Origin: Curvibacter lanceolatus ATCC 14669
GTDB taxonomy: Bacteria > Pseudomonadota > Gammaproteobacteria > Burkholderiales > Burkholderiaceae_C
Assembly: GCF_000381265.1 (NCBI RefSeq)
Contig: NZ_KB906257.1
Location: 186,001-250,000, forward strand
Reading direction: 5' to 3'
Length of the DNA stretch: 64,000 nt
Shown here piece after piece: positions 1 to 64,000 of the stretch. How positions within the stretch are numbered: the first letter of the stretch is position 1; the number at the start of each line of letters is the position of its first letter. The notes beneath the pieces are model-generated. The model was given only the letters and a program-made list of their open reading frames with translations, searched no databases and was not told the DNA's origin. The position numbers were made by a program, and so were the translations under genes.

Positions 1-1
1 C

Positions 2-1135
2 GAAACCAACCGCCTGCTGGGTCTGGCCAAGGAGCTGGCACCGTCCAAGTCTTCGGCCGCCTACAACCGCGAGCTCGACATGCTGGCCGCCACTGGCGAG
101 CAGGCTTCGTCGGCCTTGCTGGCCATCGCACTGCAGGCAGAGGGCATGGAGTCGGTCAGCTACGCTGGCTGGCAGGTGCCCATCAAGACCAACAGCGCCT
201 TCACCAAGGCCCGCATCGAATCCATCGATGACGACCGTGTGCGTGCCGACCTGGCCGCTGGCAAGGTGGTGGTCATCACCGGCTTCCAGGGTGTGGACGA
301 AGAGGCCAACATCACCACCCTGGGCCGTGGCGGCAGCGACACCTCGGCCGTGGCCGTGGCCGCCGCCATGAAGGCTGCCGAGTGCCTGATCTACACCGAC
401 GTGGACGGCGTCTACACCACCGACCCGCGCGTGGTGGCCGAAGCCCGCCGCCTGCAGACCGTGAGTTTTGAAGAAATGCTCGAAATGGCCTCGCTGGGCT
501 CCAAGGTGCTGCAGATCCGCTCGGTCGAATTTGCCGGCAAGTACAAGGTGCCGCTGCGCGTGCTGTCCAGCTTCACCCCGTGGGACATTGACATCAACGA
601 AGAAGCCAAGTCCGGCACGTTGATCACTTTTGAGGAAGACGAAAAAATGGAACAAGCCGTCGTATCCGGCATCGCGTTCAACCGTGACGAAGCCAAGGTT
701 TCCGTCCTGGGCGTGCCCGACAAGCCCGGTATCGCATACCACATCCTGGGCGCCGTCGCCGATGCCAACATCGAAGTCGACGTGATCATCCAGAACCTCA
801 GCAAAGACGGCAAGACCGACTTCAGCTTCACCGTGCACCGTGGCGAATACGCCCGCACCGTCGAACTGCTGAACACCAAGGTGCTGCCCAGCCTGGGCGC
901 CGCCGAAGTGGTGGGCGACACCAAGATCTGCAAGGTCAGTATCGTCGGCATCGGCATGCGCAGCCATGTGGGCGTGGCCAGCAAGATGTTCCGCAGCCTG
1001 TCGGAAGAAGGCATCAACATCCAGATGATCTCCACCTCCGAAATCAAGACCTCGGTCGTGATCGACGAAAAGTACATGGAACTCGCCGTGCGCGCCCTGC
1101 ACAAGGCATTCGATCTGGACCAGCCGGTTTCCTGA
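2..1135 (+). CDS. lysC: Aspartate kinase, C-terminal part (5' end outside window)
   Basis: Aspartokinase phosphorylates L-aspartate, the first step to lysine, threonine, methionine and diaminopimelate. The frame is open from base 2, so the gene enters from the left; 377 residues are visible of roughly 420 usual, and the N-terminal start of the kinase domain is missing. Visible kinase motifs are RGGSDTSAVAVAAA (nucleotide-binding region) and TDVDGVYTTDPR. The C-terminal half holds two ACT domains, the first beginning at VSGIAFNRDEAKVSV and the second at VSIVGIGMRSHVGV, which is the feedback-sensing arrangement of the single-function, lysine/threonine-regulated class. It lies 37 bases before tRNA-Ser, an order I associate with Comamonadaceae. 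The reading frame is intact. Confidence 0.96.
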   Translation, partial: ETNRLLGLAKELAPSKSSAAYNRELDMLAATGEQASSALLAIALQAEGMESVSYAGWQVPIKTNSAFTKARIESIDDDRVRADLAAGKVVVITGFQGVDEEANITTLGRGGSDTSAVAVAAAMKAAECLIYTDVDGVYTTDPRVVAEARRLQTVSFEEMLEMASLGSKVLQIRSVEFAGKYKVPLRVLSSFTPWDIDINEEAKSGTLITFEEDEKMEQAVVSGIAFNRDEAKVSVLGVPDKPGIAYHILGAVADANIEVDVIIQNLSKDGKTDFSFTVHRGEYARTVELLNTKVLPSLGAAEVVGDTKICKVSIVGIGMRSHVGVASKMFRSLSEEGINIQMISTSEIKTSVVIDEKYMELAVRALHKAFDLDQPVS

Positions 1136-1160
1136 AACAGGCCAAAAACTAGGCTAGAAT
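1132..1160 (+). promoter_or_regulatory. Candidate sigma-70 promoter for tRNA-Ser
   Basis: TAGAAT at 1155-1160 resembles a -10 box and CTGAAA at 1132-1137 is a weak -35 (four of six matches), with 17 bases between. The predicted start would fall a few bases before the tRNA at 1173. The -35 half overlaps the lysC stop codon. This is pattern matching only. Confidence 0.35.
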
Positions 1161-1172
1161 AGCGGAATTGCT

Positions 1173-1265
1173 GGAAACGTGACCGAGTGGCCGAAGGTGC
1201 TCCCCTGCTAAGGGAGTATGGGGTGTAGAGCCTCATCGAGGGTTCGAATCCCTCCGTTTCCGCCA
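1173..1265 (+). tRNA. tRNA-Ser (anticodon GCT)
   Basis: The acceptor stem pairs GGAAACG (1173-1179) with CGTTTCC (1255-1261), followed by discriminator G and an encoded CCA (1263-1265). The anticodon stem CTCCC/GGGAG (1200-1204 and 1212-1216) closes the loop CTGCTAA, so the anticodon is GCT at 1207-1209 and reads AGC/AGU codons. The T arm is GAGGG-TTCGAAT-CCCTC, and a long variable arm follows the anticodon stem, as expected for serine tRNAs. A degraded copy of its 3' end lies at 6139-6155, which marks it as the integration target of the following island. Confidence 0.97.
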
Positions 1266-1268
1266 GCA
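1252..1268 (+). repeat. Left attachment-site repeat (tRNA-Ser 3' end)
   Basis: CTCCGTTTCCGCCAGCA, made of the last bases of tRNA-Ser plus three beyond CCA, matches CTCCGATTCCGCCACCA at 6139-6155 at 15 of 17 positions in the same orientation. Elements that integrate into tRNA genes leave exactly this sort of 3'-end direct repeat. The intact tRNA is on this side. Confidence 0.7.
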
Positions 1269-1278
1269 ACTTTCAAAG

Positions 1279-1300
1279 ACGGACCTTCGGGTCCGTTTTT
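1279..1300 (+). terminator. Intrinsic terminator of tRNA-Ser
   Basis: The stem ACGGACC/GGTCCGT (1279-1285 and 1290-1296) closes a TTCG loop and runs into five T residues. The same 7-bp stem recurs at 6165-6182 next to the second att-like repeat. Confidence 0.9.
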
Positions 1301-1401
1301 CGTTTGTGCTGCGAATTCCCTGTCAGGCATCGGGATGCATCGCTTTTGACCCAGCCTGTATCGGGCGGATCCACACGCAGTCATGATGAAGCCATGGCGG
1401 T

Positions 1402-1922
1402 TCAGAGTGCTTTGCCGGTTTTCAGGAGCTGGACCAGCTTGGCAAGTGTTGGGAAATCCGGAGCCTTTTGTTCAATCAAGGCCTGGTTGAAGTGCTGGGG
1501 CATGGATAGCGCCGATGCATCGCATCCAAAATGGTGTTTGAAGCGGTTTTTCAGTTGATCGGTGTTCAAGCCCTCCACCGGGGCGCCTGCGATTCCCAGC
1601 AGCAAGGCCTCCAGGCAGGGGGGGCACAGCAAGGGCAAGATGCCATGTTTTTGGGCTGTTTTACGCGTGCTGTCATTCCAGCCCACGTCGGTATCGAACA
1701 GGGCGGCTACCGCGTCAAAGCCCTTGTTCTGACACTGCCGACGCGCTACGTCGATGACGTTTTCGCCCCTTTTCCATGGGCGTTCTTGATGGTGACGGCA
1801 ACGCCTGAACCCCGATGCACATACAACGCCTTCAAAAGGCCCAGAAAGGCCACCTCGGCATCGCCTTCCCCGACCAGCAAGAGGGTGAGCGCTGCAGCGT
1901 GTTTGGACGCAGCCTTTTTCAT
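1402..1922 (-). pseudogene. rloB-like: RloB-like protein with a -1 frameshift
   Basis: Two reading frames join to give one RloB-family protein of about 173 residues. The N-terminal part from ATG 1922 contains LLLVGEGDAEVAF (the TOPRIM-like E-G motif, Glu19) and HGKG. It then hits a stop near 1746. The -1 frame continues as GENVIDVARR, FDAVAALFDTDVGW (D-x-D motif) and LPLLCPPCLEALLLG, which matches the family's P-C-x-E signature, and ends at 1402. The break maps near the CCCC/TTTT run at 1766-1773; one missing base would explain it. RloB is the partner of the RloA ATPase in the restriction-linked RloAB and AbiL-like pairs. It follows the ATPase by about 80 bases on the same strand. It could be a real mutation, a sequence error in a homopolymer, or (less likely, since no good slippery heptamer is present) programmed frameshifting. 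Confidence 0.72.
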
Positions 1923-2004
1923 CGTCGGGCTGTACCCAGTTGAATAGCGAGCCCCTGGGAGGCAGTGACCACGCGCAGCAAGAGAGCGCAGGGGCACCTG
2001 TTTG

Positions 2005-3189
2005 TCATAGCTGGGGCACCGCGCCGTAGGCTCCGGCCATGTACTTGGCGTAAAGGTTGTCGTCGTTTCGCACGCCACTGACACTGTCCAGGCGCCAGGC
2101 TGTACTTTGGTTGGTCTCGTCTTTCTCAACCAGCATGACCTGGGATTTATGGACCAGGTTGAGCACTTCGACGGCGTGGCATGTGAACAGCAACTGGGCG
2201 GCGTGTGGATTGGTGCGGGGGCTCGCAAAAAGCTCCATCAGGGGTTCAAGCATCAAAGGGTGCAGGTCGTTCTCGAATTCATCAATGACGGCCAAGCCAC
2301 CGCCGGCCAGCGCTGGCAGCAACTTCGACAGCAAGACCAAGGCACTCTGGGTGCCGTTGGATTCAAGCATGAATGGCAATTCGAAATCCATCGCCGGACT
2401 GGACGCGTGGACACCAAAAGGCAGCCACACCTTGCCCTTGCTGCCATCAGGCTGCAGGGTCTCGATTTCCCGAAGCTGGATGTCTTTCAAGCCCAGGTCC
2501 CAGCTCTTGAGCAAGGAGACGGCTTGCTTCATCTGTGTGCCCTGCTGCGAGAAATGCGTGGCGGCCTGAACGAGCTGGCCCGGGTCATTGACCTGACGAC
2601 CGAACTGATGGAGGTTGCTGAACACCATGCCCGCGCCGAGCCGTTGCGCCAACTCGACACCATACTGGGCCGCCGTCGCGATCAATGAGGCGTTGGGCCG
2701 CACTTTCCGTGCTTCGGATGCGGCAAGACCAAAGCCTTGCTGCTTGACGTCGTAGCTTTGCGTGCCGTCATTCCAGTCTCTGACAAAGACATAGCGCATG
2801 CGCTCATGTTTCACATAAAGCGCCTCATGCAAGACCCGTTGGGGTGTTGCCCGCAGGACATGGCGCCACAGCTTGCCTTCGAAATCGACTTCCAGCTCGA
2901 ATTCGGAAGGCGCGTCGGCCGCTGCCAAATGGGGTTGGAACGGCATCAGTCCTTGGTGCGGGTCTGCAAATGAGTGGGAGATGAACCACTTCAGGAACAA
3001 AATGGGTTTGAGCAAAGCGGTTTTGCCGCTGGCATTGGCACCCACAACAGCCATGACCCGGCTGATGCGCTCGCCATGGGGCGCTTGGTGAGACCAGACA
3101 CCCGATGGCACCTTGCCGTCGAGCACCCAGGACACTTCAGTCCGCTCACGGAACGACTGGAAATTGGAAAAGGCATAGCGGTGCAGCAT
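2005..3189 (-). CDS. rloA-like: RloA-like AAA/ABC-type ATPase
   Basis: This encodes a 394-residue ATPase of the RloA/AbiL group (AAA_15/AAA_21 type, related to OLD and SMC-like ATPases). Visible motifs are the N-terminal strand MLHRYAFSNFQSF, which is how the family starts, Walker A GANASGKT (residues 50-57), Walker B LAVIDEF with the D-E pair at 303-304, a D-loop-like NDLHP, and a switch histidine in LLFTCHA. I start at ATG 3189 because it matches the family N-terminus; ATG 3198 and TTG 3276 are in frame upstream, and no start has a convincing ribosome-binding site. It lies upstream of the frameshifted RloB gene and downstream of a DUF2726 gene and a small broken gene. Family knowledge suggests an abortive-infection or anti-phage role; its target here is unknown. 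Confidence 0.85.
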   Translation of the reverse strand: MLHRYAFSNFQSFRERTEVSWVLDGKVPSGVWSHQAPHGERISRVMAVVGANASGKTALLKPILFLKWFISHSFADPHQGLMPFQPHLAAADAPSEFELEVDFEGKLWRHVLRATPQRVLHEALYVKHERMRYVFVRDWNDGTQSYDVKQQGFGLAASEARKVRPNASLIATAAQYGVELAQRLGAGMVFSNLHQFGRQVNDPGQLVQAATHFSQQGTQMKQAVSLLKSWDLGLKDIQLREIETLQPDGSKGKVWLPFGVHASSPAMDFELPFMLESNGTQSALVLLSKLLPALAGGGLAVIDEFENDLHPLMLEPLMELFASPRTNPHAAQLLFTCHAVEVLNLVHKSQVMLVEKDETNQSTAWRLDSVSGVRNDDNLYAKYMAGAYGAVPQL

Positions 3190-3206
3190 GCCTTGCATTG
3201 GATCAC

Positions 3207-3228
3207 AATCCACAAAAAAATGTGGATT
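3207..3228. promoter_or_regulatory. Perfect inverted repeat just upstream of the ATPase start
   Basis: AATCCACA (3207-3214) and TGTGGATT (3221-3228) form a perfect 8-bp inverted repeat with an A6 centre. On the coding (minus) strand it ends 9 bases before ATG 3198 and 18 before ATG 3189. It could be an operator or a translation-controlling hairpin. If the TTG at 3276 is the real start it would lie inside the coding sequence. Confidence 0.45.
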
Positions 3229-3283
3229 ACCGCATTTAATGTGGACGATGTCTTGAGCTTGGGTATCGGTGGTCAAGCGGTGA

Positions 3284-3646
3284 TCATCGCTGCAGGCGCC
3301 CCAACAGAAGAACCCTCACCCGTTTCAACTGCTGGTCGGTCACCCCCGACAGCTCCTGTGCCCGATCGCGGTACGTCGGTACGCCCTGGCTGACCTGATC
3401 AGCCCCAAATGATGCAAACCTGCCATGCGCTGGGCCTTGCTCGTACAGCCCACTGAGGGTGCCCCGGCGGCGGGCTGGTCAGGCCTGGGCGTGACAAGCA
3501 CACGCACGGGCAGGTCGGTCGACCTCGAACAACAGATCGCCGGTGTGGGCGTCAACGTACTTGACCTCGTAGTGGATGACCGTTGCCAGTAGATGGGGCT
3601 GCGTTTTCGCCCCTGGGCAGTGCGGCGTGGCAGTCTCAATCCGCAA
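3284..3646 (-). pseudogene. Broken small gene between DUF2726 and RloA-like genes
   Basis: One minus-strand frame reads like protein on both sides of an in-frame TGA at 3479-3481. The upstream part includes HLLATVIHYEVKYVDAHTG and DLLFEVD. The downstream part includes LYEQGPAHGRFASFGADQ, TYRDRAQELSGVTDQQLKR and ends LLLGRLQR with a stop at 3284. Between them the neighbouring frame reads DLPVRVLVTPRPDQP, so a pair of compensating indels (near 3500 and 3440) would restore one protein of about 120 residues. A TTG at 3646 overlaps the end of the DUF2726 gene and the stop is 8 bases from the most upstream ATPase start, which fits an operon member. I do not recognise the family. The protein-like character is my judgement and is unproved. 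Confidence 0.42.
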
Positions 3647-4151
3647 CGGCGGTTGCAGCCAAAGGCACGGGTGCCGCGACCGGGAAGAGGGTTGTGATCA
3701 GCTCGCCCCGGTCGGGCACGTTCTTGAAGCGGATCACGCGGTAGCCGGCATTGGTCAGCAGGCTTTCACGCGCGCCGTCTTCTTTTTCGCGCCCGCGATG
3801 CGAGGCATCGTCCAGTTCGATGACGGCCACCACCTCAAAGGCTTTGGTGAACACCACAAAGTCGGCCGTCTTGCGGTTGAAGGTGTTGCGTGTGGCTTGT
3901 TGTCGGGATGCCAGCAGGGCCGAGAACGACACCTGCGCCAGCACGACATGGGTGCGCTCAGACAGCACCTCGCGCAGGCGCCAATACATGGCTTGCTCGC
4001 GTTCGGTGAGGGCGGCCTTCTTCTTGGGCCTTTCCGCTTTGGCTGAGGCTTTGGCATGGCCTGCTGATTTTTGCCTTTGGGTGGCCATCAGCACCCCCAG
4101 CCCGATCACCACCATCAGGGCGATCGGCAAGCCCAAAGAACCCAACTGCAT
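3636..4151 (-). CDS. Membrane-anchored DUF2726 protein (nuclease-like fold)
   Basis: A 171-residue protein with one N-terminal membrane helix (about residues 7-23), a Lys/Ala-rich linker (25-48) and a DUF2726 domain (about 50-155). The domain shows the family pattern: ER..YW.LREVL, then VLAQVSFSALL, then TADFVV (Asp97) and VAVIELDDASH (Glu112, Asp114), then a short region ending GYRVIRFK. DUF2726 is considered a PD-(D/E)xK-like nuclease fold and is common beside mobile and DNA-processing genes. It is the first gene of a minus-strand run leading into the RloA-like ATPase, so it may belong to that system. Its reading frame is intact. Substrate and activity are unknown. Confidence 0.8.
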   Translation of the reverse strand: MQLGSLGLPIALMVVIGLGVLMATQRQKSAGHAKASAKAERPKKKAALTEREQAMYWRLREVLSERTHVVLAQVSFSALLASRQQATRNTFNRKTADFVVFTKAFEVVAVIELDDASHRGREKEDGARESLLTNAGYRVIRFKNVPDRGELITTLFPVAAPVPLAATAVAD

Positions 4152-4260
4152 GTGCTACTCCCTATTTTATGGGTCGGATTTTGCCATTTTTGAGTGTTTG
4201 CTCGGCCAATGCGCTGCGTCATCGCCGCGCCTGATGAGGTCCGATGCCGGGTGAGGGTGG

Positions 4261-4849
4261 GTGGTATTGGGTCTGCCGTCGGTCATCCGGGTTTTATCGA
4301 CCCGAGAACAAGAAACACACCTGCAGATTGACGCGCTGAATGCCGCAGGGGTCGAGGCCATCTATCAAAAGAAGACGTCCAGCGTTGGCGCTGGGCCTGA
4401 GCTGCAAAAGTGCCTTGGATGCCCTGGGCAAGGGTGACGTCTTGGTGGTCTACAAGATCGATCGCATTGCGCGTTCGCTAAAGGATCTGCTGGCCATCCT
4501 GGACCGCATCAGGGAATCCGGCGCACTGGTGGGCTCACTAACTGAGCCGCTGGATACGACATTGGCCATGGGGGCGTTTGTGATTCAGATCCTGGGGGCG
4601 GTGGCCCAACTGGAGCGGGCCATCATCCGGGAGCGCGCAATAGCGGGCCAGCAGCCCGCGATTGCGCGAGGTGCGAAGGTGGGCCGTCGCCGGGCCTCGT
4701 CTGCGGAACATGAGGCGGAGGTTGTCAGGCGCTACGAAACTGGATTGCATACACTCAATGGCCTGGGCACCAGGTTTGGTGTTTCTCTGTCGGTGATCAA
4801 GCGAGCGGTGTACCGGGTGCGCGATCCAGGGCACTCAAGTCTCAAATGA
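4261..4849 (+). pseudogene. Serine recombinase (resolvase/invertase), frameshifted
   Basis: The N-terminal part reads RVLSTREQETHLQIDALNAA and IYQKKTSSVGAGPELQK, the classic start of a Tn3-type resolvase. It then loses frame in 4411-4420. One extra base there moves the rest into the frame LDALGKGDVLVVYKIDRIAR, then LGAVAQLERAIIRERAI, and a C-terminal helix-turn-helix (TLNGLGTRFGVSLSVIK) to the stop at 4849. The active-site segment should read RVST; here a leucine is inserted before the Ser-Thr. The usual M-x-x-GYA start is not recognisable before 4282. Both defects argue for a dead gene. It is probably a leftover of a transposon or invertase module inside the island. Confidence 0.78.
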
Positions 4850-4914
4850 AATCTGCCGTCGTTGTAGACTTATTCTCCGGATTGCGCTATGAACTCTGAA
4901 ATTCGCGGGCATTC

Positions 4915-5730
4915 TCAAACAACAATCGGCCTTTTGACTACCCAGACATCCTGCTCTAGCGAGTAAGAGGTCGGCGATTCGATATGTTGGACAACAACGC
5001 AATCTTTCAATAGATGATTAATCACGAAATCTGGGGGGTGGAAAGCTGAAAAATGTTTTTTTCCTTCTTGAATTTGATCCTTGACTACTAATTGACCAAT
5101 CTCATACTTCTCCCTATCAGCCAGTAGCAGTCGGTTCTTGAATATATCGCCTTGCGTCGTGAAAATTAGAATGCCATCAGGCTTAAGTGCCTTCAGTAAT
5201 TCATCCATCCACTCGTAATGCATTCTTTCAGAAAGGTGGGTAAATACTGATAGTGCGTAAATGCAATCAAAATCCTTAATCGGATTTGGCAAAGGCGGCT
5301 TAAGTTGTGACGTCATGAAGCTAATAGAATCTATGTTTTTTTGGCACCACCTTATCGATTCCTTGTTGTAGTCAGCACCGAAAATATCTATTTTTCGAAA
5401 TCCTTCAATCTTAGTGAGATGCCTTATTACGCGTGCTGGACCGCAGCCCCACTCGAAAATTTTTATATTTTGTTCTTTGACGTGTTTCTTTATTAGGTCC
5501 GCAATCAATTCAGCATGGCGGCGGCCCATGTCATGATACGTTTGCCAACGTACATGATTGTATGCATCGTAGGCGAGATGAGCCGGAGGGGTTTTGAAAT
5601 ATGGATTCTGTAAGCTAAATCTACGGTTTGGAAAATAATTCCGAAGCCGCTCGATGATTAGTAGGGCGCTGTCTGCTAGTTGTAGGAGATGAATTTTCCT
5701 CAATATTTCAGCAATTTTTCGTTTTAACAT
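4915..5730 (-). CDS. Class I SAM-dependent methyltransferase (AT-rich, acquired)
   Basis: A 271-residue protein with a Rossmann-type methyltransferase domain. Motif I is IFEWGCGPARV (residues 91-101), an acidic residue ends strand 2 (FGADYN, Asp120), motif IV is DCIYALS (155-161), and LKPDGILIF (182-190) is the post-IV strand. The family is that of UbiE/Methyltransf_11-25 enzymes acting on small molecules, lipids or sugars; the substrate cannot be read. It starts at ATG 5730 after an AT-rich stretch. The whole gene is far more AT-rich and uses more AAA/ATT/TTT codons than its neighbours, a strong sign of recent transfer. No neighbouring glycosyltransferases are present to suggest a surface polysaccharide role. 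Confidence 0.85.
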   Translation of the reverse strand: MLKRKIAEILRKIHLLQLADSALLIIERLRNYFPNRRFSLQNPYFKTPPAHLAYDAYNHVRWQTYHDMGRRHAELIADLIKKHVKEQNIKIFEWGCGPARVIRHLTKIEGFRKIDIFGADYNKESIRWCQKNIDSISFMTSQLKPPLPNPIKDFDCIYALSVFTHLSERMHYEWMDELLKALKPDGILIFTTQGDIFKNRLLLADREKYEIGQLVVKDQIQEGKKHFSAFHPPDFVINHLLKDCVVVQHIESPTSYSLEQDVWVVKRPIVV

Positions 5731-5779
5731 TATGTTCTCGACGTTTGGTGAATGGTTTTCAATAGTCTAATGATTTTAT

Positions 5780-5995
5780 TTGTCTTCTCAGTACTTCTCC
5801 TCTTGGGGAGAGCCTCGGCCATCAGGGATTATCTTCTTCTGCCGCCCGGACTCCAAGCCAGTCGAGTTCTTCGACGAAGACATCTACAACCTTGACTGGA
5901 TTGTCTTGCCCGATGTAGTCGTCCAGGCACTCCGGCAGTATAGAGACCTGCCTTCGATGAATCTCTTCATGCGCCGCCTCGCTCAGTACGGGTGA
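5780..5995 (+). CDS. Hypothetical fragment (C-terminal end of an unknown protein)
   Basis: Up to 71 codons, opening at a TTG, read protein-like: GEPRPSGIIFFCRPDSKP, EFFDEDIYNLDWIVLPD, VVVQALRQYRDLPSMN, then a stop. There is no ATG before the conserved-looking part and an in-frame stop sits just upstream, so it is more likely the 3' remnant of a truncated gene than a complete small gene. Base composition is intermediate between the AT-rich methyltransferase and the GC-rich core. I cannot assign a family. It sits near the right edge of the island. Confidence 0.35.
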   Translation: MSSQYFSSWGEPRPSGIIFFCRPDSKPVEFFDEDIYNLDWIVLPDVVVQALRQYRDLPSMNLFMRRLAQYG

Positions 5996-6138
5996 TCAGA
6001 TTTTACGAAGATCACGGGCGTTTCCACACAGTCTCGGCCCATTTCAGACATGGGCCTTTTGCCCTGAGTCGGTTTGCAGGCTCGATGAATCCGCTGTTTT
6101 TTTGCGATGTACGCATGGCAGGATCTGGGGCCAGATTT

Positions 6139-6155
6139 CTCCGATTCCGCCACCA
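6139..6155 (+). repeat. Right attachment-site repeat (degraded tRNA-Ser 3' end)
   Basis: CTCCGATTCCGCCACCA matches the tRNA-Ser 3' end at 1252-1268 at 15 of 17 positions; going further left the match fades (about 17 of 24 over 24 bases). It is followed after 9 bases by a terminator hairpin with the tRNA terminator's stem. I interpret it as the old tRNA end displaced when the element integrated. Confidence 0.68.
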
Positions 6156-6160
6156 CATAA

Positions 6161-6186
6161 AAAAACGGACCCAAAGGTCCGTTTTT
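6161..6186. terminator. Bidirectional terminator, twin of the tRNA-Ser terminator
   Basis: An A-run (6161-6165), the stem ACGGACC/GGTCCGT (6165-6171 and 6176-6182) with a CAAA loop, then a T-run to 6186 can act on both strands. It would end the minus-strand small membrane gene at 6210. The stem is identical to that after tRNA-Ser at 1279. Confidence 0.85.
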
Positions 6187-6209
6187 CACATCTGCACGTC
6201 AAACCCCCC

Positions 6210-6455
6210 TCACGGAAAGCTCAACTCCAACCCCAGCGTGCTCGCCAGCTCGAAGGTGACCACGCCCAGAACCAGCAGCGACAGCATGAAGCCGGCGGCC
6301 ACCTTGCCGCTGGCGCGCAGCAAGGCTCGGGTCTCTTGTTCGCGCTGTTTCTTGTCCTTCTTGCCTTGGTCGTAATGCCATTTGATGGCGTAGAACATGC
6401 CGGTGCCCAGCACGAGCAGCTTGAAGGTGGCGAAGACGATGGGGATCCAGTCCAT
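6210..6455 (-). CDS. Small two-helix membrane protein, 81 aa
   Basis: From ATG 6455 the protein begins MDWIPIVFATFKLLVLG and has two predicted membrane helices (about residues 3-22 and 50-72) separated by a highly charged segment, YDQGKKDKKQREQETR (29-44). An AGGAAAG stretch about 10-16 bases upstream can serve as ribosome-binding site. It ends just before the bidirectional terminator at 6161-6186. It is transcribed divergently from the MocR regulator at 6594, with about 140 bases between them. A much longer open frame extends upstream on the same strand but is antisense to the regulator and is not real. No function recognised. Confidence 0.7.
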   Translation of the reverse strand: MDWIPIVFATFKLLVLGTGMFYAIKWHYDQGKKDKKQREQETRALLRASGKVAAGFMLSLLVLGVVTFELASTLGLELSFP

Positions 6456-6593
6456 GATTTGGGGGCTTTCCTGGTGGTTGATCGATGCCGTTGGCAGTGC
6501 AGGGGGTGAACAGCCACGATGGCCTGCAAGAGCGGTGGGGTGGCCTGTCCTTGGGCATACTAACCAAAAGCAATTTCCATACATTGAGACAAA

Positions 6594-8060
6594 ATGCCCA
6601 CCCCAAAAAGCATACAAGATGAGGCTTTGCCAAGCTGGTTGCCGCTGCTGGCGGTGCGCGGTGGGCCCCGTTTTTTGCAGATTGCGGACGCCGTGCAGGC
6701 GGCGGTGGCTGATGGATCGCTGAAGCCCGGTGACCGTCTGCCGCCGCAGCGCCAGATGGCCGCGTGGCTGGCGGTGGACCTGACGACGGTCACGCGCGCC
6801 TACGACGAGGCGCGGCGCCGCAGGCTGCTGGAGGGGCGTGGTGCCCGGGGCACCTATGTGGCGGCGCCCAAGGTCGAGCTGAGCGCCGTGCTCGACCTGA
6901 GCATGAACACCCCGCCACAGCCGCAGGGGGTGGATTTTGACGACCTGTTGAAACAAGGCCTGTCTCAAGTGCTGATGAGGGCCGATGGCGGCATGTTGAT
7001 GACCTACCACCTGGCCGGCGGCAGCGACTCCGACCGCCAGGCTGGGGCCCGGTGGCTTGAGCCCATGTTGGGGCCGCTGGAGGCCAGTCAGTTGGTGGTC
7101 TGCCCGGGGGCGCAGGCGGCCATCGCCGCCTTGATGCTGGCGTTGACGGGGCCGGGCGATGTCATCCTCACAGAGCCGATGGGCTACCCGGGCTTGCGCG
7201 CCGCGGCCACCCAATTTGGCCGGCGCATCCAGGTGGTGGAGGCGGACGAGCAGGGCATGCTGCCCGATCGGCTGGAGCAAGCCTGCCGCCAGCACCAGCA
7301 CCAGCACCAGCACCAGCACCAGCACCAGCACCAGCACCAGCACCAGCACCAGCACCAGCACCCGCCCGGGCTGCTCTACCTCAATCCGACCTTGCAGAAC
7401 CCGACCGCCATCACCATGCCGCAGCACCGGCGCCAGGCGCTTGCCAGCGTGGCCCAGCGCTGCCAGCTGCGCATCATCGAAGACGACCCCTACTGGCGCC
7501 TGGCCGATGCCGCGCCCCCTCCGGTGGCCACCTATGCGCCAGAGCAGGTGTACTACATCTCCACCCTGTCGAAATGCCTCACGCCCGGCTTGCGGGTGGC
7601 CTACGTGTTGATGCGCGACCCGCAAGAGCGGGAGCGCTTTCTGCTCGCGCTGAGGTCTTTTGCGCTGATGGCGGCCCCGCTGAGCGCCGCCCTGGCCACG
7701 CAGTGGATCTTCGACGGTTCGGCCGACGGCTTGATGCAAGGCGTGCGCCAGGAGGCGCGCCAGCGCCACTGGATGGCCCGGGATGTGCTGGCCGGGCGCT
7801 ACAGCGGCGCTGGCGACGGCCTGCATGTGTGGCTGCAGTTGCCGGCGTACTGGAGCCCCTCGCAACTGGCCCGTGCCGCCGACAGCGAGGGCATTGCCGT
7901 CACGCCGGCAGAGGCCTTTGCCATGGGCAGCAGGTCGGCCAATGCCATCCGGATCTCCTTGGGCGGCATCCAGGACCGTGGGCGCTTGCAGGCCGGCCTG
8001 CAGCGGCTGTCGCAGTTGCTGGCGCGGCAGCCCGAGGCGTTCAGCGCTGCCGTGGTTTGA
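6594..8060 (+). CDS. MocR-family regulator (GntR HTH fused to aminotransferase) with a QH repeat
   Basis: A 488-residue MocR/GabR-type protein. A GntR winged helix (about 25-95; LKPGDRLPPQRQMAAWL, DLTTVTRAYDEA) is followed by a class I/II aminotransferase-like domain with the PLP lysine in STLSKCLTPG (Lys327) and LYLNPTLQNPT. MocR proteins use PLP or amino-acid-derived ligands to switch transcription, usually of divergent neighbours; here the divergent gene is the small membrane protein at 6210. Residues 233-256 are twelve Gln-His pairs encoded by twelve perfect CAGCAC repeats, inserted in a loop before the LYLNP strand. I know of no such insert in the family. The start at ATG 6594 gives the expected N-terminal length. 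Confidence 0.88.
   Translation: MPTPKSIQDEALPSWLPLLAVRGGPRFLQIADAVQAAVADGSLKPGDRLPPQRQMAAWLAVDLTTVTRAYDEARRRRLLEGRGARGTYVAAPKVELSAVLDLSMNTPPQPQGVDFDDLLKQGLSQVLMRADGGMLMTYHLAGGSDSDRQAGARWLEPMLGPLEASQLVVCPGAQAAIAALMLALTGPGDVILTEPMGYPGLRAAATQFGRRIQVVEADEQGMLPDRLEQACRQHQHQHQHQHQHQHQHQHQHQHQHPPGLLYLNPTLQNPTAITMPQHRRQALASVAQRCQLRIIEDDPYWRLADAAPPPVATYAPEQVYYISTLSKCLTPGLRVAYVLMRDPQERERFLLALRSFALMAAPLSAALATQWIFDGSADGLMQGVRQEARQRHWMARDVLAGRYSGAGDGLHVWLQLPAYWSPSQLARAADSEGIAVTPAEAFAMGSRSANAIRISLGGIQDRGRLQAGLQRLSQLLARQPEAFSAAVV
7290..7361 (+). repeat. Hexanucleotide microsatellite (CAGCAC)12, in frame
   Basis: Twelve perfect, uninterrupted copies of CAGCAC lie inside the MocR gene and encode (Gln-His)12. 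Six-base units change length without breaking the frame, so slippage would vary protein loop length, not switch the gene off. Confidence 0.97.
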
Positions 8061-8477
8061 CTGGCCCGGCAGCCGGGCGCGCCGTGCAGGGGGGCTCTGC
8101 AGGCGCTCGCACCTGGGGCGGCCAGGGCGCGGGGGCCCGGCCCGTCATGTGCCGTTGTTGTTCGTTCAATGAACTCACACTATTTCTGTTCAAGAAATAT
8201 TACAAATTCAAATACCAGTTTTTATTGTGCGTCATGACTTGATTGTCACGAAGCCGAGACGGGTGACGGGCAAAGTTGGCACAGCCTTGCCATCGTGGTT
8301 CGGCAAACGAACGGGGTCAGCGGGTGATGGGCTTGTGTGGCCCGGGCTTGCCAAGCCCCGTTCAAGCAACTTGTTGCCGCCATGCCCCGCAGGCGAACTG
8401 CCCGTGCGGGTGAGGTCGGCATCGCCTTTCAACGCAATCTAGTCGTCAGCCAGGCGCTGACGAATCGAGGACACATG
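8061..8477 (+). promoter_or_regulatory. Long porin upstream region with AT-rich operator-like repeats
   Basis: This 417-base stretch holds no gene I can support. Its middle (about 8150-8240) is strikingly AT-rich for this genome and probably contains the porin promoter. Two perfect inverted repeats are visible: GTTCA-A-TGAAC (8164-8174) and TATTTCT/AGAAATA (8181-8187 and 8193-8199) around GTTCA. If transcription starts here, the porin mRNA would have a 5' leader of over 200 bases, a common target of small RNAs. I could not assign -35/-10 boxes confidently. The remaining sequence is GC-rich and featureless. Confidence 0.4.
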
Positions 8478-9629
8478 ATGAAAAAGACCCTGATCGCTCT
8501 GGCCGCCCTGGGCGCGCTGACTTCGGTGGCGCAAGCCCAATCGAGCGTGGCTTTGTATGGCCTGCTGGACAGTGGCGTGCGCCACGACAGCGCCGGCCCC
8601 AAGGGCAGTGCGGGCAACACCGGTACGCAGAACCTGTTCACCTCGGGCATTCTGAACACCTCGCGCTTCGGCTTCCGTGGCACGGAAGACCTGGGCGGCG
8701 GCATGAAGGCCAACTTCAACCTGGAGTCGGGCATCAACGCGGGCACGGGTGCCGGCTCCAGCACCAGCAACATCTTCGACCGCCGCGCCGTGCTGGGCAT
8801 GGAAGACAGCTGGGGCCGTGTCGACATCGGCCGCAACACCACCTTTGCCTATGACCTGCAGGCGGGCTATGTGAACGATCCGCTGGGCCAGGAGCTGACC
8901 ACCAACCGCCAGAACGCCGCCGTGTCGGCCACCTCGGTGAACCCCCTGGGCACCCTGGTGGGTTCGGCCTTGGACACCTCGCGCCGCGACAACATGGTCA
9001 AGTACCTGAGCCCCAAGCTGGCAGGCACCAACCTGGGCCTAGCTTACTCGTTCGGCAACGTGTCGGGCTCCACCGCCGCCAACTCGTCGGTGCAGTTCAT
9101 GGCCAAGTACGACGTTCGCCCCCTGCAACTGGGCCTGTCGTACGACCGCCTGCGCGACACCGCCGGCCGCAAGCAAACCCTGTTGACCACGGGCGGCAAC
9201 TACATCTTCGAAGGCTACAAGGTCACCGGTGGCTACACCCAGATGCAGGCCGACGCCGGCTTTGTGAACAGCAACACCTCGATCCTGACCAACTCGGGCT
9301 CCAGCACCTCGCTGTACAAGTTCCTGGCCGGCGCCTCGGCCAGCACCACCGGCCTGAAGGCCGCGGTGTTCGACCTGGGCGTGGGCTTCAATGCCACGCC
9401 GCTGACCCAGGTGGTGGTGGCCTACTACAACACCAAGTACAGCGCCGATGGCCTGTCGTCCAACCGCTATGACACCTTTGCCGCCCGCGCCCGCTACACC
9501 CTGAGCAAGCGCACCGACCTGTACGCCGCCATCGACTACACCAAGGCCAAGGGCATGACGGCCGCCCAGACCGCCAGCGGCACCACCAGCAACACCGGCC
9601 TGTCGGTCGGTATCCAGCACCGCTTCTGA
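8478..9629 (+). CDS. Outer-membrane porin (Gram-negative porin, Burkholderiales type)
   Basis: A 383-residue trimeric beta-barrel porin. The signal peptide MKKTLIALAALGALTSVAQA ends in AQA with mature QSSVALYG. Typical segments are SRFGFRGTEDLGGGMKANF (the strand-L1 signature), a regular pattern of aromatic-ended beta strands such as ARARYTLSKRTDLYAAIDY, and a C-terminal phenylalanine (GIQHRF) needed for barrel assembly. The start is ATG 8478 with GAGG 7 bases upstream; an ATG one codon earlier is too close to that site. It allows diffusion of small solutes; specificity is not readable. It is followed by an intrinsic terminator, so it is monocistronic. Confidence 0.93.
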   Translation: MKKTLIALAALGALTSVAQAQSSVALYGLLDSGVRHDSAGPKGSAGNTGTQNLFTSGILNTSRFGFRGTEDLGGGMKANFNLESGINAGTGAGSSTSNIFDRRAVLGMEDSWGRVDIGRNTTFAYDLQAGYVNDPLGQELTTNRQNAAVSATSVNPLGTLVGSALDTSRRDNMVKYLSPKLAGTNLGLAYSFGNVSGSTAANSSVQFMAKYDVRPLQLGLSYDRLRDTAGRKQTLLTTGGNYIFEGYKVTGGYTQMQADAGFVNSNTSILTNSGSSTSLYKFLAGASASTTGLKAAVFDLGVGFNATPLTQVVVAYYNTKYSADGLSSNRYDTFAARARYTLSKRTDLYAAIDYTKAKGMTAAQTASGTTSNTGLSVGIQHRF

Positions 9630-9700
9630 CGGGCTGAACCGGGCGGGCGCTGCCGCGCCGGCCCGGTTTCCCAGGTGATTTTTCATTGCGTTTTACCCGC

Positions 9701-9727
9701 CCCGCCTGCCAGCGTGGCGGGTTTTTT
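9701..9727 (+). terminator. Intrinsic terminator after the porin
   Basis: The stem CCCGCC/GGCGGG (9701-9706 and 9716-9721) with a 9-base loop is followed by six T residues. It lies 70 bases after the porin stop and before the convergent LysR gene. Confidence 0.8.
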
Positions 9728-9747
9728 CATGGGGGCGGCTCATCGGC

Positions 9748-10692
9748 TCATCGGCCCACCGTGCGCTGCAGCCCCATGAAGCTGGTCCATTTGCGCTCGG
9801 CCTCATCGCGCTCGAACTCGGCCACCATGAAGTCGATGAAGGAGCGCACCTTGGCCGACAGGTGCCGCCGGTTGGGGTAGGCGATGTTGATCTGGATGCG
9901 GGGCAGGTCCCAGTCGTTGAGTAGCGGCACCAGCCGGCCCGCCACGATGTCGTCGTACACGATGTAGCTGGGCTGCACCAGAATGCCCAGGCCGCTGAGC
10001 GCGGCGGCGCGCAGCACCTGGCCGTCGTTGGATTCGAGCAGGCCCTGGATGGGCACGGTCTGGGTGTGGTCGCCCCGGCTCAGACGCAGCTCGTGGGCGT
10101 TGTTGGCGTGCACATAGATCAGAAAGTCGTGGCCCGCCAGCGCTTCGGGCGTCTGGGGCTGGCCCCGCTCGGCCAGGTAGCTGGCCGAGGCGCACAGCAC
10201 CCGGCGGGTCGAGCCCAGGCGCCGGATGGTGATGCTGCTGTCGGGTTCGAACTCGCGGTTGCGGATGGCCACATCGATGCCGTTGTCGATCATGTCCAGG
10301 TAGCGGTTGGCGGTTTCGATGTGGATGCGCACCTGGGGGTAGAGCTGGTGGTAGCGCACCAGGCGCGGCGCGATCTGCTGCATTGAAAACGACAGCGAGG
10401 CGCTGATGCGCAGCACGCCAGACGGGTTCAAGGTGCTGGAGTGGACGGCCGCCTCGGCCTCTTTCAGCTCGGCCAGCAGGGCGCGGGCGCGTTCGTAAAA
10501 ATCCTGCCCCTCGCTGGTCAGGTACAGGCGCCGCGTGTTGCGCTCGACCAGGCGGGCACTGAGCCGGGCCTCGAGTGAGGCCAGGTAGCGGCTGGCGGCC
10601 GGGTTGGACAGGCCCAAGGCCTCGGCCGCGCCGCCCAGGCTGCCCAGTTCGGCCACTTTGACAAACAGTTCCAGCTCGGTGAGGCGATCCAT
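9748..10692 (-). CDS. LysR-family regulator of the hydroxyquinol operon
   Basis: A 314-residue LysR regulator. The N-terminal winged helix (about 1-60) contains ELFVKVAELGSLGGAAEALG and NPAASRYLASLEARL; the rest is a two-lobed periplasmic-binding-like effector domain starting near residue 90 (GVLRISASLSF). It belongs to the CrgA/DsdC-like LTTR subgroup judged by the FYERARALLAELKEAE linker. It is divergent from the dioxygenase gene at 10806, the standard layout for an LTTR controlling an aromatic-degradation operon. A 10-bp palindrome spans its own start codon (10691-10713), fitting autoregulation. The effector is probably a pathway intermediate (inference). Confidence 0.9.
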   Translation of the reverse strand: MDRLTELELFVKVAELGSLGGAAEALGLSNPAASRYLASLEARLSARLVERNTRRLYLTSEGQDFYERARALLAELKEAEAAVHSSTLNPSGVLRISASLSFSMQQIAPRLVRYHQLYPQVRIHIETANRYLDMIDNGIDVAIRNREFEPDSSITIRRLGSTRRVLCASASYLAERGQPQTPEALAGHDFLIYVHANNAHELRLSRGDHTQTVPIQGLLESNDGQVLRAAALSGLGILVQPSYIVYDDIVAGRLVPLLNDWDLPRIQINIAYPNRRHLSAKVRSFIDFMVAEFERDEAERKWTSFMGLQRTVGR

Positions 10693-10713
10693 ATTTCCAT
10701 TTTATGGAAATAT
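10691..10713. promoter_or_regulatory. Palindromic operator overlapping the LysR start codon
   Basis: ATATTTCCAT (10691-10700) and ATGGAAATAT (10704-10713) form a perfect 10-bp inverted repeat with a TTT centre. The left arm includes two bases of the LysR ATG (10690-10692). It contains the T-N11-A shape bound by LysR proteins and lies about 93 bases before the dioxygenase start. Binding here would block LysR expression and could activate the divergent operon. Confidence 0.65.
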
Positions 10714-10805
10714 GATTTCCTTTGAATGCTGTTTTATTCTTCTGCGTGAAATTCTAAAGTGTCACCCAGGGCCCAGGCAGAGGCCTCAACCCCAGGAGAC
10801 ACGGC

Positions 10806-11642
10806 ATGCGCAACCTCAATCAAGACAACATCACCCAGGCGGTCATCGCCAGCTTTGGCGACACCCGCGACCCCAGGCTCAAAGAGATCATGATCAGCCT
10901 GGTGCAGCACCTGCATGCCTTTGCCCGCGAGGTGAAGCTGACCGAGGCGGAGTGGTTTGCAGGCATCGAGTTCCTGACCCGCTGCGGCCACATCACCGAC
11001 GAGCGCCGGCAAGAGTTCATCCTGCTGTCCGATGTGCTGGGCCTGTCGATGCTCACGGTGGCCATGAACCAGGACAAGCCCCATGGCTGCACCGAGGCCA
11101 CGGTGTTCGGGCCCTTCCATGTCAAGAACGCCCCCCATTACGAGCTGGGGGCCGACATCTCCAACGGCGCCAAGGGCACACCCTGCCTGGTGCGCGGTCG
11201 GGTGCTCGACACCCGGGGCCAGCCGGTGGCCGGGGCGCATCTGGATGTCTGGCAGTCGGACGAGGACGGCCTGTACGACGTGCAGCACGAGGGCCTGACC
11301 CAGGCCCAGGCGCGCGGCACCTTGAACGCCGATGCCCAGGGCCGCTACCACTTCCGCTCCATCGTGGCCGTGCCCTACGCCATTCCGCACGATGGGCCGG
11401 TGGGGGCGCTGCTGGAGGCCACCGGCCGCCATCCCTGGCGGCCCGCCCACCTGCACTTCAAGATCGACGCGCCGGGCTACCAGAGCCTGATCACCCATGT
11501 GTTCCGCGATCAGAGCGACTACCTCGACTCGGACGCCGTGTTCGGCGTGCGCCAGTCGCTGGTGTGCGACTGGGTGCCCCAGCCCGACGGCTCTTACCTG
11601 CTGGAGTACGACTTCGTGCTCAACCCGGCCTCGGCGCAATAA
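10806..11642 (+). CDS. Hydroxyquinol 1,2-dioxygenase (intradiol)
   Basis: A 278-residue intradiol dioxygenase that cleaves hydroxyquinol (1,2,4-trihydroxybenzene) with O2 to maleylacetate. The N-terminal helical dimerisation domain (about 1-100) is the dioxygenase_N type (EIMISLVQHLHAFAREVKLT). The Fe(III) ligands line up with those of known hydroxyquinol enzymes by spacing: Tyr157 (GLYDVQ), Tyr191 (VPYAIP), His215 and His217 (PAHLHF). Assignment to hydroxyquinol and not catechol rests on the downstream maleylacetate reductase. It starts at ATG 10806, preceded by AGGAGAC about 10 bases upstream. It heads a five-gene operon with overlapping or nearly touching genes. Confidence 0.9.
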   Translation: MRNLNQDNITQAVIASFGDTRDPRLKEIMISLVQHLHAFAREVKLTEAEWFAGIEFLTRCGHITDERRQEFILLSDVLGLSMLTVAMNQDKPHGCTEATVFGPFHVKNAPHYELGADISNGAKGTPCLVRGRVLDTRGQPVAGAHLDVWQSDEDGLYDVQHEGLTQAQARGTLNADAQGRYHFRSIVAVPYAIPHDGPVGALLEATGRHPWRPAHLHFKIDAPGYQSLITHVFRDQSDYLDSDAVFGVRQSLVCDWVPQPDGSYLLEYDFVLNPASAQ

Positions 11643-11646
11643 CACC

Positions 11647-11946
11647 ATGCTGTACGTCTTTCACCTCATCGACCGGCCCGGGTCGGCCGCGCTGCGCCTG
11701 CAAACGCGCCCCGAGCACAAAGCCTGTCTGGCCCAGCTTCAAGAGCGCATCGCTTTTGCCGGCCCCCTGCTGCAAGACGATGGCCAGACCATGATCGGCA
11801 GCCTGCTGGTCATCGACTTCCCGGGCCGCGCCGCGGCCGAGGCCTGGCTGGCGCAGGAGCCGTTTCACCGCTCAGGCCTGTACGCCAGCGTGCAGATCCA
11901 TGCCTTCAGCAACCTCTGGCCCCAGCGGATCGGATTCGCCCCATGA
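11647..11946 (+). CDS. YCII-domain small protein
   Basis: A 99-residue YCII/dimeric alpha-beta-barrel protein (MLYVFHLIDRPGSAALRLQT; FAGPLLQDDGQTMIGSLLVID; AEAWLAQEPFHRSGLY). The fold is related to muconolactone isomerase. The pattern H-x6-L then G-P-L-L and D-P-F/EPFH is typical of the family. It starts 4 bases after the dioxygenase stop and overlaps the next gene by 4 bases, so it is co-translated. A role in hydroxyquinol or lactone handling is likely from context, but the exact reaction is not known. Confidence 0.85.
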   Translation: MLYVFHLIDRPGSAALRLQTRPEHKACLAQLQERIAFAGPLLQDDGQTMIGSLLVIDFPGRAAAEAWLAQEPFHRSGLYASVQIHAFSNLWPQRIGFAP

Positions 11947-12299
11947 ACCCCGGCCCACACGTGCGCCACATCGTGATGTGGAACATCGCCGGGGCCAGCC
12001 CGGCAGAAAAGCGCGCCAACATCGAGCGCCTGCGCCAGGGCTTTGAGCGGCTCAGGGGCCGCATCCCCGGCCTGCTGCAGCTGGACATCGGTGTGGACAG
12101 CAGCGGGGTCGACTACGCCTGCGATGTGGTGCTCTACAGCGAGTTCGCCTCCCAGGCCGCCCTGGATGCCTACGCCACCCACCCCGAACACCTGCAACTG
12201 AAGGCCGCACTGGGCAGCATGCGCACGGCGCGCCATCAGGTGGACTACGCCTGGGCGCCCCTGGCGGCCGCGATCGACACCCCGGAGCCACCCCAATGA
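11943..12299 (+). CDS. Dabb (stress-responsive A/B barrel) protein
   Basis: A 118-residue protein of the Dabb family. It begins with VRHIVMWNIAGASPAEKR and continues with FERLRGRIPGLLQLDIG, DVVLYSEFASQAALDAYATHPEH, the family's signature His and Asp-Ala-Tyr-Hxx-H elements. Dabb proteins are small dimers; some are aromatic-pathway cyclases or isomerases, others are of unknown role. ATGA overlaps at both ends tie it to its neighbours. Two adjacent small alpha-beta-barrel proteins between the dioxygenase and reductase suggest an accessory isomerisation or protective step (inference). Confidence 0.85.
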   Translation: MNPGPHVRHIVMWNIAGASPAEKRANIERLRQGFERLRGRIPGLLQLDIGVDSSGVDYACDVVLYSEFASQAALDAYATHPEHLQLKAALGSMRTARHQVDYAWAPLAAAIDTPEPPQ

Positions 12300-13405
12300 A
12301 CGACTTCATCTACCAGGCCCAATCGCCTCGCGTCGTGTTTGGCGCCGGTTCGCTCCAGCACCTGGAGCGCGAAATCGATCTTCTGGGCGCGCGGCGGGCG
12401 CTGGTCTTGTGCACCCCGCAGCAGGCCGGGGCGGCCCAGGCCGTGGTCGATCGCCTGGGCCCGCGTGCGGCGGGCCTGTACGCCCAGGCCGTGATGCACG
12501 TGCCCATCGAAACCGCCCGTGCGGCCCGTGCCGAGGCCGCCCGCCTGCAGGCCGATTGCGCCATCGCGCTGGGTGGCGGCTCGACCATCGGGCTGGGCAA
12601 GGCCATCGCCCTGGAGTCGGGGCTGCCGATCGTGGCCATTCCCACCACCTATGCCGGCAGCGAGATGACCCCGATCTACGGCATCACCGAGGCCGGCCTC
12701 AAGAAGACGGGGCGCGATCCCCGCGTCCTGCCGCGCACCGTGATTTACGACCCCGAGCTGAGTCGCAGCCTGCCCCTGGCCCTCAGCGCCACCAGCGGCA
12801 TGAACGCCATGGCCCACGCGGTCGAGGGCCTGTACGCCAGCGACAGCAACCCCATCCTGGACCTGATGGCCGAGGAGGGCATCCGGGCCCTGGCCACGGC
12901 CTTGCCGCAGATACGCCAGCAGCCCCCTCACCCTGGCTCGGGCCCGGGCCCGTCGGCCCAGGCTGGCGAAGCCCGCGCCCAGGCCCTGTATGGCGCCTGG
13001 TTGTGCGGCAGCGTGCTGGGGCAGGTGAGCATGGCCTTGCACCACAAGCTCTGCCACACCCTGGGCGGCAGCTTCAACCTGCCCCATGCCGAAACCCACA
13101 CCGTGGTGCTGCCGCATGCGCTGGCCTTCAATCTGCCGCAGGTGCCCCTGGCCGCCCAGCGCATCGCCCGGGCGCTGGGCCTGCCCCACGCGGGGCAAGC
13201 CGCCACCGGCCTGTACGACCTGGCCCGCTCGCTGGGCACGCCGCTGAGCCTGCGTGAGCTGGGCCTGCAAGAGCGCGACCTCGACCGCGTCTGCGAACTG
13301 GCCCTGACCCAGCAATACCCCAACCCGCGGCCCCTGGAGCAGGCCGCGCTGCGCCAGCTTTTGCAAATGGCCTACGAAGGCACCCGGCCGGGCACGCCGG
13401 ACTGA
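12296..13405 (+). CDS. Maleylacetate reductase
   Basis: A 369-residue member of the iron-containing alcohol dehydrogenase superfamily. It reduces maleylacetate to 3-oxoadipate with NAD(P)H, delivering carbon to the beta-ketoadipate route. Visible features are FGAGSLQHLEREI near the N-terminus, the dinucleotide-binding GGGSTIGLGKAIAL, the substrate loop PTTYAGSEMTPIYG, and SGMNAMAHAVEGLYA, with a helical C-terminal half. Those segments are characteristic of the maleylacetate reductase branch. It overlaps the Dabb gene by ATGA and is followed after 24 bases by the Bug gene. Confidence 0.92.
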   Translation: MNDFIYQAQSPRVVFGAGSLQHLEREIDLLGARRALVLCTPQQAGAAQAVVDRLGPRAAGLYAQAVMHVPIETARAARAEAARLQADCAIALGGGSTIGLGKAIALESGLPIVAIPTTYAGSEMTPIYGITEAGLKKTGRDPRVLPRTVIYDPELSRSLPLALSATSGMNAMAHAVEGLYASDSNPILDLMAEEGIRALATALPQIRQQPPHPGSGPGPSAQAGEARAQALYGAWLCGSVLGQVSMALHHKLCHTLGGSFNLPHAETHTVVLPHALAFNLPQVPLAAQRIARALGLPHAGQAATGLYDLARSLGTPLSLRELGLQERDLDRVCELALTQQYPNPRPLEQAALRQLLQMAYEGTRPGTPD

Positions 13406-13429
13406 ACCCCACAACAACCAGGAGACAAC

Positions 13430-14482
13430 ATGACACGCCAAACCACCGCCCCCCAAACCACCGCCCTCCGATCCAGCCCCGGGTTGGCCCAGAGCCTTTC
13501 CCGCAGCCTTTCTCGCGGCCTTTCTCGCAGGGGGTGCCACCTGGCCCTGCTCGGCCTGGCCGCAGCGGCCTGCGGCCCGGCCCTGGCGCAGGACAAATAC
13601 CCCAGCAAGGTGATCAAGGTCATCGTGCCGTTCCCGGCCGGAACCGCCCCCGATGTGATGGCCCGGTTCTGGGGCGAGCGGCTGGGCAAGGCCCTGGGGC
13701 AGGGGGTGGTGGTCGACAACAAGCCCGGGGCCAGCACCATCGTGGGCACCCAGCAGTTCGTGGCCTCGCCGGCGGACGGCTACACCTTTCTGTACACCGC
13801 CAGCGGCACGGTGGCCATCAACCCCTATGTGTACAAAAAGCTGCCCTACCAGACCAGCGATCTGGTGCCCGTGATCCAGACCCTGTCGATCCCGCTGGTG
13901 ATCAGCGTGGCGGCCAGTTCGCCCTACAAGACCCTGGGCGACCTGATCAAGGACGCCAAGGAGCACCCCAACCAGCTCAGCTACGCCTCCTACGGCGTGG
14001 CCACGGCGCCCCATGTGTCGATGGCCTACTTTGCCAACAGCGCCAACATCACGCTGAACCATGTGCCCTACAAGGACGGCGGCCTCAACGACATCGTGGG
14101 CGGTCAGGTGGGCACGGCCTTCAGCCCGATCGCCGATGTGTTGCAGTTCATCCGCACCGGCCGCGTCCGCGCGCTGGCCGTGTCCAGCCGGCAACGCCTG
14201 GAGTCCCTGCCCCAGGTGCCCACCGTGGCCGAGACCTTCCCGGGCTTCGAGGGCGACTCCTGGCATGGCGTGTTCGCTTTGAAGGGCACGCCGCAGGCCG
14301 TCATCGATCAGGTGTCGTCGATCTCCCAGAAGATCGTGGCCTCCGACGAGTACCGCAAATACCTGGCCAGCATGGGCCTGGTGCCCATCGGCGGCAGCCC
14401 CGAAACCTTTGCCACCGTGCTGCAGGCCGACAGCAAGCGCTGGATGGCGGTGGTCAAGAACAACAACATCAGTCTGGATTGA
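13430..14482 (+). CDS. Bug/TctC-family periplasmic substrate-binding protein
   Basis: A 350-residue tripartite-tricarboxylate-transporter receptor of the Bug family, expanded in Burkholderiales. The long N-terminus includes a tandem SLSR motif, then a hydrophobic segment (CHLALLGLAAAACGPALAQ) and mature YPSKVIKVIVPFPAG. Bug signatures include PFPAGTAPDVMARF, VVVDNKPGASTIVGTQ, and GTPQAVIDQV. Bug proteins bind carboxylates or aromatic acids. Its place at the end of the hydroxyquinol operon suggests capture of the pathway's aromatic precursor (inference). No membrane TctAB partner is nearby. The codons for SLSR are a 12-base tandem repeat at about 13498-13533. Confidence 0.9.
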   Translation: MTRQTTAPQTTALRSSPGLAQSLSRSLSRGLSRRGCHLALLGLAAAACGPALAQDKYPSKVIKVIVPFPAGTAPDVMARFWGERLGKALGQGVVVDNKPGASTIVGTQQFVASPADGYTFLYTASGTVAINPYVYKKLPYQTSDLVPVIQTLSIPLVISVAASSPYKTLGDLIKDAKEHPNQLSYASYGVATAPHVSMAYFANSANITLNHVPYKDGGLNDIVGGQVGTAFSPIADVLQFIRTGRVRALAVSSRQRLESLPQVPTVAETFPGFEGDSWHGVFALKGTPQAVIDQVSSISQKIVASDEYRKYLASMGLVPIGGSPETFATVLQADSKRWMAVVKNNNISLD

Positions 14483-14714
14483 GGAGCTCGCCCCGGCCTG
14501 ACTCGCACGGGGCAGAACGGGGCTGCTTCATGGCGTTGCGCAGGCGTTCGGACGGGTTTCATTTCAACGCTTTGAGGGGGGCTTGGATTGGTCGTCCGTC
14601 AGCATCAAACGCCCGTCGGCTGCGGCACCGCGAGCGCGGGCTTTTCCCGACGCGCTTGGCCGGGCTGGGGCATGGTTGACGTTTTGACCGCCTTGCGGTC
14701 CATCGGAAGACCAG

Positions 14715-15248
14715 ATGCTCAAGTTCCCTGCCTGTTTTGAGGAGTCCGTTCATGGCGGCTTCGTCGTCACGTTTCGCGACATTCCCGAGGCGATCACCCA
14801 AGGCGACACCTTCGCGCAGGCGCATGCCATGGCGATCGATGCCCTGACCACCGCGATGGACTTCTATGTGGAAGACCGGCGCCCGGTGCCCCTGCCCAGT
14901 CCGGCCCGCTCGGGTGAGCACCTGCTTGCATTGCCTCCCACCATCGTGGCCAAGTTGTTGCTGCACAACACCTGCCTTGAATCCCTTACTCGGCCGGCCG
15001 ATCTGGCACGCGCCATGGGCATCAAGCCCCAGGAGGTCCACCGCATTCTGGATCTGCACCACGCCACCCAGATCGACACCCTGGCCGCCGCGTTCCGCGC
15101 CTTGGGGTGTGAGTTGGTGATTCAGGCTCGGCCTTTGCCTTTGCTTTCGCCGCCCTCGTGCCTGGCATCTGGCTCATCAAGCGCTTCGTCAAGCGCTTCG
15201 GCCACTTCGTGTCGGGCTGACCAGTCGCTGGACAAGGTCCGCAGGTAG
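14715..15248 (+). CDS. hicB-like: HicB-like antitoxin, orphan
   Basis: A protein of up to 177 residues whose first 140 or so are a HicB antitoxin. The N-terminal half is the RNase-H-like HicB fold (FEESVHGGFVVTFRDIPEAITQGD; FAQAHAMAIDALTTAMDFYVED) and the C-terminal half a helix-turn-helix (PADLARAMGIKPQEVHRILDLHHAT). No HicA toxin is seen in the 230 bases upstream or downstream. The last ~40 codons are serine-rich and antisense to a plausible small membrane gene, so the tail may be an accidental read-through. It could be a solitary regulator or the survivor of a HicAB pair. Confidence 0.78.
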   Translation: MLKFPACFEESVHGGFVVTFRDIPEAITQGDTFAQAHAMAIDALTTAMDFYVEDRRPVPLPSPARSGEHLLALPPTIVAKLLLHNTCLESLTRPADLARAMGIKPQEVHRILDLHHATQIDTLAAAFRALGCELVIQARPLPLLSPPSCLASGSSSASSSASATSCRADQSLDKVRR

Positions 15249-15334
15249 ATCGGGATCAGCAGAACACAGATGCCCCACAGGGCCAGGACCACCATAAGGA
15301 CGAGCAAAAACAGGGTGATGAGCATGGCGGCCAT
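15122..15334 (-). CDS. Small single-helix membrane protein, 70 aa
   Basis: It begins MAAMLITLFLLVLMVVLALW, a strong membrane helix (about residues 4-30), followed by a charged cytoplasmic tail containing the repeated acidic unit ALDEALDEP. The repeat comes from a 12-base direct repeat (TCAAGCGCTTCG) on the opposite strand. It lies 79 bases downstream of the AI-2E permease on the same strand and overlaps the 3' end of hicB by 127 bases in the opposite direction. No ribosome-binding site is obvious. The hydrophobic profile makes this frame more credible than the opposing hicB tail. Function unknown. Confidence 0.55.
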   Translation of the reverse strand: MAAMLITLFLLVLMVVLALWGICVLLIPIYLRTLSSDWSARHEVAEALDEALDEPDARHEGGESKGKGRA

Positions 15335-15412
15335 TGTTTGCGTCGCGGCGTCGCGGCCGGGCTGTTCAGCGCGGTAGGCAGCTCTGGTGCCGCGTCAAAT
15401 GTATGGGCGGCT

Positions 15413-17386
15413 TCAGCCCTTGGCCGCCGAACCCCGCTTGGCCTGGTCCGCCTCCAGCGCGCAGTTCACGGCATCGCGGAACGACTCCACCACCATCACC
15501 CCCGGGGGAGCCTGGGTGTGTGTGGCCTGGCCGGTCACCCAGGCGGGCAGCTGCACCTGGATCAGGCTGGCCTGGGGCAGGTCTTGCTGCAACTGCAGCA
15601 CCAGGGTCTGGGTGGCGGCCTCGGATTCGCCGCTCTGGATGAAGACCCGGGCCACGCTGTCGGTGCGGGCCTCGGGCGGGGCCGCATCGGTGTCGGTCAC
15701 CGACATGTGGCGCGCGTCCAGGCCGGCGTCGCGCAGGGCGCGGGTCAGCAGCTCGGTCATCATTTCGTCGCCGATGCTGCCCTGGCCGATGCACAGGTTC
15801 AGCGAGCCGGTGGGCACGCTCAGCGGGCCTTGCCAGCGGCCCATCTCGGCCTCGCGCTGGCGGCGCAGCGCCACGCCAGGGCTGCTCTGGTCGAGCACCG
15901 TGTGGGCCTCGCCGCGTTGGCGCCGACGCCGGGGGGTGCCATCCAGTGCGCTGATCACATCCACCACCACCTGTCGCATGCGCTGGGCCTGTTCGGGGGT
16001 GATCAGGTCCAGTTCGTGGTCGCGGGCTGCCAGTTGCAGGGCCGGCAGCACGATGTTGTCGCAGTAGCTGGCAAAGCTTTTTTTCTTCAGGTAGGCGCGG
16101 GCCTGGGCGATCAGGTCGTGCGCGTCGCCCGACAGGGTGCGCTGATAGAAGCGCTGCGGCCGCGTCAGCGAGGGCCCGTCGCCCAGCAGGATGTCGAGAA
16201 ACTTCAGCGAGGGCACATAGCGCCCGGCCACCAGCAGGCACAGGGTCAGCGGGGTGGCCAGCAGCAGGCCCACCGGGCCCCACAACGCACTCCAGAAGAT
16301 GGCCGCAATCACCACCGACAGCGGCGACAGGCCCGTGCTGTGCCCATACAGCAGGGGCTCGACCACCTGGGCGGCCAGCACCTCGACCACCAGGAAGGCG
16401 GTCAGCGTCAGCAGCATCAGCGTCCAGCCGGGCTCCACCGCGGCGCCCAGCAGCACGGCGGGCACGGCCGCAATCAGCACGCCGATGTAGGGCACAAAGC
16501 GCATCAAGGCCGTCAGCACGCCCCACAGCATGGCGTGCGGCAGATCGATGGCCCACAGGGCCAGCCACACCACCGCCCCCACGCCGAAGTTGACCGCAAA
16601 CTGCGACACGAAGTAGCGCGACAGGCGCGCGCCCACGTCGTTGAGCACCTCGGTGCTGGCGCGCAGGTCGTGCCCGCCGATCAGGCGCAGCAGGCGGTCG
16701 CGCAGCGACTCATGCTCCAGCAGGGTGAACAGCATCACGATCAGCACGATGCCGGCGGTGGCCAGCGGCTCCCACAGCGAGCCGGCCAGGTGGGACAACA
16801 CGCTCAGCGAGGTGGGGGGCGGCGGGTAGACCTCGACTTGCACGCGCTCGCCGTTGGCATTGGCCTTGAGCCGGCTGGCGGCATTGCGGCTGGGCGTTGG
16901 GCGCTCGGGCTCGCTCAGGTGCTTGAACAGGCGCCCGGCCGTGCCCTGCAGCGAATCCATGCGGTCCACGGTCAGCTCTTTCACGGTGGCCACCTTGGCG
17001 CGTATCGACGATTCGTACTGCGGCAGGCTGGCGGTCATGTCCACCAGCTGCAGGCCCAGCATCACGGCCAGGGCGGCCATGCCGGCGCACAGGCCGCCCA
17101 CGGCGGTCAGCACCGCGGGGGTGGCGGGCAGGCCGATGCGGCGCAGCCGCCTGACCAGGGGCGCGATCAGCAGGCTCAGCATGGCCGCCAGGGCCACCGG
17201 CACCAGCACCTCGCGCGCCAGGTACAGCAGGCCCAGCACAATGGCGCAGGACACCAGCGGGCTGGTGCTCAGGCCGCTGCGCCAGTGCTCGGCCTGTGGA
17301 CGGGGAGTGGGGTCGACGGGAGAGGTCACTCTGGTGCGATCGGCTGGTTTGGGTTGATGGACGGCATCGAATTGATGCTGGATCAT
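15413..17386 (-). CDS. AI-2E family permease with long C-terminal extension
   Basis: A 657-residue protein. The first ~390 residues form an AI-2E/UPF0118 permease: paired N-terminal helices (VSCAIVLGLLYLAREVLVPVA), a long periplasmic section, then VNFGVGAVVWLALWAIDLPH and further helices ending near LTLCLLVAGRYVPSL. This family includes TqsA (autoinducer-2 export) and antiporter-like proteins. The remaining ~265 residues are soluble and look like a separate domain, with LCIGQGSIGDEMMTELLTRA resembling a nucleotide- or cofactor-binding turn. The usual family length is about 350. I chose ATG 17386; the frame is open further upstream but that part is low-complexity. The role is uncertain. Confidence 0.85.
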   Translation of the reverse strand: MIQHQFDAVHQPKPADRTRVTSPVDPTPRPQAEHWRSGLSTSPLVSCAIVLGLLYLAREVLVPVALAAMLSLLIAPLVRRLRRIGLPATPAVLTAVGGLCAGMAALAVMLGLQLVDMTASLPQYESSIRAKVATVKELTVDRMDSLQGTAGRLFKHLSEPERPTPSRNAASRLKANANGERVQVEVYPPPPTSLSVLSHLAGSLWEPLATAGIVLIVMLFTLLEHESLRDRLLRLIGGHDLRASTEVLNDVGARLSRYFVSQFAVNFGVGAVVWLALWAIDLPHAMLWGVLTALMRFVPYIGVLIAAVPAVLLGAAVEPGWTLMLLTLTAFLVVEVLAAQVVEPLLYGHSTGLSPLSVVIAAIFWSALWGPVGLLLATPLTLCLLVAGRYVPSLKFLDILLGDGPSLTRPQRFYQRTLSGDAHDLIAQARAYLKKKSFASYCDNIVLPALQLAARDHELDLITPEQAQRMRQVVVDVISALDGTPRRRRQRGEAHTVLDQSSPGVALRRQREAEMGRWQGPLSVPTGSLNLCIGQGSIGDEMMTELLTRALRDAGLDARHMSVTDTDAAPPEARTDSVARVFIQSGESEAATQTLVLQLQQDLPQASLIQVQLPAWVTGQATHTQAPPGVMVVESFRDAVNCALEADQAKRGSAAKG

Positions 17387-17598
17387 AACGAGCACCTGCT
17401 CTGTGCAGCCCGGCGGCAAAGCCCTCCCGCAGCCATGCCCATCGTGAATACCAGCTAGTGCAAGGGTGTACTGGGCCGCGCCCGTGCCGGCGGCGGACAA
17501 TCGCGGGCGATCCAGGGGCTGGCGGGCGCACAGTCTGTCCGGCCGGTCTGCATTCCGAACCCCCTCACCAACCTCACGAACCTCAAGAGCGCTGACGC

Positions 17599-18294
17599 AT
17601 GAGCACACCCATCACCGGCATTTCTTCCATGGCCACCCGCCTGCTTCTGGCCGACCTGGCCTCGGCCTACCAGCAACAGTTCCAGGTGCCGGTGCAGTTC
17701 GAATCCCTGGGCGGTGTCGAGGCCGCCAAAAAGGTGCAGCAGGGCGAGGCGGTCGATCTGGTGGTGCTGGCCAGCGACGCCATCGACAAGCTCATGGCCG
17801 GGGGCTTTCTGCTGCCTGCCAGCCGGCGTGACCTGGTGCAGTCGTCGGTGGCCATCGCCGTGCGCGCCGGCGCGGCCCTGCCCGACGTGAGCAGCGAAGC
17901 GGCCCTGCGCGCCAGCGTGCTGGCCGCGCGCAGCATCGGCTACTCCACCGGCCCCAGTGGCACGGCCTTGATCCAGCTGTTCGAGCGCTGGGGCCTGGGC
18001 GAGACCCTGAAAGACCGCCTGGTGCAGGCCCGCCCCGGCGTGCCGGTGGGCAGCCTGGTGGTGCAGGGCGAGGTGGAACTGGGCTTTCAGCAGCTCAGCG
18101 AGCTCAAGGACCTGCCCGGCATCACCTTGCTGGGCGGCATGCCCCCGGGGCTGGAGATCGTCACCACCTTCACCGGGGCGGTGCGGGTGGGCGCCGCCCA
18201 GGCCGATGCGGCCCAGGCCGTGCTCGATTTCATGAGCGCGCCGGCGCAGACCGCGCTCAAAGAGCGCCACGGCATGGAAGCCGCGGAGGCCTGA
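17599..18294 (+). CDS. ModA-like substrate-binding protein without signal peptide
   Basis: A 231-residue type II periplasmic-binding fold (SBP_bac_11/ModA-like). It shows the start ITGISSMATRLLLADLASAY, FESLGGVEAAKKVQQGEAVDLVVLA, then IGYSTGPSGTALIQLFERWG and FTGAVRVGAAQADAAQAVLDFM, the ModA-type C-terminal segment. Unlike ModA it has no hydrophobic leader: the mature fold starts within the first residues. It is therefore probably cytoplasmic, or a leader was lost. No ModB/ModC transport genes are adjacent. It is convergent with the carbonic anhydrase gene. Confidence 0.82.
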   Translation: MSTPITGISSMATRLLLADLASAYQQQFQVPVQFESLGGVEAAKKVQQGEAVDLVVLASDAIDKLMAGGFLLPASRRDLVQSSVAIAVRAGAALPDVSSEAALRASVLAARSIGYSTGPSGTALIQLFERWGLGETLKDRLVQARPGVPVGSLVVQGEVELGFQQLSELKDLPGITLLGGMPPGLEIVTTFTGAVRVGAAQADAAQAVLDFMSAPAQTALKERHGMEAAEA

Positions 18295-18319
18295 TCACGG
18301 CAAAGCGGGTTGGCCCGGC

Positions 18320-19012
18320 TCAGTCCAGCACCTGTCCGTCGTGCTCCACGTACGGGTGGTAAGGTCCGGTGCCGCTGTGTGAGGCCTCGGCGGCGGGGAT
18401 GAAGGCGCCGCGCTTCACGTCGAACACGTTCACCTGGCCTTGTTCGATCACATAGTGCCAGCCGTTCAGGGTCAGGCGCCCGGCCTCGACCTCGCGGCGC
18501 ACCATGGGGTAGTCCATCAGGCGCTCCAGCTGCAGCACCACCGAGCGCTCTTCGGTGCGGCGCAGCGCCTCGGCGCAGGCCTGCACCGGTAGCTGCGCCT
18601 CTTGCAGCAGCTCGAGCCAACTGCTCAGGGCGCGTGCTTCTTCAGGCACGCCCTCGTAGGCCGCCCGCACTGCCCCGCAGTGGCTGTGGCCGCACACGAT
18701 GATGCGCTCCACCTGCAGCGTCAGTACCGCGTATTCCACCGCCGCCATGGTGCCGTGCAGGCCCCTGGAGCCGTCGTAGGGCGGCACCAGGGCCCCCACA
18801 TTGCGCACCAGAAACAGCTCACCCGGGCCGGCCCCGGTCAGCAGGTGGGGCACCAGGCGAGAGTCGGAGCAGCCGATGAACAGGGTCTTGGGGTGCTGCC
18901 CCTGGGCCACCAGGTCCTGAAAGCGTTGCTGGTGCAGGGGAAAGTAGTCCGACTGAAAGCGCCTGAGGCGCTGCAGCAACTCGTCGGGCGGCGAGGCGTC
19001 GGTCGGGGGCAT
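18320..19012 (-). CDS. Beta-class carbonic anhydrase
   Basis: A 230-residue zinc enzyme interconverting CO2 and bicarbonate. The zinc ligands and catalytic dyad are visible: Cys48-x-Asp50-x-Arg52 (GCSDSR) and His109-x-x-Cys112 (GHSHCG). Other family segments are FLVRNVGALVPPYD and AAVEYAVLTLQVERI. The C-terminal region LNGWHYVIEQGQVNVFD is typical of CynT/Can-type enzymes. It starts at ATG 19012 and is convergent with the ModA-like gene. Supply of bicarbonate for carboxylases is the usual role. Confidence 0.95.
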   Translation of the reverse strand: MPPTDASPPDELLQRLRRFQSDYFPLHQQRFQDLVAQGQHPKTLFIGCSDSRLVPHLLTGAGPGELFLVRNVGALVPPYDGSRGLHGTMAAVEYAVLTLQVERIIVCGHSHCGAVRAAYEGVPEEARALSSWLELLQEAQLPVQACAEALRRTEERSVVLQLERLMDYPMVRREVEAGRLTLNGWHYVIEQGQVNVFDVKRGAFIPAAEASHSGTGPYHPYVEHDGQVLD

Positions 19013-19183
19013 GGCGGTGTCCTGGGGGCCTTGGGTGGGTGATGAAAGGCATTGACATGCAACGCCTGGTTTTCAAATTCCACCGATTTTGGCGCCCATC
19101 CGCCAGCTTCCCCGGGGGCCCGGGTGGCCGTTTCTTGCCCTGGATCAAGGGCCTGCCGCGTCAGCGGCGGGCCGGGCCCGGCC

Positions 19184-20158
19184 TCATTCGGGCTTGATGC
19201 CGGCCTCGCGGACCACCTTGGCCCATTTGGCGATCTCGGAGCGCTGGTGGGCTGCCAGCTGGGCCGGCCCGGCCACGATGGGCTCCATGCCCAGGGCGCG
19301 CATGCGGGCCTGCACCTCAGGCAGGTTGAACACGCGCATCGCCTCGGTGGCCAGCAGGGCCTGGATGTCGGCCGGCAGACCGCCCGGCGCAAAAATGGCC
19401 AGCCAGGAGTCGGCCTCGAAGCCCTTCAGCCCCTGTTCGGCCAGGGTCGGGATGTCGGGTGCCGAGGCGCTGCGGCGCAGGCTGGTGATGCCCAGGGCGC
19501 GCAGCTTGCCTTCGCGGATCGAGGGCAGGGCCGAGGGCAGGTTGTCGAACATCAGCCCGATGTGGCCCGCCAGCAGGTCGGGCACGGCCATGGCGCGGCC
19601 CCGGTAGGGCACGTGGTTGAGCTTCACGCCCGCCATGGCGTTGAACATCTCGCCCGCCACATGGGGCGAGGTGCCGATGCCCGGCGTGCCGTAGCTCAGC
19701 TGGCCCGGCTGGGCCTTGGCCAGCGCCACCAGTTCGCCCACGTTGCGGGCCGGTACCGAGGGGTGCACCACCAGCACATTGGGAGTGGAGGCGACCAGCA
19801 CGATGGGCGTGAAGTCCTTCACCATGTCAAACGGCAGGTGAGGGAAGACCGAGCCGTTGATCGAGTGCGTCGCAATGCCGCCCATCATCACGGTGTAGCC
19901 GTCGGGTTTGGCCCGGGCCACGGTTTCGCCGCCCAGATTGCCCCCGGCGCCGGGCTTGTTGTCCACCACCAGGGGCTGCCCCAGCGAAAAATGCTCGGCC
20001 AGCAGGCGCGCCAGGGTGTCGGGCACGCCGCCGGGCGGAAAGCCCACCACGATGTGCACCGGTCGCTCGGGGTAGCGCGCGGTCTGGGCCTGGGCCGGGT
20101 TGAAGGAACTCCCTAGAGCTGCTGCCATGAGGGCCAGCCCGATTTTCTTGAACTTCAT
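19184..20158 (-). CDS. Bug/TctC-family periplasmic substrate-binding protein
   Basis: A 324-residue Bug receptor with a cleavable leader (MKFKKIGLALMAAALGSSF ending before QTARYPERP). Family motifs include VHIVVGFPPGGVPDTLARL, LVVDNKPGAGGNLGGE, and GTPGIGTSPHVAGEMF. It differs in sequence from the Bug proteins at 13430 and 32216 and stands alone, with no permease genes. The ligand is unknown, most likely a carboxylic acid. It lies downstream of, and on the same strand as, the MocR gene at 20285 but is separated by 126 bases. Confidence 0.9.
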   Translation of the reverse strand: MKFKKIGLALMAAALGSSFNPAQAQTARYPERPVHIVVGFPPGGVPDTLARLLAEHFSLGQPLVVDNKPGAGGNLGGETVARAKPDGYTVMMGGIATHSINGSVFPHLPFDMVKDFTPIVLVASTPNVLVVHPSVPARNVGELVALAKAQPGQLSYGTPGIGTSPHVAGEMFNAMAGVKLNHVPYRGRAMAVPDLLAGHIGLMFDNLPSALPSIREGKLRALGITSLRRSASAPDIPTLAEQGLKGFEADSWLAIFAPGGLPADIQALLATEAMRVFNLPEVQARMRALGMEPIVAGPAQLAAHQRSEIAKWAKVVREAGIKPE

Positions 20159-20284
20159 GTGTCGATATCCGGAATGAAAAAGCTCGCGGCCCAGAGCGTG
20201 TTGTCACGCCCTGGCCGGGGCCGGTCGATTATCCAGGGTGGCGTAGCGTGATCACGTGCGGGGTGGCTTTTCTGCAGCGTGATC

Positions 20285-21793
20285 TCACAGGGCCTGCATC
20301 AGCCTGGACAAGCGCTGGATCAGCGGCGCAAACAGCTCGGACGAAGTGTTGCCATAGCCCAGCACCAGACCGTTGTCGGCCGGCCCCGGCGGCAGAGCAA
20401 AACCCGACAACGCCGACGGGGCCATGCCTTGCTGGCGTGCTTGCTCGGCCACGGCCTGGTCGGGCCACCGGGGCCCGAAGCGCACGCACAGGTGCAGCCC
20501 GCATTGGCCGCCCTCGATCTGGTGCGGCACGGCCAGGTGCTGCTGCAAGGCGCTGCGCAATGCACTCTGGCGGCTGCGGTACAGGCGGCGCATGCGTCCC
20601 AGGTGGCGCGCGAATTCGCCGCTTTCCATGAACTGCGCCAGCGCCAGCTGGCTGTGGCGCTGGCCGCCGCGCAGCAGCTCGCCCAGCGGCCCCTGCAGCC
20701 CCGGCAGCAAGGCCTCGGGCAGCACCAGAAAGCCCAGGCGCAACGAGGGGAACAGGGTCTTGCTGAAGGTGCCCACATACAGCACCGGGGCCTGGGGCAC
20801 CAGGCCCTGCAGGGCGCCGATCGATTCGCCGGCATGGCGGAACTCGCTGTCGTAGTCGTCTTCGATCAGCCAGCAGCCGTGGCGGCGCGCCTGTTCCATC
20901 AGCTGCAGGCGGCGTGCTGCGCTCAGCACCGCGCCGGTGGGGTATTGGTGCGAGGGCGTGACGTAGATCAGCCGGGGTGGGTGCAGGGCCCAGTCCTGCT
21001 CGGTGGCGCACAGGCCCTCGCGGTCCACCGGCAGCGGGTGCAGCGTCAGGTCGGCGGCGCGCAGGGCGGCCTTGGCGCCGCGGTAGCCCGGGTTTTCCAC
21101 CCAGGCCCGGTCGCCGGGGTTGCTGAGCAGGCGCGCGCACAGCGACAGGGCCTCCTGGGCGCCTTCGGTGATCACCACCTGCTCGGGGCTGCAGCGCACG
21201 CCCCGGGCCACGCTCAGGTGGCGTGCCACCGCCGCGCGCAGGGCCGGCTCGCCCAGCGGCTCGCCATAGGCCAGCGCGGCCGGCCCGGCCTGGGTGATGG
21301 CCCGATCCAGCGCGCGGCGCCAGGCCGCCAGCGGAAAGTGCGACAAGGCCGGCACCCCGGGCCGCAGCGGCAGCCCGAACAGGGTGCCGGCGCCGGTGGG
21401 CTGGATGTGGGCCAGGCGCTGTGCGAGACCTTGCGCGAGGGCCGGCTGATCCGGGGCGAGGCCCTCTTCGCCACCCCGCCTGCCGCGTGCCGTGGCGGCC
21501 GCCGGCCGGGCCAGGGCCGCCACCCGTGTGCCCTGCCGGTCGGGCTGCAGATAGCCTTCGGCGCTGAGCTGCTCGTAGGCCGCGATCACGGTGTTGCGCG
21601 ACACCCCCAGGCCCTCGGCCAGGGCGCGCGAGCCGGGCAGGCGGCTGCCCGGTGCCAGGCGCCCCGCCAGGATGGCCTGCTGCAGGCGGCGGTGCAGCTG
21701 GCGCTGCAGCGGCTCGGCCCCGGCCTGGCGCTGCAGCGTGGCCTCCAGCAGCACTTGAGGGATCAGCAGGACAGGAGGTGGGGCGGTTGGCAT
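20285..21793 (-). CDS. MocR-family regulator (GntR HTH plus aminotransferase domain)
   Basis: A 502-residue MocR protein. The N-terminal GntR winged helix has PLQRQLHRRLQQAILAGRL, GSRLPGSRALAEGLGVSRNTV and AAYEQLSAEGYL. The aminotransferase-fold domain has EGAQEALSLCARLL, DDYDSEFRH, and the PLP lysine in VGTFSKTLFPSLRLGF (Lys345). I start at ATG 21793; a TTG nine codons upstream is less likely. It is divergent from a GNAT acetyltransferase at 21938, and a 7-bp inverted repeat sits in the 144-base gap, a normal MocR/target arrangement. The inducer is unknown. Confidence 0.9.
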   Translation of the reverse strand: MPTAPPPVLLIPQVLLEATLQRQAGAEPLQRQLHRRLQQAILAGRLAPGSRLPGSRALAEGLGVSRNTVIAAYEQLSAEGYLQPDRQGTRVAALARPAAATARGRRGGEEGLAPDQPALAQGLAQRLAHIQPTGAGTLFGLPLRPGVPALSHFPLAAWRRALDRAITQAGPAALAYGEPLGEPALRAAVARHLSVARGVRCSPEQVVITEGAQEALSLCARLLSNPGDRAWVENPGYRGAKAALRAADLTLHPLPVDREGLCATEQDWALHPPRLIYVTPSHQYPTGAVLSAARRLQLMEQARRHGCWLIEDDYDSEFRHAGESIGALQGLVPQAPVLYVGTFSKTLFPSLRLGFLVLPEALLPGLQGPLGELLRGGQRHSQLALAQFMESGEFARHLGRMRRLYRSRQSALRSALQQHLAVPHQIEGGQCGLHLCVRFGPRWPDQAVAEQARQQGMAPSALSGFALPPGPADNGLVLGYGNTSSELFAPLIQRLSRLMQAL

Positions 21794-21824
21794 AGGTGGC
21801 GTGGCTCTGTCAAAACTCAAGATC

Positions 21825-21846
21825 GTGGCACTTTTTGAGGTGCCAC
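21825..21846. promoter_or_regulatory. Inverted repeat between the MocR and GNAT genes
   Basis: GTGGCAC (21825-21831) and GTGCCAC (21840-21846) form a perfect 7-bp inverted repeat with an 8-base spacer, between divergent genes starting at 21793 and 21938. It is the best operator candidate for the MocR protein. Confidence 0.5.
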
Positions 21847-21937
21847 CTTCGGGCTACTGTAGCGTACCCGGCAGCGCTCTTCTGGCCCTGCTCGGGTTGT
21901 TCAACCCGGCAACCCGCCTATCAAAAGGAACCCCTTC

Positions 21938-22534
21938 ATGGCCCTCTGGCCCACTCCGATCACGCTTCAAGGCGCCGCCTGCTCGCTGGAGCCCCTGCAC
22001 CCCGACCACCACGACGAACTGGTGGCCGCCACCCTGGACGGCGAGCTCTGGAAGCTCTGGTACACCGCTGTGCCCAGCCCCGAGGGCATGGCCGCCGAGA
22101 TCCAGCGCCGGCTCGACCTGCAGGCCAAGGGCACCATGCTGCCCTTCACCACCCGCGACGCCAGCGGCCGGGTGGCGGGCATGACCAGCTACATGAACAT
22201 CGATGCCGGCAACCGCCGCGTCGAGATCGGCTCGACCTGGACCCGGGCCGCTGCGCAGCGCGGCCCGTTCAACACCGAGTGCAAGCTGCTCTTGCTGGGC
22301 CACGCCTTCGAGGCGCTGGACTGCATCGCGGTCGAGTTCCGCACCCATTTCTTCAACCAGCAAAGCCGGCGCGCCATCGAGCGCCTGGGCGCCAAGCTCG
22401 ATGGGGTGTTGCGCAGCCACCAGCGCGCCGCCAACGGCACCCTGCGCGACACCTGCGTCTACAGCATCACCCAGGCCGAATGGCCCACCGTCAAGACCCA
22501 TCTGCGCTGGCAGCTCGACAAACCCCGGGCGTGA
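21938..22534 (+). CDS. GNAT N-acetyltransferase (RimJ/RimL type)
   Basis: A 198-residue acetyltransferase that moves acetyl from acetyl-CoA to an amine or protein N-terminus. The Acetyltransf_3 layout is visible: an N-terminal substrate part (LEPLHPDHHDELVAATLDG), the central strand RRVEIGSTW, the CoA-binding-side helix TECKLLLLGHAFEALDCI, and VEFRTHFFNQQSRRAIERLG, a hallmark of RimJ/RimL-like members. The start at ATG 21938 has AAAGGAA upstream. Divergence from MocR suggests it is the regulated gene. Confidence 0.9.
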   Translation: MALWPTPITLQGAACSLEPLHPDHHDELVAATLDGELWKLWYTAVPSPEGMAAEIQRRLDLQAKGTMLPFTTRDASGRVAGMTSYMNIDAGNRRVEIGSTWTRAAAQRGPFNTECKLLLLGHAFEALDCIAVEFRTHFFNQQSRRAIERLGAKLDGVLRSHQRAANGTLRDTCVYSITQAEWPTVKTHLRWQLDKPRA

Positions 22535-22589
22535 AACAGCTGCCCTCCGGCGGGCCCACCCGGCCCACCTGGCTCGCTCGGGGGGGCGG

Positions 22590-23258
22590 TCAGCCCCCGG
22601 CGTAGCGCCCGGGGCGGTGGCTGATCCACAAAAACACGCCCATCACCACCGCGGCCAGCACCGAGTAGGCCACGCGCTCCAGCGGCACCACCCACAGCGC
22701 CGCCAGCAGCACGCTGCAGTCGATCGCCAGCTGCACCTTGCCGGCACTCAGGCCGTAGCGTTGCTGGGCATGCAAGGCCACGATGGTGGCCCCACCCAGG
22801 CTGGATTTGTGGCGCGCCAGAAACAGGCAGCCGGTGCCCAGCAGCAGCCCGCCCAGCACCGCGGCGAACAGCGGGTGCAGGTAGTCGACCCGCATCACAT
22901 GGGGGAACAGCTCGGTCAGCAGCGACAGCAGGGCCACCGAGCCAAAGGTCTTGAGCGTGAACTCCCGGCCCATGCGGGTCCAGGCAAACCAGTAAAAGGG
23001 CAGGTTCACCACGAAGAACAGCTTGCCGAAGGACAGGCCGGTGGCGTAGTGCAGCAAGAAGCTGATGCCCGCCGTGCCGCCGATCAGCAGGCCCGCCTGG
23101 TTGAACAGCATCAGCGCCATGGCCACGAACAGCGTGCCGGCAAACAGGGCCTGCGCGTCTTCGAAGGCACCGTGGCGCAGCGGCGCGGACGAGAGGGTGG
23201 GCGAGCCGGTGGGCAGGGCGCCAGGCGCCAGGTGAGAGGTCGACGATGAGGGTGTCAT
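22590..23258 (-). CDS. YitT-family integral membrane protein
   Basis: A 222-residue protein with a polar N-terminal tail (1-33) and about five membrane helices, the YitT_membrane (former DUF161) layout. Typical segments are ALMLFNQAGLLIGGTAGISFLL, KLFFVVNLPFYWFAW, and GGLLLGTGCLFLARHKSSLGGATIV. The C-terminal DUF2179 domain found in longer YitT proteins is absent, which is usual for this short form. The transported substrate is unknown. It is convergent with the GNAT gene. Confidence 0.88.
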   Translation of the reverse strand: MTPSSSTSHLAPGALPTGSPTLSSAPLRHGAFEDAQALFAGTLFVAMALMLFNQAGLLIGGTAGISFLLHYATGLSFGKLFFVVNLPFYWFAWTRMGREFTLKTFGSVALLSLLTELFPHVMRVDYLHPLFAAVLGGLLLGTGCLFLARHKSSLGGATIVALHAQQRYGLSAGKVQLAIDCSVLLAALWVVPLERVAYSVLAAVVMGVFLWISHRPGRYAGG

Positions 23259-23455
23259 GGCAGGGTCGGATCAGCAGCTATCGGGTGGACAGTGCACGCA
23301 GGGGAGGCGCCAGGCCCCTTGTGGGGGTCACGGCATCAAGCCGCCTATTGTCGCCGGAATGCGTGTAAAACTCAGTAGAAACCCTAGCATTTGCCGTGCC
23401 TGAACCCGGGCCCTGCTCTGGTGCATGATGGCTCGCCCGACCTGAAGCCCCTGCC

Positions 23456-24037
23456 ATGCCTGCTGCACCCGATTCCCTGCTCGACCCTGCCCGCCTGGTG
23501 GCGCTGGCCCTCGCCAACCCGGTCAATGCCGAGCTGATGCGCCGCCTGCCGGCCCTTGACCTGCCCCAGGGCCACCTCACGGCGGGCTGCCTGTTCCAGG
23601 CCGTGTGGAATGCGCAAAGCGGCCTCGCACCGGGATGGGGCGTGAAGGATTACGACGTGTTCTATTTCGACAGCGACCTGTCCTGGCAGGCCGAAGACGC
23701 CGTGATCCAGCGTGTGCAGGCCGTGGTGGCCGACCTGGGCGTGACGGTGGAGGTGCGCAACCAGGCCCGGGTGCACCTGTGGTACCCGCAACGCTTCGGG
23801 CTGAGCTACCCGCGCCTGCGCGATTGCCGCGAGGGCATCGACCGCTACCTGATCGCCTGCACCTGCGTGGGGCTGAGCCTTGCTGACGGCGAACTGTATG
23901 CCCCCGACGGCCTGCACGACCTGGCGGCCGGGCGCCTGCGCCTCAACCCGCGCTGGGCTCAGCCGGCCCTGTTTGCCGCCAAGGCGGCCAGCTACCAGGC
24001 GCGCTGGCCGTGGCTGACCGTGCTGCCACCGGCCTGA
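23456..24037 (+). CDS. Nucleotidyltransferase-like protein (NTP_transf_6/COG3575)
   Basis: A 193-residue protein of the uncharacterised NTP_transf_6 (DUF925) family. The core is AGCLFQAVWNAQSG, then the acidic pair in KDYDVFYFDSDLSWQAED (the presumed metal-binding D-x-D), then VEVRNQARVHLWYP and IDRYLIACTCVGL. The fold is related to the nucleotidyltransferase superfamily; the substrate is unknown. It is a single gene flanked by the YitT gene (divergent) and the PhoU-like gene (same strand, 121 bases downstream). Confidence 0.85.
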   Translation: MPAAPDSLLDPARLVALALANPVNAELMRRLPALDLPQGHLTAGCLFQAVWNAQSGLAPGWGVKDYDVFYFDSDLSWQAEDAVIQRVQAVVADLGVTVEVRNQARVHLWYPQRFGLSYPRLRDCREGIDRYLIACTCVGLSLADGELYAPDGLHDLAAGRLRLNPRWAQPALFAAKAASYQARWPWLTVLPPA

Positions 24038-24158
24038 TCCTGCGGCCGTCTTGATCTGACGCAAGTCTGGCGCGGGCCGGTTTCATGGATCCGTCATGTG
24101 CGCTGCCCAGACTGGGCCGATCGGCAGGGATCGGCCTGAGCCGGGATCAAGGAAACGC

Positions 24159-26117
24159 ATGGACAAGACATTGGCAGTGGCATCGTTGGGGCAGCAGCGT
24201 CTGTTGCTGCCGGTGTGGGTCAAGGCAGCACTGGCGGCCAACGACCGGCTCAAGTTCTACCTCTCGACCCTGCAGGCGGCCAGCCAGCACGCCGAGCACC
24301 CGCGTGAGCCGGCGCTGGACCTGAGCCGCGAGCTGGCGGCGGCCGGCCTGGGCAGCGAGACCTGGCTGCTCGACCTGCCCGGCGGGGCCAGCCGGGTGGA
24401 CGGGCAGTTGATGCTGCCCGAGCTGGAGCGCCTGCGCGACGCCCTGCGCGAAGACCTGGGCCTGATGGCGCGACCGGTGCTGGCCCTGGCCGACCCGGCG
24501 CAGCCCGTGCAGCCCGCGCGCATACAGCACTGGCTCGACACCCTGGCCGCCTTGCAGGGCGTGCGCCTGGACGCGATGCAGCTGCGCAGCCTCACCCACG
24601 GCCAGCGCCAGGGCGGGCCCGGCGACGACAGCCTGCACCTGCTGGTGATGGACCTGCACAAGGCCATCAACCAGCTGGTGCCCCAGGTGGCCAGCGAGCT
24701 GATTGCCGGCGCCCATGTGTGGCAACTGGACGAGGCCGACCGCCCCCTGGTGCAGGCCTTCATGCGCGGCCTGCGCCGCACGGCCCCGCTCAAGTTCGAT
24801 CACCCGGGCCTGGAGACGGCGGCCACCCGCGACGGCGCCCACCTGCTGCTGCAGAACGACATCGGCACCAACGATGCCCATGTGCTGGTGATCCAGGTGC
24901 AGGAGCTGACGATCACGCTCACCTACTCCGACCTGCACCTGCGCCGCTTCAGCTTCTTCCAGGCCCTGCTGGCGCCGCTGGGGGCCAACTGGTCGGTGGT
25001 GGAAAGCCGCACCGAGGCCCAGCTCAACCAGGGCCAGGCCTACACCGTGGGCACCGCCACCTTTGCCTGCGCCGACCTGGCCCACCTGCAAGCCACGCTG
25101 GAGGGCCTGGGCGCCCGCATCGTGTTCCTGATCGACTGGAACCGGGCGCGCAAGCGGCTGTTGAATTTCGTCAGCAAGCCGGCGGCAGAGCTGCTGCTGC
25201 GCGCCGCTGCCGAGCAGGAGCTGGGTCACATGGCCTGGCTGCGGGCCGGTGGCGAGCGCCTGATTTTTGGTGCCATGCAGACGGTGGGCGAGGGCGCCTT
25301 CCGCCTGGGCGACCGGCTTGACGAGGTGCTGGGCCCGGATCAGGCCAGCGCCTTTTTGCTCGACGTGATGCGCCTGGCCACCGAGGCCTTGCTGCACGGC
25401 CAAAGCCCCTCGCTGGTGGCCGACGAGGCCCGCTTGCTGCTGGCGCGCCAGATGCAGCGCCGCAGCGCCGGCTTCGACCTGCTCGACGAGCACGCCGCCT
25501 ATTGCCAGACCCTGGCCCAGGCGGTCAGCGATGCCCTGGGCCACGGCCGCGACGGGCTGCAAGCGCAGGCGGCCGAACTGGCGGCCCGGGCCAAGACCTG
25601 GGAGCGCCAGGCCGACCAACTGGTGATGCAGGCGCGCGAGCAGGCCGAACGCCAGCCGCGCTGGCAGGCGGTGTCGCGCCTGCTGGTGCTGAGCGACGAC
25701 GTGGCCGATGCCCTCGAAGAAGCGGCCTTTCTCATCAGCCTGATGGCCGACCACCACCAGAAGGGCTGGAACCGCGAGGTGCGCCAGGCCTTGTCGGCCC
25801 TGGCCCAGGTGGTGCAGCAGGCCACGCAGGACCACGTGAAGGCCCTGGCCATCGCCCGCAACCTGGGCAGCGACAGCGAGCGCCAGGACCAGGACGAGTT
25901 CCTGACCGCCTCCTGGGCCGTGCTGCACGCCGAGCGCCGCTGCGACGATCTGCTGCGCCAGGCGCGCCGAGTGCTGCTGGCCGAGCTGCAGGACGCCGCC
26001 TCGCTGATGCTGGCCAACGACCTGGCCCAGACCCTGGAGCTGGCCTCCGACCGCCTGTTGGCCGCCGGCTATGGCTTGCGCGAGCTGGCCTTCAACCAGT
26101 CCGGGGTGCAGGCATGA
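24159..26117 (+). CDS. Large uncharacterised protein with PhoU-like C-terminal helices
   Basis: A 652-residue soluble protein with ATG 24159 behind AGGAA. The first ~200 residues are of unknown type. A middle section (about 230-420) contains HLLLQNDIGTNDAHVLVI and VFLIDWNRARKRLLNF. The C-terminal ~200 residues are long amphipathic helices with repeated acidic/Arg patterns (LLVLSDDVADALEEAAFLI; LSALAQVVQQATQDHV) resembling PhoU/DUF47 metal-binding bundles. It overlaps the next gene by ATGA, so the two are made together. Because the partner is a PPDK-like phosphotransfer protein, a joint role is likely, but I cannot name it. Confidence 0.65.
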   Translation: MDKTLAVASLGQQRLLLPVWVKAALAANDRLKFYLSTLQAASQHAEHPREPALDLSRELAAAGLGSETWLLDLPGGASRVDGQLMLPELERLRDALREDLGLMARPVLALADPAQPVQPARIQHWLDTLAALQGVRLDAMQLRSLTHGQRQGGPGDDSLHLLVMDLHKAINQLVPQVASELIAGAHVWQLDEADRPLVQAFMRGLRRTAPLKFDHPGLETAATRDGAHLLLQNDIGTNDAHVLVIQVQELTITLTYSDLHLRRFSFFQALLAPLGANWSVVESRTEAQLNQGQAYTVGTATFACADLAHLQATLEGLGARIVFLIDWNRARKRLLNFVSKPAAELLLRAAAEQELGHMAWLRAGGERLIFGAMQTVGEGAFRLGDRLDEVLGPDQASAFLLDVMRLATEALLHGQSPSLVADEARLLLARQMQRRSAGFDLLDEHAAYCQTLAQAVSDALGHGRDGLQAQAAELAARAKTWERQADQLVMQAREQAERQPRWQAVSRLLVLSDDVADALEEAAFLISLMADHHQKGWNREVRQALSALAQVVQQATQDHVKALAIARNLGSDSERQDQDEFLTASWAVLHAERRCDDLLRQARRVLLAELQDAASLMLANDLAQTLELASDRLLAAGYGLRELAFNQSGVQA

Positions 26118-27733
26118 GCGCGGATGACGAGCTGTTCCTGATCGGCTGCGGCGGGCCTGCCCCGAGCCCAGCGCCCAGTGCCGAGCGCATGGGCTTCAAG
26201 GCCTGGAACCTGGCCCGCATGGCCGCGCTCGGCCTGCCCGTGCCACCGGCCTTTGTGCTGGGCACGGCCTGGTGCGCCGACCCCGAGCGGCGCCGCCGCG
26301 CCAGCCTGCCCGCCACCTGGGAGCCCGGCCTGAGGGCCCTGCAGGCCGGCCTGGCCAGCCCGCTGCAATTTGGCGATGCGCGGGGCCCGCTGCTGCTGTC
26401 GGTGCGCTCCGGGGCGCCGGTGTCCATGCCCGGCATGATGGAGACCCTGCTCAACATCGGCCTGTGCGATGCCACCGTGCCCGGCCTGCTGCGCCTGACC
26501 GGCCAACCCCGCCTGGTGTGGGATGCCTACCGCCGCCTGGTGGCCAGCTATGGCGAGGTGGTGGCGGGGCTGGATGCCGCGCTGTTCGAGGCCCCGGCTG
26601 CAGGCCTGGGGGCCCAACGCGATGAGCGCGACCTGGACTTTGCCGAGCTGCGCGAGCTGACCCGGCAGCACCTGAAGGCCTTTGCCCAGGCCGCGGGCCG
26701 CCCTTTCCCGCAAGACCCGCGCCAGCAACTGGCCGAGGCGATCGGCGCCGTGCTGGCCTCGTGGCAGGCGCCCAAGGCGGTCGAATACCGGCGCCTGCAC
26801 CGCTTGCCCGACACCTTGGGCACGGCGGTCACGGTGCAGACCATGGTGTTCGGCAATGCCGGGGGGCGCTCGGGGGCGGGGGTGGGCTTCACCCGCGACC
26901 CGTCCAGTGGCGAGCCTGAGCCCTGGGTGGATTTTCTGTTCAACGCCCAGGGCGAAGACGTGGTCTCGGGCCGGCGCAGCGCACAGGGCCATGAGGCCCT
27001 GGCCAACGTGCTGCCCGATTGTTGGGCGCAGCTGGTGCAGGCCACCCACACGCTGGAGCAGCAGCTCGGCGACATGCAGGATTTCGAGTTCACCGTGCAG
27101 GAGGGCACCCTCTACCTGTTGCAGACCCGCAGCGGCAAGCGCTCGGCCTACGCCACCGCCCGCATCGCGCTGGACATGCTCGACCAGGGGCTGATCAGTG
27201 CCGAGGAGGCGCTGCGGCGCACCGCCGGCCTGGGCCCCGAGCAGCTGAGCCAGCGCCGGGTGCTGGCCGCCGATGGCCAGGCCCTGGCGCCCGCGGCGCT
27301 GGCCGCCAGCGCCAGCCCGGGCGTGGTCAGCGGCGCGCTGGCGCTGGACGAAGCCGCCGCGCGCAGCCTGGTGGCGCAAGGCCGGCCGGTGGTGCTGGTG
27401 CGGCGTGACGCCGAGACCAGCGACATCGCCACCCTGGAGCTGGCCGGGGGCCTGCTGACCCAGCGCGGCGCCCGCACCTCGCACGCCGCCGTGGTGGCGC
27501 GCCAGATGGGCAAGGTGTGCCTGGTGGGGTGTGAGACGCTGCAGATCGACCTGGCGGCGCGCCGCATCCAGCTGGGGCCCTTGACCCTGCACGAGGGCGA
27601 CACCTTGTCGCTGGATGGCCACCAGGGCCAGGTCTACGCGGGTGCGGTGCAGACCCGCGACGAGTTGCCGCAAGCCCTGCTGCAGCGGCTGGACACCCTG
27701 CGGGGGGCTGGCAAACCGGGCGCGGGCGGCTAG
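26114..27733 (+). CDS. PPDK-like PEP/pyruvate-binding protein lacking the PEP domain
   Basis: A 539-residue protein with the N-terminal ATP-grasp half of pyruvate phosphate dikinase (GFKAWNLARMAALGLPVPP; SVRSGAPVSMPGMMETLL; GVGFTRDPSSGE; LLQTRSGKRSAYATARIA) and the swivelling phosphohistidine domain with His457 in RTSHAAVVARQ. The protein ends about 80 residues later, whereas true PPDK (about 870) has a C-terminal TIM barrel that binds PEP/pyruvate. It can thus be expected to autophosphorylate but not to make PEP alone. The tight ATGA coupling to the PhoU-like gene suggests that protein is its partner (inference). Confidence 0.82.
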   Translation: MSADDELFLIGCGGPAPSPAPSAERMGFKAWNLARMAALGLPVPPAFVLGTAWCADPERRRRASLPATWEPGLRALQAGLASPLQFGDARGPLLLSVRSGAPVSMPGMMETLLNIGLCDATVPGLLRLTGQPRLVWDAYRRLVASYGEVVAGLDAALFEAPAAGLGAQRDERDLDFAELRELTRQHLKAFAQAAGRPFPQDPRQQLAEAIGAVLASWQAPKAVEYRRLHRLPDTLGTAVTVQTMVFGNAGGRSGAGVGFTRDPSSGEPEPWVDFLFNAQGEDVVSGRRSAQGHEALANVLPDCWAQLVQATHTLEQQLGDMQDFEFTVQEGTLYLLQTRSGKRSAYATARIALDMLDQGLISAEEALRRTAGLGPEQLSQRRVLAADGQALAPAALAASASPGVVSGALALDEAAARSLVAQGRPVVLVRRDAETSDIATLELAGGLLTQRGARTSHAAVVARQMGKVCLVGCETLQIDLAARRIQLGPLTLHEGDTLSLDGHQGQVYAGAVQTRDELPQALLQRLDTLRGAGKPGAGG

Positions 27734-27779
27734 TATTCGGGCTGGGCTGCCGCACTCGGCCTGTGACCCGATTCCCACC

Positions 27780-28298
27780 ATGACCCTTCGCCACCCTCGA
27801 CTTCCGCGTGCCTGCGGGGTTTTTGTTCTTGCGCTGCCCTGGCTTTGGCTGGCCGGCTGCTCCAGCGCCCCGCCACGCCAGGCCGCCGAGCCGCTGTCTG
27901 CGGTGGCGGTGCCGGCCGCCTTGTCCGAAGAGCAGAGCCAGGCGGTCACCGTGTACGCGCTGGGCCTGGTGGGCACCCCGTACCGCTATGGCGGCAACAC
28001 ACCGGATTCGGGTTTTGACTGCAGCGGCCTGATCCGCCATGTCTATGGCCGGCAGGCCGGCCTGCCGGCGCCGCGCACGGTGGCGCAGCTTCAGGGCTGG
28101 GGCCATGCGGTGCCGATCGAGGCCTTGCGCACCGGCGATCTGGTGTTGTTCTCGAAGGGTGGGGCACCCTCGCATGCGGGCATCTATGTGGGCGAGGGGC
28201 GTTTTGTGCATGCCCCCTCCACCGGCGGGCAGGTGCGGCTGGACCGCCTCAAATCGGGCTATTGGGCGCAGCAGCAGGTGGCGATCCGCCGGCCCTGA
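27780..28298 (+). CDS. NlpC/P60 (C40) endopeptidase lipoprotein
   Basis: A 172-residue lipoprotein. The signal ends in a lipobox WLAGC with Cys27. The NlpC/P60 domain has the catalytic cysteine in FDCSGLI (Cys81), a histidine in SHAGIYV (His132) and a third polar residue in FVHAPS (His144), the Spr/YafL layout. Such enzymes cut D-Glu-diaminopimelate bonds in peptidoglycan stems. The entry motif GTPYRYGGNTPDSG precedes the cysteine as expected. It starts at ATG 27780, 46 bases after the PPDK-like gene. Confidence 0.93.
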   Translation: MTLRHPRLPRACGVFVLALPWLWLAGCSSAPPRQAAEPLSAVAVPAALSEEQSQAVTVYALGLVGTPYRYGGNTPDSGFDCSGLIRHVYGRQAGLPAPRTVAQLQGWGHAVPIEALRTGDLVLFSKGGAPSHAGIYVGEGRFVHAPSTGGQVRLDRLKSGYWAQQQVAIRRP

Positions 28299-28322
28299 GC
28301 CCGAGTCGGAAGCACCCAGGCC

Positions 28323-28736
28323 TCAGATCGACGCCGACCAGCGGTCGTTCCAGTCGCGGTTGGCCTCGATCTGGCGCCGGTCGCGCTTGGTGGGGCGGCC
28401 TTCCTGCAGGCTGGCGGCGGGCTCGGGGGCCAGGCGGCGCTGCTCTTGCGCCTGTTCGCGCGTGGCGATGCTTTCGGGGGTTTCCTGGTACAGCTGTTGG
28501 GCCACCGGGGCCGGGCCGCGCTGCGCACTGAGGCCCAGCACCACCACCGTGCGGTGGATGGGGCCCTGGCGCAATTCCACGGTGTCGCCGCAGCGCAGCT
28601 CGCGCGAGGGTTTGGCGCTGGCGCCGTTCACCGAGACCCGGCCTTTGCCGATCTCTTCCACCGCCAGGCTGCGGGTCTTGTAGAAGCGGGCGGACCAAAG
28701 CCATTTGTCCAGCCGCAGGGAGGCAAGTTCGCTCAT
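28323..28736 (-). CDS. hslR: Hsp15-like S4-domain RNA-binding protein
   Basis: A 137-residue protein whose N-terminal S4 domain reads LRLDKWLWSARFYKTRSLA, VEEIGKGRVSVNGASAKPS, and RCGDTVELR, the hallmark of heat-shock protein 15. The C-terminus is basic/charged (GRPTKRDRRQIEAN). Hsp15 rescues stalled 50S subunits carrying nascent chains. It overlaps the histidine kinase start by 4 bases (28733-28736), so it is coupled to the two-component operon on the same strand; that linkage may be incidental. Confidence 0.9.
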   Translation of the reverse strand: MSELASLRLDKWLWSARFYKTRSLAVEEIGKGRVSVNGASAKPSRELRCGDTVELRQGPIHRTVVVLGLSAQRGPAPVAQQLYQETPESIATREQAQEQRRLAPEPAASLQEGRPTKRDRRQIEANRDWNDRWSASI

Positions 28737-30202
28737 GGCGTGATTTTGCCCTGATCTGATTCACCCCTGGGGCCGGCGGCTGGGGCCAGCGGCAGGCGCA
28801 CGCAGGCGTCCAGGCCGCCCGCATGGTCACCCATCTCGGGATCTTGGCGGTTGATCAGGGCGATGCGCCCGCCCAGGGCGCGCACGATCTCCTGGCAGAT
28901 GGTCAGGCCCAGGCCCGAGCTGCCCGGCACATCCCCGGTCCAGAAGGGCTGGAACAGGCGCTCGCGCTGGGTGCTGGCGATGCCGGGGCCCTGGTCGCTC
29001 ACGGTCAGCACGGCCTGGTCGTCCTCCACCTGCAGGGTGATCTGCAGGCGGCCGCCGGCCGGGCTGTGCCGGATGGCGTTGTGCAGCAGGTTGCGCACCA
29101 GCTCGCGCAGCATCCAGGCGTGGGCGAGCACGGTCATCGGCTGGTCTTGCAATTCGAAATCCAGGTTGCGCTCGGCCACCAGGGGCGACAGGTCCAGCGC
29201 CACCTCGCGCACCACCTCGGCCAGGTCCAGCGGCAGGGTGTCGGTCTGCTGGCGCAGTTGTTCCACCTTGGCCAGGGCCAGCATCTGGTTGGCCAGCTGG
29301 GTGGCGCGCTCCACGGTGGCGTTGATCTCCAGCAGAGCGGTCTGCGGGTCGACGTCACCGCGCAGGGCCGATTGCACCTGCACCTTGAGCACCGCCAGCG
29401 GGGTGCGCAGCTGGTGCGAGGTGTCGCGCACAAAGCGCTTCTGGTGGTCCAGCAGGTTCTGCAGCCGCCCCATGAGCTGGTTGGTGGCGTCGATCAGGGG
29501 CAGCAGTTCGCGCGGCGCGTCGGGCGCGCTGATGCGGGTCAGCTCGCCCTCGGGGCGTTGCTGCAGCTCGGCGCTGATGCGGCGCACCGGGCGGGTGGCG
29601 CGCTGCACCACGGCGATGACGATCACGATGACCATGGCCACCAGCACGCCCTGGCGCAGCAGCGAGGCGATCATGATGTCGCCCACCAGGGTCTGGCGCA
29701 GGCCCAGGGTCTCGGCCACCTGCACCATGGCCATGCCCCGGCCGTGCTCGCTCACCACGGGCTGCAGCAGCACGGCCACCCGCACCGGGTCGCCCCGGTA
29801 GAAGTCGTCGTAGAAATGCACCAGCGCCGAGTAGGGGCTGGGCGGCAGGCCTTTGCCAGGCCAGGGTGGCAGGGCCTCGAAGCCGCTGACCCATTCGCCG
29901 TTCATGTCTGACACCCGGTAATACATGCGACTGCGCAGATCGGTCTCGAAGGCCTCCAGCGCCGCGTGCGGCACGCTCGCCTGCAGCCGGGCCTGGGCGT
30001 CGTAGCCCTCCACGGTGAGCAGCTCACCGATGGACTTGGCCGAGGCCAGCAGGGTGCGGTCGTAGGCGGTCTGCACAGCGTCCCGGGTGTCGAAGTAGAG
30101 GCTGAGGCTGTTGAGTAGCACGTACACCCCGATGGGCAGCAGCAGGCCCAACAGCAGGTACCGACGCAGCGACAGGCGCAGGGCAGGGCGTGACGGGCTC
30201 AT
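28733..30202 (-). CDS. Sensor histidine kinase, TctE-like
   Basis: A 489-residue sensor kinase. It has two membrane helices (about 13-32 and 185-205) around a periplasmic sensor domain, a HAMP-like stretch (RATRPVRRISAELQQR), the dimerisation/phosphoacceptor box FVRDTSHQLRTPLAVLK with His263, an N box (LVRNLLHNAIRHSP), and G boxes (VSDQGPGIA; SSGLGLTICQEI). The sensor domain and DTSHQLRTPL box resemble TctE, which senses tricarboxylates. It overlaps the response regulator by 4 bases. Because a porin and TctC-like gene follow divergently, carboxylate uptake control is the best guess. Confidence 0.9.
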   Translation of the reverse strand: MSPSRPALRLSLRRYLLLGLLLPIGVYVLLNSLSLYFDTRDAVQTAYDRTLLASAKSIGELLTVEGYDAQARLQASVPHAALEAFETDLRSRMYYRVSDMNGEWVSGFEALPPWPGKGLPPSPYSALVHFYDDFYRGDPVRVAVLLQPVVSEHGRGMAMVQVAETLGLRQTLVGDIMIASLLRQGVLVAMVIVIVIAVVQRATRPVRRISAELQQRPEGELTRISAPDAPRELLPLIDATNQLMGRLQNLLDHQKRFVRDTSHQLRTPLAVLKVQVQSALRGDVDPQTALLEINATVERATQLANQMLALAKVEQLRQQTDTLPLDLAEVVREVALDLSPLVAERNLDFELQDQPMTVLAHAWMLRELVRNLLHNAIRHSPAGGRLQITLQVEDDQAVLTVSDQGPGIASTQRERLFQPFWTGDVPGSSGLGLTICQEIVRALGGRIALINRQDPEMGDHAGGLDACVRLPLAPAAGPRGESDQGKITP

Positions 30203-30879
30203 GGGGCGGCCTTCAGCAGGTAGCCCAGGCCGCGCAAGGTCATCAGGCTGACCTGGGCCTGGCTGAGCTTTTTGCGCAGCCGGTACACCACCACCTCGAT
30301 GGCCTCGAGTTGCACCGAGTCGTCGCCCGGAAACACCAGCGCGAACAGCCGCTCCTTGCTGACCGCGTGGCCGGGCCGGCTCATCAGGGCCTGCAGCAGC
30401 GTGAGTTCACGCGGGGTCAGGTCCAGCACCTCGTCGCCCAGGTAGAAGGCGCCGTTCTCCTTGTCGAACTCCAGGTCGCCCAGGCGCTGGCGGCTGGGGG
30501 GCGCGCTGGTGTCGGCCGGTTGCAGGCGGCGGTACAGGGCGCGCAGCCGGGCCTCGAGCTCGTCCAGGTCGAAAGGCTTGGCCAGGTAGTCGTCGGCCCC
30601 GCTGTTGAGGCCGATCACGCGGTCGCCCACCGTGCCGCGGGCGGTCAGGATCAGCACCGGGGTGCGCAGCCCGGAGCGGCGCGCGCGCTCCAGCACATGC
30701 AGGCCGTCCAGGCCGGGCAGGCTCAGGTCCAGCACCACCACATCGGGCTGGCGTTGCAGCCACATCTCCAGCGCGGCCGCGCCGTCGGCGCAGATGCTGA
30801 CCTCGATGCCATGCCGGGACAGCGCGCGCTGCAAGGCGGTCTGCATGGAGCGGTCGTCTTCGATCAGCAGGAGTTGCAT
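30199..30879 (-). CDS. OmpR-family response regulator, TctD-like
   Basis: A 226-residue response regulator. The receiver domain has the acidic pair in LLLIEDDRS, the phosphoacceptor Asp51 (VVVLDLSLPG), the Thr in LILTARG and the Lys in YLAKPFDLDE. The C-terminal winged helix is of OmpR type (LTPRELTLLQALMSRPGH; EVVVYRLRKKL; LRGLGYLL). I start at ATG 30879 because the receiver begins there; an in-frame start 7 codons upstream adds an unlikely tail. It is divergent from the porin at 31034 and overlaps the kinase, as in TctDE operons. Confidence 0.92.
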   Translation of the reverse strand: MQLLLIEDDRSMQTALQRALSRHGIEVSICADGAAALEMWLQRQPDVVVLDLSLPGLDGLHVLERARRSGLRTPVLILTARGTVGDRVIGLNSGADDYLAKPFDLDELEARLRALYRRLQPADTSAPPSRQRLGDLEFDKENGAFYLGDEVLDLTPRELTLLQALMSRPGHAVSKERLFALVFPGDDSVQLEAIEVVVYRLRKKLSQAQVSLMTLRGLGYLLKAAP

Positions 30880-31033
30880 GTGGGCACCGGTGGAGGGCAA
30901 GCCAGGTTGCCCTGGTTCGGGCGCAGATCATAAACAGAGGAGGAGCAGGGCTTGGACAGCCGATTGACAGGTCCGATTTCTACGATCGCGCGGCAGTCCT
31001 CCAAGACGCATTGCCCCATAGGAGACATTTGAA

Positions 31034-32095
31034 ATGAAAAAGACATCCCTGGCCCTGGCGGCCGCCGGCCTGTTGGCCACCACCGGCGTCAGCGCCCAAT
31101 CGGTCGAGATTTTCGGCCTGCTGGACTCTGGCTACCTGCGCGTGAACAGCGATGGCAATGGCTCCATCAGCAAGGCCAACACCGACGGCAACCTGTCCAG
31201 CCGCCTCGGCTTTCGCGGCACCGAAGACCTCGGTGGCGGTCTGAAGGCCGGCTTCTGGCTCGAAGCCGGTCTCAACCCCACCGACGGCTCGGCCGGCACC
31301 ACCAGCACCACCAACCAGCCGGGTGGTTCGGCTGGCAGCGGCGGCCTGGTGTTCGGTCGCCGCTCCACCGTCAGCCTGAGCAACCAATTGGGTGAGCTGC
31401 GCCTGGGCCGCGACTACACGCCCGGCTTCTGGAACCTGTCCGCTTTCAGCCCCTTCGGCACCAACGGCATCGGCTCCACCGGCTTCCTGTTCTACCCCGT
31501 GCCCAGCGCGGCCCGCATCACGCATGTGCGCGCCTCCAACTCGGTGGGTTACTTCCTGCCCAAGCTGGGCGGCTTCTACGGCCAGGCCATGGTGGCTTTT
31601 GGCAACAACCCCTCCACCGCCGGCGCCAAGAGCGACGACGGCAATGTGACCGGCCTGCGCCTGGGCTATGAGCAGGGGCCGTTCAACATCGCCGTGGCCA
31701 CCACACGCACCCAGAACGTGGCCATCGGCAACTACAAACAGAACAACCTGGGCGCCAGCTACGATTTCGGCCCGGTCAAGGCCATGGCGCTGTGGGGTGA
31801 GAACGTGACCGCCACCACCAAGACCAGCACCAAGCTGATCGGTGCCCATGTGCCGGTGGGCGCCGGCCAGATCCGCGTCGCCTACTCGACCCTGAGCGCC
31901 AAGGGCGTGGCCAACGACGCCAACCACCTGGCCCTGGGCTATGTGCACAACCTGTCCAAGCGCACGGCGGTGTACGGCCACTACGCCCGCATCAGCAACA
32001 AGAACAACGGCACGGCCTTTGATCTGGGCCAGGGTGTGATGCGCGCCGGCGGCAGCAGCACGGGCTACGAGTTCGGTATCCGACACACCTTCTGA
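31034..32095 (+). CDS. Outer-membrane porin (Gram-negative porin)
   Basis: A 353-residue trimeric porin. The signal peptide MKKTSLALAAAGLLATTGVSA precedes mature QSVEIFGLLDSG. Family signatures are RLGFRGTEDLGGGLKAGFW, RSTVSLSNQLGELRLGRDY, and the C-terminal FGIRHTF ending in Phe. GGAG lies 10 bases before the ATG. It is divergent from the TctD-like regulator and upstream of a TctC-like binding protein, so it probably admits that carboxylate across the outer membrane (inference). It differs clearly from the porin at 8478. Confidence 0.94.
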   Translation: MKKTSLALAAAGLLATTGVSAQSVEIFGLLDSGYLRVNSDGNGSISKANTDGNLSSRLGFRGTEDLGGGLKAGFWLEAGLNPTDGSAGTTSTTNQPGGSAGSGGLVFGRRSTVSLSNQLGELRLGRDYTPGFWNLSAFSPFGTNGIGSTGFLFYPVPSAARITHVRASNSVGYFLPKLGGFYGQAMVAFGNNPSTAGAKSDDGNVTGLRLGYEQGPFNIAVATTRTQNVAIGNYKQNNLGASYDFGPVKAMALWGENVTATTKTSTKLIGAHVPVGAGQIRVAYSTLSAKGVANDANHLALGYVHNLSKRTAVYGHYARISNKNNGTAFDLGQGVMRAGGSSTGYEFGIRHTF

Positions 32096-32104
32096 TCGAC
32101 CTGG

Positions 32105-32137
32105 CTCCCTCCCGGCGCGGCCTGGGGGGAGTCGTTT
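32105..32137 (+). terminator. Possible terminator after the porin
   Basis: CTCCCTCC (32105-32112) pairs with GGGGGGAG (32124-32131) with one G-T wobble, an 11-base loop and a short T-containing tail (TCGTTT). The weak T run makes this a moderate call. Confidence 0.42.
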
Positions 32138-32215
32138 CCCGTTCGAGGCGGGGCACAATGGTCACCGGCGAGCTGCCGGGACCATCGGCCCTGCCATGAC
32201 TGAACGGGAAACCTC

Positions 32216-33181
32216 ATGATGCGTCGAAGCCACTTCATCCGATCACTGCCGGGCCTGGCCCTGGGCGGCAGCTTGGCTGCGGGTGCGGCCCAGGCGGTGG
32301 GCAGCTTGCGCATTCTGGTGCCCGCCAACCCCGGCGGGGGCTGGGACACCACCGCCCGGGCCTTCGGCAAGGCCTTGCTGGACAGCGGCGGTGCCTCGTC
32401 CGTGCACTACGACAACAAGGGTGGGGCGGCGGGCGCCATCGGTCTGGCCCAGTTCATCAACAGCCGCAAGGGCGACCCGCAGGCGCTTTTGATGATGGGT
32501 TCGGTCATGCTGGGCGGCATCATCACGACCAAGCCGCCCGTGTCACTGTCGCAGGCCACACCGCTGGCACGCCTGGCCAACGAATACAACGTGTTCGTGC
32601 TGCCGGCCAACTCGCCTTTCAAATCCATGAATGAGCTGCTGGCCCAGCTTCAGAAAGACCCGGCCAGTGTCAAGTGGGGTGGCGGCTCGCGCGGCTCGAC
32701 CGAGCACATTGCGGCAGCCTTGATCGCCCGCGCCGTGGGCGTGGATCCGAACCGTTTGCAGTTTTTGCCCTTTCGCGGTGGGGGCGAGGCCACGGCCGCC
32801 GTGCTGGGGGGCAATATCACAGTGGGGGGCAGTGGCTACAGCGAGTTTGCCGAGTCCATCCAGAGCGGGCGCATGCGCGCCATTGCCGTCACCTCGCCGC
32901 AGCGCCTCAAGGGGCTGGAGGTGCCCACCCTCAAGGAGCTGGGCCTGCCCGTGGAGATCGGCAACTGGCGGGGCCTGTATGGCGCCCCCGGCATCACGCC
33001 CGAGCAGCGCCAGGGCCTGATCGAGCAGATCGTGACCGCCACCCGGCACCGCAGCTGGCAGGAGCTGCTCGACAAGCACCGCTGGACCCCAGCCCTGCTC
33101 ACCGGCGACGCCTTCAGCCAGTTTGTGGATGAAGAGTTCAGCAGCCTGCGCCTCACGCTGATCAAGTCCGGCCTGTTGTGA
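32216..33181 (+). CDS. TctC/Bug-family periplasmic substrate-binding protein
   Basis: A 321-residue receptor of the tripartite tricarboxylate transporter family. The signal peptide runs to about residue 27 (LALGGSLAAGAAQA). The mature part shows LRILVPANPGGGWDTTARAF, which is closer to TctC than the usual Bug P-F-P/A-G-G, plus YDNKGGAAGAIGLAQF and GGGSRGSTEHIAAALI. The GGGWD motif is typical of the TctC tricarboxylate branch. Neither TctA nor TctB is in the window. Its location next to porin and TctDE supports carboxylate uptake. Confidence 0.9.
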   Translation: MMRRSHFIRSLPGLALGGSLAAGAAQAVGSLRILVPANPGGGWDTTARAFGKALLDSGGASSVHYDNKGGAAGAIGLAQFINSRKGDPQALLMMGSVMLGGIITTKPPVSLSQATPLARLANEYNVFVLPANSPFKSMNELLAQLQKDPASVKWGGGSRGSTEHIAAALIARAVGVDPNRLQFLPFRGGGEATAAVLGGNITVGGSGYSEFAESIQSGRMRAIAVTSPQRLKGLEVPTLKELGLPVEIGNWRGLYGAPGITPEQRQGLIEQIVTATRHRSWQELLDKHRWTPALLTGDAFSQFVDEEFSSLRLTLIKSGLL

Positions 33182-33241
33182 CCTGCGTTGGCTCGCGCTG
33201 ACCAACGGTAGGCGCGCGCCTTGCCGCGCTACCATCTCGCC

Positions 33242-34858
<1,617 letters not shown>

Positions 34859-34944
34859 GGCCTGGTTGACTGATTCAGCCCATGGGCCACCCACTTGGCG
34901 TGGGTACCCCGGGTTCCCGATGGTGACGCTGCAGGGGGCGTTGT

Positions 34945-35445
34945 TCAGTGCTCCAACACAAAGCGTGCCTCTGTCCGGCTGAGCAGTTCGAAGGTGTCGA
35001 TGCAGGTCACGCCGAAGGCCTTGGCCACGTTGGGAATGCTGTATTTGCGGCGCAGTTCCGGGTTGAACTGTTCATGCGTGACGATGACAGCGCCAGCAAG
35101 GGTCATTGCCTTGGCGATCAGCCATGGATCGGCTCCGTCGAGAAACGCATTGAGGGCGCCCGGCTTCATCTTGGCCGCCTGTGACACCACATGCTCCGCG
35201 ACCTGGGCAAAGGCCTGTTGAGTGGCGGCGTCCGCAACCGGCAGAAAAAGCCCATCTTGCTTTTTTGCCAATTGCGCAAGCTCGTCGTGGCCCCGCTGAA
35301 GTTCAGCACCGACCGGTTCGATGCTGACCAGCACACCCCTGTGCTGGCAGCGTTGGATCCAACGCCAGTAAGCTGGGCAGACCGCCATGCGGTAGTAGCG
35401 ATTCTTGGCTTCAATGAGCGTGTTGGTGTCGAGCAAGTAGGTCAT
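34945..35445 (-). CDS. DUF4411 PIN-like protein (putative toxin)
   Basis: A 166-residue DUF4411 protein. The start MTYLLDTNTLIEAKNRYYRM carries the acidic active-site residue of a PIN-like nuclease (Asp6), the middle has LVSIEPVGAELQRG with Glu, and ADPWLIAKAMTLAGAVIVTHE holds the third acidic position. DUF4411 genes are typically paired with an XRE-ImmA/IrrE gene, as here: the two overlap by 4 bases (35442-35445), with the protease gene first. The likely role is an RNase toxin of a toxin-antitoxin or phage-response pair (inference). Confidence 0.85.
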   Translation of the reverse strand: MTYLLDTNTLIEAKNRYYRMAVCPAYWRWIQRCQHRGVLVSIEPVGAELQRGHDELAQLAKKQDGLFLPVADAATQQAFAQVAEHVVSQAAKMKPGALNAFLDGADPWLIAKAMTLAGAVIVTHEQFNPELRRKYSIPNVAKAFGVTCIDTFELLSRTEARFVLEH

Positions 35446-36584
35446 GTGCCAAGCTGTTGGGCCAAGTCACGGATCTGGGCGGGCTGAACGCCCAGCAGCC
35501 TGCCCGCCTCGCGAAGAAGCAATCGCCCGCTGAATGTCTCGGCGATGACGGCGCGGGCAAATCGGGGGCTGTTTTTGGCACCGGCATTCCGGTAAAAACT
35601 GCCGCCCCCGCCCTCTGCAACCCGAAAAGCGTCCAGCTCTGCACGGTAGAAGGCCGAATAGGTGCCGTGATCGACGAGGCCCAGATCCAAGGCTCGACGA
35701 ATGACGACGAAGCGGCTGACATGGAAGCGGTGTGCCAGTTCGGCCACGCGCGTGCCCAAGTCTGGAGAGGCCAGGGGCCAGAGCTTGGCAAAAAGTTCGG
35801 AGGGGGCCAGGAATTCACCTGCCACGGCGTTGCAAAAAATCTCTTCATGTCGGGTGTTGCCCGGGGCCGCGTTGGAGACCCCGCTGCTGCCAAGCCAGAC
35901 ATGGGCCAATTCATGCAACAGCGTGAACAAGCGCGCCGAGGGGGCATCGCTGGCGTTGATGAAGACGACAGGCGCCAGCGGATGGCTGATGGCAAAGCCC
36001 CGGAACTCAGCCACGTCGAGTTTGTGACGGGTGTTGTTGCCGACGATGCCACTGCGCATCACCAAGACGCCCGCTCGCTCGGCGGCTTCTATCAGGTGAC
36101 GGTAGTGGGGTTCCCAGTGGCTGGCCCCCTGTTCGATGTCGACGCCGAGCACCGCGCGGATGTCCTGGGCCACCTGCGCCACGTGGGATGTGGTGTTGAA
36201 ACGGCCCACAAAAGGCAATGGCTGAGCGCCTTGCTCTTGCAGATACTCCACGAACCAGGCCTGCCGCTGCAAAGCATGTCGGACCGTCTCCGTGAGGTTC
36301 AGGCTGGGCTTGCCAACAGGCATGCCACCGACGGTGCGCAAGTCGGGCAGCAAGGGCTCATCGATGGGGGCCTGGCTCAAGAAAAAATAACCGAAGGGGG
36401 CGTGCAAGCCGTTGGCAATCTGCTGTGCCTGCCTGAAGGTCGGTTGCCATTCGCCGTCTTCCCAGCGCTGGAACTGTTCGGCTTGGACGCCTGCCACCCT
36501 GGCCGCCGCGCTCACGTCCAGGCCCGCACGATCGCGCGCCCAGCGCAGCATCGCAGGGTTGATCAGAGCGTGTGGGTGGGCCAT
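35442..36584 (-). CDS. XRE-HTH plus ImmA/IrrE metallopeptidase (putative antitoxin/regulator)
   Basis: A 380-residue protein with an N-terminal XRE helix-turn-helix (about 8-65; LRWARDRAGLDVSAAARVAGV, FQRWEDGEWQPTFRQAQQIA) followed by an ImmA/IrrE zinc peptidase domain with the HELAH motif (His224-Glu225-x-x-His228) and a downstream Glu (ARHEEIFCNAVAGEFL region). It overlaps the DUF4411 gene. In this type of pair the HTH-protease acts as repressor/antitoxin and the metallopeptidase can remove a repressor on stress. It starts at ATG 36584 and its upstream 225 bases hold no gene. Confidence 0.88.
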   Translation of the reverse strand: MAHPHALINPAMLRWARDRAGLDVSAAARVAGVQAEQFQRWEDGEWQPTFRQAQQIANGLHAPFGYFFLSQAPIDEPLLPDLRTVGGMPVGKPSLNLTETVRHALQRQAWFVEYLQEQGAQPLPFVGRFNTTSHVAQVAQDIRAVLGVDIEQGASHWEPHYRHLIEAAERAGVLVMRSGIVGNNTRHKLDVAEFRGFAISHPLAPVVFINASDAPSARLFTLLHELAHVWLGSSGVSNAAPGNTRHEEIFCNAVAGEFLAPSELFAKLWPLASPDLGTRVAELAHRFHVSRFVVIRRALDLGLVDHGTYSAFYRAELDAFRVAEGGGGSFYRNAGAKNSPRFARAVIAETFSGRLLLREAGRLLGVQPAQIRDLAQQLGT

Positions 36585-36809
36585 CCAAAGATTCTAAGCA
36601 GGCAGGCCATCGGGCTATCGCCCTCGCCAAGCCCTGCGGCCTGCCGTGTGTCGGAGCCAAAGGCATTCATGCCCTCATGGCGGAAGGTGGCAAACGGCTT
36701 CGTTTTGGGTCGACCTGCCGGACCCGTGTTGGTCAGTACCACAGCCAGCCCTGTTGGATTGCTGCTTGCGCTGACGTCGCCAGCGTCAGGTCCCCATGCA
36801 GCCTGAATA

Positions 36810-37079
36810 TCAAGTCGCAGCGGCCCAGTTGTCCAGCTGCAGGCCGGGCACCTTGGCGAACTCACGCGTGTTGTTGGTGACCAGCCGGGCCGGCTGACCC
36901 AGGGCGTGGGCGGCAATCAGGGTGTCGAGCGCGCCAATCGGGGTGCCGCGGCGCTCCAGATCGGCGCGGAGATCGCCGTAGGCCCATGCGGCGGCATCAT
37001 CAAACTGCAGGATGCTCAGTGGAGTCAGAAACATCTCGAGTGCCTGACGGTTGCGCGCTGATCCGCTTTTGGCCACGCC
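36810..37079 (-). pseudogene. VapC-like PIN toxin, 5'-truncated remnant
   Basis: The last ~89 codons match the C-terminal two thirds of a VapC toxin: GVAKSGSARNRQALEMFL, then PIGALDTLIAAHAL with the third acidic residue, and LVTNNTREFAKVPGLQLDNW. Before 37079 the frame stays open but no longer resembles a PIN domain. The start M-x-x-LLDTN with the first catalytic aspartate is absent, and no VapB gene is found upstream. It is a remnant and most likely inactive. Confidence 0.7.
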
Positions 37080-37204
37080 AGATGCGTGAAGCGCAAGCAG
37101 ACGCGGTTCGCAGTTCCATCGTTTAAGCTTCGAAGTCGTTGAAGTCAGCTTTCCAAGAAAGACGCTCCTGACCCTTGGCAACAGGTCGTCGGCCAACTCC
37201 TCCC

Positions 37205-37942
37205 ATGCAAGATCAAGCCCCTGTGTTGCAGATCGTTGAAGTGCTGGGCCCCAGCGTACAAGGACAGGCTCGCCCCTTCCTCTGTCGGGGAGCGGATGGA
37301 TTGCTGTATTACGTCAAGGGGCAGCAAACGAATCGATCCAGCCTGTGGCGGGAGTGGATTTGTGCACATCTTGGGCAAGCGATGGGCTTGCCCATTCCTC
37401 CGTTTTGCCTAGTGCAACTCGATGAGGATCTGGTGCGCGAACTGCCACCCGATTGGCGGCATCTGGGCTCACTGCCCTCGTTTGGTTCCCGTCGATGTGC
37501 AAATGCCAGTTGGATGGAACTGGGGATGGCAGGCCAGGTTGCGAAGGCGCTGCAATGTGACATTCTGGTTTTCGACTGGTGGGTGCACAACACGGATCGC
37601 ACCAGGGGCAACCCGAATCTTCTGTGGGATGGCGGGCAGCAGGCTGTGGCGGTGATCGATCACAACAATGCTCTGGATCCTGGGTTTGTTGCGGCGGATT
37701 TTCTGGCCGATCATTTGTTCTCTGAGCAATGGGTTGGAGTCACGGAGGACCTGGTCACCAGGGCACACTACGAACGACGCTTGTGCGAGGCTCTGCCCGC
37801 TGCCGAGCTGGCCTGTCGCACCGCCCCAGAAGCATGGTTATGGGAGAATTCAGAGTTCGATATCCCCGCCAGGTTCGATCGAGATGCCGCCTTGGCGTTG
37901 TTGGCCCGATGTGCAAGTTCTGAACTATGGAGAACGGTATGA
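37205..37942 (+). CDS. HipA-like kinase (HipA_2 family)
   Basis: A 245-residue protein of the short HipA_2 kinase family. The N-terminal lobe has the Lys-like LLYYVKGQQTNRSSLWREW, then MGLPIPPFCLVQL. The catalytic core is DWWVHNTDRTRGNPNLLWDG (HRD-like D...N) followed by the metal-binding AVIDHNNALDP. It starts at ATG 37205, in line with the family. It overlaps a DUF3037 gene by ATGA. This HipA_2-DUF3037 pairing recurs in bacteria as I know it, but its function is unestablished; by analogy with HipA a persistence or defence role is possible. The gene is less GC-rich than its neighbours. Confidence 0.83.
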   Translation: MQDQAPVLQIVEVLGPSVQGQARPFLCRGADGLLYYVKGQQTNRSSLWREWICAHLGQAMGLPIPPFCLVQLDEDLVRELPPDWRHLGSLPSFGSRRCANASWMELGMAGQVAKALQCDILVFDWWVHNTDRTRGNPNLLWDGGQQAVAVIDHNNALDPGFVAADFLADHLFSEQWVGVTEDLVTRAHYERRLCEALPAAELACRTAPEAWLWENSEFDIPARFDRDAALALLARCASSELWRTV

Positions 37943-38766
37943 AACCAGTCGCGTGTCGTTATGCCGTGGTTCAGTTCATGCCTTACAGCGAAACAGGCGA
38001 GTTCGCCAATGTGGGGGTCGTACTCATCTGCCCCAGCACGAAATTCTTCGGATTCCAACTGCAGGCGCGACGCCACAAGCGCATCACCGACTTTTTTGAC
38101 GAGCTGCCCAAGGAGGTGTACCAGCGCGCCGTGCAGGCCATCGAAACAGAGTTGCAGCGCATTGCCGAGATGGTGGCCGAGGCGCCGCCAGGCGCCGGGC
38201 AGATTGATTACCTTCGGCAGGTCTTTGATAGCCTGGTGCATCCGCGGGAGGCATTGGTCCGATTTGGACCGGCACGCATGGTGATGACGCTTGATCCGTC
38301 TGCCGAGTTGCTCAAGCAGTTCGAGCACTATGTCGATCGGTCATTTGCTTCGGCCGAGTACATCGAGCAGGTGATGGAAACGCGAATCCGAGCTTTGTTG
38401 AGCGCCCTCGACCTTCCGCAGCCTTTCAGACCCGCGAGGGTCGGCAATGACGAGGTCCATGTCCGCTTTCCTTTGGTGCAGCAACGTGGCGAGCAGATTT
38501 CGAAAATCATCAAGCCCTTCAACCTGAACCAGAAGGAACCGATGGGGATCTATGACCACGGTGGCAACTGGTTGCAGCGGATTCAGCGGTTACGCCGGCA
38601 CAGACTGTTGCCCCAGGAGGTTCTGTTTGCCGTAGCGGCGCCCCCGCCAGACGACCTCAAGCGCTACGCCGCATTTGCCGAGATACGGCGTGAATTTCAG
38701 GCGGAAGAGGTCATCCTGGTGGATGAGCTGGCGGAGAAGCAGATCGCAGAATTCGCTTTGGCCTGA
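37939..38766 (+). CDS. DUF3037 protein, partner of the HipA-like kinase
   Basis: A 275-residue DUF3037 protein. The N-terminal domain reads RYAVVQFMPYSETGEFANVGVV, the family signature, then LCPSTKFFGFQLQARRHKRI-type strands and a long helical section. ATG 37939 overlaps the upstream stop (ATGA) and has GGAG six bases before it; an ATG four codons earlier is also in frame. It is followed by an intrinsic terminator at 38795. Function unknown. It may be a regulator or substrate of the adjacent kinase. Confidence 0.82.
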   Translation: MKPVACRYAVVQFMPYSETGEFANVGVVLICPSTKFFGFQLQARRHKRITDFFDELPKEVYQRAVQAIETELQRIAEMVAEAPPGAGQIDYLRQVFDSLVHPREALVRFGPARMVMTLDPSAELLKQFEHYVDRSFASAEYIEQVMETRIRALLSALDLPQPFRPARVGNDEVHVRFPLVQQRGEQISKIIKPFNLNQKEPMGIYDHGGNWLQRIQRLRRHRLLPQEVLFAVAAPPPDDLKRYAAFAEIRREFQAEEVILVDELAEKQIAEFALA

Positions 38767-38794
38767 GGCCTTCCTCACCCCTTTCAAAGGCTCG

Positions 38795-38819
38795 GATAAC
38801 CGAGCCGTTATCTTTTTTT
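38795..38819 (+). terminator. Intrinsic terminator of the HipA-DUF3037 operon
   Basis: GATAAC (38795-38800) and GTTATC (38807-38812) form a perfect stem with a 6-base loop directly before seven T residues. An overlapping stem, GGCTCGG/CCGAGCC (38789-38795 and 38800-38806), could form instead, so the two hairpins are mutually exclusive. Confidence 0.85.
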
Positions 38820-38820
38820 G

Positions 38821-39234
38821 TTACTCGGGCAGATGGCAAACCGCTTCGATGTTGTTGCCCTCGGGGTCGATCACGAAGGCGCCGTAGTAGTGGGGGTGGT
38901 ATTCGGGGCGCAGGCCTGGCGCGCCGTTGTCGCGCCCACCGGCGGCCAGCGCGGCCTGGTGGAAGGCATCGACCTGGGCGCGGTTGGCGGCGCGCCAAGC
39001 CAGGTGGCAGCCCGTGGTGGCGGGGGCGCCGCCGTAAGGGGAGGGGCCGTCGATGAACCACACATCGGCCTTCTTGCCTTCGGGCTCGGCGGCATCGGGG
39101 TAGGCAAAGCCCAGGATGTTCATGCCGAAGTTGCCCTCGAAGCTCAGGCTGTAGCCCAGCGGGGCGAGGGCGGCGCTGTAGAAGGTCTTGGCGCGTTGGA
39201 TGTCGGTGACGCGAAAGGTCATGTGGTCGATCAT
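38821..39234 (-). CDS. VOC (glyoxalase-fold) family protein
   Basis: A 137-residue vicinal-oxygen-chelate protein: MIDHMTFRVTDIQRAKTFYSAAL with the first metal His, then LGYSLSFEGNFGMNILGFA, HLAWRAANRAQVDAFH, and GAFVIDPEGNNIEAVCH at the C-terminus carrying the last Glu and Asp-Pro-x-G-N. Such proteins are lyases, dioxygenases or resistance-binding proteins; the ligand is unknown. It lies downstream of and on the same strand as argC. Confidence 0.9.
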   Translation of the reverse strand: MIDHMTFRVTDIQRAKTFYSAALAPLGYSLSFEGNFGMNILGFAYPDAAEPEGKKADVWFIDGPSPYGGAPATTGCHLAWRAANRAQVDAFHQAALAAGGRDNGAPGLRPEYHPHYYGAFVIDPEGNNIEAVCHLPE

Positions 39235-39341
39235 GGTTTCTCCTTGGGGGTGTTTGATGGTGACTGTATGAATATACAGTTGCGAGCAATGCCCGGCAAG
39301 CCCCCGGAGTCAACTCTTTGGGGGCCATGCCCTTGGCGTGT

Positions 39342-40277
39342 TCAGACCGCGTCCAGGCCCAGCATCAGGTCCAGGTTCTGCACGGCGGCGCCGGAGGCGC
39401 CTTTACCCAGGTTGTCGAAGACGGCGGCCAGCAGCACCTGGTCGGGTGAGGCCTGGCCCAGCACCGCCAGGCGCAGTTGGTTTGTGCCGTTGAGGGCTTC
39501 GGGGTCCAGGGTCAGCAGGGCCTGGGCCTGGTCGGGGCTCAGCACTTCGACATGACGCCGACCCGCGTAGTGGCTGGACAGGGCCTGGTGCAGGGCGGCG
39601 GCGGTGGTGCCCGGTGCCAGCAGGCGCAGGTGCAGTGCCACCGTCAGCACAATGCCCTGGCGGAAGGCCCCGTAGGCCGGCACAAAGGCGGGCCGTGCCG
39701 TCAGCCCGGCCTGTTGCTGGATCTCGGGGGTGTGCTTGTGCACCAGACCCAGGCCGTAGACCTGCAGGGCAGGGGGGCGCGATGCCGGTGCCGCTGCCTC
39801 GAAGGCCTGCACCTGGGCCCGCCCGCCGCCCGAGTAGCCCGAGACCGCATGGATGCTGAGCGGGTGGTCGGGCGGCAGCAGCCCGGCCTGCACCAGGGGG
39901 CGCAGCAGGCCCACTGCCCCGGTGGGGTAGCAGCCCGGGTTGCTCACCCGCTTGGCCTGGGCGATGCGCTCGGCCTGGCCCGGGGCCATCTCGGCAAAGC
40001 CATACACCCACTGTGGGTCGGTGCGGTGGGCCGAGCTGGCGTCGATCAGGCGCACGGCGGGGTTGCTGACCAGGGCGGCGGCTTCACGTGCCGCGGCATC
40101 GGGCAGGCACAGGATGGCGATGTCGCAGGCATTGATGGCCTCGGCCCGGCGGGCCGGGTCTTTGCGCTCGGCCTCGGGCAGGGTCAGCAGGCGCAGGTCG
40201 GTGCGGCCGCGCAGGCGTTCGTGGATCTGCAGGCCGGTGGTGCCTTGGTCGCCGTCGATGAAGACAAGGGGTTGCAT
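39342..40277 (-). CDS. argC: N-acetyl-gamma-glutamyl-phosphate reductase (type 2)
   Basis: A 311-residue NADPH-dependent reductase of arginine synthesis, converting N-acetylglutamyl phosphate to the semialdehyde. The N-terminal Rossmann fold starts with [18 protein letters not shown], a hallmark of the shorter type 2 form. The catalytic cysteine is Cys116 in [11 protein letters not shown] and [12 protein letters not shown] follows. It is divergent from a LysR gene at 40375. Confidence 0.93.
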
Positions 40278-40374
40278 GAAGTCTCTCCAGGGTTGTTGGC
40301 CCGAATCTTCCAGCCCTGCCTAAAATAAGAAAAGTTGAATTTCATGAAGGCTTTGTTTGTGAAAACTGAACGTC

Positions 40375-41262
40375 ATGCGTGAACTGAGCCTGGACCGACT
40401 GCGCACCCTGGTGGCGATTGCCGACCTCGGGTCGTTCGCTGCAGCCGCACGGGCCCTCAACCTGGCGCCGCCCACGGTCAGCCTGCATGTGGCAGAGCTG
40501 GAGGAGCGCATCGGTGCGCCGCTGCTGCTGCGCCAGCGCGGCCAGGTGCGGCCCTCGGGCATTGGCGAGACGCTGATCGTGCGGGCCAGGCGGCTGCTGG
40601 TCGATGTGGATCAGGCGCTGGACGAGGTGCGTGGGCAGGTGCTGGGCCGCACTGGGCGGGTGCGGCTGGGGGCCTCCACCGGGGCCATTGCCCACCTGCT
40701 GCCGCGGGCCCTGGAGCAACTGGGCCGCGAGCAGCCGGGCATCGATGTGCAGGTGGCCGTGCTGACCTCGCAAGAGACCCTGGCCCGCCTGGCCTCGGGC
40801 CGTCTGGACATCGGCCTGGTGGCCCTGCCGCAGCCAGCCGCCGACGGCCTGCAGGTGGAACCCTGGCGCCGCGATCCGGTGATGGCCTTCGTACCGGCCG
40901 CCTGGAAGAAAACGCCCGCCCGCGTCACGCCGGCCTGGTTGGTGGAGCGCCCGCTGATCCTCAACGATGCCAGCACCCGCCTGTCACGCCTGACGGCAGA
41001 GTGGTTTGCCACCGCCGCGTTGCGCCCCACGGCCCGCATCGAGCTCAACTACAACGACGCCATCAAAAGCCTGGTGGCGGCCGGCTATGGCGCCACGCTG
41101 CTGCCGCATGAATCGACGGCCGCGCCGCCCGACCCCCGCATCCGCATGCTGCCGCTGCGCCCGGCCCTGTGGCGCCCGCTGGGGCTGGCCTGGCGCAGCG
41201 GTGCGCTGGAGCCGGCCACCGAGGTGGTGCTGGAGGTGCTGCGTGGTTTCAGGCAGGGGTGA
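40375..41262 (+). CDS. LysR-family regulator
   Basis: A 295-residue LysR protein. The N-terminal HTH is LSLDRLRTLVAIADLGSFAAAA with APPTVSLHVAELEERIG; the effector domain starts near GRVRLGASTGAIAH and includes IGLVALPQPAADG and GYGATLLPHES. It is divergent from argC with a 97-base gap that has the TTCATGAA palindrome within TTGAATTTCATGAAGG. Regulation of argC or of itself is possible but not shown. It is convergent with the diguanylate cyclase gene. Confidence 0.9.
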   Translation: MRELSLDRLRTLVAIADLGSFAAAARALNLAPPTVSLHVAELEERIGAPLLLRQRGQVRPSGIGETLIVRARRLLVDVDQALDEVRGQVLGRTGRVRLGASTGAIAHLLPRALEQLGREQPGIDVQVAVLTSQETLARLASGRLDIGLVALPQPAADGLQVEPWRRDPVMAFVPAAWKKTPARVTPAWLVERPLILNDASTRLSRLTAEWFATAALRPTARIELNYNDAIKSLVAAGYGATLLPHESTAAPPDPRIRMLPLRPALWRPLGLAWRSGALEPATEVVLEVLRGFRQG

Positions 41263-41282
41263 AGGGGGCGGTTGGTGTCAGA

Positions 41283-42776
41283 TCAGGCGGCGATGTTGGC
41301 CGCCAGCACCGAGCGGTTGCGCCCGCCTTGTTTGGCCTGGTAAAGCTCCTTGTCGGCCCGTTGCAGCAGGGCGTCGAACGAGGCGTCTTCGGGGCTCAGC
41401 GAGGCGATGCCGATGCTGACCGTGAACCTCACCACCGTGCCATCTTCGGCGCGGACGGTGCCAGAGGCCTCGGCCCGCGTGCGCAGGCGCTCGGCGATGA
41501 GCTGGGCGCCTGCCGAGTCGGTTTCCGGCAGGAGGAGCGCGAACTCATCACCGCCCAGGCGCCCGCACAGGTCCTGGCCGCGGATCACGGAGGTCGTCAG
41601 TTGGGCCAGCGCCTGGATGACGCGGTCGCCTGTGGGATGCCCCCAGCGATCGTTGATGGTCTTGAATTTGTCGATGTCCAGCATCAGCACCGACAGCGGA
41701 TGGCTGTAGCGCCGGGCGCGGTCGAATTCGCGGTCGGCGATGTCCACGAGGTGGCGGCGGTTGGAAATGCCGGTCAGGGTGTCGGTATTGGCCAGCTGGC
41801 GCATCTCCTCGCGCTGACGCCGGGTGGCCCGCTGCACGCGCAAGGCCATCAGGGCCAGGGCCGACAGCACGATGTAGCCGGCGGCAAACTGCCAGGCGCG
41901 GTGTTGCCAGCCGGACAGCACACGTGCCGCGTCGAAGCCGACGATGACGATGAAGGGAAGGCGCTCCAGCTTGCTCATGCCAACGATGCGCTCCCGGCCG
42001 TCGATGGGTGAGACGGCGGTGAATGTGGCGCTGTCCTCGACCTGGCTGAAGGATGGCTCATTCGGCGGAGGCGAGGTGCGCAGCCCGATCGCTTCGGGCA
42101 GGGGCGGGTTGCGGGCCAGCAGCGTGCCATTCGAGTCGACCAGGGCCAGCACGTCGTCTTGTTCGACTTCAATGTCGGTGATCCACTGCTGGGCGTACTC
42201 CAGGTCGACCACCACCATGGCGCCGCCCAGCAGCACGCCCTCCGGCGAGCCCACCGTCCGCGACATCAGAACCACCGGGCGGGCCGAGGCCGAGTTGACC
42301 GGTGGCATGTACTGGATGTGCAGGCTTTGCCCGGGCTCGACGCGGCCATCGCTGCAGAACCGTTGCCGGCTCTTGGTGCCCCGTGTCGGGTAGTTGGCCG
42401 TGGCGGCAAAGACGCAATCGCCGTTGAACAGCACCAGATCGGTCAGGCCTGCCACGGTGATCACCTTCTCTTTGAGCAGGGCCTCCAGGCGTGCAGAGAC
42501 CTCGGCGTCAGGCTGAGGGTAGGCCAGGTCTTTGCCCATGTGGACCCGGCCGAGGACATCGCGCAGCACATAGTCGGCGGCCAGAAAGGTGTCGCCGAAC
42601 GACCGGTTCATCAGCTGGCTTTTGTTGATTGCCAATCTCGACCGCTCGGCCATGACGCGATCGCGCTCGTGCATGAAGTCGATCACCAGCCAGGCGCCGA
42701 TGGCCAGCAGCAAGAGCAGCAGCACGCCGTAGCTGTCGCTGCGGGCCAACGATAGTCGGGATCGGATGGTCGTCAT
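41283..42776 (-). CDS. Membrane sensor diguanylate cyclase (Cache-like plus GGDEF)
   Basis: A 497-residue protein making c-di-GMP from two GTP. Two membrane helices (about 16-33 and 290-310) enclose a periplasmic ligand-binding region of the Cache type. The cytoplasmic part is a GGDEF domain with an intact active site (GRLGGDEFALLLPE, residues 408-412) and a RxxD inhibitory site exactly five residues before it (Arg399-Asp402, RGQD). Other conserved parts are DTLTGISNRRHL and DIDKFKTINDRWGH. It should therefore be active and feedback-controlled. No adjacent EAL gene was found. Confidence 0.92.
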   Translation of the reverse strand: MTTIRSRLSLARSDSYGVLLLLLLAIGAWLVIDFMHERDRVMAERSRLAINKSQLMNRSFGDTFLAADYVLRDVLGRVHMGKDLAYPQPDAEVSARLEALLKEKVITVAGLTDLVLFNGDCVFAATANYPTRGTKSRQRFCSDGRVEPGQSLHIQYMPPVNSASARPVVLMSRTVGSPEGVLLGGAMVVVDLEYAQQWITDIEVEQDDVLALVDSNGTLLARNPPLPEAIGLRTSPPPNEPSFSQVEDSATFTAVSPIDGRERIVGMSKLERLPFIVIVGFDAARVLSGWQHRAWQFAAGYIVLSALALMALRVQRATRRQREEMRQLANTDTLTGISNRRHLVDIADREFDRARRYSHPLSVLMLDIDKFKTINDRWGHPTGDRVIQALAQLTTSVIRGQDLCGRLGGDEFALLLPETDSAGAQLIAERLRTRAEASGTVRAEDGTVVRFTVSIGIASLSPEDASFDALLQRADKELYQAKQGGRNRSVLAANIAA

Positions 42777-43120
42777 GGGGTCAGCCCGTCATGCTCACGG
42801 AAAAAAGCTTCACGTGGCGTGTCTGCACAGGCGTGTCGGGAGGGCCCGAGCAGAGGGGCGGCAAATTGTTTTTGTTACAAATTGACATGCTACTTGAAGG
42901 TGTGTGCCTCGTGCCCTGGCGGTTGCCAGTGAGAGGAAGGGTATGGAGATTTGTGGTGTCTGAAATATGAGCATTTGACTGGAAAACAGACGAACAGATT
43001 GTCTGAAATTCAGTCATGTGTTGGGTATTTCGTGAGAAATTCAATAAAAATCAATTACTTACAAGCAGGCACAGCTTGTGCAATGATGGTGCCTGACAGC
43101 CAACACAACAGGAGACATCC
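42777..43120. promoter_or_regulatory. Divergent intergenic region between diguanylate cyclase and Liv operon
   Basis: This 344-base gap has no gene I can support. Its right half is AT-rich and probably holds the Liv-operon promoter; TTGACA at 42882-42887 and TTGGGT at 43021-43026 are weak -35 candidates without a convincing partner. An inverted repeat ACAAGC/GCTTGT (43061-43066 and 43074-43079) lies about 42 bases before the first Liv gene and could be an operator. Ribosome-binding sequence AGGAGA precedes ATG 43121. Confidence 0.4.
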
Positions 43121-44320
43121 ATGCACCGTCGTGCTCTCATCGGCCTGCCCGCGCTTGCCGCACTGGTTTGCAGCGCCTTCAGCGCCGCCCCGGCGTTCAG
43201 CCAGTCGGGCGATATCCGCATCGCCCACATCTACAGCAAGACCGGCCCCCTGGAGGCCTATGGCAAGCAGACCCAGACCGGCTTCATGATGGGCCTGGAG
43301 TACGCCACCGGCGGCACCATGGCGGTCAATGGCCGCAAGCTGGTGGTGCTCGAGAAGGACGACCAGGGCAAGCCCGATCTGGGCAAGTCGCTGCTGGCCT
43401 CGGCCTACTCCGATGACAAGGCCGACCTGGCCGTTGGCCCCACCTCGTCGGGTGTGGCGCTGGCCCTGCTGCCGGTGGCCGAGGAGTACAAAAAGGTGCT
43501 GATCGTCGAGCCCGCCGTGGCCGACAGCATCACGGGCGACAAGTGGAATAAGTACATCTTCCGCACCGGCCGCAACAGCTCGCAGGATGCGATCTCGAAC
43601 GCCGTGGCGCTCGACAAGCCCGGCGTCACCATCGCCACCCTGGCGCAAGACTACGCCTTTGGCCGCGATGGCGTGAAGGCCTTCAAGGACGCCCTCAAGA
43701 CCGCCAAGCTGGTGCATGAGGAGTACCTGCCCACCAGCACCACCGATTTCACCGCCGGTGCCCAGCGCCTGATCGACAAGCTCAAGGACCAGCCGGGTCG
43801 CAAGGTGATCTTCATCATCTGGGCCGGTGCCGGCAACCCGTTCAAGATCGCCGATCTGGACCTCAAGCGCTACAACATCGAGATCGCCACCGGCGGCAAC
43901 ATCCTGCCGGCCATGGCCTCGTACAAGAACTTCCCCGGCATGGAAGGCGCCACTTACTACTACTTCGGCATTCCGAAGAACCCGGTCAACGAGGCCCTGG
44001 TGTCGCAGCACTACAAGCAGTTCAAGGCCCCGCCCGATTTCTTCACGGCCGGCGGCTTCAGTGCGGCCATGGCGGTGGTGACGGCGCTCAAGACCACCAA
44101 TGGCGACACCGGCACCAACAAGCTGATCAAGGCCATGGAAGGCATGAGCTTTGACACCCCCAAAGGCAAGATGACCTTCCGCAAGGAAGACCACCAGGCG
44201 ATGCAGAGCATGTACCACTTCAAGATCAAGGTGGACCCGGCCTTTGCCTGGGGCGTGCCCGAGCTGGTGCGCGAGATCAAGCCTGAAGAGATGAACGTTC
44301 CGATCCGCAACAAGCGCTGA
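43121..44320 (+). CDS. Branched-chain amino acid-type ABC transporter substrate-binding protein
   Basis: A 399-residue type I periplasmic-binding protein (Peripla_BP_6/LivJ-like). The leader runs to about residue 28 (SAFSAAPAFSQ). The fold starts IRIAHIYSKTGPLEAYGKQ, with the two-lobe pattern ALLPVAEEYKKVLIVEPAV, and TTDFTAGAQRLIDKLKDQ. Members take up leucine-type amino acids but also amides and aromatic compounds, so the ligand is uncertain. It is followed by a strong hairpin at 44329, then the ATPases and permeases of the same importer. Confidence 0.93.
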   Translation: MHRRALIGLPALAALVCSAFSAAPAFSQSGDIRIAHIYSKTGPLEAYGKQTQTGFMMGLEYATGGTMAVNGRKLVVLEKDDQGKPDLGKSLLASAYSDDKADLAVGPTSSGVALALLPVAEEYKKVLIVEPAVADSITGDKWNKYIFRTGRNSSQDAISNAVALDKPGVTIATLAQDYAFGRDGVKAFKDALKTAKLVHEEYLPTSTTDFTAGAQRLIDKLKDQPGRKVIFIIWAGAGNPFKIADLDLKRYNIEIATGGNILPAMASYKNFPGMEGATYYYFGIPKNPVNEALVSQHYKQFKAPPDFFTAGGFSAAMAVVTALKTTNGDTGTNKLIKAMEGMSFDTPKGKMTFRKEDHQAMQSMYHFKIKVDPAFAWGVPELVREIKPEEMNVPIRNKR

Positions 44321-44328
44321 TCGTCCAC

Positions 44329-44350
44329 GGTGCCGCCGCCGCGCGGCACC
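44329..44350 (+). promoter_or_regulatory. Strong hairpin after the binding-protein gene
   Basis: GGTGCCGC (44329-44336) and GCGGCACC (44343-44350) form a perfect 8-bp stem with a 6-base loop, 9 bases after the binding-protein stop. No T run follows. Such hairpins in ABC operons typically stabilise the upstream mRNA so the receptor is made in excess. Confidence 0.6.
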
Positions 44351-44414
44351 TGCCTTCCCGTAACGCTTCCGCAACACCGCCCCGGCCCCGGGGCGGGTTC
44401 AGGAACCACCCACC

Positions 44415-45179
44415 ATGCTGCAAACCCAAGATCTCACGGTCCGCTTTGGCGGGCACGTGGCGGTGAATGCTGTCTCGTGCAGTTTTGCACCCGGCACACT
44501 GACCGCCATCGTTGGCCCCAACGGCGCCGGCAAGACCACTTTCTTCAACCTCGTGTCGGGGCAGATTGCCGCCAGCAGCGGCTCGGTGCACCTCAACGGG
44601 GTGGATCTGAGCCACGCGCCGGTGTCGGTGCGCACGCGGGCCGGCCTGGGGCGCGCCTTCCAGCTGACCAATCTGTTCCCCAACCTCACGGTGCTGGAGA
44701 ACGTGCGCCTGGCCGTGCAGGCCACGCGCAGCGGCGCCCACCGGCATGGCCTGAACCTGTGGAGCATCTGGAGCGACCACCGCGCCCTCACCGAGCGCGC
44801 CCACCAGATCCTGCAGGACGTGACCATGGCCCACCAGCAAGAGGTGTTGGTGTCCAGCCTGCCGCATGGCGACCAGCGCAAGCTCGAGGTGGCCTTGCTG
44901 ATGGCCCTGGAGCCCCAGGTGTTCATGTTCGACGAGCCCACCGCCGGCATGAGCCACGACGAGGCCCCGGTGATCCTGAACCTGATCCGCGCGCTCAAAA
45001 AAGACAAGAGCAAGACCATCCTGCTGGTCGAGCACAAGATGGATGTGGTGCGCGAGCTGGCCGACCGCATCATCGTGCTGCACAACGGCACCCTGGTGGC
45101 CGACGGCGACCCGGCCACGGTGATCGCCTTGCCGGTGGTGCAAGAGGCCTACCTGGGCGTGGCCAAGGAGGCGGCATGA
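44415..45179 (+). CDS. livG: LivG-like ABC transporter ATP-binding protein
   Basis: A 254-residue ABC ATPase. Walker A is GPNGAGKT (residues 34-41), the signature region is LPHGDQRKLEVALLMAL (a LivG variant of LSGGQ), Walker B is VFMFDEPTAGM, and the switch His is in LLVEHKMD. The LivG-type C-terminus is VADGDPATVI. The product drives the importer with LivF, LivH and LivM. It overlaps the following gene by ATGA. Confidence 0.93.
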   Translation: MLQTQDLTVRFGGHVAVNAVSCSFAPGTLTAIVGPNGAGKTTFFNLVSGQIAASSGSVHLNGVDLSHAPVSVRTRAGLGRAFQLTNLFPNLTVLENVRLAVQATRSGAHRHGLNLWSIWSDHRALTERAHQILQDVTMAHQQEVLVSSLPHGDQRKLEVALLMALEPQVFMFDEPTAGMSHDEAPVILNLIRALKKDKSKTILLVEHKMDVVRELADRIIVLHNGTLVADGDPATVIALPVVQEAYLGVAKEAA

Positions 45180-45937
45180 GCACGAAACCAAGCGCACACC
45201 CAAGCGCAAACCAAGGCGTGAACCTGCTCGAACTCAAGGGCGTGCACACCCACATCGGGGCCTACCACATCCTGCACGGGGTGGACTTGGCCGTGCCCCG
45301 TGGGCAGCTCACCATGCTGCTGGGCCGCAACGGTGCGGGCAAGACCACCACGCTGCGCACCATCATGGGCCTGTGGCAGGCCTCGCAGGGCAGCCTGCAC
45401 TTCGACGGGCGCGACATCAGCAAGATGCACACGCCGCACATTGCCGGCCTCGACATTGCCTACGTGCCCGAGAACATGGGCATCTTCTCCGACCTCAGCG
45501 TGAAAGAGAACATGCTGTTGGCGGCGCGCAAGGCCAGCCGCGTGGCGCAGATTGACGAGCAGCGCCTGCAATGGATCTTCGGCCTGTTCCCGGCGGTGCA
45601 GAAGTTCTGGAACCACCCGGCCGGCAAGCTGTCGGGCGGGCAAAAGCAGATGCTGGCGGTGTCGCGCGCGATCGTGGAACCACGCAAGCTGCTGATCATC
45701 GACGAGCCGAGCAAGGGCCTGGCGCCGGTGATGATCAACAACATGATCGACGCCTTTGCCCAGCTCAAGGCCAGCGGCGTCACGATTTTGCTGGTCGAGC
45801 AGAACATCAATTTCGCCAAACGCCTGGGTGACACCGTGGCCGTGATGGACGACGGCCGCGTGGTGCACGCCGGCAGCATGGCCGAGCTGGCCGAAGACGA
45901 AGCATTGCAGCGCTCGCTGCTGGGGTTGGCGCTATGA
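45176..45937 (+). CDS. livF: LivF-like ABC transporter ATP-binding protein
   Basis: A 253-residue ABC ATPase. Walker A is GRNGAGKT (50-57), the signature is LSGGQKQMLAVSRAI, and Walker B is LLIIDEPSKGLAP. The tail MDDGRVVHAGSM and the PENMGIFSDLSVKENM segment match LivF. It overlaps livG and livH by ATGA, so translation is coupled. A short polar lead (about 15 residues) precedes the domain. Confidence 0.93.
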   Translation: MSTKPSAHPSANQGVNLLELKGVHTHIGAYHILHGVDLAVPRGQLTMLLGRNGAGKTTTLRTIMGLWQASQGSLHFDGRDISKMHTPHIAGLDIAYVPENMGIFSDLSVKENMLLAARKASRVAQIDEQRLQWIFGLFPAVQKFWNHPAGKLSGGQKQMLAVSRAIVEPRKLLIIDEPSKGLAPVMINNMIDAFAQLKASGVTILLVEQNINFAKRLGDTVAVMDDGRVVHAGSMAELAEDEALQRSLLGLAL

Positions 45938-46929
45938 ACTTCGATTTCAATTTCAAAGACCTGGACTGGAAGCCGCTGGCCCTGGTGCCGCTGCTGGCCT
46001 TGCTGGCCCTGCCCCTGGTGGGCTCGGGCTCGACCTGGCTGACCCTGACCGTGGCCGGCCTGGCCATGGGCATGATCGTGTTCATCATCGCCTCGGGCCT
46101 GACCCTGGTGTTCGGCCTGATGGATGTGCTGAACTTCGGCCACGGCGTGTTCATCGCCCTGGGGGCCTTTGTGGCCACCAGCGTGCTCGGCAGCATGACC
46201 GACTGGACCCAGTCGGCCGAGCTGTGGCGCAACCTGGTGGCAGTGTTCCCGGCCATGCTGGTCGCCATGGCCGTGGCGGGGGCCCTGGGCCTGGCCTTTG
46301 AGCGCTTCATCGTGCGCCCGGTGTACGGCCAGCACCTGAAGCAGATCCTGATCACCATGGGCGGCATGATCATCGGCGAAGAGATCATCAAGGTGATCTG
46401 GGGCCCGCAGCAGATCCCGCTGCCCCTGCCCGAGGGCATGCGCGGCGCCTGGCTGTGGGGCGATGCGGCCATCGAGCGCTACCGCGTGGTGGCCGTGGTG
46501 GTGGGTCTGCTGGTGTTCGGTGTGCTGGCCTACACCCTGAACCGCACCAAGATCGGCCTGCTGATCCGCGCCGGCGTGCAAGACCGTGAGATGGTCGAAT
46601 CGCTGGGCTACCGCATCCGGCGCCTGTTCGTGGGCGTGTTCGTGGTGGGCAGTGCCCTGGCCGGCCTGGGGGGCGTGATGTGGGGCCTGTACCAGCAGAA
46701 CGTGGTGCCCCAGATGGGCGCCCAGGTGAACGTGCTGATCTTCATCGTGATCATCATCGGCGGCCTGGGCTCCACCGGCGGCGCGCTGATCGGGGCCTTG
46801 CTGGTGGGCCTGATGGCCAACTACACCGGCTTTCTGCTGCCCAAGCTGGCCCTGTTCTCCAACATCGCCCTGATGGTGGCGGTGCTGCTGTGGCGCCCCC
46901 AGGGCGTCTACCCGGTGACCAACCGCTGA
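45934..46929 (+). CDS. livH: LivH-like ABC transporter permease
   Basis: A 331-residue membrane protein with about eight helices of the LivH/BPD_transp_2 family. Signature segments are ASGLTLVFGLMDVLNFGHGVF and IRAGVQDREMVESLGYRI, the loop contacting the ATPase, and GGLGSTGGALIGALLVGL near the C-terminus. It forms the membrane channel with LivM. It overlaps livF by ATGA and livM starts 13 bases after it. Confidence 0.93.
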   Translation: MNFDFNFKDLDWKPLALVPLLALLALPLVGSGSTWLTLTVAGLAMGMIVFIIASGLTLVFGLMDVLNFGHGVFIALGAFVATSVLGSMTDWTQSAELWRNLVAVFPAMLVAMAVAGALGLAFERFIVRPVYGQHLKQILITMGGMIIGEEIIKVIWGPQQIPLPLPEGMRGAWLWGDAAIERYRVVAVVVGLLVFGVLAYTLNRTKIGLLIRAGVQDREMVESLGYRIRRLFVGVFVVGSALAGLGGVMWGLYQQNVVPQMGAQVNVLIFIVIIIGGLGSTGGALIGALLVGLMANYTGFLLPKLALFSNIALMVAVLLWRPQGVYPVTNR

Positions 46930-46942
46930 CGAGGCCCCACCC

Positions 46943-48028
46943 ATGTCCATGCTGAAACGACTGATTTCCAACGACCTGCCGCGCAGCCGCGTGCTGGCTG
47001 TGCTGCTGATCGGGCTGCTGCTGGCCCTGGCCTTCACGCCCTTCCTGTTCCCGGGCGTCAAGGCGCTCAACGTGGCCGCCAAGGTGCTGGTGTTCGTGGT
47101 GTTGGTGGCCAGCTTCGACCTGCTGCTGGGCTACACCGGCATCGTGAGCTTTGCCCACACCATGTTCTTCGGCATCGGCGCCTACGGCATCGCCATCGCC
47201 ACCACCCGGCTGGGGCCCACCTGGGAGGCCCTGGCGGTGGGGCTGGGTGCCTCGCTGCTGCTGTCGCTGCTGTTGGCGCTGGCGGTGGGCCTGTTCTCGC
47301 TGCGCGTGCGGGCCATCTTCTTTGCCATGATCACCCTGGCCGTGGCCTCGGCCTTCCAGACCCTGGCCTCGCAGCTGTCCGAGTTGACCGGGGGCGAGGA
47401 CGGTCTGACCTTCAAGGTGCCCGAGCTGCTCTCGCCCAGCTTCGAGTGGGCCGACGAGCCCTTCATGGGCGTGTCGCTCGACGGGCGCCTGATCTGCTAC
47501 TACCTGCTGTTCGTGCTGGCCGTGGTGCTGCTGCTGGCCCTGCTGCGCATCGTCAACTCGCCGTTTGGCCGGGTGCTGCAGGCCATCCGCGAGAACGAGT
47601 TCCGGGCCGAGTCCATCGGCTACCGGGTGGTGGTGTACCGCACCGTGTCGAGCATTCTGTCGGCGCTGTTTGCCTGTGTGGCCGGCGCCATGCTGGCGCT
47701 CTGGCTGCGCTACAACGGGCCCGATACCTCGCTGTCTTTTGAGTTGATGCTGGATGTGCTGCTGATCGTGGTGATCGGCGGCATGGGCACGATTTATGGC
47801 GCGGCCATCGGCTCGGCCCTGTTCCTGGTGGCGCAAAGCTATCTGCAGGATCTGCTGCGCCTGGGCAGCGAGGCCACGGCCAGCCTGCCCTGGCTGTCGT
47901 CGCTGTTGTCACCCGACCGCTGGCTGCTGTGGCTGGGGGTGCTGTTTGTGCTGTCGGTTTATTACTTCCCGACCGGGGTGGTGGGGCGCCTGCGTGCGCC
48001 GGCCCGCGGCCAGCAGGCGCCGCACTGA
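46943..48028 (+). CDS. livM: LivM-like ABC transporter permease
   Basis: A 361-residue permease of the LivM family with about nine helices. Family segments are ASFDLLLGYTGIVSFAHTMFFGIG, VRAIFFAMITLAVASAFQ, QAIRENEFRAESIGY (the ATPase-contact loop) and VVIGGMGTIYGAAIGS. It is the last gene of the Liv operon, followed by three short near-copies of ACTGAGGTC at about 48024-48052 with no obvious terminator. Confidence 0.93.
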   Translation: MSMLKRLISNDLPRSRVLAVLLIGLLLALAFTPFLFPGVKALNVAAKVLVFVVLVASFDLLLGYTGIVSFAHTMFFGIGAYGIAIATTRLGPTWEALAVGLGASLLLSLLLALAVGLFSLRVRAIFFAMITLAVASAFQTLASQLSELTGGEDGLTFKVPELLSPSFEWADEPFMGVSLDGRLICYYLLFVLAVVLLLALLRIVNSPFGRVLQAIRENEFRAESIGYRVVVYRTVSSILSALFACVAGAMLALWLRYNGPDTSLSFELMLDVLLIVVIGGMGTIYGAAIGSALFLVAQSYLQDLLRLGSEATASLPWLSSLLSPDRWLLWLGVLFVLSVYYFPTGVVGRLRAPARGQQAPH

Positions 48029-48151
48029 GGTCGGACTGAGGTCTGACTGAGGCGGTATCGAGGGAGGTCGATGGGTTCGGGGTGGCGCCTGATCGGGGCG
48101 TGCCCGGGGCAAGTGTGTTCGTCAAACATTGAAAACAAAAGGAGACAAGAC

Positions 48152-50269
48152 ATGCGATTCATCTGGACACCCGTGGGGGCGGCCGTGGCCGCCAGCATCG
48201 GGCTGAGCGGCTGCATGGGCGATGGCAGCGATTTCAACGTGCGCCCCAGCACGGTGGGCACCGTCAGCAGCGCCGAATACGACGGCGTCAGCAACGACCT
48301 GCTGACGGCCGGCCTGGGCAAGAGCGGCCTGCAAAGCGCCGTGCCCCCGGCCTACGCCAACCCGCTGCAGCCCACGGCGGCCGAGCTGCGCCGCGCGGCC
48401 ATCTACAACAGCTACCGGGCCCTGCTCGACACCACCACGGCCGGCGGCTACGGCAGCCTGTACGGCCCCAATGTGGACGCCAACGGCAATGTCACCGCCG
48501 ACGAAGGCCTGATCGCCGGGGGCGAGTACACCGCCTTCAGCGACGACGGCACGGGCCAGCAGAACGTCACCCTGGTGGTGCAGGTGCCCAACAGCTTCAA
48601 CCGCAGCAAGCCCTGCATCATCACCGCCACCTCTTCGGGTTCGCGTGGCGTGTTCGGCGCCATCAGCACCGGCGAATGGGGCCTGAAAAAAGGCTGCGCC
48701 GTGGCCTACACCGACAAGGGCACCGGTGGTGCCGGCCATGACCTGGCCACCGACACCGTGCCCCTGATCGACGGCACGCGAAGCCCCTCGGCCGCGGCCG
48801 GCCTGGGCGCGCAGTTCAGGGCGCCTCTGTCGGCCACCGAGCTGGCGGCCTTCAACACGGCCACCCCCAACCGCCTGGCTTTCAAGCACGCCCACTCGGG
48901 CCGCAATGTTGAAAAGGACTGGGGCAAGTTCACGCTGCAGGCGGTCGAGTTCGCCTTCTACGTGCTCAATGAGCGCCTGGGCGACGACGCCGGCAGCGGC
49001 CACAAGGCCCGCACCTTCCGGCCCAACAACACCTTGGTGATCGCCTCCAGCGCCTCCAATGGCGGCGGCTCTGCGATTGCCGCGGCCGAGCAGGACACCC
49101 AGGGGCTGATCGACGGCGTGGCGGTCAGCGAGCCGGCCATCGAGATGCCCAAGAACGCCAATGTGGTGGTCACCCGCGGCGGCAAGGTGCAGGCCACCAC
49201 CGCCCGCACCCTGCTCGATTTCACCAGCTACGCCCACCTGTACTCGGCCTGTGCGGCCCTGGCCCCTGAGCTGGCCGGCACGCCGTTCCAGAGCACCTAC
49301 GCGCTGCCGGCGGTGTATGGCACTTTGGCGGCCAACCGCTGCACCGGGCTGAAGAACAAGGGCTTGCTGTCGGCGACCACCACCGCCACCCAGGCCAGCG
49401 AGGCGCTGGCCAAGCTGCAGGCCTATGGCTGGGAGCCTGAGGCCGGCAGCCAGATCGCCACTCTGGCCGGCTTCGAGGTGGCGCCGGCCGTGGCCGTCAC
49501 CTTCGCCAACGCGCTGGCCCGTGCCAGCGTCAAGGACAACCTGTGTGGTTACAGCTTTGCGGCCACCACGGCCGCAGGCAAGGTCACCACCATGGACGCC
49601 ACCGCACTGGCCCAGATGTACGCCACCGGCAACGGGGTGCCGCCTTCGTCGGGGGTGCAACTGGTCAATAACAACGCCCAAGGCGGGGCGGTGCGCGATC
49701 TGCTGTCGGTGTCGCCCAGCACCGGCCTGGCCGACATGGGGCTGGACGGCGCGCTGTGCCTGCGCAACCTGGTCACCGGCACGGCCGGCGTGGCGGCGCA
49801 GTTGAACACCGGCATCGACGAGACCCGGCGCAATGGCAACCTGCGCGGCCGCCCGGCGGTGATCGTGCATGGGCGCTCCGACCCCTTGCTGCCCGTCAAC
49901 CACACCTCGCGGCCCTACCTCGCGTTGAACAACACGGTCGAGGGCAGCAACAGCCAGCTGAGTTACCTGGAAGTCACCAACGCCCAGCACTTTGACTCGT
50001 TCATCGGGCTGCCGACGGTGCTGCCCGGGTACGACACCCGCTTTGTGCCCTTGTCGCTGTACTTGAACCGGGCGCTCGACGCGGTCTATGCCCGCTTGGC
50101 GAACGGCACGGCCTTGCCGCCGTCCCAGGTGGTGCGCACCGTGCCGCGTGGCGGCACGCCCGGCGCGGCGCCGGCCCTGACGGCCAGCAATGTGCCGGCG
50201 CCCGTGGCGACTCCGGCCGCGGCCGACCGCATCGTGCTCAGCGGCAACACGGTGAGCATCCCCGACTGA
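48152..50269 (+). CDS. D-(-)-3-hydroxybutyrate oligomer hydrolase (lipoprotein-like)
   Basis: A 705-residue 3HBOH-family hydrolase that cuts 3-hydroxybutyrate oligomers from PHB breakdown to monomers. The start at ATG 48152 is set by AGGAG upstream and a lipoprotein-like leader (VAASIGLSGCMGDG, Cys19). Family segments are TATSSGSRGVFGAISTGEWG, a serine-rich nucleophile motif SSASNGGGSA (around residue 300), and VIVHGRSDPLLPVNHTSRPY near the C-terminus. With the lipobox it is predicted to be exported. It is probably linked to PHB degradation. Confidence 0.9.
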   Translation: MRFIWTPVGAAVAASIGLSGCMGDGSDFNVRPSTVGTVSSAEYDGVSNDLLTAGLGKSGLQSAVPPAYANPLQPTAAELRRAAIYNSYRALLDTTTAGGYGSLYGPNVDANGNVTADEGLIAGGEYTAFSDDGTGQQNVTLVVQVPNSFNRSKPCIITATSSGSRGVFGAISTGEWGLKKGCAVAYTDKGTGGAGHDLATDTVPLIDGTRSPSAAAGLGAQFRAPLSATELAAFNTATPNRLAFKHAHSGRNVEKDWGKFTLQAVEFAFYVLNERLGDDAGSGHKARTFRPNNTLVIASSASNGGGSAIAAAEQDTQGLIDGVAVSEPAIEMPKNANVVVTRGGKVQATTARTLLDFTSYAHLYSACAALAPELAGTPFQSTYALPAVYGTLAANRCTGLKNKGLLSATTTATQASEALAKLQAYGWEPEAGSQIATLAGFEVAPAVAVTFANALARASVKDNLCGYSFAATTAAGKVTTMDATALAQMYATGNGVPPSSGVQLVNNNAQGGAVRDLLSVSPSTGLADMGLDGALCLRNLVTGTAGVAAQLNTGIDETRRNGNLRGRPAVIVHGRSDPLLPVNHTSRPYLALNNTVEGSNSQLSYLEVTNAQHFDSFIGLPTVLPGYDTRFVPLSLYLNRALDAVYARLANGTALPPSQVVRTVPRGGTPGAAPALTASNVPAPVATPAAADRIVLSGNTVSIPD

Positions 50270-50335
50270 GGCGGCCCACTGATCGATGAAACCCGGCAGG
50301 GCCGCGTACCGGCCCTGCCTGCAACCGGAACGGAA

Positions 50336-51214
50336 ATGCCCATGGCCATGTCATCCCACTACCTGCGCTGCGCAGGCCGCGAACTTCATTACACCGAGTG
50401 GGGCGACCCGCAGGCCCCGGCCGTGATCGCCTGGCATGGCCTGGCGCGCACCGGCCGCGACATGGATGAGCTGGCCGAGCACCTTAGCGCGCGCTACCGC
50501 GTGATCTGCCCCGACACCCTGGGCCGGGGCCTGAGCCAGTGGAGCCCCGATCCGGGCCGCGAGTACACGCTGGCCTTCTATGCCCAGTTGGCCCAAGGGC
50601 TGCTCGATGGCCTGGGGTTGGATCGGGTGCACTGGGTGGGCACCTCGATGGGCGGCGCCATCGGCACGGTGTGCGCGGGCGGGCGCGTGGTGCCGGCGCT
50701 CAAGGGCCGGCTCAAGAGCCTGGTGCTGAACGACAACGCGCCGCGCCTGGCGGACGCCGCGATTGCGCGCATCCGCGCCTATGCCGGTGAACCGCCGGCT
50801 TTTGATTCGGTGTTGGAACTCGAGGCTTTCTTCCGCCAGGTCTACAAGCCCTATGGCTGGCTCAGCGACGCGCAATGGCGGCGCCTGACCGAAACCTCGA
50901 CCCGGCGCCTGCCCGACGGGCGGGTCACGCCGCACTACGACCCGGCCATGGTGCAGCAGTTCACCCTGCACCCGAACGACTACCTGATCTGGGACGACTA
51001 CGACGCCATCGACATCCCGGTGCTGTGCCTGCGCGGCGCCGAGTCGGACCTGGTGCTGCCCGAGACCACCGCCGAGATGCTGCGCCGCGGCCCGGGCCTG
51101 CGCGGCCTGACCACGGTGGTCGAGGTGCCCGGCTGCGGCCATGCGCCTGCGCTCAATGTGCCCGATCAGCTGAAGCTGGTGAGCGACTTCATCGCCCGCG
51201 CCCAGGCGGCCTGA
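50336..51214 (+). CDS. Alpha/beta hydrolase
   Basis: A 292-residue alpha/beta hydrolase. The nucleophile elbow is WVGTSMGGAIG (Ser104), preceded by the oxyanion strand IAWHGLARTGRDMDELAEHL and the PDTLGRGLSQ loop. The acid residue is in LCLRGAESDLVL and the His in VPGCGHAPAL. Several in-frame ATGs lie within the first five codons. It follows the oligomer hydrolase after 66 bases, so it could act in the same PHB route, but its substrate cannot be read. It is convergent with the next gene. Confidence 0.9.
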   Translation: MPMAMSSHYLRCAGRELHYTEWGDPQAPAVIAWHGLARTGRDMDELAEHLSARYRVICPDTLGRGLSQWSPDPGREYTLAFYAQLAQGLLDGLGLDRVHWVGTSMGGAIGTVCAGGRVVPALKGRLKSLVLNDNAPRLADAAIARIRAYAGEPPAFDSVLELEAFFRQVYKPYGWLSDAQWRRLTETSTRRLPDGRVTPHYDPAMVQQFTLHPNDYLIWDDYDAIDIPVLCLRGAESDLVLPETTAEMLRRGPGLRGLTTVVEVPGCGHAPALNVPDQLKLVSDFIARAQAA

Positions 51215-51225
51215 GCCTCACGCCC

Positions 51226-52188
51226 TCAAAGCGACTTGGCAAAGAATTGGGCGATGCCCTGGCGCAGGGCGTCCCCGCCGTGTTCTCGGTAGTCCAGGTG
51301 GTCGGCCCCGGGGATGCGCCACAGGGCCTTGGGGTGGCCGGCGCGCTCGAACAAGGCCTGCTCCACCGCCACCGGGGTGTCGTGGTCGCCCTCGGCCGCC
51401 ACCAGGCGCAGCGGGCGTGGGGCGATCTGGTGGATGACCTGGGCGGGTTGAATCCGGTCGGGGTCGATGCCGGCCCACCAGAAATCCAGCAACAGCAGCC
51501 AGGTGCTCCAGGCCGTGCCGCTCTTGTGGCGCAGCTCCTCGCGCAGCGAGGACCACATGTTGTGCAGCACCACCGCCTTGATGCGCGGATCGCTGGCCGC
51601 CACCATGCACACCGTGCTCGCACCGATGGAGAAGCCCTCGGCGCCCAGGCGCCGGGGGTCGGCATCGGGGCGGGCGCTGACCCAGTTCAGGGCGGCGATC
51701 AGGTCTTCCTGCTCCAGGTCGCCCCAGGTCTGGGTGTCGCCCTCGCTGTTGCCGCTGGCGCGCGAGTCGTACAGCAACACCCCGATGCCGCGTTCGGCCA
51801 GGGCCTGGGCCTGGGCCAGAAACCACAGCCGGTTGCCTTGGCCGCCATGCACAAAGACCACCACCGCCCCGGTGCGCGAGGGCTTGTACCAGCCCTGCAG
51901 CAGCAGGCCGTCGGCGGTGGCAAAGCTCACGGGCTGCACCCCCCCGTGCAGGGCCTGCTGGGCCAGGGCCAGGTCGGCGGCCAGCACCGGCGTGCGGGCC
52001 GGGTGCAGCATGGCGCTCGCCACCTGGTTGTGGTGCACGAGTTTGGCGCCCAAGGCCAAGGCCAGCAGCAGGGCCAGCACCCAGGGCGCGAGGGCGCGTG
52101 CCTGCCTGCGCCAGCCGCTTGTGATGGGGGCTGGTGGGGCGTGGGTGCGGGGCAGGGGGGCCGCGTCGGGCCCGCGGGGCTTGGACAT
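51226..52188 (-). CDS. Membrane-anchored alpha/beta hydrolase
   Basis: A 320-residue alpha/beta hydrolase of the BAAT/FrsA-like or YsfB-type group. A Pro/Ala-rich N-terminus is followed by one membrane helix (about 34-50), then a hydrolase domain with GAVVVFVHGGQGNR, YDSRASGNSEGDTQ and nucleophile GFSIGAS (Ser187), plus LVAAEGDHDTPV and PGADHLDY with the acid and His. It probably acts in the periplasm or at the inner membrane. The substrate is unknown. The 185 bases upstream hold no gene. Confidence 0.88.
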   Translation of the reverse strand: MSKPRGPDAAPLPRTHAPPAPITSGWRRQARALAPWVLALLLALALGAKLVHHNQVASAMLHPARTPVLAADLALAQQALHGGVQPVSFATADGLLLQGWYKPSRTGAVVVFVHGGQGNRLWFLAQAQALAERGIGVLLYDSRASGNSEGDTQTWGDLEQEDLIAALNWVSARPDADPRRLGAEGFSIGASTVCMVAASDPRIKAVVLHNMWSSLREELRHKSGTAWSTWLLLLDFWWAGIDPDRIQPAQVIHQIAPRPLRLVAAEGDHDTPVAVEQALFERAGHPKALWRIPGADHLDYREHGGDALRQGIAQFFAKSL

Positions 52189-52373
52189 GCGCGTTCTCGG
52201 TCAGGCAGGGAACACCCCGGGCGCTCATGGCCCGGCTTGGATGGCTCGGCGTGCGGCAGGTGCCGCAGCGTGTTCCCTGTGGCCCGGATTGTGGGCCGAC
52301 TGTGTAACGCGTCTGTGTGGTGCAGGTGTCTGTCGTGTTGGGGGCTCGGGGTGGCGGCCTGTGTCGGGGCCGA

Positions 52374-54821
52374 TCAGCGCCCGCCCCGCCCAGGGCGCAG
52401 GGCACGCCGGCAGGCCCGGCGGTAGGCGGCCAGCGTGTCGGCGGCCAGCGCGTGCACCTCGCTGGCGGGCTGGCCGGCCAGCAGGCTCAGGCCTTCGCTG
52501 GCCTGGCGCATGGTGTACACATGGAACTGCCCGGCCGCCACGGCGGCCACCAGCTCAGGCGACAGCATCAGCTGGCGCTGGTTCAGCGCGGGCAGCAGCA
52601 CGCCTTGCTGGCCGGTCAGGCCGGCGCGCCGGCAGACCTGGAACCAGCCCTCGATCTTCTCGTTGAGGCCGCCCACGGGCAGCACCTCGCCGTGCTGGTT
52701 CAGGGCGCCGGTGACGGCGATGTCCTGCCGCAGGCCCACGCCCGACAGCGAGGACAGCAGCGCGAACAGCTCGGCGCACGAGGCCGAATCACCTTCCACC
52801 CCGTCGTACTCCTGCTCGAAGCCCAGCGAGGCCTGCAGGGCCAGCGGCGCCTGATCGCTGAACAGCGCGTGCAGATAGCCTTGCAGGATCAGCACGCCCT
52901 TGTCGTGGATCGGGCCGGACAGGCGCACCTCACGCTCGATGTTGAGCACGCCCTGGTGCCCGGCCTGGGTGCGGGCGCTGATGCGCATGGGCACGCCGAA
53001 GCGGTGGTCGCCGGTGTCGATCTGGCTCATGGCGTTGAGCTGGCCCACGGCCAGCCCGGTGGTGGAGATCAGCCGCTCGCCTTCGCTGATGCTGTCGAGC
53101 ACGCACTGCTCCAGGTAGTCGTGGCGCTGGCGCCGGGCCTGCAGGGCGGCCGCCACGTCGGCGGCGCTCACCAGAGCGCCCTGGCGGTCGCGGCATTGCT
53201 GGGCGCTTTCGATCAGCGCCATCTCGATCTGGCCCAACTGGGCGCTCAGGTAGTGCTGATCGTCGGCCTCACGGTGGCTTTGCTCCAGCAGGGCAGCCAC
53301 GCCCGCTGCCTCGAAATGGGGCAGGCCCAATTGGCGGCAGCGGCAGGCCACCCAGGCGGCCATGGCGTGGCGGTTCTCATCGCTGGCGGCAAAGCGGTCG
53401 GCGAAGTCGACCTTGACGCGGAAGCGACGCACCATCTCGGGGTCGGCGTCCTGCAGCTTGTAGTACTCGTCGGGCGAGCCGATCAGCACCAGGCGCACGT
53501 CCACGGGCACGGCATCGGGTTGCAGGCTGGCCCCGGCCGGGGTGCCGGTGCCACCGGGCTCCTCGATCTGCAACTGGCGCGAGCGCAAGAAGCGGCGCAG
53601 CCGCTCCCACAGGGGCTCGTCGTCGATCAGGTCGGCCAGGTGCAGCATCAGGTAGCCGCCATGGGCCTGCAGCAGGCCACCGGCGTGGATGGCCGTGTGG
53701 TCGGCGGGGCCGGCGTCATCGCCGCCGGGGTGCTCGATGCTGCCGAACAGGCTGCGCATCTGGGGGTTGTTGTCCAGCACCACCGGGGCGCCTTGCTGCT
53801 CGGCGTGGTCCACCACCAGGTTGAAGGCCAGGCAGTGCTGCCAGTGCGCCAGATCGGCCTTTCGGTCGGCCTCGTCCTCATCCTCGGCCAGGGGCAGGAA
53901 CAGGTCGATCTGGTTCAGCACCTCGGCGATGGCCGCCTGCACCCAGGCCTGCAGGCCGCTGCGCTCGGCCTCGGCCAGGCCGGCCAGGGCGGTGTCAAAG
54001 GCCTTTTGCAGCTGCGGCGTGAGGGTGCGGCGCTTCAGGGCCTCCAGGGCCTCGTCGCGGGCGATCTCGCGCAGGCGCAGCTGGGCCAGCACGCGGGCCA
54101 TCTCGGCGCGCACCTCGTTTTCGGTGGCGGTGGCCAGGGCCTCGGCGGCGGCCTTGTCGGCCTCGCTCGGGTGGGGCTTGTCCTTGTCTTTGCCGTGTGG
54201 CTTGTCGGGCAGCACCAGCTTGAGCCGGTCGGATTCGCGCTGCAGCTGGTAGCCGTGGCGGGCGGCCAGGGCTTCCAGGTTCTTCAGCGCCAGGTGTTCT
54301 TCGCGCTCAAAGGCTTTTTCGATGCCATCGGCCTCCAGCGTGACCTCGGCGGCCTCCAACTGGGCCGGGATGTCGGCAGCCAGTTGCTGGGTGAGCTGCT
54401 GCAGGCCCTGGCGCAGCAGGCGGCCAGCCCCTGCCGGCAGGCGCAGGGCCAGGGGGCGCTGCGGGGCTTCAAAGCGGTGCAGGTAGCCCAGGTCGGGTGG
54501 CACCGGGCGCGCCTGGGCCGCCTGGTGCAAGGCCTGGCGCAGCAGCGAGCTGCGGCCGCTGCCGACCTCGCCCAGCACGAACAGGTTGTAGTCGGGGGCT
54601 TGGATGTGCAGACCGAACTCGGTGGCCTGCCGGGCGCGGTGCTGCCCGATCCAGCCCGGGGCCGGGTCGCCCAGTTCGGCGGTGCTGGCAAAGCCCAGGC
54701 TGGCGGGATCGATGTGGCGGCGCAGTTGCTGGGCCGTCAGGGCAGGCAGGGTGGGCAGGTCGGTGGAGGGGGCGGGCATTGACGAAAGAGAGGTGTCGGG
54801 GGCCAGGAGGTCGGAAAGCAT
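52374..54821 (-). CDS. Lon-family AAA protease (LonB/YcbZ-like)
   Basis: An 815-residue ATP-dependent protease-like protein. The N-terminal region has a P-loop-like NLFVLGEVGSGRSSLL (about 80-95), an inserted helical domain with Lys/Asp-rich coiled segment (KPHGKDKDKPHPSEADK), and Walker B-like DEPLWERL context. The C-terminal S16 Lon protease domain holds the dyad Ser679 (EGDSASCAE) and Lys722 (LNEKIEGWF), with LPVGGLNEKI. The family is AAA_32/LonB-like; membrane anchors of archaeal LonB are absent. It is expected to degrade damaged or regulatory proteins. Confidence 0.88.
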   Translation of the reverse strand: MLSDLLAPDTSLSSMPAPSTDLPTLPALTAQQLRRHIDPASLGFASTAELGDPAPGWIGQHRARQATEFGLHIQAPDYNLFVLGEVGSGRSSLLRQALHQAAQARPVPPDLGYLHRFEAPQRPLALRLPAGAGRLLRQGLQQLTQQLAADIPAQLEAAEVTLEADGIEKAFEREEHLALKNLEALAARHGYQLQRESDRLKLVLPDKPHGKDKDKPHPSEADKAAAEALATATENEVRAEMARVLAQLRLREIARDEALEALKRRTLTPQLQKAFDTALAGLAEAERSGLQAWVQAAIAEVLNQIDLFLPLAEDEDEADRKADLAHWQHCLAFNLVVDHAEQQGAPVVLDNNPQMRSLFGSIEHPGGDDAGPADHTAIHAGGLLQAHGGYLMLHLADLIDDEPLWERLRRFLRSRQLQIEEPGGTGTPAGASLQPDAVPVDVRLVLIGSPDEYYKLQDADPEMVRRFRVKVDFADRFAASDENRHAMAAWVACRCRQLGLPHFEAAGVAALLEQSHREADDQHYLSAQLGQIEMALIESAQQCRDRQGALVSAADVAAALQARRQRHDYLEQCVLDSISEGERLISTTGLAVGQLNAMSQIDTGDHRFGVPMRISARTQAGHQGVLNIEREVRLSGPIHDKGVLILQGYLHALFSDQAPLALQASLGFEQEYDGVEGDSASCAELFALLSSLSGVGLRQDIAVTGALNQHGEVLPVGGLNEKIEGWFQVCRRAGLTGQQGVLLPALNQRQLMLSPELVAAVAAGQFHVYTMRQASEGLSLLAGQPASEVHALAADTLAAYRRACRRALRPGRGGR

Positions 54822-54892
54822 AACGCTTGCCGGCCCTGGCCCCGGTTGCGTGGCTGAGTTCGGGGTTCAGCGCAGGGGGGCAGGTGCCGTGC

Positions 54893-55987
54893 TCAGTGCT
54901 TGGCGCCGGCGGCCAGGGCGCGCTCGCGGCTGTCCGCCAACGCCTGCGGTGTCGGGGCCTGGGTGGGCCAGCCCTGCAGGTGCTGCTGGGCCAGGGCGCT
55001 GAGGGCGGTGATCCAGGCCGGGCTGTCGTTCAGGCAGGGGATGTAGTGAAAGGCTTGGCCCCCCGCATGCATAAAGGCCTCGCGCGCTTCCTGGCTGATT
55101 TCTTCCAGGGTTTCGAGGCAGTCGCTGGTGAAGCCGGGGCAGACCACGTCCACCCGGGCGGTGCCGGCCTGGGCCAGGGCCACCAGGGTGGGTTCGGTGT
55201 AGGGCTCCAGCCACTTGGCCTTGCCGAAGCGCGACTGGAAGGTGATCTTGTAGCGATCGGCGCGCAGGCCCAGGCGTTCGGCCAGCAGGCGGCCGGTCTT
55301 CAGGCATTCGCAGTGGTAGGGGTCGCCCAGGTGCAGGGTGCGCTCGGGCACACCGTGGAAGCTCATCACCAGCTGGTCGGGCTGGCCGTGTTCGCGCCAG
55401 TGGGTTTCGACGCGGCGGGCCAGGGCGTCGATGTAGCCGGGGTCGTCGTGGTAGCGGTTGATGAAACGCAGCTCGGGCAGGTGGCGCTGGCGAAGGCCCC
55501 AGTGGGCCACGTCGTCAAACACGCTGGCGGTGGTGGTGCCCGAGTACTGCGGGTAGGCCGGCAGGATCAGCACGCGGGTCACGCCATCGGCCTTCAAGGC
55601 ATCCAGCTGGCTGGCGATCGATGGCTGGCCGTAACGCATGGCATAGCGCACCTGAACGGGGTGGCCGGCCTCGCCCAGCCAGCCTTGCAGCAGCTTGGCC
55701 TGTTTCTCGGTCCAGGCCTTGAGGGGCGAGCCCTCGGGCGTCCAGACACTGGCGTACTTGGCGGCCGACTTGGCCGGGCGCACGCGCAAGATGATGCCGT
55801 GCAGGATGGGCTTCCAGATCAGGGCCGGGATCTCGACCACGCGGTGGTCGCTCAGAAACTGGGCCAGGTAGCGCCGCAGGGCCGAGGCCGTGGGGGCCTC
55901 GGGCGTGCCCAGGTTGCACAGCAGGATGGCGGTGCGGGCGGCTTGGCCGTGGCGGTAGGCGGGCTCGGGGGCAAACTTGGACGGCAT
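54893..55987 (-). CDS. hemH: Ferrochelatase
   Basis: A 364-residue enzyme inserting Fe2+ into protoporphyrin IX to make heme. Motifs are AILLCNLGTPEAPT at the N-terminus, LPAYPQYSGTTTAS, the active-site His211 (MSFHGVPE), TFQSRFGKAKWLEPYT, VVCPGFTSDCLETLEEIS with the catalytic acidic residue, and FHYIPCLND. It is a little longer than the usual 320-350 because of an N-terminal tail and a C-terminal end rich in Ala/Pro. It is divergent from the HAD gene at 56037. Confidence 0.95.
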   Translation of the reverse strand: MPSKFAPEPAYRHGQAARTAILLCNLGTPEAPTASALRRYLAQFLSDHRVVEIPALIWKPILHGIILRVRPAKSAAKYASVWTPEGSPLKAWTEKQAKLLQGWLGEAGHPVQVRYAMRYGQPSIASQLDALKADGVTRVLILPAYPQYSGTTTASVFDDVAHWGLRQRHLPELRFINRYHDDPGYIDALARRVETHWREHGQPDQLVMSFHGVPERTLHLGDPYHCECLKTGRLLAERLGLRADRYKITFQSRFGKAKWLEPYTEPTLVALAQAGTARVDVVCPGFTSDCLETLEEISQEAREAFMHAGGQAFHYIPCLNDSPAWITALSALAQQHLQGWPTQAPTPQALADSRERALAAGAKH

Positions 55988-56036
55988 GGGCTGGGTGGGG
56001 CTGAGGTTTTGAGGGATGCAGTATTCTCAGCCACCT

Positions 56037-56732
56037 ATGCTCGATCACGCCCGAATCAAGGCCATTACCCTGGACCTGGACGACACTTTATGGCCCATCT
56101 GGCCCACCATCGCCCGCGCGGAGACGGTGCTGGCCGACTGGCTGCAGCGCCATGCGCCGGCCACCGCCACCCTGTTTTCGCGCCCCGGTGCGCTGCGCGA
56201 GATCCGCAACCAGATGACCACCCTGCGCCCCGACCTGGCCAGCGACCTGAGCGCTCTGCGGCGCGAATCCATCCGCCTGGCCCTGGGGCAGGCCGGCGAT
56301 GACCCGTCCCTGGCCGAGCCGGCCTTCGAGGTCTTCTTTGCCGAGCGCCAGCGCGTGGACCTGTTTGACGACGTGCACGAGTGCCTGGGCCGCCTGGCCG
56401 AGCGCTACCCCCTGGTGGCCTTGTCCAACGGCAATGCCGATGTGCAGCGCGTGGGGCTGGGGGCGTATTTCAGCGCCAGCCTGAGCGCGCAGCAGTTTGG
56501 CGTGGCCAAGCCTGACCCGCGCATCTTCGAAGCCGCCGCCGCCGCGGCCACCGTGGCCCCGGCCGAGGTGCTGCACGTGGGCGACGATGTGGACACCGAC
56601 GTCATGGGGGCCTTGAACTCGGGCCTGCAGGCGGTGTGGGTGAACCGCGAGGCCAAGGCCTGGCCCCATGCCAGCCCGGCCCCCTGGACCATCAGCAGCC
56701 TGCACGAGCTGTGCCGGCATCTGGTGGGGTGA
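56037..56732 (+). CDS. HAD-superfamily phosphatase
   Basis: A 231-residue HAD hydrolase. Motif I is ITLDLDDTLW (Asp13, Asp15), motif II is VALSNGNADV, motif III the Lys in FGVAKPDPRIF, and motif IV HVGDDVDTDVMGALNSG. I start at ATG 56037 because it aligns with motif I; ATG 56016 is in frame and preceded by GAGG but at poor spacing. This subfamily (HAD-IA, YjjG/YihX-like) dephosphorylates small phospho-metabolites. It is convergent with hpnE, leaving only 7 bases between stops. Confidence 0.92.
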   Translation: MLDHARIKAITLDLDDTLWPIWPTIARAETVLADWLQRHAPATATLFSRPGALREIRNQMTTLRPDLASDLSALRRESIRLALGQAGDDPSLAEPAFEVFFAERQRVDLFDDVHECLGRLAERYPLVALSNGNADVQRVGLGAYFSASLSAQQFGVAKPDPRIFEAAAAAATVAPAEVLHVGDDVDTDVMGALNSGLQAVWVNREAKAWPHASPAPWTISSLHELCRHLVG

Positions 56733-56739
56733 GCCGGGT

Positions 56740-58104
56740 TCAGCCCAGGGCCGCCACCACCGCCTGGGCGCTGAGCACTGCGCCTTCCAGCGTGGCAGGG
56801 TAGGGGCCTTCGACGTAGTCGCCACAGGCCCACAGGCCCGGGATCAGGCGCTGGGCGGGCCGTTGCAGGCCCGGGGTGCAGGCAAAGGTGGCGCGTTTTT
56901 CGATCACCGTGCCCAGGGGGTGCAGGGCGCTCAGGCCCAGCGGGGCCAGGGCTTGCCGGCCCTGGGCCAGCACCTGTTGGGTGAGGGCCTCGCGGCTCAG
57001 ATCGGGGCTGGCGCTGAGCACAAAGGCCAGCAGGCCGGCCGGGCCGCCCAGTTGCCCGCGGTCGAACACGAACTGGGCCGGGGCCTCGGGCCCACAGCGC
57101 AGGGTCAGCAAGGGGTGCGGCAGGCGCAGGGGATCGGGCACGGCCCCTGCCTTTGCATCGGCCTGAGCGTACACCGTGGTGATGGCCTCGAAGCGCAGCG
57201 CCTGGGCCTGGGTGGCCCAGGCCGCCAGGCGGGCGGGTTCATCGCCGGCCAGGCCCGAGGCCTGCGTCAGCAGGCGGGCCGCCTCGCCGGGCGGGCAGGC
57301 CAGGATGACCTGGTCGAAGGCGGTGGGGGCCTCAAGCTCCGTCACGAACTCAAGCTGCCATCGCCCCTTGGTGTCGCGGCGCAGGCCATGCACGCGTTGG
57401 CCGGTTTGCACGCTGTGGCCCTGGCGGCGCAAGTACTGCGCCGCCGGCTCAGGCCACAGGGCCCTCAGGTCGGTGCGTGGCAGCAGCAGGTGCGAGGCGC
57501 CCGGGCCGCCGGCCAGTGAGTCGCGCAGCACGCGCAAAAACACCTCGCCGCTGGATTGGTCCACCGGGGTGTTGAGGGCGGACACGCACAGGGGCTCGAT
57601 CAACTCGGCCATCACCCGGGGGCGGATGCCCTGGCACAGGGCCAGGACGCTCGCATCGGGGGCGCAACGGAAGCCGGCGATCTGCCAGCGCAGGGTGGCG
57701 GCCAGCAGCGAAAACCGGTCGCGCCACGACCAGCCCCGCGCGCCCAGGATGCCGGCGGCTGCATCGAACGGGGCCGGCCAGCGCGGCAGTTGCAGCCCGC
57801 CCCCATCGGGAAAGCGCAGCGTGAGCGGCAGGCGCAGCAGGGCCTGTTCGGGGTCCACCCCGACCTGGCGCATCAGGCGCAGGCTTTGGGCGTAGGCACC
57901 GATCAGGATGTGCTGGCCGTTGTCCAGCCCGGCCAGGGCGGCGGGGCCCGGCAGGGTGCGGGCGCGGCCGCCCAGCTGGGGGGCGGCCTCGAACAGGTGC
58001 ACGGCCCAGCCCCGGTCGTGGGCGGCCATGGCCGCGGCCAGACCGGCCCAGCCGCCGCCGACCACGGCGAGGTGGCGTGCTGCCTGTGTTGGGGCCTCAG
58101 ACAC
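56740..58104 (-). CDS. hpnE: Hydroxysqualene dehydroxylase
   Basis: A 454-residue FAD-dependent oxidoreductase of the HpnE/phytoene-desaturase-like family, the last step from hydroxysqualene to squalene. The N-terminal dinucleotide fold is LAVVGGGWAGLAAAMAAHDRG, then LFEAAPQLGGRA, with LCVSALNTPVDQSSGEVFL, and the C-terminal LIPGLWACGDYVEGPYPATLEGAV binding FAD. It overlaps the upstream hpnD by 8 bases and follows it on the same strand. Confidence 0.92.
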   Translation of the reverse strand: MSEAPTQAARHLAVVGGGWAGLAAAMAAHDRGWAVHLFEAAPQLGGRARTLPGPAALAGLDNGQHILIGAYAQSLRLMRQVGVDPEQALLRLPLTLRFPDGGGLQLPRWPAPFDAAAGILGARGWSWRDRFSLLAATLRWQIAGFRCAPDASVLALCQGIRPRVMAELIEPLCVSALNTPVDQSSGEVFLRVLRDSLAGGPGASHLLLPRTDLRALWPEPAAQYLRRQGHSVQTGQRVHGLRRDTKGRWQLEFVTELEAPTAFDQVILACPPGEAARLLTQASGLAGDEPARLAAWATQAQALRFEAITTVYAQADAKAGAVPDPLRLPHPLLTLRCGPEAPAQFVFDRGQLGGPAGLLAFVLSASPDLSREALTQQVLAQGRQALAPLGLSALHPLGTVIEKRATFACTPGLQRPAQRLIPGLWACGDYVEGPYPATLEGAVLSAQAVVAALG

Positions 58105-58936
58105 GGCCCAGGGCCTGCACCTTCCAGGCCAGCCACAGCTTGCGCAAGGGGGTCAGGCTGATGCGCTGGTGCAGCACCTGGAAGTTCTCGTCTTCGATCT
58201 CGCGCAGCAGGGTGCGGTAGATGCTGGCCATCATCAGGCCGGGCTTCTGGGCCCGCAGATCGGCCGCGGGCAACAGGGCCATGGCCTGGTCGTACAACTG
58301 GTGGGCCCGCTCGGCCTGGAACTTCATCAGGGCGGTGAAACGATCCGAGTAGACGCGTTGCAACACCTCGTGGGCCTTGACGTCAAAGCGCTGCAGCTCG
58401 TTCACGGGCAGGTAGATGCGGCCTCGCATGGCGTCTTCGCCCACGTCACGGATGATGTTGGTCAGCTGGAAGGCCAGGCCCAGGGTGTGGGCGTATTCGG
58501 TGGTGCGTTCATCGGTCTGGCCGAAGATGCGGGCCGAGACCTCGCCCACCACGCCGGCCACCAGGTGGCAGTAGCGTTGCAGGCCAGGGTAGTCGAGGTA
58601 GCGGGTCTGCTCCAGGTCCATCTGGCAGCCCTGGATGACGGCCTGCAACTGTTCCTGGCGCAGGCCATACACCGGCACGTGCGGCATCAGGGCCTGCATC
58701 ACGGGGTGGCTGGCCTGGCCGGCAAAGGCTTGGCGCACCTCGTTCTGCCACCAGGCCAGCTTGGTCATGGCCACGCCGGGGTCGCTGACCTCGTCGACCA
58801 CATCGTCCACCTCGCGGCAAAAGGCATAAAAGGCCGTGATCGCGGCGCGGCGCGGCTTGGGCAGGAACAGGAAGGCGTAATAAAAGCTGCTGCCCGAGGC
58901 GGCGGCTTTTTGCTGGACGTAGTCTTCTGGGGTCAT
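58097..58936 (-). CDS. hpnD: Presqualene diphosphate synthase
   Basis: A 279-residue squalene/phytoene-synthase-fold enzyme that joins two farnesyl diphosphates to presqualene diphosphate. It begins MTPEDYVQQKAAASGSSFYYAF, the HpnD signature. The aspartate-rich motifs are FCREVDDVVDE (first) and LTNIIRDVGEDAMRGRIYLP (second). The start is ATG 58936; longer in-frame starts upstream lack family similarity. Order hpnC-hpnD-hpnE on the same strand is the standard one. Confidence 0.94.
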   Translation of the reverse strand: MTPEDYVQQKAAASGSSFYYAFLFLPKPRRAAITAFYAFCREVDDVVDEVSDPGVAMTKLAWWQNEVRQAFAGQASHPVMQALMPHVPVYGLRQEQLQAVIQGCQMDLEQTRYLDYPGLQRYCHLVAGVVGEVSARIFGQTDERTTEYAHTLGLAFQLTNIIRDVGEDAMRGRIYLPVNELQRFDVKAHEVLQRVYSDRFTALMKFQAERAHQLYDQAMALLPAADLRAQKPGLMMASIYRTLLREIEDENFQVLHQRISLTPLRKLWLAWKVQALGRV

Positions 58937-59010
58937 GGATTGGGCTGGGCGTACGCGCCGCATTGTCCCATCTTGTGACCGCCCGGTGAGCCAGCCCGTG
59001 CCAAGGCCAT

Positions 59011-59916
59011 TCACATCCAGAGGGTGCGCCACAGCAGGGGCAGGGCGTCGGCCCGGCCCAGCTTGATGCGCCGGGCCAGCGGGTTGCCGCCGGTGGCCCG
59101 TATGCGCTGCAGCACGCGCAGGCCCCCCTGCACCACCAGGCGCAGCTCCAAGCCGGCGCGCCCCGGCAGGCGGTGCACCAGCGGGGCGCCGCGCTGCATC
59201 AGCTGTTCGGCCCAGGCCAGGTTGTCGGCGATCAGGGCCAGGGTGGCGGGGCTGGCCTGCAGGGCCTGCAGTTGCTGGCGTGGCACGCCGAAGCGCAGGC
59301 AGTCGGCTTCGGTGAGGTAGTGGCGCCCACGTGGGATGTCCTGGCTCAGGTCCTGCCAGAAATTGATCAGCTGCAAGGCGCTGCAGATGTCGTCGCTCTG
59401 GGCCAGGGCGGGCGCGTCGGTCACGCCATGCAGGTGCAGCAGCAGGCGCCCGATGGGGTTGGCCGAGCGGCGGCAGTAGTCGAGCAGGCTGTCGCGGTCG
59501 GGGTAGCGCTGTTGGTCGCGGGTGTAGGCAATGTCTTGCATGAAGGCGCTGATCAGGTCGTCCAGCAGCGCCACTGGCAGGCCCCAGGCGGCCTGCTGCC
59601 GGGCCAGCGGGGCCAGCACGGGTTGCCAGCGCCCGCCGGCCACCGAGCCGGCGGCCAGGGTGGCGTGCAGTTCGGCCTGGTAGGCGGCCAGGGTGGCCAG
59701 GCGCTGCGCCGGGCTGTCGTCGCCTTCGTCGGCGATGTCGTCAGCGGTGCGGGCAAAGTGGTAGAGCGCGGCGATCGGGGGGCGCAGCCGGGGCGGGCAC
59801 AACCATGAGGCCACCGGAAAATTCTCGTAGTGGGTCAGTGGCAACACTTCAGCCTGGGCAGGGTTGCGATGAGGGGCGGGCTCGGGGGTTCCGGTGGCGC
59901 TTGGCTTGACATGCAT
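59011..59916 (-). CDS. hpnC: Hydroxysqualene synthase
   Basis: A 301-residue squalene/phytoene-synthase-fold enzyme that turns presqualene diphosphate into hydroxysqualene. The first acidic motif is HFARTADDIADEGDD, the second LQLINFWQDLSQDIPRGRHYL. ENFPVASWLCPPRLRPPIAALY precedes it as in HpnC. It heads the hpnCDE operon. No squalene-hopene cyclase is in the window. Confidence 0.94.
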   Translation of the reverse strand: MHVKPSATGTPEPAPHRNPAQAEVLPLTHYENFPVASWLCPPRLRPPIAALYHFARTADDIADEGDDSPAQRLATLAAYQAELHATLAAGSVAGGRWQPVLAPLARQQAAWGLPVALLDDLISAFMQDIAYTRDQQRYPDRDSLLDYCRRSANPIGRLLLHLHGVTDAPALAQSDDICSALQLINFWQDLSQDIPRGRHYLTEADCLRFGVPRQQLQALQASPATLALIADNLAWAEQLMQRGAPLVHRLPGRAGLELRLVVQGGLRVLQRIRATGGNPLARRIKLGRADALPLLWRTLWM

Positions 59917-60052
59917 CAGAACAATCCCTTAGGCTACTAACCAATCAGTCATTAATGTTGAACCCCAGGCTTGGCCTTGGTGACTTGACACTTTTCTGGC
60001 GCCAAGGGCTCCCTTGGTGCCGCTTACCCGCACTTCGTTCAGCAGGTTGCCC

Positions 60053-61288
60053 ATGCCCGTCACAGTGAATGTCCACCGTGCCCGTCCCCTTTTTGGTGGG
60101 ATCGTCGGCGTTTCTCTCATTCTCTCTCTGGTCACCCTGTTGGCCGCTTGCTCACGCCCCGAACCGGCGGCCGAACCGGTTCGCTCGGTGAAGGTGCTGA
60201 CGGTGGCCGAAAGCCGAATGGGCACGAAAAATGAGTACTCGGGCGAGGTTCGGGCGCGCATCGAGTCGCGCCTGGGCTTCCGGGTGGGCGGCAAGATTAT
60301 CCGCCGTCAGGCCGAGCTCGGGCAGCGCGTGCAGGTGGGGCAGGTGCTGGCCCAGCTGGACCCGCAGGACTTCAAGCTGGCTGCCGATGCGGGCCGGGCC
60401 CAGGTGGCCTCGGCGCAGACCAACCGCGATCTGGCCGCAGCCGACTACCGCCGCTACAAGGATCTGTACGACAAGAACTTCATCGGCGGCTCGGAGTTGC
60501 AACGCCGTGAAACCACCCTGAAGGCCGCGCAGGCCACGCTGGAGCAGGCCCAGGCCCAACTGGCCAGCCAGGGCAACCAGATTGCGTACACCTCGCTGGC
60601 GGCCGATGTCTCAGGCGTGGTGACGGCCATCGAGGCCGAACCGGGCCAGGTGGTGCAGTCGGGCACACCGGTGGTGCGCATTGCGCAGGACGGCCCGCGC
60701 GACGTGGTGTTTGCGGTGCCTGAAGACAAGGTGGGTTCGGTGCGCGTGGGGGCCAAGGTGGTGGTCAAGGTGTGGTCCGAAGGGCGTGAAATCGACGGTG
60801 AGGTGCGTGAAGTGGCCGCCAGCGCCGATGCCGTGACCCGCACCTACACGGTGAAGGTGGCGTTGCCGGTGCAGGGCGCTCCGGCCCTGGGTTCGACCGT
60901 GAACGTGCTGCCGCAGGGCCTGGACAAGGCCGCCCCGGCGGTGTTGAAGCTGCCCACCAGCGCCTTGCGTCAGGAAGGCCGGTCGACCGCCGTCTGGGTG
61001 CTGGATCCGAAAGCCTTGACCGTGCGCCTGCAACCGGTGGAGATCGTCACGGCGGATGGCAACGAAGCCGTGGTGGCCAGTGGCATCAAGCCGGGCGACC
61101 TGGTGGTGGCGGCCGGCGTGCACGTGCTGTCGCCGGGCCAGAAGGTCACCATCTACCAACCCAAGAAGGCCTTGCCCGGTGCAGAGGGTGCCCAGGCGGC
61201 GCCGGCTGCGGCCCCGGCCGCACCCTCTGCCGCTGCCCCCGCGGCCGTGGCCCCGGCTGATGCCGCTCCTGCCGCTGCGGCCAAGTGA
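60053..61288 (+). CDS. RND efflux periplasmic adaptor (membrane fusion protein)
   Basis: A 411-residue HlyD/AcrA-family adaptor. The leader is a lipoprotein type (LILSLVTLLAACSRPE, Cys33). The lipoyl/barrel-sandwich part starts RIESRLGFRVGGKIIRRQ and closes at IAYTSLAADVSGVVTAIEAEPGQ; a helical hairpin lies between (ADYRRYKDLYDKNFIGG). The C-terminal ~25 residues are Ala/Pro-rich. ATG 60053 is preferred to the upstream TTG. It links the inner-membrane pump to the outer membrane, with the pump gene 9 bases downstream. The 136 bases upstream contain ACTAACCAATCAGT, a weak TetR-type operator candidate; no regulator gene is present. Confidence 0.9.
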   Translation: MPVTVNVHRARPLFGGIVGVSLILSLVTLLAACSRPEPAAEPVRSVKVLTVAESRMGTKNEYSGEVRARIESRLGFRVGGKIIRRQAELGQRVQVGQVLAQLDPQDFKLAADAGRAQVASAQTNRDLAAADYRRYKDLYDKNFIGGSELQRRETTLKAAQATLEQAQAQLASQGNQIAYTSLAADVSGVVTAIEAEPGQVVQSGTPVVRIAQDGPRDVVFAVPEDKVGSVRVGAKVVVKVWSEGREIDGEVREVAASADAVTRTYTVKVALPVQGAPALGSTVNVLPQGLDKAAPAVLKLPTSALRQEGRSTAVWVLDPKALTVRLQPVEIVTADGNEAVVASGIKPGDLVVAAGVHVLSPGQKVTIYQPKKALPGAEGAQAAPAAAPAAPSAAAPAAVAPADAAPAAAAK

Positions 61289-61296
61289 GGTCTGGC

Positions 61297-64000
61297 ATGA
61301 GCAACGCGCAGCCCAAGGAAAGCTTCAACCTGTCGAAATGGGCGCTGGATCATCCGGCGCTGACCCGCTACCTGCTGGTGGTGCTGATGTTGCTGGGCTT
61401 TGCGGCCTACTTTCAGCTCGGCCAGGATGAAGACCCGCCGTTCACCTTCCGGGCCATGGTGGTGCGCACCTACTGGCCCGGGGCCACGGCCCAGCAGGTG
61501 GCCGAGCAGGTCACCGACAAGCTCGAAAAGACCCTGCAGGAGGTGCCCTATGCCGACCGCATCCGCAGCTACTCCAAGCCGGGCGAGTCGCAGATCATCT
61601 TCCAGATCAAGGACTCGTCCAAGCCGGGTGATGTGGCCAACGTCTGGTACCAGGTGCGCAAGAAGATCGGCGACATCCGATACACCTTGCCCTCCGGCAC
61701 TCAAGGGCCGTTCTTCAATGACGAGTTCGGCGATGTGTATGGCGTGATCTACGCGCTGGAGTCGGACGGCTTCAGCTATGCCGAGCTCAAGACCTTTGCC
61801 GACGATGTGCGCCAGTCGCTGCTGCGCGTACCCGACGTGGCCAAGGTGGAGCTGTTCGGCGTGCAGGACGAGAAGATCTTCATCGAGATCTCGCAAAAGC
61901 GCCTGGCCCAGCTGGGTCTTGACCTGAACGCCGTGCTGGCCCAGCTCAACGCCCAGAACGCGGTGGAGAGTGCCGGTGCCGTGCAGACGCCGCAGGACGT
62001 GGTGCAGGTGCGCGTGCAAGGCCAGTTCGAGGCGGTGGAGCAGTTGCGCGCCATGCCGATCCGCGGCAGCTCGGGCAACCAGCTCCGACTGGGCGACATC
62101 GGCGAGGTGCGCCGTGGCTATGTGGACCCACCGTCGGTGAAGGTGCGCCACAACGGCCGTGAAGTGATCGCCATGGGCGTGTCGATGGCCAAGGGCGGCG
62201 ACATCATCCAGCTGGGCAAACAGCTGCAACTGGCCACCGAGAAGATCGAGAAAAGCCTGCCGGCCGGCCTGACCCTGGTGCAGGTGCAGGACCAGCCCAA
62301 GGCGGTGACCACCTCGGTGGGCGAGTTTGTGCACGTGCTGATCGAGGCCGTGGTGATCGTGCTGGCCGTGAGCTTCGTGAGCCTGGGCCTGCACAAGCGA
62401 GCGGGCAGCCAGCCGCTGTGGCGCCGCTATTACATCGACGTGCGTCCGGGCCTGGTGGTGGGCATCACGATTCCGCTGGTGCTGGCCGTGACCTTTCTGG
62501 CCATGTGGTACTGGGGCATCGGGCTGCACAAAATCTCGCTGGGCTCGCTGATCATTGCGCTGGGCCTGTTGGTGGACGACGCCATCATTGCGGTGGAGAT
62601 GATGGTGCGCAAGATGGAGGAGGGCTACGACAAGGTGCGTGCCGCCACCTTCGCCTACGAGATCACTGCCATGCCCATGCTGACGGGCACCTTGATCACG
62701 GCGGCCGGCTTCTTGCCGATCGGCCTGGCCAAGTCGCAGACGGGTGAATACACCTTTGCCATCTTCGCGGTGACCGTGATCGCCCTGGTGCTGAGCTGGG
62801 TGGTGTCGGTCTACTTTGTGCCGTATCTGGGGGCCTGGCTGCTCAAGCGCCCGCCCCATGTGCAGGAGATGGGCGCCGGGCATGAGGGCGGCGAGCCGCA
62901 CGAGATGTTCGACACCCCGTTCTACAACACCTTCCGCCGCGCCGTGACCTGGTGCGTGGCGCACCGCTGGGCCACCATCGCGGCCACGCTGGCGATTTTT
63001 GCGCTGGGCATCGTGGGCATGGGCAAGGTGCAGCAGCAGTTCTTCCCGGATTCCAGCCGGCCCGAGATCCTGGTGGACATCTGGTTCCCCGAAGGCACCT
63101 CGTTTGCAGCCAATGACGCCGTCACCCAAAGGGTCGAGGCGCGGCTGCGTGAAGAGGTGGGCGTGAAGAGCGTGAGCACCTGGGTGGGCTCGGGTGTGCC
63201 CCGCTTCTACCTGCCGCTGGACCAGGTGTTCCCGCAGACCAACGTCTCGCAATTCATCATCCTGCCGGTGGACCTGAAGGTGCGCGAGAGCCTGCGCATC
63301 AAGCTGCCGGCCTTGCTGGCCGAAGAGTTCCCCGAGGTGCGTGGCCGCGTCAAGCTGTTGCCCAACGGGCCGCCCGTGCCGTACCCGGTGCAGTTCCGGG
63401 TGTTGGGTTCGAACCCGGCGGTGCTGCGCGAGCGGGCCGACGAGGTCAAGGAGCTGCTGCGCAAGAACAGCCACATGCGGGGTGTGAACGACAACTGGAA
63501 CGAGTCCGTGAAGGTGATCCGCATGGAGGTCGATCAGGCCAAGGCACGCGCCCTGGGTGTGACCAGCCAGGCGATCGCGCAGGCCTCGGCGGCCATTCTG
63601 TCGGGCACGGCGGTGGGGCAGTTCCGTGAGAACGACAAGCTGATCGACATCGTGGTGCGTCAGCCCCTGGAAGAGCGCAACGCGATCACCGACCTGGGCA
63701 ATGCCTACCTGCCCACCGCCAACGGGCGTTCCATCCCGCTGACCCAGATCGCCAAGCCGGTGTTCACCTGGGAGCCAGGCGTGATGTGGCGTGAGAACCG
63801 CGACTATGCGGTGACCGTGCAGGGCGACATCGTGGAAGGCCTGCAAGGCGCCACGGTGACGGCTGAGCTGTTGCCCGAGCTGCGTGCCCTGGAGGCGAAG
63901 TGGCAGGCCTCGGGTCAGGCCTTCCGCATCGAAGTGGCGGGCGCGGTGGAGGAGAGCAGCAAGGGTTCGGCCTCGATCGTCGCCGGCCTGCCGGTGATGC
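61297..64000 (+). CDS. RND efflux transporter permease (3' end outside window)
   Basis: ATG 61297 opens a frame that stays open to the end of the window, 901 codons of an expected ~1050. It starts MSNAQPKESFNLSKWALDHPALT with the first membrane helix (about 25-45), then a large periplasmic porter region (GDVANVWYQVRKKI, DVYGVIYAL, RIRSYSKPGESQ). Helices 2-6 include the proton-relay pair in GLLVDDAIIAVEMM, the RND hallmark, with GTLITAAGFLPIGLAKS. The second periplasmic half begins near residue 590. It is a HAE1-type, AcrB-like pump; the exported compound is unknown. The stop codon is missing because the window ends. Confidence 0.94.
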   Translation, partial: MSNAQPKESFNLSKWALDHPALTRYLLVVLMLLGFAAYFQLGQDEDPPFTFRAMVVRTYWPGATAQQVAEQVTDKLEKTLQEVPYADRIRSYSKPGESQIIFQIKDSSKPGDVANVWYQVRKKIGDIRYTLPSGTQGPFFNDEFGDVYGVIYALESDGFSYAELKTFADDVRQSLLRVPDVAKVELFGVQDEKIFIEISQKRLAQLGLDLNAVLAQLNAQNAVESAGAVQTPQDVVQVRVQGQFEAVEQLRAMPIRGSSGNQLRLGDIGEVRRGYVDPPSVKVRHNGREVIAMGVSMAKGGDIIQLGKQLQLATEKIEKSLPAGLTLVQVQDQPKAVTTSVGEFVHVLIEAVVIVLAVSFVSLGLHKRAGSQPLWRRYYIDVRPGLVVGITIPLVLAVTFLAMWYWGIGLHKISLGSLIIALGLLVDDAIIAVEMMVRKMEEGYDKVRAATFAYEITAMPMLTGTLITAAGFLPIGLAKSQTGEYTFAIFAVTVIALVLSWVVSVYFVPYLGAWLLKRPPHVQEMGAGHEGGEPHEMFDTPFYNTFRRAVTWCVAHRWATIAATLAIFALGIVGMGKVQQQFFPDSSRPEILVDIWFPEGTSFAANDAVTQRVEARLREEVGVKSVSTWVGSGVPRFYLPLDQVFPQTNVSQFIILPVDLKVRESLRIKLPALLAEEFPEVRGRVKLLPNGPPVPYPVQFRVLGSNPAVLRERADEVKELLRKNSHMRGVNDNWNESVKVIRMEVDQAKARALGVTSQAIAQASAAILSGTAVGQFRENDKLIDIVVRQPLEERNAITDLGNAYLPTANGRSIPLTQIAKPVFTWEPGVMWRENRDYAVTVQGDIVEGLQGATVTAELLPELRALEAKWQASGQAFRIEVAGAVEESSKGSASIVAGLPVM

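Follow-up and report, generated by a model that had tools for sequence, protein, structure and literature searches.

tRNA islands are mostly credited to tyrosine integrases, and small resolvase-like serine recombinases are mostly regarded as resolvases or invertases. The closest described systems for the locus studied here are phiRSM1 and phiRSM3 of Ralstonia, for which the accessible part of the description gives a resolvase-like integrase (ORF14), an attP between ORF14 and ORF15, a phiRSM1 core made up of 13 bp of a tRNA-Ser 3' end, and a recombinase reported to catalyse both integration and excision at its core. In this study we analysed a window of 64,000 nucleotides of Curvibacter lanceolatus (the whole stretch of DNA under consideration) and conclude, with a probability of about 0.87, that an island at 1253-6152 is what deletion has left of a filamentous prophage of the phiRSM type. 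The observations that carry this reading are read from the DNA itself: a repeat, a terminator pair, a recombinase relic, the att geometry of 11 prophages, a phage joined to the core in one contig, a left end resembling that of phages, and a swap of cargo at the core. Like phiRSM, as far as its available description reaches, the locus combines a small serine recombinase of the resolvase/invertase type with a core made of a 13-bp tRNA-Ser 3' end, exact on the left and with one substitution on the right, and in the relatives studied the core lies near the integrase gene. Unlike phiRSM, the target is a tRNA-Ser(GCT) and not UCG (a comparison with the published description of phiRSM, in the part accessible, and not with its sequence), and the island is without phage genes, bears defence-like genes and has a mutated integrase and attR.

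Among named phages the best match is Dulem virus 61 (Inoviridae, PP511899.1), with 51.5% identity over 99% of the integrase of Curvibacter gracilis. In its circular record the recombinase has a tRNA-Ser-like 3' end and also an antisense gene as neighbours; unlike the island, it is annotated as a complete phage and has no AbiL annotated. The other 39 named-phage matches (the best 40 of 498 records were considered) reach about 41-44% and are, where annotated, mostly invertases. Islander-type tRNA islands, in the accessible part of their description, likewise have a tRNA as target and the displaced end of that tRNA at the opposite boundary; unlike these, the island here has a serine recombinase in place of a tyrosine integrase and is a small element of probable filamentous-phage origin. 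As in the AbiL system, an AbiLi ATPase stands next to AbiLii, but the AbiLii frame is broken in the window; the AbiL-like genes may still have a defence function. In the accessible text of open-licence papers no account of such islands in Curvibacter or Comamonadaceae was found. The locus is presented as a defence-type island whose origin probably traces to a filamentous phage.

The integration target is a tRNA-Ser(GCT) gene predicted by ARAGORN at 1173-1265 on the plus strand, downstream of lysC; the lysC-tRNA stretch was matched in 59 of the 60 genomes searched (own genome included), in two of them through a short piece only. The earlier note had pointed to a repeat at the end of this tRNA, and we could confirm that CTCCGTTTCCGCCAGCA (1252-1268) and CTCCGATTCCGCCACCA (6139-6155) are identical at 15 of 17 positions in the same orientation. 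The last three bases of the 17-mer lie beyond the CCA of the tRNA, and no further copy with three or fewer mismatches occurs elsewhere in the window on either strand. The note had also proposed a shuffle test. When 1269-9745 was simulated 400 times with a first-order Markov model (which yields new sequences and no exact shuffles), a single simulation contained any 15/17 match on the plus strand, so that the 17-mer by itself is suggestive and not conclusive. What settles the repeat as real is a shared terminator stem that had been overlooked. ACGGACC-N4-GGTCCGTTTTT follows at 1279-1300 and again at 6165-6186 (plus strand), 13 and 12 bases after the respective CCA ends; when the 6.83 Mb assembly (72 contigs) was searched for exact matches, the stem turned up at these two places only. 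It might be argued that a chance repeat happens to lie beside the tRNA and that unrelated accessory genes gathered there, since the match alone does appear in one of the simulations and the DNA at the site is variable in the genus. This is contradicted by the uniqueness of the terminator stem in the assembly, by a break of synteny at the core and by related phages found at such cores, and we consider it next to impossible.

The 13-bp core TCCGTTTCCGCCA at 1253-1265 (plus strand), which agrees in length and place with the phiRSM core as given in the accessible description, would be attB today and attL of the old element. Its right counterpart TCCGATTCCGCCA at 6140-6152 (plus strand; attR) deviates from the exact left core by one substitution in 13, and C. 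gracilis carries TCCGCTTCCGCCA at this position. We read the terminator at 6165-6186 as the displaced native terminator of the tRNA. That it might be the neighbouring small gene's own terminator is rejected, since the stem was not found in the 10-13 kb around six orthologues of this gene. In a separate comparison of five small-gene orthologue loci, the sequence covered the 3' side of the gene in just three. The terminator next to the tRNA also occurs in three Curvibacter genomes without the island. We gave up the view that this left terminator is necessarily native, since two inoviruses (L214 and L215) carry it at their own left end; it may be the one that arrived with the phage.

The element's left end (1266-1326, plus strand, including the stem at 1279-1300) is where the resemblance to these two phages lies, with 94% identity to the left end of L214 (to 1318) and 90% to that of L215 (to 1326). 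The identity reaches slightly beyond about 1309, where island-free Curvibacter sequences diverge, and the C. gracilis left end matches both phages over 86-89 bases. L215 has, besides the terminator and left-end DNA, an antisense DUF2726 gene at its left end. An AbiLii-like gene (1402-1923, start approximate, minus strand) is split by a one-base frameshift in the window (PADLOC AbiLii 3.9e-6) and, judged by alignment, full-length in C. gracilis (1.5e-11). It is accompanied by an AbiLi-like AAA ATPase (2005-3276, minus strand), an open, TTG-started frame whose family similarity begins at about residue 24-30 (PADLOC AbiLi 9.6e-73, Pfam AAA_21 1.9e-22). The ATPase also matches the AriA model (2.1e-29), which we take to be that of PARIS; its dN/dS against C. 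gracilis is 0.16, and of nine genomes of the genus, C. gracilis and the own genome alone have a strong match. The DUF2726 gene at 3636-4151 (minus strand, Pfam 9.4e-17) is an accessory gene present also in some related inoviral loci: it shares 82.7% amino acid identity with the antisense gene of L215, is present in three of 40 recombinase loci (L153, L155 and L165), and had no match in either L213 or L214.

Although the earlier note had stated that no integrase was recognisable, this proved wrong, as 4340-4849 matches Pfam Resolvase at 2.7e-22 (and PHROGs as well) and represents a broken small serine recombinase. The integrase relic, of phiRSM type, extends over 4294-4849 on the plus strand, has a frameshift near 4430 and no recognisable first codons; tblastn with a full-length phage integrase matched it in two frames, from residue 8 onward. 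Between the relic and attR lies an AT-rich methyltransferase cargo gene (4915-5730, minus strand, Pfam Methyltransf_25 1.5e-9) within a segment, 4850-6138, of 44.5% GC compared with 67% for the window. The claim that only accessory genes, one of them AT-rich, stand between the repeats thus holds. A 46-bp IS-end relic at 4872-4917 has counterparts at four further positions of the genome, with 85% identity. At locus L038 the same 46-bp sequence stands at an element end, where transposase-like frames were read by eye as IS3 family.

Neither Pfam nor a comparison with phage frames recognised structural or replication genes of a phage (pI/Zot, replication, coat) in the island. Of the 756 frames of at least 60 residues taken from 12 tRNA-Ser prophages, the only ones to stand out came from L155, namely its DUF2726 (E 3e-44) and frames that overlap this gene; the next-best had an E of 0.002, and Zot has no match anywhere in the own genome. 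The phage origin therefore rests on the ends, on DUF2726 and on the integrase, and with pI/Zot, replication and coat genes missing we file the island as a relic derived from a phiRSM-type phage and not as a member of that group.

The context of related recombinases shows what such an element looks like when complete. We examined 40 homologue loci (L141-L180, taken from the top of the matches listed, some being passed over) and found a tRNA-Ser 6.0-9.3 kb upstream of the recombinase in 12 of them, always in the same orientation (4 GCT, 7 TGA and 1 CGA); no other tRNA stands upstream in that orientation. All 12 have an inoviral Zot gene (Pfam), and in 11, within the 18 kb examined, there is exactly one further exact copy of 13-15 nt of the locus's own tRNA 3' end, other matches to it being at most 11 nt long; the exception, L162, has no right copy. 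In nine of the 11 the copy follows the integrase match at a distance of 36-311 bp, and in two at 2.1-2.2 kb. The L144 core contains the phiRSM1 13-mer. In the remaining 28 loci the upstream DNA examined contains no tRNA-Ser; in four of these it was shorter than 7.5 kb. In the window the relic stands on the correct side of attR and in the correct orientation, but the roughly 1.3 kb of cargo between them exceeds the 36-311 bp of most relatives, which counts against the relic reading. A copy of a tRNA-Ser 3' end past a small serine recombinase could serve as a search rule for filamentous prophages and their remains.

In a tree of the recombinases, which excludes six of the 40 loci with a recombinase match shorter than 480 bases (L171, L173, L174, L175, L177 and L179), six GCT-associated integrases from five genera of one family, those of the window and C. 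gracilis included, make up one side of a branch. Its support is 81/89, it appears in 77% of 200 bootstrap trees, and none of 500 label shuffles did as well. Only the GCT group is a single branch; the TGA group needs five changes, a number as low being reached by 36 of 500 shuffles. Recombinases of the GCT branch across five genera thus offer a test set for how small serine recombinases choose their target.

This placement also bears on another explanation, in which a tyrosine integrase (P4-like) built the tRNA island and was later lost, the serine recombinase having arrived as cargo. Genome G018 does show such use of this tRNA-Ser(GCT) end: a tyrosine integrase adjoins a second CTCCGTTTCCGCCA copy, and a Phage_capsid gene lies in between. 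In L215 a core copy comes after an apparent tailed-phage lysis cassette (read by eye). However, the recombinase of the island belongs to the branch associated with tRNA-Ser(GCT), is correctly oriented and lies towards attR, the island's left end resembles that of inoviruses, and the G018 integrase has no significant match in the island and matches at chance level elsewhere. No tyrosine integrase was among the Pfam matches of the island frames scanned, and remnants of one in the island are rejected on the G018 comparison. We regard this origin as very improbable.

A metagenome contig provides a phage at the core itself. L206 (IMGVR_UViG_3300010965_000426) is 99.97% identical to window 1253-7331 and has an inovirus with Rep, DUF2523, Zot and full-length integrase joined exactly at window 1253; it does not extend to the tRNA. 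A second, suspicious join lies in a CAG-type repeat at window 7331, and the phage join borders 49 bases common to related phages, so that an assembly error in L206 is possible. Because this phage with an identical core is present in a near-identical strain, it might also be asked whether the island is a defence-carrying satellite that was always without phage genes and whose ends, common to it and a helper filamentous phage, let the helper package it. That two species have this gene set and lack phage genes would fit, as would an AbiLi-AbiLii pair situated 1.6 kb outside the attR-like core of the L197 inovirus. Yet in both the window species and C. gracilis the integrase similarity starts at residue 8, which looks like a single ancestral deletion, no second site with the island gene set was found in nine genomes of the genus, and Zot is present in all 12 tRNA-Ser loci; a satellite is hence improbable, if less so than a lost tyrosine integrase.

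C. gracilis carries the island with a different right end, and the differing segment stops at 6137, two bases short of the core. The DNA at the tRNA-Ser site is variable within the genus. The earlier note had predicted an empty site in which the tRNA reads straight into 6156, and none was found among the matches listed for 60 genomes, own included; of the same genomes, C. gracilis and the own genome alone match the 92 bases from 6139 over their whole length. A relative with the island genes at the same place and no empty version is, in form, what the note held to speak against an island. We consider this outweighed by the phage at the core in L206, by the pair G262 and G028, which gives an empty site for a sister prophage of another genus, and by the right-end swap that stops within two bases of the core. 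We retain the view of an integrated element that sits at the 3' end of the tRNA, whose right att site has drifted and which is now apparently immobile; the proposal that the whole 4.9 kb is one island is roughly right but has to accommodate a mosaic structure.

Under the prophage-relic reading, a filamentous phage encoding a serine recombinase of the small, resolvase-like kind would have inserted at the 13-bp 3' end of the tRNA-Ser(GCT), its left end supplying a new tRNA 3' end and terminator and the native 3' end and terminator being displaced to form attR at 6140-6186. The genes for replication, coat and assembly, together with the first integrase codons, would have been lost before the split of the window species and C. 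gracilis, deletion being the presumed cause, while the AbiL-like genes and DUF2726 stayed behind. The truncated integrase and the substitution in attR would then leave the island immobile. This tRNA end appears to be in use by related phages to this day, and the cargo on the right is probably exchanged when the integrase genes of tandem elements recombine. As a tentative extension, which we think somewhat less probable than its opposite, the tRNA-Ser end might act as a conveyor, where new phages insert and push dying ones downstream, remnants are trimmed to defence cargo, and integrase-gene recombination exchanges the cargo at the right end. If so, chromosomal defence islands of such shape would be a regular product of inoviruses and not of tailed phages or conjugative elements. 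Relatives of AbiLi occur in ten viral contigs, of which the contexts of L196 and L197 were examined, and relatives of the C. gracilis integrase in nine.

The tRNA-Ser(GCT) gene occupies 1173-1265, and a 3'-end repeat at 6139-6155 matches its end at 15 of 17 positions, as the earlier note described. By chance, such a match arose in one of 400 simulated sequences, which makes the 17-mer alone suggestive. The terminator stem is the stronger fact: a 7-bp stem is common to both copies, spaced from the CCA by 13 bases at the first and 12 at the second, and an exact search of the 6.83 Mb assembly found no third copy. Because the same stem follows both copies, the repeated unit comprises both the tRNA 3' end and the terminator and spans roughly 50 bases in degraded form. 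The attL terminator resembles that of island-free Curvibacter strains, yet the phages described below carry it at their left ends too; they may have taken it from a host. The attR cores of the window (6140-6152) and of Curvibacter gracilis (L039:7572-7584) mismatch the tRNA at the same position with different bases; the window's core is identical to the 3' end of tRNA-Ser in another genome (G330, locus L186). A comparable pair of like terminators, one on each side, was seen at locus L141 in another genus, and nearly the same sequence is present in a relative, G328, in which the 1.5 kb examined past the tRNA holds no phage.

No integrase had been considered recognisable in the island, which proved incorrect: 4340-4849, within the relic at 4294-4849, is a Pfam Resolvase. 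With the C. gracilis protein as query, 64 of 299 genomes of the family gave a recombinase match at E 1e-20 or better, including the window's own genome and C. gracilis, and 40 homologue loci were taken with their flanks. In 12 of these 40 a tRNA-Ser lies 6.0-9.3 kb upstream of the recombinase in constant orientation; no other tRNA was found upstream in that orientation in the 40 loci. Past the recombinase, 11 of the 12 carry an exact 13-15 nt copy of their own tRNA-Ser 3' end (36-311 bp away in nine, 2.1-2.2 kb in two), and in the twelfth, L162, none was found. Zot, a filamentous-phage assembly gene, is present in all 12 by Pfam, and replication or DNA-binding genes are present in all three loci scanned for them (L127/L147, L144 and L162). 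A tree was built from 36 recombinases, those of C. gracilis, the window and 34 of the 40 loci. In it, the six linked to tRNA-Ser(GCT), including those of the window and C. gracilis, fall on one side of a branch with support 81/89, a grouping matched by none of 500 label shuffles. The seven tRNA-Ser(TGA)-linked recombinases form no single group in this tree (5 changes are needed, and 36 of 500 shuffles need no more). Two reports describe the phiRSM unit as a resolvase-like integrase with a 13-bp core equal to a tRNA-Ser 3' end (PMC3816273, PMC4471427); the island is read as this kind of unit, and the reverse complement of its core is contained in the L144 core. In six recombinase loci (L160, L164, L165, L169, L170 and L171) no tRNA-Ser lies upstream but a tRNA-Met or tRNA-Arg is located 1.7-3.1 kb downstream; this hints at another preferred site. 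A single genome carries one inovirus twice, at L161 and L162, the two copies being 99.96% identical over 7.3 kb; one copy lies at a tRNA-Ser, and the other, with no tRNA in the fetched stretch, brings that tRNA's 3' end along.

Metagenome contigs show related phages apparently using the same site. IMG/VR contig 3300010965_000426 (L206) agrees with window 1253-7331 at 99.97% identity. A filamentous phage lies immediately left of base 1253, where the 13-bp core starts, and encodes Rep, Zot, a DUF2523 protein, a full-length recombinase and a 320-aa product with no Pfam match. This junction adjoins 49 bases common to related phages and may be an assembly error, and the contig stops short of any tRNA. 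Its second junction, at a CAG-type repeat at window 7331, looks like an assembly fault or rearrangement. The opposite, left side of such phages is seen in two contigs from other metagenomes: a tRNA end (L214) or the end of another element (L215) is followed by the window's terminator, by DNA like the window from 1304 to 1318 or 1326, and by an inovirus Rep with its neighbours. At this end L215 also carries DUF2726 in antisense, with 82.7% identity to the gene in the window; no DUF2726 match was found in L214 or in the phage of L206/L213. From the left-end, terminator, DUF2726 and recombinase matches we therefore read the island as a phage left end with terminator, followed by AbiLii, AbiLi and DUF2726 (all antisense), a gap, the recombinase relic, cargo and attR; the genes from replication to assembly would be missing between DUF2726 and the relic. 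DUF2726 genes occur in or beside elements L153, L155, L165 and L215. L215:1-4013, read by eye, is an apparent tailed-phage lysis cassette ending at the same 13-bp core beside the inovirus left end, and two phage kinds may thus lie in tandem at this tRNA end.

C. gracilis, of the same genus, shares window 1-4847 and 6138-15156 in the same order. Instead of the 1,290 bases between 4847 and 6138 it has 1,953 different bases encoding a GmrSD_N (DUF262) protein and a HEPN protein, and the common DNA restarts two bases ahead of the att core. Three further Curvibacter genomes (G003, G005 and G006) lack the island, although the tRNA is present with a similar terminator: at this tRNA-Ser the MAG G003 carries a BrnT/BrnA toxin-antitoxin pair in its place (L053:136-1783), and G005 and G006 have other genes. 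The empty site that the earlier note predicted, with the tRNA reading straight into 6156, was found in none of 60 genomes, own included, since full-length matches to the 92 bases from 6139 were confined to the own genome and C. gracilis. The corresponding comparison did succeed for a sister prophage, not the window's island: the DNA after attR in G262 is 98% identical over 57 bp to that directly after the same tRNA in G028, a genome of the same genus without the phage there, and the two align again further on, past 1.3 kb present in G028 only. At the same tRNA-Ser(GCT) 3' end, G018 (L050) has a prophage with a tyrosine integrase, a Phage_capsid gene and an exact 14-bp copy. A (CACCAG)n tract at window 7290-7365 encodes a His-Gln run within the MocR-type regulator gene; similar tracts occur at several places in the own genome and in relatives.

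Between the window and C. gracilis, synonymous divergence is 0.066 for lysC, 0.067 for MocR and 0.038 for the porin gene, 0.122 for DUF2726 and 0.091 for AbiLi; it reaches 0.416 over the 3'-terminal 94 codons of AbiLii and 0.848 over the 3'-terminal 140 codons of the recombinase. The dN/dS of 0.08 over these recombinase codons suggests that those ends evolved within working integrases. In both genomes recombinase similarity starts at residue 8, and the gene loss is therefore probably older than their split. Given a recombinase truncated before that split, recombination with the integrase genes of later phages lying in tandem, as in the metagenome contig, would be the simplest explanation; it would also account for the difference in cargo and attR side next to a chromosome that is shared beyond. 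A 46-bp IS-end relic (4872-4917) at the border between integrase relic and cargo, which has 85% identity with four further sites in the genome, may have contributed on the window's side.

At the sequence level AbiLi is under constraint (dN/dS 0.16, window versus C. gracilis). AbiLii has a full-length frame in C. gracilis but a frameshift in the window; of the two, C. gracilis is therefore the likelier host of any working defence. Contig L197 holds an inovirus, with Zot by Pfam, and 1.6 kb outside its core an AbiLi-AbiLii pair. The 13 bases of that core are identical to the tRNA-Ser(GCT) end, and AbiL genes near such a site are thus not a single case.
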